DNA from: a virus
Virus record (IMG/VR): IMGVR_UViG_3300026078_000093
Coordinates: 1 to 22,708 of that record
DNA: 22,708 nucleotides
Reading direction: 5' to 3' (one strand)
In this document: piece by piece, positions 1-22,708 of the stretch
Layout: every line of letters starts with the position of its first letter
Numbering within the stretch: the stretch's first letter is position 1
Notes under the pieces: model-generated
Seen by the model: only the letters and a program-made list of their open reading frames with translations
Told to the model about the DNA's origin: nothing
Database searches by the model: none
Made by a program: the position numbers and the translations under genes

Positions 1-20
1 TGATCAGCCGGTGGTGAACA

Positions 21-635
21 ATGGCACGCGAAATTTCAACCCAGCGCGTCGATCTGCAAGCGCTGATTTCTTCGCCGGAATTGCTGGCGTTGCGGCGGAT
101 ATCGCTGGGGACGATCAACCATCCGGGCTTGCCGCCGAGGAAATACCTCTCGGGCGGTTTAACATTGACGGGTGACGAGCGGGCGCGGATCGAAAGCCGG
201 CTCGCCCAGCTTCGCGAAATCTCGGAGGCCGACGATTCAACCGACAACCGCAAATCGCGGCTGGGGCTCGTCGCAAACATGCTGATGGCCTATCCGATGG
301 CTGGTGGCAGCGAGGAATCGGGCCGGGCACGCGCCAATGCCTATCTGGCGGCGCTGGATGATCTGCCGCCGTGGGCGATCGCGGATGCCATCCGAAATTG
401 GCACCGCGGCGAGGGTGGTGGACCCAATGCGAGCTATCGGTTCGCACCGGCGCCGGCCGAGCTGCGCTACGCCGTGATGCAGATCCTGCAGCCGGCCAAA
501 CAGACGATTGCGCACCTGGACGCGGTGTTGACCGCGCTCACGATCGAGCAGGCGATGGACCCACGGCCCATTCCGCCCAAGCAAATCGCTCACGAGAGTG
601 GCCGGGTGATTTCGATCGGGACGAGGCGCATGTGA
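21..635 (+). CDS. Conserved hypothetical phage protein, possibly replication-associated
   Basis: 204 aa, starting at the first ATG of the window; the region upstream is only weakly SD-like (GGTGG, 11 nt before the ATG). I cannot assign a function. The N-terminal third is Leu/Arg-rich; around residues 115-131 is a helix of the form LPPWAIADAIRNWHRGE, followed at about 140-155 by a Pro/Ala-rich segment FAPAPAELRYAVMQIL. The pairing 'PPW-AI-aa-I-W-RGE ... P-P-EL' recurs in small proteins of rhizobial prophages near replication genes. A helicase-loader or replication-accessory role is possible but is only inference. It is the first of four genes linked by 4-bp overlaps and ends inside the GTG start of the next gene (ATGTGA). 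No membrane segment or signal peptide is seen. Confidence 0.7.
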   Translation: MAREISTQRVDLQALISSPELLALRRISLGTINHPGLPPRKYLSGGLTLTGDERARIESRLAQLREISEADDSTDNRKSRLGLVANMLMAYPMAGGSEESGRARANAYLAALDDLPPWAIADAIRNWHRGEGGGPNASYRFAPAPAELRYAVMQILQPAKQTIAHLDAVLTALTIEQAMDPRPIPPKQIAHESGRVISIGTRRM

Positions 636-886
636 GCAACGCTACTGACATCGAGGAGCGGGTCAACGCGGGCTTTGTGGCGCTGCTGGAACGCTTGCGC
701 GAGGCCACGCGGGTTGATCCGGACCTTCAGGCCAAGGCCAACGCAGCGGCTCTGGAACGCGAGCAGGCGAGGGTTCGAGCGGAATATCTGCATCTGGGTC
801 TTGAGCCGCCGTCACCATTGGCGCTGAGCGTCACGGCAAGGCGCGCGCTGGGCCATATTATTGATCACGCGGAGGCGGCGGAATGA
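632..886 (+). CDS. Small helical hypothetical protein
   Basis: 84 aa from the GTG at 632. I chose this start because it overlaps the stop of the preceding gene as GTGA, the coupling pattern used throughout the window; the frame is open further upstream (to 371), but that part lies wholly inside gene 1 out of frame. The protein is charged and alpha-helical in look (many Ala, Glu, Arg; motif NAAALEREQARVRAEYLHLG at about residues 38-57), without cysteines or membrane segments. No family is recognised. Its position between two other small genes in the same operon suggests an accessory or early phage protein. Coding is supported by the exact overlaps at both ends. Confidence 0.6.
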   Translation: MSNATDIEERVNAGFVALLERLREATRVDPDLQAKANAAALEREQARVRAEYLHLGLEPPSPLALSVTARRALGHIIDHAEAAE

Positions 887-1068
887 CCTGGGAAGTCTGG
901 ACCGGATCCGACGGCAAGCAGCACGTCATCCCCAAGGCTGACATGCGGCCGCACCGTCATTCCGTGGACTGCTGGTGCCGTCCCATGTTGGACGAAGAGG
1001 ATCCGGCTGTCATGGTGCACAACGCAATGGATGAGCGCGAAAAAGCCGAGGAGGCGGTGAAGCAATGA
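883..1068 (+). CDS. Small His/Cys-rich phage protein
   Basis: 61 aa, joined by ATGA overlaps to the genes on both sides. The middle carries a compact His/Cys cluster: H14, H24, H26, C30 and C32 (HRHSVDCWCRP), which could bind a metal ion. The motif 'H-V-I-P..D...H..S..C-C-P' is of a type I associate with small uncharacterised phage proteins near replication genes; their function is unknown. The C-terminal third is acidic and helical. The even coupling and the strong Cys/His pattern argue that this is a real gene despite its size. Function unassigned. Confidence 0.65.
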   Translation: MTWEVWTGSDGKQHVIPKADMRPHRHSVDCWCRPMLDEEDPAVMVHNAMDEREKAEEAVKQ

Positions 1069-1628
1069 CCGCGTTGATCCGAGCTGTGCCGGAAGGGGTG
1101 GCGGTTGAGGTCACCAGCTATACTGAGCTCATCGGAGCCATTCGTGCGCGCATCGGCGAACTCGGCATCCGCTACGAGGATTTCGACGTGCTCGCCGGAT
1201 TCGCTCCGGGGCTGTCCGGCAAGGTGTTCGGGCCGTCACAGGTCAAGCGGCTCGGGCCGGAGAAACTGTTCGATGCGCTCTGTGCCGCAAGCCTCAAGAT
1301 CAGGGCCGAACCGGACCCCGAGCAACTGGCCCGGATGCAGAAACAGATCGCGGAAAAGTGCCAGGTGAGACAGGCCAATCAGGCGCGGATGGGTAATCAT
1401 GCTTCACCTATAAGCAAGCCAATAATAGACCGGGTTTTCGGGCATTTCCTTCGCGAGGGCAGAAAGAAGCGATGGGTGAAAGTTAGCAAGGAGAAGCGCA
1501 GCGAACACGCGCGAAACATGGCTAATGCGAGATGGAAGAAGGTCAGAAAGGCCAATCGCGCCAAGCGGGCTGGTGACGCGCATCGGGCAGCGAACGCTAC
1601 TAATTCAGTCCGAGGCGCTGCGCCATAG
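1065..1628 (+). CDS. Possible DNA-binding protein with HTH-like N-terminal domain and basic tail
   Basis: 187 aa, ATGA-coupled to the preceding gene. Residues about 18-75 (ELIGAIRARIGELGIRYEDF ... FGPSQVKRLGPEKLFDALCA) resemble small regulator-like domains in which two helices precede a 'G..p..vkrLG...l' segment; I infer a helix-turn-helix-like fold but cannot name the family. The C-terminal 70 residues are strongly basic and contain EHARNMANARW, close to the 'R..iarkaa.aRW' tail motif found on some DNA-binding proteins. The junction near residue 105 has a more AT-rich, less biased codon pattern, which may mark a domain join. The last 24 bp overlap the end of the convergent minus-strand gene. 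A role in phage gene control is plausible, not shown. Confidence 0.65.
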   Translation: MTALIRAVPEGVAVEVTSYTELIGAIRARIGELGIRYEDFDVLAGFAPGLSGKVFGPSQVKRLGPEKLFDALCAASLKIRAEPDPEQLARMQKQIAEKCQVRQANQARMGNHASPISKPIIDRVFGHFLREGRKKRWVKVSKEKRSEHARNMANARWKKVRKANRAKRAGDAHRAANATNSVRGAAP

Positions 1629-1817
1629 ATAGGCGCCGCAGGCGCTGCATTTGATGTTCGATGACTTCAGCCGCTTCAGCGTGGTGGTCGCCTCGCCCTC
1701 GTGATCGCATGCCGAGCATTTCAGCAGCCATGACCGCGGCTCGTTCCATTTGCGCCAGTTAGCGGCGTCGCGCCGCTTCTTCACCGCCTCGCGCTCTCGT
1801 TCATCGAGGCTTCGCAT
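1605..1817 (-). CDS. Small zinc-ribbon protein
   Basis: 70 aa. Two CxxC knuckles (CSACDHEGEA ... IKCSACGAYLW) about 20 residues apart form a typical zinc-ribbon, probably binding one zinc ion. The N-terminal 25 residues are highly charged (many Arg, Glu, Lys). The ATG at 1817 is preceded on the minus strand by AAAGG at suitable spacing. The start overlaps the end of the upstream minus-strand HTH gene by 17 bp, so the two are co-transcribed. Such small ribbons often bind nucleic acid or act as adaptors, but no specific partner can be named. It runs against all other genes in the window, which suggests separate control from the structural operon. Confidence 0.6.
   Translation of the reverse strand: MRSLDEREREAVKKRRDAANWRKWNEPRSWLLKCSACDHEGEATTTLKRLKSSNIKCSACGAYLWRSASD
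1614..1636. other. GC-rich inverted repeats at the junction of convergent genes
   Basis: GGCGCTGCGCC at 1614-1624 is a perfect interrupted palindrome. GCGCC at 1620-1624 can instead pair with GGCGC at 1632-1636 across the loop ATAGATA, and the octamer GGCGCTGC recurs at 1641-1648. The element lies exactly where the plus-strand gene (ending 1628) meets the minus-strand gene (ending 1605). It may slow or end transcription from both sides, but there is no T-run on either strand, so a classical intrinsic terminator is not supported. Confidence 0.3.
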
Positions 1818-2154
1818 CCCACCGCGCCTTTGCCTGATCTGCTCGCCGTCTCAATTCTCGCTTCGAAAGCGGCCGAGTCACTTTGCCATTGAGTGCGGCA
1901 ATCTCCCGTCGCCACATGACAGCCTGCCTGCGCTCCCACGCGCGTCGCCAGTCAATGCCAGCTTGCCGCAGCCAATACGCCACCAACTGCCGCGACACAC
2001 CAGCCAGCTCCGCTCCCTGCCCCGGTGTGATCATGCCGCGCGTCAGCAGTGATAGCGCCGCCGATCGTGCTTCATCGTCCTTTTCCACTTTACGAGCGTA
2101 AAGTCGCCGTTCCAGCCTCGCAACGTACTCGGTCAGATCCCATCGCGTAATCAA
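1801..2154 (-). CDS. Small helix-turn-helix protein
   Basis: 117 aa from a TTG at 2154; no ATG or GTG is available before the conserved-looking region, and no clear SD precedes it, so the start is the least certain part. Residues about 40-66 (MITPGQGAELAGVSRQLVAY and beyond) form a textbook helix-turn-helix, 'pgqgAelaGVSrqlv.yWlr.agidw', as found in small phage and rhizobial DNA-binding proteins. The C-terminal half is rich in Arg, Lys and Trp. It is the first gene of a two-gene minus-strand operon and is divergent from the packaging genes, the usual place for a local regulator. Its target is not known; control of the divergent region beside it is an inference. Confidence 0.6.
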   Translation of the reverse strand: MITRWDLTEYVARLERRLYARKVEKDDEARSAALSLLTRGMITPGQGAELAGVSRQLVAYWLRQAGIDWRRAWERRQAVMWRREIAALNGKVTRPLSKRELRRRADQAKARWDAKPR

Positions 2155-2383
2155 AAACGCAGGAAATGCCCATAGAACCTCAACAATTAAGGGGTTTTCT
2201 GATCGGTACGTTGCGAGGCAGCGGCCTTCGGTTCATCAATCCCGCGCGTCCCGCATCGCGCGCGCACTCTTCCTTCCACAGGGAGCTTTGCGACCGAGGA
2301 CCATGAGCGAAGGCGAACGCCAAGCGACATACCATCAGTCGGGGTGCGTTGCCCCTCCAACCCGCCAGCGCAATCCTCGCAAC
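2155..2383. promoter_or_regulatory. Divergent intergenic region, probable promoters
   Basis: About 230 bp lie between the minus-strand HTH gene and the most likely start of the small terminase. The first 50 bp (2155-2205) are clearly more AT-rich than the surroundings (for example AACAATTAAGGGGTTTTC), as expected for a promoter zone. I do not find a convincing -35/-10 pair on either strand. Possible alternative starts of the terminase gene (TTG 2288, ATG 2303) fall inside it. The HTH protein encoded next door would be a natural candidate to bind here. Assignment rests on position and composition only. Confidence 0.35.
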
Positions 2384-2839
2384 ATGAGCAGCCTTGCGAC
2401 CATTCCTGACACAACACAGGCCGTTTCTAGCAAACCGAAGCGCATTCCGCCAAAGATCAGTCAAATAGTAGACTGGCTGGTCTCGGGTGCCTGCAAGAAC
2501 CAGCAAGCCGCATGTGAACGCGCAAAACTCGATCCGTCCTATGTCTCGCGTGAACTCAGGAAGGTCCATGTAAGGGTGTTTGCTGCTCAACGCGCCCGCG
2601 AATCCATCGCCGCTGGCACCATGCGAGCGTCTGCCAGGCTCGTTGAATTGCTCGACGCGGGCTCCGAACACGTCAGCCTGGATGCATCGAAGCACATGCT
2701 GGCAATCGCAGGCATCAAACCGACGCAAGACGCACAAGTCTCTGTGAACATTGACATAAAGGCAGGTTACGTCATCGATCTGTCGGATGAACCGAAACCG
2801 ATGCGCGATGTCACGCCAGCTCGATCGGGGCACGAGTGA
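2384..2839 (+). CDS. terS: Probable small terminase subunit
   Basis: 151 aa from ATG 2384. The body reads as an HTH-containing terminase small subunit: a basic start, 'IVDWLVSGACKNQQAACERA' then 'KLDPSYVSRELRK' (helix-turn-helix, about residues 23-57), a long helical stretch, and a C-terminal segment with GYVIDLS, a form I associate with rhizobial phage packaging proteins. It would bind the phage DNA at the packaging start and hand it to the large subunit encoded 775 bp downstream. The start is uncertain: ATG 2303 has GAGGA only 2 nt away, TTG 2288 also has poor spacing, and no good SD precedes 2384. The extra N-terminal residues look non-conserved. A 217-aa ORF on the other strand was judged a shadow. 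Subunit identity is inferred from position and fold. Confidence 0.6.
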   Translation: MSSLATIPDTTQAVSSKPKRIPPKISQIVDWLVSGACKNQQAACERAKLDPSYVSRELRKVHVRVFAAQRARESIAAGTMRASARLVELLDAGSEHVSLDASKHMLAIAGIKPTQDAQVSVNIDIKAGYVIDLSDEPKPMRDVTPARSGHE

Positions 2840-2913
2840 TGAATGAGATTGAGCAATATCAACAGGTTAAGCCAGAAACAGCGCTCATGGCCTGTGAACG
2901 CACATCGAGGTAG
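2839..2913 (+). CDS. Short ORF coupled to the small terminase gene (24 codons)
   Basis: Begins MNEIEQYQQV and ends 24 codons later at TAG 2911-2913. Its ATG overlaps the small terminase stop (TGATGA), exactly as at the other junctions of this operon. It could be a tiny coupled gene, a leader peptide, or the first codons of a once longer gene whose remainder has been lost. No function can be proposed. Coding is supported only by the overlap. Confidence 0.25.
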   Translation: MNEIEQYQQVKPETALMACERTSR

Positions 2914-3069
2914 GGGGTGGCCTTCGGATCTGGAAGTCTCGCCAGGCAAAACCCGGGGGGAAAAATCGGCGGCCGGAATAGGCGCTGGCTTCCGCCCCTC
3001 ACGATTTCCTCCTGTTATCTCGCCTATCTGGAATTTTTATTTTTCTGAAACCGCGCTGGGAAAATTGTC
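2914..3069. other. Non-coding gap between the small and large terminase genes; possible packaging (cos/pac-like) site
   Basis: About 155 bp with no credible gene in a region where genes otherwise overlap. It contains a G-run flanked by A-tracts (ACCCGGGGGG then AAAAA, 2951-2965), a small hairpin (CGGAA 2974-2978 with TTCCG 2990-2994, loop 11 nt; or GGCGG 2968-2972 with CCGCC 2992-2996) and an AT-rich block (3029-3050). Non-coding DNA between or beside terminase genes often holds the cos or pac site, so this is the best candidate in the window. A late promoter in the AT-rich block is the alternative. Neither is demonstrated. Confidence 0.3.
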
Positions 3070-3375
3070 ATGTTGACCGTGTTTGAGAAAATCCCCGATT
3101 TGTTCGTGCAGCACTACGATTCCTCGTTTCAGGTTTGGGCGCGGGAGTTTCGGACGCGGGGGCATGAGTGTGCGATTCCGTTTGACCGGGAGCCCGGGGT
3201 GCCGGTGATCCTTGGGCCGGACGGGAAACCGTCGTGGCGCGGGGCATGGCTGGTGGCGGAGGTGGATCGGACGCAGCCGCAGATGCCGCGGATCGTGATC
3301 AAGCCGAAGGATGATGCCGCTGCGGAGGCGATCGAGCGGCACACGCGGCGGATGGCGGGGTATTGGCTGTCATGA
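3070..3375 (+). CDS. Hypothetical protein upstream of the large terminase
   Basis: 101 aa from ATG 3070, with a weak SD (GGGAA about 10 nt upstream). No recognised domain. The sequence has beta-rich middle parts with 'VPVILGPDGKPSWRGAWLVA' (about residues 44-63) and an acidic-basic C-terminal helix (AAAEAIERHTRRMAGYW). Its third-codon GC bias is very strong and agrees with the terminase gene that follows. It ends in an ATGA overlap with the next gene, showing coupling to the terminase operon. Genes here in other phages include HNH nucleases or packaging accessories, but none of their motifs are present. Confidence 0.6.
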   Translation: MLTVFEKIPDLFVQHYDSSFQVWAREFRTRGHECAIPFDREPGVPVILGPDGKPSWRGAWLVAEVDRTQPQMPRIVIKPKDDAAAEAIERHTRRMAGYWLS

Positions 3376-3617
3376 CGCTGACCGTCGTACCATTGCGTAA
3401 TTCGCCGTCCCTTCAGGACATTCCTGCGCTATTGCGTAATCTCGCGGCCGAGATCGAAAGCGGCGAGACAGTGGCGCGATCAATGTTCATCGTCATTCCC
3501 AAGGAAGGTGACTACCCAGAACTGCGCGGTTGGGGCGATGTTGAAGGTGAGCGCCGGCCGATTGAACAACTGGCGCTTACCCAGCATTGGCTACTGAGCC
3601 GGCAGACCGCGCGATGA
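3372..3617 (+). CDS. Small hypothetical protein coupled to the large terminase
   Basis: 81 aa, taking ATG 3372 (ATGA overlap with the preceding stop) rather than the ATG at 3363, three codons upstream. It reads as a small mixed alpha/beta protein: residues about 16-32 (IPALLRNLAAEIESGET) form a helix, followed by a strand MFIVIPKE and a C-terminal helix. The 'LR..A..IE.G' plus 'V.i' pattern occurs in small proteins of unknown role encoded near terminases. It ends in an ATGA overlap with the large terminase start at 3614. No metal-binding or membrane features. Confidence 0.6.
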   Translation: MTLTVVPLRNSPSLQDIPALLRNLAAEIESGETVARSMFIVIPKEGDYPELRGWGDVEGERRPIEQLALTQHWLLSRQTAR

Positions 3618-5182
3618 TCGAGAGCGACCCGCAAACTGGCTTTCCCATTTTCCGACCTGACGGCGCGGTGCTCAAAGCCTTCATGCGGGACCAGACGTCG
3701 CGGGTGAAGATCATCCAGGGCCCGCAGGGGTCAGGCACGTCGTCGGCGTGCTGCATGCATATTTTCCAGCAAGCCTTGATGCAGCCGAAGCAGGCAGACG
3801 GTCGCCAGCGATTTCGGGCCCACATCCTGCGCGAGACCTATTCGAAGCTGGAGGAAACAACCATTCCGACCTGGAAGGACTGGTTCCGGCCCGGGACCGG
3901 CGCGGCGGAGTTCGGGATTTTCTACGAAACACGGCCCTATCGGCACGAGATCCGGGTGGGGGCGCTTGAGCTCGATGTGACGTTTATGGCGCTGGAAGAT
4001 ATCCGGGATGCCAAATCGTTCTTCATGTCGCTGGAGACCTCGCTGATCTGGTTCAACGAGGTGCAGTTCGCGCAATACGAGGTTTTCTCGGAAGCGGTCG
4101 GGCGCGTCTCGCCGCCGCGCTATCCCGCGATGAAGGATGGCGGCTGCACGCTGGGCGGTCTGATTGCCGACACCAACGCTCCGCCGGCAGACCACTGGCT
4201 TCCGATCATGCGCGGCGACGTGCCGCCGCCAGATTGGATGACCGAGGAAAAGCGCGAGGCCCTGAAGAAGCCGGCAAATTGGGGCTTCTACATGCAGCCA
4301 CCGGGGCTGATCGAACAATTCGAGGAATTCACCGATGGCGATGGCCATACCTCGCGTCGGCTGACCGGCTATTTGCCGAACCCAGACGCCGAAAATCTGA
4401 AATATTTGCCGAAGGGGTTTTACGAGGAAAAGATCGCCGGCAAAACCAAATCGTGGATCGACGCCAACATCATGAACCGCTCGTCGGTGGTGACCGATGG
4501 CAAGCCGGTTTACCCGCAGTTCCGACGCGAGGTGAACGTGTCACAGCGCCCGCTCGAGATCGTACCTGGCGTGCCGGTGACGGTGGGCCTCGATTTCGGC
4601 CGGCAGCCTGCTGCCTCGATCGGTCAGATGCTGCGTAACGACTGGTTCATCCAGCGCGAATATATCGGCCGCGACATGAGCGCGGTAGAATTCGCGCCAC
4701 TGCTGAAAACCTATCTGGCCCAGCAATATCCGGGATTCACATTCAATTTTTGGGGCGATCCCGCCGGAAATCACCGCGGCGAGGCCACCGACAAAACGCC
4801 GTTCCAGGTGTTTTCCGAATACGGCATGACCGTATTGCCGGCGCCGAATCCGCAGAACATGCGGTCGATCCGATGGGAGGCCGTTAATGGTGTTCTGATG
4901 CGCCGTTCCCAGACTGGACGGCCGTCGTCGCTGTTGATCGATCCGGGCTGCGTGACGCTGATCACCGGGCTATCCGGCGGCTACTTCATGCGGCGCTTAC
5001 GGATATCAGGCGAGCGATACGCGGATGAACCGGATAAGAACCAGTATAGCCACGTTTGCGAGGCATTCGAGAATCAATTGCTCGGCGGCGGCGAGGGGCG
5101 GGCTGTGACCATGGGCGGCCAGCCGACGAAGGGCATGAAGGTCTGGGCCGGCCGCAAGACCATGCGGCGGGTGACGGCGTGA
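3614..5182 (+). CDS. terL: Large terminase subunit (ATPase/nuclease)
   Basis: 522 aa from ATG 3614; ATG 3587 is in frame, but 3614 gives the ATGA coupling. It is the DNA-packaging motor: an N-terminal ATPase drives DNA into the prohead and a C-terminal RNase H-like nuclease cuts it. P-loop at residues 36-43 is GPQGSGTS, where the usual lysine is Thr42. The Walker B equivalent is LIWFNE (N148, E149), the 'W-x-NE' form I know from podophage terminases, followed by a 'GRVSPPRYP' region and 'DTNAPPADHW'. Nuclease acidic residues are D327 (VGLDFGRQ) and D382 (FWGDPAGN). Length is normal for the family. It lies upstream of the portal, as in BPP-1-like podophages and unlike T7, and overlaps the next gene as GTGA. 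Confidence 0.92.
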   Translation: MIESDPQTGFPIFRPDGAVLKAFMRDQTSRVKIIQGPQGSGTSSACCMHIFQQALMQPKQADGRQRFRAHILRETYSKLEETTIPTWKDWFRPGTGAAEFGIFYETRPYRHEIRVGALELDVTFMALEDIRDAKSFFMSLETSLIWFNEVQFAQYEVFSEAVGRVSPPRYPAMKDGGCTLGGLIADTNAPPADHWLPIMRGDVPPPDWMTEEKREALKKPANWGFYMQPPGLIEQFEEFTDGDGHTSRRLTGYLPNPDAENLKYLPKGFYEEKIAGKTKSWIDANIMNRSSVVTDGKPVYPQFRREVNVSQRPLEIVPGVPVTVGLDFGRQPAASIGQMLRNDWFIQREYIGRDMSAVEFAPLLKTYLAQQYPGFTFNFWGDPAGNHRGEATDKTPFQVFSEYGMTVLPAPNPQNMRSIRWEAVNGVLMRRSQTGRPSSLLIDPGCVTLITGLSGGYFMRRLRISGERYADEPDKNQYSHVCEAFENQLLGGGEGRAVTMGGQPTKGMKVWAGRKTMRRVTA

Positions 5183-5694
5183 ACGCGATCATGCTTCGGG
5201 CTTCCGAGCCGACGCGATGGACTATCGTTTTCCACCGCAAGGCCGAGCACTGGCTGTTTGCACTGATCGCGATGGGGCGGTTCAAGCACGTCTCAGCGTT
5301 TGCCTGGCTGCCGGATACGCGGGTCTGGCTGATCTACGACATGGGATTCCGCCGCACCCGGATCATGGTGCTGCCCGATACGGTCGAGGCCAAGGCGTAT
5401 CTCGGTGCACTGATCACCGGAAATGCCATGGTGACCATGCCGGTGCGCGATGACGCGCTGCCGCTGTTGCGGATCGGCCTGTTCTGCACCACCGCAGTTA
5501 AGCATCTGGTCGGCCTGCGCTGCGGTGCGTTGCGACCCGATGCCCTTTTCGCGTCCTGTCTGCGCCACGGAGGCGAATTGTCCGACGATGCAGGCCAAAA
5601 CAATCCAGCAACCCGCAGATCCCAATCTGGCTATTCAACAGCAGCAGGCCCAGCAGGAACAACTGAAGGCCCTGCAGACCCAGGCCAGTGGTGA
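5179..5694 (+). CDS. His/Cys protein, possible permuted NlpC/P60-like (LRAT/YiiX-type) hydrolase fold
   Basis: 171 aa from GTG 5179 (GTGA overlap with terL). The core runs from about residue 15 to 130. H37 sits in FKHVSAF, followed by strands with WLPDTRVWLIYD, and C103 in FCTTAVKHLVGL precedes 'GALRPDALFASCLRHGG'. An early His before a helix-borne Cys, then 'G-l......P..L', is the order of the permuted NlpC/P60 fold (YaeF/YiiX, LRAT). Small proteins with 'C..xVK.llGlr...tP..L' occur near terminases and portals of many podophages without known role. The last 36 residues overlap the next gene out of frame and look non-conserved, so the ancestral stop may have been earlier. A thiol hydrolase activity is inference. 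Confidence 0.65.
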   Translation: MNAIMLRASEPTRWTIVFHRKAEHWLFALIAMGRFKHVSAFAWLPDTRVWLIYDMGFRRTRIMVLPDTVEAKAYLGALITGNAMVTMPVRDDALPLLRIGLFCTTAVKHLVGLRCGALRPDALFASCLRHGGELSDDAGQNNPATRRSQSGYSTAAGPAGTTEGPADPGQW

Positions 5695-5800
5695 CACCGC
5701 AGCGCTGATGGCGCGCTATGGAACGAAGCTCGCGCTAGCTGGCATGTCATCGCCGTCGACCCCGAATCCGTCGTCAAATCAATTCGTGGGTAAAGTCTGA
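5588..5800 (+). CDS. Small Gln-rich protein preceding the portal
   Basis: 70 aa from ATG 5588. The frame is open further upstream, but there it is the shadow of the preceding gene. The sequence is Gln-rich at the start (TIQQPADPNLAIQQQQAQQE), then helical with Thr and Ala, ending SSNQFVGKV. Such short Gln-rich proteins directly before the portal are common in podophages; their role is unknown. It overlaps the preceding gene by 107 bp out of phase and ends in a TGATG overlap with the portal start. Possibly a head-assembly or packaging accessory; nothing more specific can be supported. Confidence 0.6.
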   Translation: MQAKTIQQPADPNLAIQQQQAQQEQLKALQTQASGDTAALMARYGTKLALAGMSSPSTPNPSSNQFVGKV

Positions 5801-7398
5801 TGGCGAAGCTCCCAAAGCCGGCAGAGCCCGAAGAAAGCCCGCTGCAGAAGCTGGCGCTTGAAAAACTGGCTGAGTGCCGGTCGAAAAAGGCCTACATCGA
5901 ACTCGATATCAAGGAGTGCTATTTCTTCTGCGCGCCGCAGCGGCAGCGCACGATCTCGTCGATGACCGAACCGGCGCAGCAGCGCATGCTGGACGCCGCC
6001 GAACTCAATACCGATGTCGCCTTTTTGCTGGCTCAGGATTTCGTCACCGAGGTGATCAACACATTCATGCCAGAGGCGCAGCCATGGTGCGAGCGCGGAC
6101 CTGGCATGGACCTTCCGCCCGGCGCCTGGGATAAGGTGAAGGACGACATCAAGAAGGATGACAACAAGATTTTCGATGCGATGAAGGCGTCGAATCTGTA
6201 CCCCGAACTGGCAAAGGCCTTTTACCCTGACCTGCCGATCGGCACCGTGGCGGCGTGGATCGATCGTCCGCATCCGTCCTCGGTGATCACGGTGTCTGCG
6301 ATTCCGTTGCGCGAACTTGAGATCAACCTCGGGCCATACGGTGAAATCGATGACCGGTTCGCCGTGCGCTACACCCGGAATTCCTACGTCCGCGAGCTCG
6401 TTGGCGAGGAAATCTGGAAGGGTATGCGCGGCGACCTGAAAGAAAAAATTCGGAAAAAGCTGACCGTGCGCACCCAGGTCATCTGGGGGTTCTGGCGCAT
6501 CTGGGAAGATATAGGCGATGAGACCTGGCAGCATGTCGTGCTCGTCGGCAACGAACTGGTGCACCAGTCAACCTGCAAGGGTGAGGGCTCTTGTCCGCTA
6601 TGGGTGGCGCGGTTCAATCCCTCGTCGGACTGGCCGCATGGTATCGGTCCGATGATCCAGGGCCTGCCGTCGTTCCGGCAGATCGACGAACTCGAATCCA
6701 TGCTGATCGAGAATGCCGAACTGGCACTTGTTCCGCCGATCACCTACCCCTCGGAAAGCTTCACTAACATCGAACAGGGCCTTGAGCCGCGCATGGCCTA
6801 CCCGATCATGCCCGGCCACGAAAAGGCAGTGCAGGCGATCTACACCGTTCCGCCGGCGAACCCGGCAACCTATGCTTACGAAGACAAGCTGAAAAAGCTG
6901 AAGAAGCTGTTCTACGTCGATATGCCTGAACAATCGGGCGACACCCCCCCGACGCTCGGGCAATGGCTGGACGAGATGGCGCGCGCGCAGCGCCGTATCG
7001 GCACCCCAGGTTTGTCGTTCTGGCGCGAGGGACCGGCCAAGATATTCCTGCGGTTCCAGCATCTGCTCGAGCAGTCCGGCGCGATCAAGCCGCTCAAAGT
7101 CGACGGTCGCGCGGTCGCCACGATGCCACGCAATCCGGCGCAGGCCGCCGCCGAGCAGCAGGAAGTCGCGATGACCATGAAGGCGGTTCAGTTCCTGGGG
7201 CAAGCCTTCCCCGAAGAATTCAAGATGTACGTCGACGGCGAAAAGAGCATCACCAAGATCCTCGACAAGATGCGGGTCACGCTACTCGTCATGCGCGACG
7301 CCGATAAGGTGAAGGAAGCCGTGGCCGCGATGGCCCCTCTGGCCGGAAGCCGCCATGTGGCCGGTGCTCCCGACCAGCCGCCAGGACCGGCCGCATGA
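5800..7398 (+). CDS. Portal (head-to-tail connector) protein, T7 gp8 type
   Basis: 532 aa, the size expected for the T7 gp8-like head-to-tail connecting protein family. It forms the ring at one capsid vertex through which DNA enters and leaves. Visible family features: an N-terminal helical part with 'ECYFFCAPQRQR' (about residues 38-49); a middle wing region ending in 'SSDWPHGIGPMIQGLPSFRQ' (about 274-293), the conserved 'yG.GP...al..i..L' block; and a C-terminal helical crown with Gln/Ala-rich 'NPAQAAAEQQEVAMTMKAVQ'. The C-terminus is Pro/Ala/Gly-rich. The start overlaps the preceding stop (TGATG), and the end overlaps the next gene as ATGA. No membrane segments. Identification is firm from length, motifs and its place between terminase and scaffold. 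Confidence 0.9.
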   Translation: MAKLPKPAEPEESPLQKLALEKLAECRSKKAYIELDIKECYFFCAPQRQRTISSMTEPAQQRMLDAAELNTDVAFLLAQDFVTEVINTFMPEAQPWCERGPGMDLPPGAWDKVKDDIKKDDNKIFDAMKASNLYPELAKAFYPDLPIGTVAAWIDRPHPSSVITVSAIPLRELEINLGPYGEIDDRFAVRYTRNSYVRELVGEEIWKGMRGDLKEKIRKKLTVRTQVIWGFWRIWEDIGDETWQHVVLVGNELVHQSTCKGEGSCPLWVARFNPSSDWPHGIGPMIQGLPSFRQIDELESMLIENAELALVPPITYPSESFTNIEQGLEPRMAYPIMPGHEKAVQAIYTVPPANPATYAYEDKLKKLKKLFYVDMPEQSGDTPPTLGQWLDEMARAQRRIGTPGLSFWREGPAKIFLRFQHLLEQSGAIKPLKVDGRAVATMPRNPAQAAAEQQEVAMTMKAVQFLGQAFPEEFKMYVDGEKSITKILDKMRVTLLVMRDADKVKEAVAAMAPLAGSRHVAGAPDQPPGPAA

Positions 7399-7751
7399 CC
7401 GTCGACGAAAAGGTCCTCAGTTTCACCGAACAGGAGACAAACGCAATCAAGGCGATTGCGCGTACCGACGATGGAGCCTTGCTGCATCGCTATTTGCGGC
7501 GGGTTTTGGAAGCGGTTATGGACCTTCAAGACGACGGTGCGTTGCGCCAACAGAACGGTCGCCGCAGTTTGGCACGAGACCTGATGAGGCTTATGGCCGA
7601 GGGAATTGATGACCGACGCGACAGCACCAACGACTCCATCCTCAGCCGACCCGGCGGTCCCGCCGCCGTCGCCCCCCGTCGCGGCGCCGGCCGCCGTATC
7701 ACCGCCGACACCCACGTCGCCGGATACGACGACCCCGACACCTCCCGCTAG
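7395..7751 (+). CDS. Small protein between portal and scaffold
   Basis: 118 aa, ATGA-coupled to the portal gene. The first 73 residues look like a folded helical protein (VLSFTEQETNAIKAIARTDD ... YLRRVLEAVMDLQDDGALRQ), with the 'DGALRQQNGRRSLA' form that recurs in small portal-adjacent proteins. The remaining 45 residues overlap the scaffold gene by 143 bp in another frame and are Arg/Gly/Asp-rich and unlike a domain, so they may be a run-on tail that arose by loss of an earlier stop. Role unknown; likely a minor head protein or assembly factor. Confidence is higher for the N-terminal part than for the whole length. Confidence 0.65.
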   Translation: MTVDEKVLSFTEQETNAIKAIARTDDGALLHRYLRRVLEAVMDLQDDGALRQQNGRRSLARDLMRLMAEGIDDRRDSTNDSILSRPGGPAAVAPRRGAGRRITADTHVAGYDDPDTSR

Positions 7752-8400
7752 CCCGGTCGCCGCGGCTCCGCCGGCCGATCGCCCCGCATGGCTGCCCGAG
7801 TCGTTCAAGGCGCCGGAAGAACTGGTCGAGAAATTCAACGAATATGCTACCCGCGTCGCCGCCGAGGACTCGCGCAAAGCGTCCTTGCCGCAAACGCCGG
7901 AAGCCTACGAGATCAAGCTGCCGGAAACATTCACGGCGCCCGAAGGCATCAAGGTCGATCTCAATCCGAACGACCCGCTCTACAAAATGGCACGCGAGAT
8001 GGCGCACGCCAAGGGCTGGTCGCAATCTGATTTTTCCGAAGCGCTCGGCGTTGTCGCCACCATGCGCGCTGGCGAAACTGCTGCCTATGAAGCCGCAAAG
8101 ACCGCAAATCTCGCGGCGCTCGGCGCCAAGGGGCCGGAGCGCATCGATGCGGTGACACGCTGGCTCATTGCCAATGGTTCGCCCGAAGAGGTCAAGCCGA
8201 TCATCGCCACGCTCGCCACATCAAATCACGTCACGTTTTTTGAGAAGATGATCGCGAAGCTGTCTTCACAGGGCGCGGCGAACTTCCGACGCGGTGGCGA
8301 GGATGTCGATACCGGCAAGGTCACGCCGGAGGTCTACGAAAAAATGTCCTACGGAGAAAAGAAGGCTTACGCCGAACGTATGAGCGGCAAAGCGGCCTGA
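7609..8400 (+). CDS. Capsid scaffolding protein
   Basis: 263 aa from ATG 7609 (GAGGGA at 7599-7604 is a good SD; a TTG at 7606 is also possible). The first roughly 60 residues are almost only Pro, Ala, Thr and Ser and must be disordered. Then comes a scaffold-like part: 'WLPESFKAPEELVEKFNEYA', 'PEAYEIKLPETFTAPEGIKV' and a long helical region (GWSQSDFSEALGVVATMRAG). 'P..Y.i..P' followed by helices is typical of podophage scaffolds. Scaffold proteins shape the prohead and leave before DNA packaging. The gene directly precedes the major capsid gene, which supports the call. Residues about 205-235 (LATSNHVTFFEKMIAKLSSQ) may form the C-terminal capsid-binding helix. Confidence 0.82.
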   Translation: MTDATAPTTPSSADPAVPPPSPPVAAPAAVSPPTPTSPDTTTPTPPASPVAAAPPADRPAWLPESFKAPEELVEKFNEYATRVAAEDSRKASLPQTPEAYEIKLPETFTAPEGIKVDLNPNDPLYKMAREMAHAKGWSQSDFSEALGVVATMRAGETAAYEAAKTANLAALGAKGPERIDAVTRWLIANGSPEEVKPIIATLATSNHVTFFEKMIAKLSSQGAANFRRGGEDVDTGKVTPEVYEKMSYGEKKAYAERMSGKAA

Positions 8401-8420
8401 TTTGAAAAGGAACCTGAACG
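8401..8420 (+). promoter_or_regulatory. Strong ribosome binding region of the major capsid gene, repeated at 10525
   Basis: AAGGA at 8407-8411 stands 9 nt before ATG 8421, in one of the few untranslated gaps of the operon. The stretch from TTTG to the start ATG matches the region before the gene at 10545 (10525-10547) except for two single-base insertions, one in each copy. Such a strong site fits the high yield needed for the capsid protein. Confidence 0.6.
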
Positions 8421-9365
8421 ATGCCTGTCAATAACCTGATCACCGTCGCCGAATACGCAAAGTCGTTTGCGCAGGAAGATATCCGGCGTCCCGTCATCGA
8501 AATGTTCGCCAAATCGGTGGACTTTTTCGACGTACTGCCGTTTGAAGGCCTGAAAGGCTCGGTGTTCGTTTACTACCGCCAGGCTGTTCTACCGACCCCA
8601 CAATTCCGCGGCATCAACGAAGCGAGCTCGTCCGGCCACGGCACGATCACTCCGCTGCAGGAATCGACCGCGATCATCGATCACGACATTGACGTGGATC
8701 GCGCGATCATCGACCGCCACGGCCCTGAGCGTCGCAATTACGAAGAACAGATGGGCATCACCGCCTTCGGCCAGTTGTGGGCGACCACGCTGATCAAGGG
8801 CGATCAGTCCACCAACCGCCGCGTGTTCAACGGCCTGCAGAACCGTTGCAACAAGTACTCGCGCGACATCCACAATTCGGCCGCTTCCGGCGGCGCCGCG
8901 CTGTCGCTGGCGAATCTGGACACCGCGATCAACGCGGTGAACAACCCGACCCACATCCTCGCGCCCTACGCCTCCCGCCCGCTGTTCATCCAGGCAGCGC
9001 GCAATACCACGCTGTCCGGCTTCGTGATGCAGACCTGGGACCAGATCGGCACGCTCAAGATGAGCTACGCCGGGCTGCCGATCATGTGGGGATATCCGAA
9101 GGACGATCACCCTCCGATGCTGGACTTCACGGAAGTGGCTTCCGGCGGCGGTTCGGCCGTCACCGCCTCGCTCTACATCGCCTCTGTCGGCGAAGGAAAG
9201 CTGCGCGGCCTGCAGGTTCGCCCGATCGAAGCCCGTGACATCGGTCTGCTGCAGGACGGCAAGACCTATCGCACGCATTTGTCGTGGGACGTCGGCATGG
9301 TCGACGAACACAAATACTGCCTGGCCCGGCTTGATAGCTGGACCAACGCAGCCATCGTCGCCTGA
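8421..9365 (+). CDS. Major capsid protein
   Basis: 314 aa. It follows the scaffold gene and has the strongest ribosome binding site of the operon. The opening (AEYAKSFAQEDIRRPVIEMF, then 'SVDFFDVLPFEGL') and the later 'LPTPQFRGINEASSSGHGTI' are typical of HK97-fold capsid proteins of podophages such as the BPP-1 group: an N-terminal arm, then a 'D-f-f..lPF' turn and an 'R.iN' loop. 'DHDIDVDRAIIDRHGPERRN' marks the start of the helical P-domain, and the C-terminal domain holds 'GLPIMWGYPKDD'. No N-terminal protease delta domain is evident, as expected when a separate scaffold is used. The major building block of the shell. Exact capsid family not certain, role firm. Confidence 0.87.
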   Translation: MPVNNLITVAEYAKSFAQEDIRRPVIEMFAKSVDFFDVLPFEGLKGSVFVYYRQAVLPTPQFRGINEASSSGHGTITPLQESTAIIDHDIDVDRAIIDRHGPERRNYEEQMGITAFGQLWATTLIKGDQSTNRRVFNGLQNRCNKYSRDIHNSAASGGAALSLANLDTAINAVNNPTHILAPYASRPLFIQAARNTTLSGFVMQTWDQIGTLKMSYAGLPIMWGYPKDDHPPMLDFTEVASGGGSAVTASLYIASVGEGKLRGLQVRPIEARDIGLLQDGKTYRTHLSWDVGMVDEHKYCLARLDSWTNAAIVA

Positions 9366-9383
9366 TTTTGAAGGGATAGGACC

Positions 9384-9863
9384 ATGAGCTTCCCGAGCGA
9401 TCGCGTTTATAGTTTCGACGCCAATCTCGTCCTCGCGGACGGCGCGGCGGCACAGACCGCCACCGGCTATTCGCAGGTGGGCGGCGCCAATGCCATCCTT
9501 GATCTCGGTGGCAACCAGAGCACGTCGCCGAAACAACAGGCCCGTATGGATGCGGTGCTGATCGTTGATGTCTCGGCGATCGATATTTCTTCCAGCAACG
9601 AGACCTACAAGTTGATCCTGGTCGGGTCCAACGATGCAGGTCTGGCAACGGGCAATGTTGTCCTCGGGGAGATCATGCTTGGCAAGGGCGCCTCGCTCGA
9701 CATCCTCAACGGTGCGGACAGCGTGGTGGGCCAGTACGAAATCCCGTTTTCCACCAACCAGGCAGGAAACCTATACGAGTTCCTGGGCCTCTACGCCGTA
9801 CTTGGGGGAACGACGCCATCGATCACCTATACCGCCGATATCGGCGTGATGATGGAGCCCTGA
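9384..9863 (+). CDS. Probable capsid cement (decoration) protein, Bbp16-like
   Basis: 159 aa, with AAGGGATAGG (9371-9380) as ribosome binding site. Beta-rich, with alternating hydrophobic strands (DAVLIVDVSAIDISSSNETY, KLILVGSNDAG, NVVLGEIMLGKG). The start 'SFDANLVLADGAAAQTATGY' and 'NAILDLGGNQ' followed by a strand and 'L.V.sNDAgL..G...lge..lG.g' resembles the Bbp16 family of jelly-roll cement proteins from phage BPP-1, which bind between capsid hexamers and strengthen the shell. Its place right after the capsid gene supports this. A generic decoration protein of another family is the alternative. No cysteines or signal peptide. Confidence 0.65.
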   Translation: MSFPSDRVYSFDANLVLADGAAAQTATGYSQVGGANAILDLGGNQSTSPKQQARMDAVLIVDVSAIDISSSNETYKLILVGSNDAGLATGNVVLGEIMLGKGASLDILNGADSVVGQYEIPFSTNQAGNLYEFLGLYAVLGGTTPSITYTADIGVMMEP

Positions 9864-9865
9864 TC

Positions 9866-10102
9866 ATGTTGCATGGCAAGAAGGTCTGGCATCTGAACGA
9901 TGAGAAGGGCTGGCATCAGCTCACGATGGAGGCGATCGATGCCAACCATGCGGTGAGCGCTGATCCCGAGCATTGGTCGTTTGAAAAGCCGGTCGAGGAA
10001 AAAGTCGAGGAAGCCTTCGGCGTGAAGGTTGAGACCGAAACCGATGAGGAAAAGGCTGCGCGCGAGAATGGCGCAGGCCCCCAGCCGGGAGAGTCCGCGT
10101 GA
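9866..10102 (+). CDS. Small acidic hypothetical protein of the head operon
   Basis: 78 aa from ATG 9866, 2 nt after the cement gene, with GGAG 9 nt upstream. The first half has the form 'MLHGKKVWHLNDEKGWHQLT' followed by 'MEAIDANHAVSADPEHWSFE'; the second half is very acidic (KPVEEKVEEAFGVKVETETD) and disordered. The 'm...dA..ai..dP..WS..kP' pattern occurs in small proteins between capsid and tail genes of rhizobial and other phages. Function unknown; perhaps a minor head component. GTGA-coupled to the next gene. Confidence 0.65.
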   Translation: MLHGKKVWHLNDEKGWHQLTMEAIDANHAVSADPEHWSFEKPVEEKVEEAFGVKVETETDEEKAARENGAGPQPGESA

Positions 10103-10548
10103 GCGTCCGCATCCATCCGAAGTATATCGACCCTACCGACCATGTTCTTGTGTGGGACATCGGCCCGGTCAGGGTCGAAGCTCCGAAGGCCCCGGTCGAA
10201 CCCGTCGAAAGTAAGGATCTCAAGGGCGCCGATTTCGCGCTCGCAAAAATCCATTACGAAGATGCACTCGAACAATATCGCACCGACCTGCGTGCCTACG
10301 GTGAGGCTAAGAAGGCCTATACCGCGTGGCATCAGAACAACGGCGGCCCGATCAAGCTCAAGCAATGGTCGACCGATGCGGTTCATTCACTGACGGTCGA
10401 CCCTGAACGCTATTTCCTGGAACTGCCGAAAGGCCTCAAGCCCGGCAAGGCCCAGGCCGAAGCCGATCGCATCGCGGAAATGACTGAAGCGGAAATGCAG
10501 GAAGCGCGGGAGAAAGACCCGCAGTTTGGAAAAGGAACCGAACGATGA
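10099..10548 (+). CDS. Hypothetical phage structural-operon protein
   Basis: 149 aa from GTG 10099 (GTGA overlap). Residues about 45-78 form a helix (FALAKIHYEDALEQYRTDLR), followed by a short basic and aromatic part (AWHQNNGGPIKLKQW), then 'DPERYFLELPKGLKPGKAQA' and an acidic helical tail. No known domain. The last residues (FGKGTER) are encoded by the very bases that serve as the ribosome binding site of the next gene, so the end of this protein may be shaped by that need. Likely a minor virion or assembly protein; role not assignable. Confidence 0.65.
   Translation: MSVRIHPKYIDPTDHVLVWDIGPVRVEAPKAPVEPVESKDLKGADFALAKIHYEDALEQYRTDLRAYGEAKKAYTAWHQNNGGPIKLKQWSTDAVHSLTVDPERYFLELPKGLKPGKAQAEADRIAEMTEAEMQEAREKDPQFGKGTER
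10525..10544 (+). promoter_or_regulatory. Ribosome binding region of the exported-protein gene, near-copy of the capsid gene's
   Basis: AAGGA at 10532-10536 lies 8 nt before ATG 10545. Apart from one extra G here and one extra T in the other copy, the stretch TTTG...GAACGATG is the same as at 8401-8423. Unlike the capsid copy it lies inside the preceding reading frame. It implies strong translation of the signal-peptide protein. Confidence 0.55.
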
Positions 10549-11180
10549 ATCGCCTTTTAACCTCGCTGCTGGGCGCTACCCGAGCGCTTCTGATCGCCTC
10601 GCTGGTCGCCCTTCCGTTCAGCCTGCCAATACAGAAGGCAGAGGCGGCCGCGACAACCCAGACGCTGCACGCCTATCTGTGCGCACCCCGCCCCGTGGGT
10701 GCCGCCGCGGGCCCGCAGCGAGTCGTCAATACCTCGACCACGGCTGCTACGGCCTACACCCTCAACGGTCAGGGCTGCGCCCTCTTTGCGGTGGCCGACG
10801 TCGGCTTCTTCCTGTCGCAGGGCTTTACCTACGGCCCCTCGACCTTCGTGCTGACCCAGACCGCGATCACGGCGACCACGACGTCCTCGACATCGACCAT
10901 CACCTTGCCGGCCTATGCTTACATCACGGCAATCGTTCTGGAAGAGACCGCGGGCAACGCCATCACCGGCGGCGTCGATATCGGCGATTCCGGTTCGGCC
11001 ACTCGGTATGCCTCGGCAGTAGCACTCGGTGCCAATGGCATCGTGGCGGTGGCCGACTCGGCCCTGACCCGTGTTTTCGCAAACTCCGGTGTTCCCGTTG
11101 CCGATCAGGTGCTGGTCGCTTGCCACACCTCCTGTAACTCCGGCTCTATCAACATCACGATTCAGTACACCTATTACTGA
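10545..11180 (+). CDS. Exported beta-rich protein of the head operon (signal peptide)
   Basis: 211 aa, ATGA-coupled. Residues 1-34 are a clear Sec signal: Arg3 and Arg13, hydrophobic ALLIASLVALPFSLPI, then KAEA-A as cleavage site. The mature part is rich in Ala, Thr, Ser and Gly and beta-like; 'AYITAIVLEETAGNAITGGV' followed by 'DIGDSGSAT' and the final 'SINITIQYTY' look like small phage structural or head-fibre-type proteins, which normally lack a signal. Four cysteines (C46, C78, C193, C197) could form two disulfides outside the cytoplasm. It is the last gene before a strong terminator and has a ribosome binding site like that of the capsid gene. Either an exported phage protein acting at the envelope or a virion protein with a hydrophobic N-terminus; undecided. 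Confidence 0.75.
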   Translation: MNRLLTSLLGATRALLIASLVALPFSLPIQKAEAAATTQTLHAYLCAPRPVGAAAGPQRVVNTSTTAATAYTLNGQGCALFAVADVGFFLSQGFTYGPSTFVLTQTAITATTTSSTSTITLPAYAYITAIVLEETAGNAITGGVDIGDSGSATRYASAVALGANGIVAVADSALTRVFANSGVPVADQVLVACHTSCNSGSINITIQYTYY

Positions 11181-11230
11181 GGGAACGGTCTTCCCGATTT
11201 AATGGCCATTTGAGTGTCCTCCCAGACTTA

Positions 11231-11255
11231 AGCCGTCCTTCGGGGCGGCTTTTTT
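11231..11255 (+). terminator. Intrinsic terminator after the head gene block
   Basis: AGCCGTCC (11231-11238), loop TTCG, GGGCGGCT (11243-11250) form an 8-bp stem with one G-T wobble and a stable UUCG-type tetraloop, followed directly by a run of T (11250-11255). This is a textbook Rho-independent terminator. It divides the head operon from the tail genes starting at 11298. As no clear promoter fits into the 42 bp between, part of the transcription probably reads through. A second weak hairpin (GGGAA/TTCCC, 11181-11195) precedes it. Confidence 0.88.
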
Positions 11256-11297
11256 CGTGGTGCGTTGCGCCGACTTGTTGATGGCGGAAGGTGAGGC

Positions 11298-11981
11298 ATG
11301 GCAGCATTCGAATGGCCTTTATCGAAGCTCGAAATCATCAACTCCGCGCTGTCCCAGTGCGGAGATAATACAATCGCGGTTGCTGACGACGGTTCAGACG
11401 AATGGAATACCTGCTCGCCCGCCTATGAGCGCGCACTGGCCTATATGATCGAGTCCCATGGATGGGGGCAGGCAACCGACGTGCGAACGTTGCAGCCCGC
11501 CGCCAACGCCCCAGACGACGATCAATATGATACCGCCTACAACCTGCCCTCCGATCTGGTGCATCTGATCCTGGTGCGGATCGACGACCGGCCCTGCGTT
11601 TGGGATCTGCAGAACAACCAGCTTCTGGTTAACGCCCAAGGTGGTCCGCCGCCGCCATCACTGGCCCAGACGCCCGCCGTGGTCACGATCAAGGGTGTTT
11701 TCTCGACCAATTCAGATCCGACGTTTGCCACGCCGACCTTTGTGGTGGCACTGATTGCCTTCGTCATGTCCGGAATTTACCGCGGCCTGCACGAGGATGT
11801 CGGGCAGGCCGAGCGCATGTGGAATTCCGGCAAGGCTATGCTGCTCGAGGCGCAGGCCCGTCACGATATGCAGAAACCCAAACGATCGATGTTCAACTCG
11901 CGCATCACGGCCTCGCGCCGCATTCGCCGCCCGTGGCCGCCGGTCCCCGGTGGCTGGGGTGGGACGAACACGCCAGGCTAG
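11298..11981 (+). CDS. Tail tubular protein A-like adaptor (T7 gp11 type)
   Basis: 227 aa, close to the T7 gp11 length (196) with an added basic C-terminal tail. Family signs: 'LEIINSALSQCGDNTI' at residues 11-26, 'CSPAYERALAYMIESHGWGQ' (about 39-58) matching the 'Y......lL..h.W..A' pattern, 'YDTAYNLPSDLVHLILVRID' (about 77-96) matching 'y.Y.LP.D', and a helical end with 'AMLLEAQARHDM'. The adaptor ring joins the portal to the nozzle. The last 35 residues (Arg-, Pro-, Gly-rich) may be disordered. ATG 11298 is preceded by GGAAGGTGAGG. It opens the tail block, next to the nozzle gene as in T7. Confidence 0.85.
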   Translation: MAAFEWPLSKLEIINSALSQCGDNTIAVADDGSDEWNTCSPAYERALAYMIESHGWGQATDVRTLQPAANAPDDDQYDTAYNLPSDLVHLILVRIDDRPCVWDLQNNQLLVNAQGGPPPPSLAQTPAVVTIKGVFSTNSDPTFATPTFVVALIAFVMSGIYRGLHEDVGQAERMWNSGKAMLLEAQARHDMQKPKRSMFNSRITASRRIRRPWPPVPGGWGGTNTPG

Positions 11982-11990
11982 GGGTGGGCC

Positions 11991-14300
11991 ATGGCGCAGA
12001 AAATTCTCGGAGCCCAGCGCGACTTCTCGTTTGGCGAGGTCGACGTCGCCCTGAAACGGGCTGACGATCATCCCGCGCGCAAGGGCGGACTTCGCCAGAT
12101 GGCGAATGCCCGCATCCTGAATTCGGGTGGCCTGCAGGATCGCTCAGGACGCCGCGCGCTCTATCCAATCACGAATGGCGGCACGCGTACCGAGCGTTTT
12201 ACGATCTCGGCCGGTAATATCTTCGACATCCAGTTCGCAGTAGGCCGCCTCAAAATCATCGACAGCACCGGGACGACGGTCGGCAATTTCACGCTGCAGG
12301 GGAACGGTGCCGCGCTGCCGTGGGCCTCGAGCGCCGACATTCAGTCGATCGTCTACACGGTATTTGGCCTGGCGATCACGGTCACGTTCGGTCATTCCAT
12401 GCGCCCCCAGGTCATTACCTGGGACGGTGTGTCGACGTGGAGCATTGCCGACTATACCGAGTTGCTGATCGGCAACCAGAAGCGGACGCCGTTCTATCGG
12501 ATCAGCCCGCAGGGAATTGCAATCCAGCCATCTGCGCAGACCGGGGCTGGCATCACCATTGTTGCGTCGGCGCCTCTGTTCACGGCCTCATGGGTCGGCG
12601 CCCGCATCCGGTTCGTGTTTCGGCAGATTTTGATCACCGGCTATACCAATTCGACGCATGTCACCGCGACGGTGGAGGAATCGCTGCCCGGCAGCCAGGT
12701 GCTGACCTATGGTGTTGACCCTTCGACCAGTTTCAGCATCGGCGACGTCGTGATTGGTTCGGTGACCGGATCAAAGGGCGTTGTCACGGCCATCAATGCC
12801 GGCGCCAAGACGATTACAGTTCAACTGCTGACGACCAGTTCATCGTCAGCAACGTTTAATCCGGGCGCCGGTAGTCAGACCGTGGCTTTTACAACCGCCG
12901 ACACCGTCGCCGGACCAGGCGGAGGCCTGACGCCATCAAGCGTGGCTGCAATCGGAAATCCGCAATCGGTAACGATCTGGGACGATGAAGTGATGAACGA
13001 CTTTCGCGGCTATCCCGCGTCCTGTTTCAACGACCAGTTTCGCGTCGGCTTTTGCAATTTCCCATCTGTTCCTGGCGGGATCGGTTGGACGGCGATCAAT
13101 TCAACGACTGATTTCTATGCCAATGATGCGTCATCGCCTGACAATGCAATATTTGAGATCGCGCCAGGCAAGGTGCAGGTCTATTTCGTGGTGCCAGGGC
13201 CAGAGAGCAACGAGTTCGTGTTCTGCGACCGGCGCATTTATTACATCCCGATCTCGCCGACCAATCCGCTCAAACCGGGTAGCGTTGGGTTTCAGATACT
13301 GTCTGGGGATGGGGCCGCGCAAGTACAGCCTCGATTGGCGCAGGAAGCAATTCTTTACGCGAATGCCGGCGCAAGCAGCATGATGGCGGTGATCGCAACC
13401 GGCGCATATCTGCGCCCATTTAACACCAAAAATCTGAGCGATTACCATTTCCATCTATTCAACTCGATTCAGGCCATTGCTGCGCCATCGGCTGACGGGC
13501 AGTTCAACGAGCGCTATGCCTATGTGCTGAACGGCAACGGCTCCATTGCGGTGGGAAAATACGACACGCAAAGCCTCGCCGGCAGTTCGTCGGTGATTGG
13601 TTGGGGCCCGTGGTCTGGCTCTGGCACTGTCTCGTGGATTGCGGCGCATCAGGCCGATGTGCTGTTCACGACGAGCTATTTCGCCTCGGGCGTGGTCGAG
13701 GCTTTGGACGATAGTCAGTATCTGGATTGCGCGTTTCCGGTTAATGCTGCTCCGACAGCATTTGCGCCACCAGGCGGCAAGGGACCGCTCTGGTTCATTC
13801 CGTCGCAGTCGGTTGCGCTGATGGATCAGACCACGCGATTCATGGGCGTCTACCAGATCGATTCCGATGGCTTTATCGTGCCGCAGTTCAATGGCGGTGA
13901 AGATCTGACGGCGATGTCGCTGGTTGCCGGACAGCCATGGACCATGATTGTCGAGCCGTTCTGTCCTGACGCTTCTCCTGGCAGCGATGTGGGCCAGCGC
14001 ATGTTCAAGCGGCGCGTGTCGCGGTTTGCTGCCTATGTGATCCATTCCACCGGCTTCCTGATGGCGCGGTTATTCTCGGGGCCGCTGACGCCGACGTCGC
14101 CCGCGCTTGGAACGGTCATGAACCAGCGGCGCATGACGGCCTGGAATCAGGGCGACGATGCTACCTTGCCTCCGCCGCAGCGCGAGACCGCAGAACGGTG
14201 GCGGCCCCTGGGGCGGGCGTTCGACCCGCGCGTGGCGATCATCAAGGATACCCCCGGGCCGTTACTGATTGCAGAGCTCGGAATGGAGGCGTCGATATGA
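11991..14300 (+). CDS. Tail tubular protein B-like nozzle (T7 gp12 type)
   Basis: 769 aa, near the T7 gp12 size (794). The N-terminus has the family signature: 'RDFSFGEVDVALKRADDHPA' and 'LRQMANARILNSGGLQDRSG' (residues about 10-55), matching 'nf.gGe.s..l..R.d...y..g...l.N......G...rR.G'. The rest is beta-rich, as expected for a propeller-like nozzle. Residues about 240-300 (SIGDVVIGSVTGSKGVVTAI and the Ser/Thr-rich part after it) look like an inserted small beta domain found in several nozzle proteins. Six copies would close the short tail and hold fibres. It follows the adaptor gene by 9 bp and overlaps the next as ATGA. Confidence 0.85.
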   Translation: MAQKILGAQRDFSFGEVDVALKRADDHPARKGGLRQMANARILNSGGLQDRSGRRALYPITNGGTRTERFTISAGNIFDIQFAVGRLKIIDSTGTTVGNFTLQGNGAALPWASSADIQSIVYTVFGLAITVTFGHSMRPQVITWDGVSTWSIADYTELLIGNQKRTPFYRISPQGIAIQPSAQTGAGITIVASAPLFTASWVGARIRFVFRQILITGYTNSTHVTATVEESLPGSQVLTYGVDPSTSFSIGDVVIGSVTGSKGVVTAINAGAKTITVQLLTTSSSSATFNPGAGSQTVAFTTADTVAGPGGGLTPSSVAAIGNPQSVTIWDDEVMNDFRGYPASCFNDQFRVGFCNFPSVPGGIGWTAINSTTDFYANDASSPDNAIFEIAPGKVQVYFVVPGPESNEFVFCDRRIYYIPISPTNPLKPGSVGFQILSGDGAAQVQPRLAQEAILYANAGASSMMAVIATGAYLRPFNTKNLSDYHFHLFNSIQAIAAPSADGQFNERYAYVLNGNGSIAVGKYDTQSLAGSSSVIGWGPWSGSGTVSWIAAHQADVLFTTSYFASGVVEALDDSQYLDCAFPVNAAPTAFAPPGGKGPLWFIPSQSVALMDQTTRFMGVYQIDSDGFIVPQFNGGEDLTAMSLVAGQPWTMIVEPFCPDASPGSDVGQRMFKRRVSRFAAYVIHSTGFLMARLFSGPLTPTSPALGTVMNQRRMTAWNQGDDATLPPPQRETAERWRPLGRAFDPRVAIIKDTPGPLLIAELGMEASI

Positions 14301-14773
14301 ACTCGGGATCATCTGGCGGCGGCGCGTCGGGCGGATCGATCGCAAGCATCGGACTGCAGACCTATGCCACCCTGCTCAAGGCGCAGGGTGTGGCGACAGC
14401 GGACCAGTATCAGGCCGACCGGCTGGAAAAGGCCGCGCAATATGGCGAGGTGAAAGCCGCCCAGACCAGCGCGCAGATGACTCGTAGTCTGACCACCACA
14501 CTTGGCAATATCGACGCTGTGCGCGCTGCGGCAAATGCCGATCCATCGTCGCCCACCGGCGCCGCTTTCCGCGACAATCAGGAAATGATCGGAAACGAAC
14601 AGCGCGGCATCGCGGTCGGCAATATTGAAGCCCAGGTGGCGCAGGATCGCGCCGATGCGGCCTATTACCGGCAGGCCTCGTCGGATGCGATGCTATCCGG
14701 GTATATCTCCGCCGGAGCAAATGCCTTTTCATCGATTGAGGGGACCGTAACCAAAATGTTCACGGGGGCCTGA
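14297..14773 (+). CDS. Internal virion (ejection) protein, T7 gp14-like
   Basis: 158 aa from ATG 14297 (ATGA overlap with the nozzle gene); the frame is open upstream to 14198, but that part is a shadow. The start is Gly/Ser-rich, then an almost wholly helical, Ala/Gln-rich body (LLKAQGVATADQYQADRLEK; NEQRGIAVGNIEAQVAQDRA). The pattern 'A..Y.A......A.......A......T......G......A.......G..f......m' fits the small ejection protein gp14 of T7-like phages, which enters the outer membrane during DNA delivery. 'NADPSSPTGAAFRDNQEMIG' in the middle is typical. The order small-large-large ejection protein is as in T7. Confidence 0.78.
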   Translation: MNSGSSGGGASGGSIASIGLQTYATLLKAQGVATADQYQADRLEKAAQYGEVKAAQTSAQMTRSLTTTLGNIDAVRAAANADPSSPTGAAFRDNQEMIGNEQRGIAVGNIEAQVAQDRADAAYYRQASSDAMLSGYISAGANAFSSIEGTVTKMFTGA

Positions 14774-14775
14774 CA

Positions 14776-17700
14776 ATGGTTGATCTTCCGACCGTCGGCA
14801 CCCAGGGCCAGACCGCCGTCGCCCCGCATTCCGCTATCACACCCGGCGTAATTGAGCAGAGCGCCACCATGCGCGCGGATGCGCTCGGCAAGGTGGCAGA
14901 TGACCTGATGGATGTCTCGACGGACCTTGCCAAAAAGCAGGCCGCCGATGACCTGATGAACCAGAAGGTTACCCGCGATGCCGACGGTAACGTGGTGGTG
15001 CAGAACCCCGCCACCGCGCCGCTGATCTTTGGCAAGGCCGGCGAGGCCTATTCGGATGCCGTAAAGGTCGGGACGCTGGCGCAGCACTCGAATTCCCTGT
15101 CGATGGATTTTGCCGATCTTCATCAGAAGTATCCGACCGATCCTGCTGCCTTCAAGGCAGCAGCCGAGGCGCACCTTGCTTTAACGGCTCAGAAGGTTAC
15201 GGGTCCGCTCGGCGAGGCAGTCCAGGCGCAGGGCAATCAGCTTCTGACGCAGCACTATAATTCGATCACATCGACTGCCGCGTCGAACGATCTCGAAAAT
15301 CAGAAGAAGTCGATCACCTCTCAGATCGAGGATCAGAAGAACACCGCCATAGCTCTTGCGCGACAAAACGGCGTGGATTCCCCGGAGTTCAAGCAGGCGG
15401 TCGAAAAGATGAATCTTTCCTATGACGCCTTGGGCAGCAATCCGCTGTTCAAGATGCCACAGGACCAGATCGAATTTGAAAAGAAGAATACCGCGGCCCT
15501 GCTGCAAGGCGAGGCCCTTGTCGCTCATGTCGACGACAGCTTCACCAAACGCGGCAAGGCGGAAGCCCAGAAGGTTCTTGACCAGAACATTTTGCAAAAC
15601 CCAAACCTTCGCGAGGTCGACCGGTCGCGGCTTTATACGCAGGGCCTGTCGCGACTTGCCTATCTGACTAGTGACGCCAAGGCGACGATCGACGCGAACC
15701 GCCAGATCACCACCGAACTGGAAGGTGGCTTGTCGAAGGGGACAGTCAAGGCCGAGGACCCTGCGGTCGGGCTCGCAATCCAGCGCGCTCGTGATATTGG
15801 CGACACTGAAGGCGCGCAGCGGATAACGGCAGCGGCGGCGGTCCAGCAGCATTTGCGTGGCGTCAATTCGCTGCCGGATGCGATTAGAAGTGAGGCGCTT
15901 GGCGTGCCCGGGGGGGCAGTCAATAAATCTCTCCCGCCCGAGGCGCGCGGGCTCCTCGATACCATCGCCAAAACGGAATCTGCCGGCCGGTACAATGTTC
16001 GATATGGCGACAAGACGTTTCAGGATTTTGCGGATCACCCGCGTATGCCTGAGCCGATCACCTCTGGCCCCGATGTCGGAAAGACATCCTCGGCGGCTGG
16101 GCGATATCAGTTCATCGCGCCGACATGGGATGCGCAGAAAACCAAACTAGGCCTGAAGGATTTCTCGCCTGAAAATCAGGATGCGGCAGCGTGGGATCTG
16201 GCGCAGACGACCTACAAGCAAAAGACCGGAAAGGATTTGCTGACGACGCTGAAGTCCGGCGATACGGCCGACGTTCTGCCGGCACTGGCTGGTCAGTGGT
16301 CGTCCCTTCCAGGCGGCCGTCAACCAGCAAAAGAGTTCGGCGGCTTCACGCCGGAACAGGTGCATCAGAATCCATTTCTGATTTCGGCCTATGTCCGCAC
16401 GCTCGCGGCCGACCCCGAACTGCGTGTCCAATCGGCCAAGCAGACAGCGGCAGCGGTGGGCAAGGCGCTCGATAACGGCATTTTGCCGCCGCCAGAGGCG
16501 ATCGCCGAGATCAATCAGGCGGCAAGCCTCTATCCCGAAAAAATGGGCTCGACGGCTGATGAGATCAACGGCCGGCTACAAGGCCAGAAGATCGCGTCAC
16601 TTCCGCAGGAACAGCAGGCGCAGGTCGAGGAAGCCTACCGCCGGTCAGCCGATGGCCAGGACATCCATACCATCAACATTGCTTCCGCCGCCCTTAAGCA
16701 GGTGCAGGATTCCAACAAGAATATGGTGGATCATCCCTATGAGGAAGCGGCGCGCCGGGGATGGGCGCAGCCCGCGGCCCCGATCGACCCAGCCCAGCCC
16801 GGTGATATTCCGGTGGCGCTGGCGCAGCGCGCCGCGCTCAGCGCGCGCATTGGCACCTTGAACCATACGCCGCCGCCGCCGCTCGTCGACAACGACGAAA
16901 TGCCGAAGCTGCAGGCCGCATTGGAGGGTCCTCAAGGAGCGGCGCTGCTCGGCGGGATCGCCCAAAGCCTCAAACCAGAGGAAATGAACACGCTTCTGTC
17001 CGACAAGGGCTTTGTAAATAGCGTGACCAGCATGATGTCCAGCAAGGACCCGAACCGGATGTCCTCGGCAATGTCGGTGGTCGACAGCGTTTGGCGGGTC
17101 AACGCCGCGAATGCAGAAGGCAAATTCGGCTCGGCCGCGATCACGAAACTGCAGGCATGGCAGGCACTCAAGGGCAGTTTCAATGGCCCTGAATTAGCCG
17201 AAAAGCTGAATATGTCCGACGACCCTTCGACGGCGAAGGCGCGTGTGGAAGCCAAGACGGCGGCGGAAGCCGAGACGAAATCGATGACGCCTTCCGACAT
17301 GGCCTACAAGCTCGGTTCATCGTGGGGCATCCCGATCCTATCGCGGGTCGCCAACATGGTGACCGGAGCTACGCCAGCGGTCCCGTTCGACAGCATCACC
17401 GGCGGGGCATTGGTGGCCGATTACAAGGCCACCTATACCGCGCTGCGGTCCTATGGCGTCGATGCTGACAAGGCGTCCGATCTCGCTGTGCAGCGGCTGG
17501 GCTCGACCTGGGGAGTATCCCAGACGGCCGGCAACCAAGTCATGCGCAATCCGCCCGAGCGGTCCTATCCGGCCATTGGCGGCAACCACGACTGGATGCA
17601 GACCAATCTCACGAAATTCGTTGAGGGAAAGGTCGGACCGCAATTCACGGACGGCATGCGCTCAATCGAGGCGGGCATCGGGGTGGCCGGACGAAACCAG

Positions 17701-17940
17701 AACTGGTCCGTCGCCGGCATGATCGCCGACAAGCAGACCGAGGCGGAAATTGCCGCCGGCCGGCCGCCGTCCTATCAGGTCGCGGTCAAGAAGGCCGACG
17801 GTACGCTGGACATCATCCCGAGCCGGATTGCATTCGATCCTTCGAACCATATCGCCGAATATGGCGCCGGGCTCGAACAACGGCGGCAGAACGTCGAAGC
17901 CAGCCGTAACAGTATCATGAGCGGGATGCCGCAGCCATGA
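14776..17940 (+). CDS. Ejection protein with lambda R-like (GH104) lytic transglycosylase domain
   Basis: 1054 aa, in the place of T7 gp15. Residues 1-385 are helical and Gln/Lys/Ala-rich. Residues about 390-525 match phage lambda endolysin R: 'LLDTIAKTESAGRYNVRYGD' with the likely catalytic Glu401 (lambda Glu19), 'FQDFADHPRMP', 'AAGRYQFIAPTWDAQKTKLG', 'LKDFSPENQDAAAW' and 'WSSLPGG'. The domain would cut the peptidoglycan glycan strand to let the ejection channel pass. Residues 530-1054 are helical with no recognised domain. There is no signal peptide, as expected for a virion protein. In T7 the transglycosylase is of another family and sits at the N-terminus of gp16. The gene ends in an ATGA overlap with the next. 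Confidence 0.85.
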   Translation: MVDLPTVGTQGQTAVAPHSAITPGVIEQSATMRADALGKVADDLMDVSTDLAKKQAADDLMNQKVTRDADGNVVVQNPATAPLIFGKAGEAYSDAVKVGTLAQHSNSLSMDFADLHQKYPTDPAAFKAAAEAHLALTAQKVTGPLGEAVQAQGNQLLTQHYNSITSTAASNDLENQKKSITSQIEDQKNTAIALARQNGVDSPEFKQAVEKMNLSYDALGSNPLFKMPQDQIEFEKKNTAALLQGEALVAHVDDSFTKRGKAEAQKVLDQNILQNPNLREVDRSRLYTQGLSRLAYLTSDAKATIDANRQITTELEGGLSKGTVKAEDPAVGLAIQRARDIGDTEGAQRITAAAAVQQHLRGVNSLPDAIRSEALGVPGGAVNKSLPPEARGLLDTIAKTESAGRYNVRYGDKTFQDFADHPRMPEPITSGPDVGKTSSAAGRYQFIAPTWDAQKTKLGLKDFSPENQDAAAWDLAQTTYKQKTGKDLLTTLKSGDTADVLPALAGQWSSLPGGRQPAKEFGGFTPEQVHQNPFLISAYVRTLAADPELRVQSAKQTAAAVGKALDNGILPPPEAIAEINQAASLYPEKMGSTADEINGRLQGQKIASLPQEQQAQVEEAYRRSADGQDIHTINIASAALKQVQDSNKNMVDHPYEEAARRGWAQPAAPIDPAQPGDIPVALAQRAALSARIGTLNHTPPPPLVDNDEMPKLQAALEGPQGAALLGGIAQSLKPEEMNTLLSDKGFVNSVTSMMSSKDPNRMSSAMSVVDSVWRVNAANAEGKFGSAAITKLQAWQALKGSFNGPELAEKLNMSDDPSTAKARVEAKTAAEAETKSMTPSDMAYKLGSSWGIPILSRVANMVTGATPAVPFDSITGGALVADYKATYTALRSYGVDADKASDLAVQRLGSTWGVSQTAGNQVMRNPPERSYPAIGGNHDWMQTNLTKFVEGKVGPQFTDGMRSIEAGIGVAGRNQNWSVAGMIADKQTEAEIAAGRPPSYQVAVKKADGTLDIIPSRIAFDPSNHIAEYGAGLEQRRQNVEASRNSIMSGMPQP

Positions 17941-20900
17941 CCGCAATCGACGTCGCCCCGGACCCGGCCTTCGGACTTCGAACGGAGCAGGGTGTGCCGC
18001 CACAGGCCCAGCCACCGATCAATGATGGCGGCGAGGCGGTATTCGGCGCGGCCTTCCGGCAGTCGAACAGCGTGGTCTCGGCGATCCAGTATATGCGGAA
18101 TTCCGGCTCGTTCACTCCGCAGCCGGATTACAACCCGCTGGACGACATCAAATCGTGGAAGCAGCCGGACTATTTTCTCGAACACGGCGACAAGTTCATC
18201 GGCTCTCAGTCGCCGGCGGAAACGCAGTCGATCAAGGCGCAGATCGATACCGAGACGGCTGACCAAAAGCTCCTGGCTGCCAATGGCAAGATCGGATTCA
18301 TCGCCCAGACCATAGCGGGCACGCTGGACCCGACCATGCTGCTGCCTGGCGGCGTCGCGTTGGATGCGGCCAAGGGTGGGCTGACATTCACGAAAGCGGC
18401 GGTCGAGCTCGGCAAGGCGGGGCTGATGCAGACCACGGCCCAGGAGGCGCTACTCCACGCCAGCCAGCAAACCCGGACCTTCCAGGATAGCGCACTGAAC
18501 GTCGCCAGCGGCACGCTGCTGACGGCGCTGATCGGAGGGGGTGCCGCGTCATTGCTCGGCGCTGGCGAGCGGGCAGCCATGGAAACCGCGCTGCACGCCG
18601 ACCGGTCCGAGATGAACGCGCACGCGGGCAACCCGTCGACCGGAGAAGCCCCGCCAACGGCCAGAGAAGCCCATGGAGAGTCGCCCGCTCCTGCGGCCGC
18701 CAATGTCAACGAGTCGGCCGGGGCCGCTCAGGCCGCCTCTGTAGGCGCAGCGGCGGCCGATACCCGCAAGATCGAACTGGTCGACTTCGGGCTCAACCAG
18801 ATACCTGGCGTCCGCAAGGTGGTGGAAACGACCTCGCCGATGCAGCGGCTGTTCGGTGCCGAGAGCGTTACCGTGCGGCGGACGGCCGCTGATCTGGCCG
18901 AAACCTCGCTGCTGACCAAGGAAAACGTTGAGGGCAAGGTGACGACCGCGGGCCCGGCGGTTGATCGTGAAGCCCGGCTGCACATCCATCAGGGCCAAGT
19001 CGCGGTCGGGGACGAGCTTTCCCGCCTATTCTCGGAATATCGGTTCGGCGAGCAAAAGACGACGCCGAGAGCGCGCGCCGGATTCGAGGACATAACCGGC
19101 CGAGCCCCGGACGGCAAAATGTCGTTTGACGAATTCAAGGAGGCGGTGACCGAGGCCGGCCGCAACGGCGACGTGCACGAGAATCCTCAGGTGCAGATGG
19201 CCGCGCAGACCGTACGCAACAAGATTTTCGAGCCATGGAAGAAACGTGCCATCGAGGCCGGACTGCTGCCCGAGGACGTGAGCGTCAAGACCGCCGACAG
19301 CTATATGATGCGCCTCTACAATAAGCAGGCGATCGCGGCCAAACGTCCGGAATTTGTGAGCCGGGTGACCGACTGGCTGCAAGCCGACCAGGCCGAGAAG
19401 GCCCGCGGTCAGGAGAAGATCGGCCTCTATCAGGGCGCGCTCGAATCCCACCGGGCGACGATCGCCAAATACGAGGACCGGATCGCCAAGCTGTCCGTGG
19501 ATGCGGACGTCATTGCCGCCCGGCAGGAGGAAACGACCCGGCTGAACAAGGCGGCGAGCCGCCGCGCGGAGACGCTGCGGACCCGCGATCAGGAAAATCT
19601 GCCGCTTCAAAATGCAAAGGGTGGCGCGGTATTCGAGACGCTGGCGCGCAACCGCGGCAACCTGCTGGCCGACCGCGCCTCGGCGAAACTGGCCGAGATC
19701 GAAAGCCTGCAGGAAAAGCTCGCAACGGAAATCCAGAGCCATGATCAGATGCGTGGCAAGATCGAGGAGGAAATCGCCAAATGGGAAGGCAAATCCGCCA
19801 AGGAGGCCAAAGCCGCGCTGAAAGCCCGCGCCGAAGCCGAGAAGGCGCGCGCCGAACAGAAGGCCGCTGGAACCTATAAGGGCAAGGATGAGCGCCTGTC
19901 CGCCGCCGACAAGGCCGTGGACAAGGCCGTCAAACGCATCCTCGAATCCGACCGCGGCATGGAACGACAGGAATTGGAAAGCCGGGCCCAGGAGATCACA
20001 GACCGCATCATCGGTTCGCCGGACGGCCGTCTGCCCTATGACCTTGGCATGGAGCACGGGCAGGGTGGCGGAGGCGGTGGCGAGCAGCCGCGCGGCTCTC
20101 TGGCGGCCCGGGAGTTCAATATCCCGGACAAGACCATTGCCGATTTTCTCGAAAACGATATCGAGCACATCGTGGCTTCGCATCTGCGAACCATCGTGCC
20201 TGACGTGCTTTTGACTGAGAAATTCGGCGACACGCGCATGTCGGAAGCGTTCCGCAAGATCAACGATGAATATGCCGCGCTGGTTTCTGAGGCCAAGACC
20301 GAAGGCGCGAGGACTAAACTGGAAAAGGAGCGGCAGCGGGCGATCGACGATCTTGCGGCGGTGCGGGATCGGATCAGGGGCATTTACGGTATTTCAAGCG
20401 ACGCGCCGATGCGCAATGCCGCACGCGCGATGAACGTGCTCAAGAATTACAATGTGCTGACTTCGATGGGGTCGGCAGCGTTGTCCTCTCTTCCGGACAT
20501 GGCCGGATCGGTCCTGCGCCACGGCCTGACCTCGACCTTCAATGACGCCTGGTCACCGTTCTTCTCGTTTCTAACCCGCCAGTCCGACGCTTGGCAGGAA
20601 GCAGGGCGGCAATACCGCGCCATGGGGATTGCCGTGGAATCGGTGCTTGCCTCGCGCCACCACGCCCTGACCGACACGCTGGACACGTACCATCCGCAAA
20701 GCCGGGTCGAGCGGACGATGCAATGGGCGACGGGCAAGTTCCAGTTTGTCAACTTGCTCGCGCCGTGGACCGACTTTGCCAAGATCAATGCTTCGATGGT
20801 GGCCGGTTCGGAGATTTTGCGCGCGGTGAAGGCTGCGGAGGCGGGAACGCTATCGGCGCGCCAACTCCGCAACCTCGGCGAATCCGGGATTGAACCGCAC

Positions 20901-21650
20901 ATGGCCGCTCGGATCGCCAGGGCGTTCGAGGAGGGCGGCGAGATCAGGGACGGCGTGCATCTGCCAAATACCGCCGATTGGACTGACAAAGAGGCGCGGC
21001 GGGTGTTCGAGGGCGCGGTGGCCCGGGACGCCGATATTGCCGTGGTCACGCCAGGGCAAGAAAAGCCGCTGTGGATGAGCCATCCACTGCTATCGGTACT
21101 GGGCCAGTTCAAGAGCTTCACCGCGGCGGCAACCGAGCGCGTGCTGATCTCAAACCTTCAGCGCCGGGACGCCCAGGTGCTGCAGGGCATGATCTTCTCG
21201 ATGGGCCTCGGGATGCTGTCTTACAAACTGAACAGCCTTACCGGAGGGCAGCCCGTCAGCGACAAGCCGCAGGACTGGATCAAGGAAGCGGTGTCGCGAG
21301 GCAACCTTCTCGGTTGGTTTGAGGAAGCGAACGCGCTGGCATCGAAGGCAACACGGGGTGGGGTGGACGTCTACCGCATGATCGGTGCCGACAAGCCGCT
21401 GTCCCGATATGCCTCCCGGTCGGCGATGGATCAGATCCTCGGCCCGACCGCCGGGAAGATCGGCGGAATCCTGTCGGTGGCGTCGGCCGCTTCAAAGCCG
21501 TCGGAATGGAACGAGGCGGATTCCAAGGCGCTGCGGCGGCTCGTTGCCGGACAAAACACCTTCTACCTTCGTCGGATGTTCGATCAGGTCGAGCAATCCG
21601 GCAATAATGCCTTTGGCATCGAAATGAAGAATAAGCCCGAGAACCGCTGA
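17937..21650 (+). CDS. Large ejection protein (T7 gp16-like, without transglycosylase domain)
   Basis: 1237 aa, ATGA-coupled. T7 gp16 is 1318 aa and begins with a transglycosylase; here that domain is absent and is found in the preceding protein. Hydrophobic parts at about residues 117-142 (IGFIAQTIAGTLDPTMLLPG) and 189-210 (GTLLTALIGGGAASLLGAG) may insert into the membrane. Residues about 220-285 are Ala/Pro-rich and flexible. About 490-690 is a long charged coiled coil (Glu/Lys/Ala-rich). The C-terminal third has 'NVLTSMGSAALSSLPDMAGS' (about 838) and 'GMIFSMGLGMLSYKL' (about 1083), a pattern I recognise from gp16-type internal virion proteins. It should form the inner-membrane and periplasmic part of the DNA channel. 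Confidence 0.8.
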   Translation: MTAIDVAPDPAFGLRTEQGVPPQAQPPINDGGEAVFGAAFRQSNSVVSAIQYMRNSGSFTPQPDYNPLDDIKSWKQPDYFLEHGDKFIGSQSPAETQSIKAQIDTETADQKLLAANGKIGFIAQTIAGTLDPTMLLPGGVALDAAKGGLTFTKAAVELGKAGLMQTTAQEALLHASQQTRTFQDSALNVASGTLLTALIGGGAASLLGAGERAAMETALHADRSEMNAHAGNPSTGEAPPTAREAHGESPAPAAANVNESAGAAQAASVGAAAADTRKIELVDFGLNQIPGVRKVVETTSPMQRLFGAESVTVRRTAADLAETSLLTKENVEGKVTTAGPAVDREARLHIHQGQVAVGDELSRLFSEYRFGEQKTTPRARAGFEDITGRAPDGKMSFDEFKEAVTEAGRNGDVHENPQVQMAAQTVRNKIFEPWKKRAIEAGLLPEDVSVKTADSYMMRLYNKQAIAAKRPEFVSRVTDWLQADQAEKARGQEKIGLYQGALESHRATIAKYEDRIAKLSVDADVIAARQEETTRLNKAASRRAETLRTRDQENLPLQNAKGGAVFETLARNRGNLLADRASAKLAEIESLQEKLATEIQSHDQMRGKIEEEIAKWEGKSAKEAKAALKARAEAEKARAEQKAAGTYKGKDERLSAADKAVDKAVKRILESDRGMERQELESRAQEITDRIIGSPDGRLPYDLGMEHGQGGGGGGEQPRGSLAAREFNIPDKTIADFLENDIEHIVASHLRTIVPDVLLTEKFGDTRMSEAFRKINDEYAALVSEAKTEGARTKLEKERQRAIDDLAAVRDRIRGIYGISSDAPMRNAARAMNVLKNYNVLTSMGSAALSSLPDMAGSVLRHGLTSTFNDAWSPFFSFLTRQSDAWQEAGRQYRAMGIAVESVLASRHHALTDTLDTYHPQSRVERTMQWATGKFQFVNLLAPWTDFAKINASMVAGSEILRAVKAAEAGTLSARQLRNLGESGIEPHMAARIARAFEEGGEIRDGVHLPNTADWTDKEARRVFEGAVARDADIAVVTPGQEKPLWMSHPLLSVLGQFKSFTAAATERVLISNLQRRDAQVLQGMIFSMGLGMLSYKLNSLTGGQPVSDKPQDWIKEAVSRGNLLGWFEEANALASKATRGGVDVYRMIGADKPLSRYASRSAMDQILGPTAGKIGGILSVASAASKPSEWNEADSKALRRLVAGQNTFYLRRMFDQVEQSGNNAFGIEMKNKPENR

Positions 21651-21711
21651 GGTGCGTTGCGACACGTTCCTGTCCGCCACACCCTGCCGGCGGATCACAG
21701 GGACAGCCACC

Positions 21712-22068
21712 ATGATGAAACGCCTCTTCGCCGCCAGTCTTTTGCTCGTGCTGTCGTGCCTCGGGGCGATGGCCTCCACCTGCAATGTCACCGAATTTCG
21801 GCTTTATGCTCCGAGTGGGGTCCAGGTCGCCGATCTGGATGCGCTGGTGACCGACCAGTCTCCAATCACCACTTCGGCTTCATCCGCTCAATCCGCCGCC
21901 TTTTCCGGCGATGCCCAGATGATCCAGATTTCCTGCGACACCCAATCGGCGATGGCTTACGGCACGAGCCCAACAGCCACCACAAGCAACATGACCATCC
22001 CGGCCGGCTTGCTCGTCTACTACAAGGTCACAGGCGGCAAGAAGGTCGCCTTCATTCTGAGGCCTTGA
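21712..22068 (+). CDS. Small exported protein (signal peptide) after the ejection genes
   Basis: 118 aa from ATG 21712 (AGGGA at 21699-21703; the frame is open further upstream, without a good site). MMKRLFAASLLLVLSCLGAMA is a short, classic signal with AMA-S as cleavage site; C16 in LSC is only a poor lipobox. The mature part is about 97 aa of strands with Ser/Thr/Ala, carrying two cysteines (C24, C75) that could pair. 'SAQSAAFSGDAQMIQISCDT' and 'YGTSPTATTSNMTIPAGLLV' match a well-known form of small phage virion-accessory protein ('...fg..PtAt.s...mpag...y..v..G.kva.i'), which is usually signal-less. TGATG overlap with the next gene. Function unknown; envelope or virion surface. Confidence 0.75.
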   Translation: MMKRLFAASLLLVLSCLGAMASTCNVTEFRLYAPSGVQVADLDALVTDQSPITTSASSAQSAAFSGDAQMIQISCDTQSAMAYGTSPTATTSNMTIPAGLLVYYKVTGGKKVAFILRP

Positions 22069-22708
22069 TGATGCGGCGCCGCAATCTTCTTAGCTGGGTT
22101 GCAGCCCTCGCGGCGCTTGTAACTATCGCGGCTTACACCGCACTAGGCCAGCCGGTAGCCGCTCTCGGACTCGGCGAACTAGGAGCAGGGTTTGGCAGGT
22201 CCGGCGCCATTGCGGGAGTGCGCGCAGGGGACTTCCGGTATCCGTCGTTCCCCTACACGACGCTGGCCGATTTCCGCACGACGGCGGACATCCAGAACAA
22301 TTTTATCGGGAGTGCGGCCGACGTTGCCGACCCGGACAGTCCCTATGGGTCGACCTCTATTCAGGAGACGTTCAACGGCGGCACGAGCACGCTTGTCTCG
22401 AAAACGATCTTGTCGACCCCGGTGGACGTCACCAACGGGATGATCCAATGGACGTTCAAGCCTGAAAACGCAATCTTACCGACAAGCTCGCCTCTCACCA
22501 CCTTCAATATCCGTCTTTATTCGGCAGGTACGCCAGCCTCCCCAAGCGCGAACTACCATCAAGCCTTTTCGGCCACATGGCTGAACACCGCGTCGACCGC
22601 CGTCACCGGATCAAATGGGCGCTGGCAATCGCATGGCGTTCCCACAGGTCAATTTGTTATCGGTGGCGGCACCGGGGCCGACCTTACGCAGATCAAATAC
22701 GCCCTCAT
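22068..22708 (+). CDS. Partial gene: exported or tail-surface protein with Tat-like N-terminus (3' end outside window)
   Basis: Open from ATG 22068 (or 22071) to the window edge, 213 codons without a stop. ATG 22068 overlaps the preceding stop as in the rest of the operon. The N-terminus MMRRRNLLSW has twin arginines followed by N-L-L, fitting the Tat pattern RR-x-phi-phi, then a moderately hydrophobic stretch (VAALAALVTIAAYTAL) and an Ala-rich end. From about residue 60 on the protein is beta-rich: 'SIQETFNGGTSTLVSKTILS', 'IQWTFKPENA', 'GRWQSHGVPTGQFVIGGGTG'. This resembles the N-terminal jelly-roll part of phage-encoded carbohydrate-active or tailspike-like proteins; a polysaccharide deacetylase or SGNH-type domain could follow but is not in view. 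Catalytic type cannot be told. Confidence 0.7.
   Translation, partial: MMRRRNLLSWVAALAALVTIAAYTALGQPVAALGLGELGAGFGRSGAIAGVRAGDFRYPSFPYTTLADFRTTADIQNNFIGSAADVADPDSPYGSTSIQETFNGGTSTLVSKTILSTPVDVTNGMIQWTFKPENAILPTSSPLTTFNIRLYSAGTPASPSANYHQAFSATWLNTASTAVTGSNGRWQSHGVPTGQFVIGGGTGADLTQIKYAL

Follow-up and report, generated by a model that had tools for sequence, protein, structure and literature searches.

Genomic context of the predicted exported proteins

Tailed phages are assumed to complete their particles within the cytoplasm, which raises the question of why three genes lying among the virion genes of one virus should begin with what look like export signals. The window, i.e., the whole stretch of DNA analysed, is the entire linear IMG/VR record IMGVR_UViG_3300026078_000093 (22,708 bases), and it is a fragment of a T7-type podovirus that carries the virion module. 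Microcystis phage Mwe-JY08 is its nearest cultured relative (51% identity in the capsid protein and 32% in TTPB), and since TTPB found only two matches among 50,697 phage records, the group is essentially uncultured; no sequence match to A or B was found among cultured phages.

All features described here lie on the plus strand. The head genes comprise the large terminase (3587..5182), assigned by position and conservation in relatives, the portal/head-tail adaptor (5800..7398; phrog_332), a scaffold-like gene (7606..8400) whose homologue in the G792 element matches PF05396, and the major capsid protein (8421..9365; phrog_212). Gene A (10545..11180) comes next, followed by the gp11-like tail tube protein A (11298..11981; phrog_394), the gp12-like tail protein B (11991..14300; phrog_376), a gp14-like internal virion protein (14297..14773; phrog_418), a gp15-like ejection protein with a lysozyme-type domain (14776..17940) and a gp16-like ejection protein (17937..21650), the last two being devoid of cysteine. 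Gene B (21712..22068) and gene C (22068..22708, truncated by the contig end) occupy the place where, in relatives, the exported fibre region follows the gp16-like gene. As far as can be predicted from the sequence, head, tail tube and ejection proteins, including tail proteins A and B, are without signals.

Predicted signals of A, B and C

The open reading frames of all three genes were present and their starts are supported by the surrounding sequence: the ATG of A at 10545 shares bases with the stop codon of the gene before it (ATGA), the start of B at 21712 is fixed by an in-frame stop 24 bases upstream in the 99%-identical locus L015, and C begins on the last base of the stop codon of B (stop-start overlap). 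A encodes a precursor of 211 aa, whose predicted Sec signal (residues 1-34; 10545..10646) has a positive n-region, a long hydrophobic core and a cleavage site AEA↓AAT after residue 34. The precursor of B (118 aa) carries a predicted Sec signal of 21 residues (21712..21774; AMA↓STC), and the predicted signal of C (residues 1-32; 22068..22163) has a twin-arginine-like n-region (RRRNLL). The mature parts contain four (A), two (B) and, in the portion of C that is present, no cysteines.

Signals were called with a home-made score (threshold ≥4), which was calibrated on 98 E. coli K-12 genes and passed 8 of 10 exported, 11 of 21 membrane and 1 of 67 cytosolic genes; A scored 4.4, B 5.3 and C 4.9. 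Because about half of the membrane genes pass, the score alone cannot separate signals from anchors. The predicted segments are nevertheless better read as signals, because homologues of A keep AxA-type ends and because signals diverge more than mature parts: mean pairwise identity is 45.6% in the signal versus 61.7% in the mature N-domain of 34 fibres from related contigs, and about 44% versus 56% in A, a rougher comparison in which some split points are misplaced.

Homologues of A were recovered from viral contigs (13) and from a contig found via B (one). The signal is kept in all 15 (37-99% identity), none of which starts downstream of the hydrophobic part, and every one of the 15 sequences opens with a positive n-region and a hydrophobic core and closes its signal with an alanine-rich stretch such as AEA↓A, AHA↓A, ANA↓A or AQA↓A. 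Among the ORFs of related contigs, signals were predicted for 41% and 48% in the adsorption regions, for 1% of core virion genes and for 7% elsewhere, a regional enrichment by which chance is rejected. The earlier note had proposed that A, B and C begin with export signals and that three of them in one window are unlikely to be a coincidence; both proposals are borne out, the former as a prediction that holds across divergent homologues. The earlier observation is thus right, and it is larger than first reported. That the whole adsorption module is affected had been missed, because the fibre gene lies past the end of the window.

Gene A and its homologues

Signals in the A family range from about 22 to 39 residues, whereas the mature parts can be aligned closely and share two cysteines, C46 and C78, that never vary. 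When modelled (pLDDT 76), A resembles small jelly-roll proteins found in the capsids of Pam1 and GP4 and a baseplate protein of R4C (7eel_H and 8h89_J, capsid proteins of Pam1 and GP4, with E-values of 2e-4 and 6e-4 and TM-scores of only 0.35-0.49), as well as viral tail-fibre and structural proteins in BFVD. A differs from the Pam1 and GP4 capsid proteins in carrying an export signal. Its fold is similar to that of a jelly-roll capsid cement protein, yet the same module ends prophage tail fibres: the C-terminal ~100 aa of A recur as the final domain of fibre-like proteins that have no signal, one in a Mesorhizobium loti prophage (643 aa) and one in a metagenomic contig (593 aa), and in Acidisphaera sp. 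S103 this module is again preceded by a signal. A is most likely an accessory adhesin or decoration.

A predicted exported fibre in related contigs

In the window, G009 and L002, only A lies between the head genes and tail tube protein A; in G003, G004, G006, G001, G007, G005 and G031, this gap contains A plus up to eight further signal-bearing ORFs. In the window, an intrinsic-terminator-like hairpin with a T-run, read from the sequence, sits in this same gap immediately 3' of A (11232..11255). On the other side of the ejection genes, the gp16-like gene of G009 is followed by B, a GDSL esterase (PF13472, 9e-10) with a Tat-like signal, and a signal-bearing fibre of 827 aa. As the window ends inside C, this gene order suggests that its own fibre would be found just past the end.

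The fibre gene of the relatives adjoins the gp16-like gene downstream, except in G007, where it has been relocated into the A cluster. When the mature N-domain was used as the query, with the signal excluded, an in-frame signal was found upstream in 44 of 44 viral-contig loci; of the two search patterns, one sits close to the mature N-terminus and might bias recovery towards this subgroup, which is not the case for the other. AxA-type cleavage sites were present in all 34 fibres checked. The fibre of G005 has a twin-arginine-like signal (SRRRFLP) where the others have Sec-type signals, and this replacement suggests selection for export as such. An internal start that would yield a cytoplasmic fibre was also considered, but only about half of the 44 loci have a GTG at the mature N-terminus, which is thus not a conserved second start.

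The AF2 model of the mature N-domain (pLDDT 75) found as its top Foldseek matches in the PDB the tail-fibre docking domains of podoviruses, namely LME-1 (9efk, E 9e-4), T7 gp17 (7ey9, 7boz), HRP29, Kp9, Kp7, P-SCSP1u and Carin 1; 8es4 and 7y1c are also among the PDB entries matched. TM-scores are modest (0.3-0.5) and the evidence lies in the consistency of the match list. Neither a direct profile match to T7 gp17 nor a search against PDB sequences was significant, and the likeness was revealed by fold comparison alone; according to the model, the domain folds like the gp17 docking domain.

Signal-less orthologous fibres follow gp16 in G295 (L128; 482 aa, no cysteine) and in Mwe-JY08 (980 aa, three cysteines). 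A close relative of L128, L132 (481 aa, no cysteine), is a tail fibre according to PHROGs, and profile comparison joins the signal-less fibres to the signal-bearing group (98.5-98.7%). A signal-less fibre candidate was absent from the modules of G009, G001, G014 and G016. In G766, a C-like protein (six cysteines) and a spike-like protein (13 cysteines) without signals stand beside signal-bearing neighbours, and G021 and G022 have extra signal-less candidates of 583-645 aa.

Cysteine parity

Paired cysteines are to be expected if the signal-bearing proteins fold in an oxidising environment, and since cysteines do not enter the signal score, their parity provides an independent check. Among non-redundant complete fibres, 35 of 37 have an even number of cysteines (6-20; p = 1e-8). 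The variable parts of the fibres form 30 clusters that show no clear similarity to one another, and 28 of the 30 representatives are even (p = 9e-7). Across the adsorption regions of related contigs, 76 of 81 signal-bearing ORFs (94%) have even numbers. Signal-less ORFs in these regions are even in 23 of 52 cases (44%), core virion ORFs in 52 of 123 (42%) and other ORFs in 53 of 133. When each homology cluster is represented once, the excess persists (27 of 32, p = 1e-4, versus 16 of 34 signal-less; Fisher p = 0.002), and cysteine density is 1.7 per 100 aa in signal-bearing proteins versus 0.44 in core virion proteins. The even cysteine numbers of A and B had been taken in the earlier note as a sign of disulfides formed outside the cytoplasm; the excess proved strong and confined to signal-bearing proteins, so that export together with disulfide formation is strongly supported at the level of prediction.

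Gene C and a second podovirus lineage

Three contigs of a different podovirus type were matched by a 27-base pattern taken from the window's end, and their capsid is related to that of pelagiphage HTVC010P (33-42%). The full-length relative of C in this second lineage (503 aa, in G806) is identical in amino acids to the C of the window over the shared mature stretch (22222..22708), except at the junction, and the DNA is 94% identical. Similarity begins at 22222 and the signal in front is unrelated, which suggests that the mature domain moved between lineages, each of which supplied its own signal. The second lineage repeats this layout with signal-bearing proteins of 138, 503 and 770 aa with two, two and 12 cysteines, the largest in the fibre position after gp16; in cultured HTVC010P, no signals were found on the tail-region proteins tested. 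Searches of C against Pfam, PHROG and PDB sequences gave nothing convincing, and a NodB-like deacetylase motif (IIRMDDGYKDA) spotted by eye in the full-length relative was not confirmed.

Satellite-like elements

In G792, G387, G028 and G015, the signal-bearing fibre lies within an integrase-bearing element of about 9-13 kb, and genes for large terminase, portal and capsid are absent from these four elements. G792 carries an integrase (PF00589), an AAA_25 protein (PF13481), a T7-type scaffold homologue (PF05396, 8e-7), two TerS-like proteins and the fibre, and the element of G015 also carries TTPB. TerS-like genes are thus paired with a signal-bearing fibre, in two cases together with a scaffold homologue. 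Known satellites redirect packaging with TerS-like or scaffold genes, and a fibre beside such genes fits a particle component better than a protein that masks receptors. The elements may instead be decayed prophages.

Proposed model and alternative explanations

The signals and their conservation, the even cysteines, the synteny and the modelled docking-domain fold point to A, B and C as part of an exported adsorption module that becomes oxidised in the periplasm and attaches to tails at lysis, and we put the probability of this reading at about 0.55. The fibre, small accessory jelly-roll proteins and carbohydrate-acting proteins would be made as Sec precursors, sometimes Tat-like ones, which would cross the inner membrane late in infection and shed the signal peptide, and the mature proteins would acquire disulfide bonds as they fold in the periplasm. 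The proteins of the capsid, tail tube and ejection apparatus would remain in the cytoplasm, and lysis would mix both pools, so that the fibre could dock on the tail via its T7-gp17-like N-domain; A and B, probably accessory adhesins or decorations, would join at lysis too. From these predictions we infer that the proteins are exported and cleaved, that their cysteines pair and that docking follows lysis, and we likewise infer what A, B and C do. Preformed spikes or fibres of other phages are known to attach to finished particles in extracts, which makes docking at lysis chemically plausible. The wider proposition, that the whole adsorption apparatus is periplasmic and disulfide-bonded and joins tails only at lysis in at least two podovirus lineages and in satellite-like elements, has in our estimate an even chance of being correct. 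Counted against the export model were the modest TM-scores, the signal-less proteins of G766, G021 and G022, the position of the window's own fibre outside the contig, and the fact that the T7-type tails described so far receive their fibres in the cytoplasm.

The meanings listed in the earlier note fared differently, virion parts added after lysis being the best supported because of the docking domain behind the fibre signal, and a coat on the host envelope persisting as the main rival. Exported proteins might bind host surface receptors from the periplasm or from outside, need not be part of the virion, and would stop superinfection or prevent progeny from sticking to debris, in the way that T5 Llp acts. 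Several observations would suit such masking: binding modules are common to exported proteins and tail proteins (in G006 the TTPB insert with 23566 and 25128), the domain of A is shared with prophage fibre tips, and several genomes encode, after the fibre, an additional predicted exported protein that resembles an Omp25-type barrel. A mask would not need the tail-docking domain that is retained right behind the fibre signal, and several genomes are without any other fibre; moreover, neither a lipobox nor an anchor is conserved, and we regard masking as rather unlikely.

Freely secreted enzymes or adhesins that clear exopolysaccharide round the lysing cell, the fibre being a special case among them, would agree with the GDSL esterase of G009 and with an arabinofuranosidase-B-like domain (PF09206) in G005, but no enzyme domain is recognised in most exported ORFs, both A and B are small, and the docking domain of the fibre is left unexplained, so that this explanation appears improbable. 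Uncleaved N-terminal membrane anchors, a further meaning listed in the earlier note, are disfavoured: the signal score does pass half of the E. coli membrane proteins, but anchors would not keep AxA-type sites in 34 of 34 fibres or alanine-rich sites in all A homologues, and we consider them very improbable. Least probable of all is a prediction artefact or a wrong choice of start codons, since the signals, although called with a home-made score and not with a standard predictor, follow starts backed by upstream stops or stop-start overlaps and are conserved over 44 contigs, and since cysteine parity is an independent property. Exported, disulfide-bonded adsorption proteins that dock at lysis thus remain our preferred reading.

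Comparison with known systems

T7 gp17 occupies the same position right after gp16, and the N-domain of the fibre matches it and other podovirus docking domains in fold; gp17 has three cysteines and no export signal, whereas the fibres of the relatives have a signal before the docking domain and 6-20, mostly even, cysteines. The fibre of Mwe-JY08, with an orthologous N-domain, is likewise signal-less with three cysteines. Exported phage proteins include spanins, superinfection-exclusion lipoproteins and the coat proteins of filamentous phages, and nearest in principle is pIII of filamentous phages, an adsorption protein that is Sec-exported and disulfide-bonded but held in the membrane and assembled during extrusion. 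The module described here is alike in the export step only, as its phage has a tail and lysis genes, and A and B have no C-terminal hydrophobic segment comparable to the pIII anchor. The superinfection exclusion lipoproteins T5 Llp and Cor are also exported, and both they and the proteins described here could act on receptors; here, a tail-docking domain is kept and the genes lie among virion genes. A lipobox of the Llp/Cor type is not conserved: the signal of A ends in AEA↓A, and B has S15-C16 but its cysteine is absent from the G766 and G029 homologues.

To our knowledge, no tailed phage exports its host-binding proteins in this way. The exported endolysins Lys44 of fOg44 and LysA of Ms6, as well as SAR endolysins, use the host Sec route (PMC6116005). 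They share this route with the proteins described here but are lysis enzymes and not adsorption proteins; A, B and C contain no Pfam or PHROG lysis family and thus show no peptidoglycan hydrolase of the kind found in SAR or signal-bearing endolysins. Our search of open-access texts found exported endolysins but no exported tail fibre. The fibre is T7-type by fold and position, and its export route, if confirmed, would be without precedent in tailed phages.

The pattern suggests a particle that is finished only when the cell bursts. Were this true, fibres could exploit disulfides and periplasmic folding, and virions of one genome could be fitted with fibres encoded by a second genome present in their lysate, with consequences for mixed infections and for satellites; such fibres would also escape any search for receptor-binding proteins in which genes with signal peptides are discarded. 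The even-cysteine signature offers a simple way to find such modules in other genomes.

Gene C and the hairpin after gene A

Comparison of the window with L150-L152, loci of another podovirus lineage, revealed a sharp recombination boundary in C at window position 22222: the mature part of C is common to the window and this lineage (94% DNA identity, identical protein sequence), and the signals upstream of it are unrelated between the two. The C-like GDSL protein (6 Cys) and the spike-like protein (13 Cys) of contig G766 (L142, 14413-17460, reversed), which lie directly 3' of a signal-bearing B homologue, both lack a signal and are an exception to the export-signal pattern. Directly 3' of A, a terminator-like hairpin (window 11232-11255) occupies the place where relatives have a cluster of genes for predicted exported proteins.

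Predicted exported proteins in related phages and elements

Integrase-bearing elements of about 9-13 kb were found in G792 (C1 612000-671999, L139-L141; 28301-38521, reversed), G387 (L148, 8578-17760), G028 (L092/L093) and G015 (L091). They contain no capsid, portal or large terminase genes and combine TerS-like genes with a signal-bearing tail fibre, two also having a scaffold homologue; they are possible phage satellites with their own fibre, predicted to be exported. L159 (MW202898, 35733-38486) encodes a signal-scoring protein of 917 aa with 6 Cys that adjoins a signal-less tail fibre and carries the annotation of a caprin-2 domain protein; further podoviruses may have exported adhesins.

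Tail protein fusions occur in G003 (16946-19183) and G006 (29442-32366; both in flipped coordinates): a glycosidase-like domain is fused N-terminally to tail tube protein A, and a lectin-like domain, similar to predicted exported proteins of the same genome, is inserted within tail protein B.

Downstream of the fibre, G006 (42299-43120), G004 (41761-42543), G027 (38577-39374) and G005 (37656 and 84875; all flipped coordinates) encode predicted exported phage proteins which by eye resemble Hyphomicrobiales outer membrane barrels of the Omp25/31 type and could alter the host surface. The 86.9 kb contig G005 (L037-L041) contains two podovirus structural modules of different types, representing either tandem prophages or a chimeric assembly, and both include signal-bearing ORFs with even cysteine numbers.
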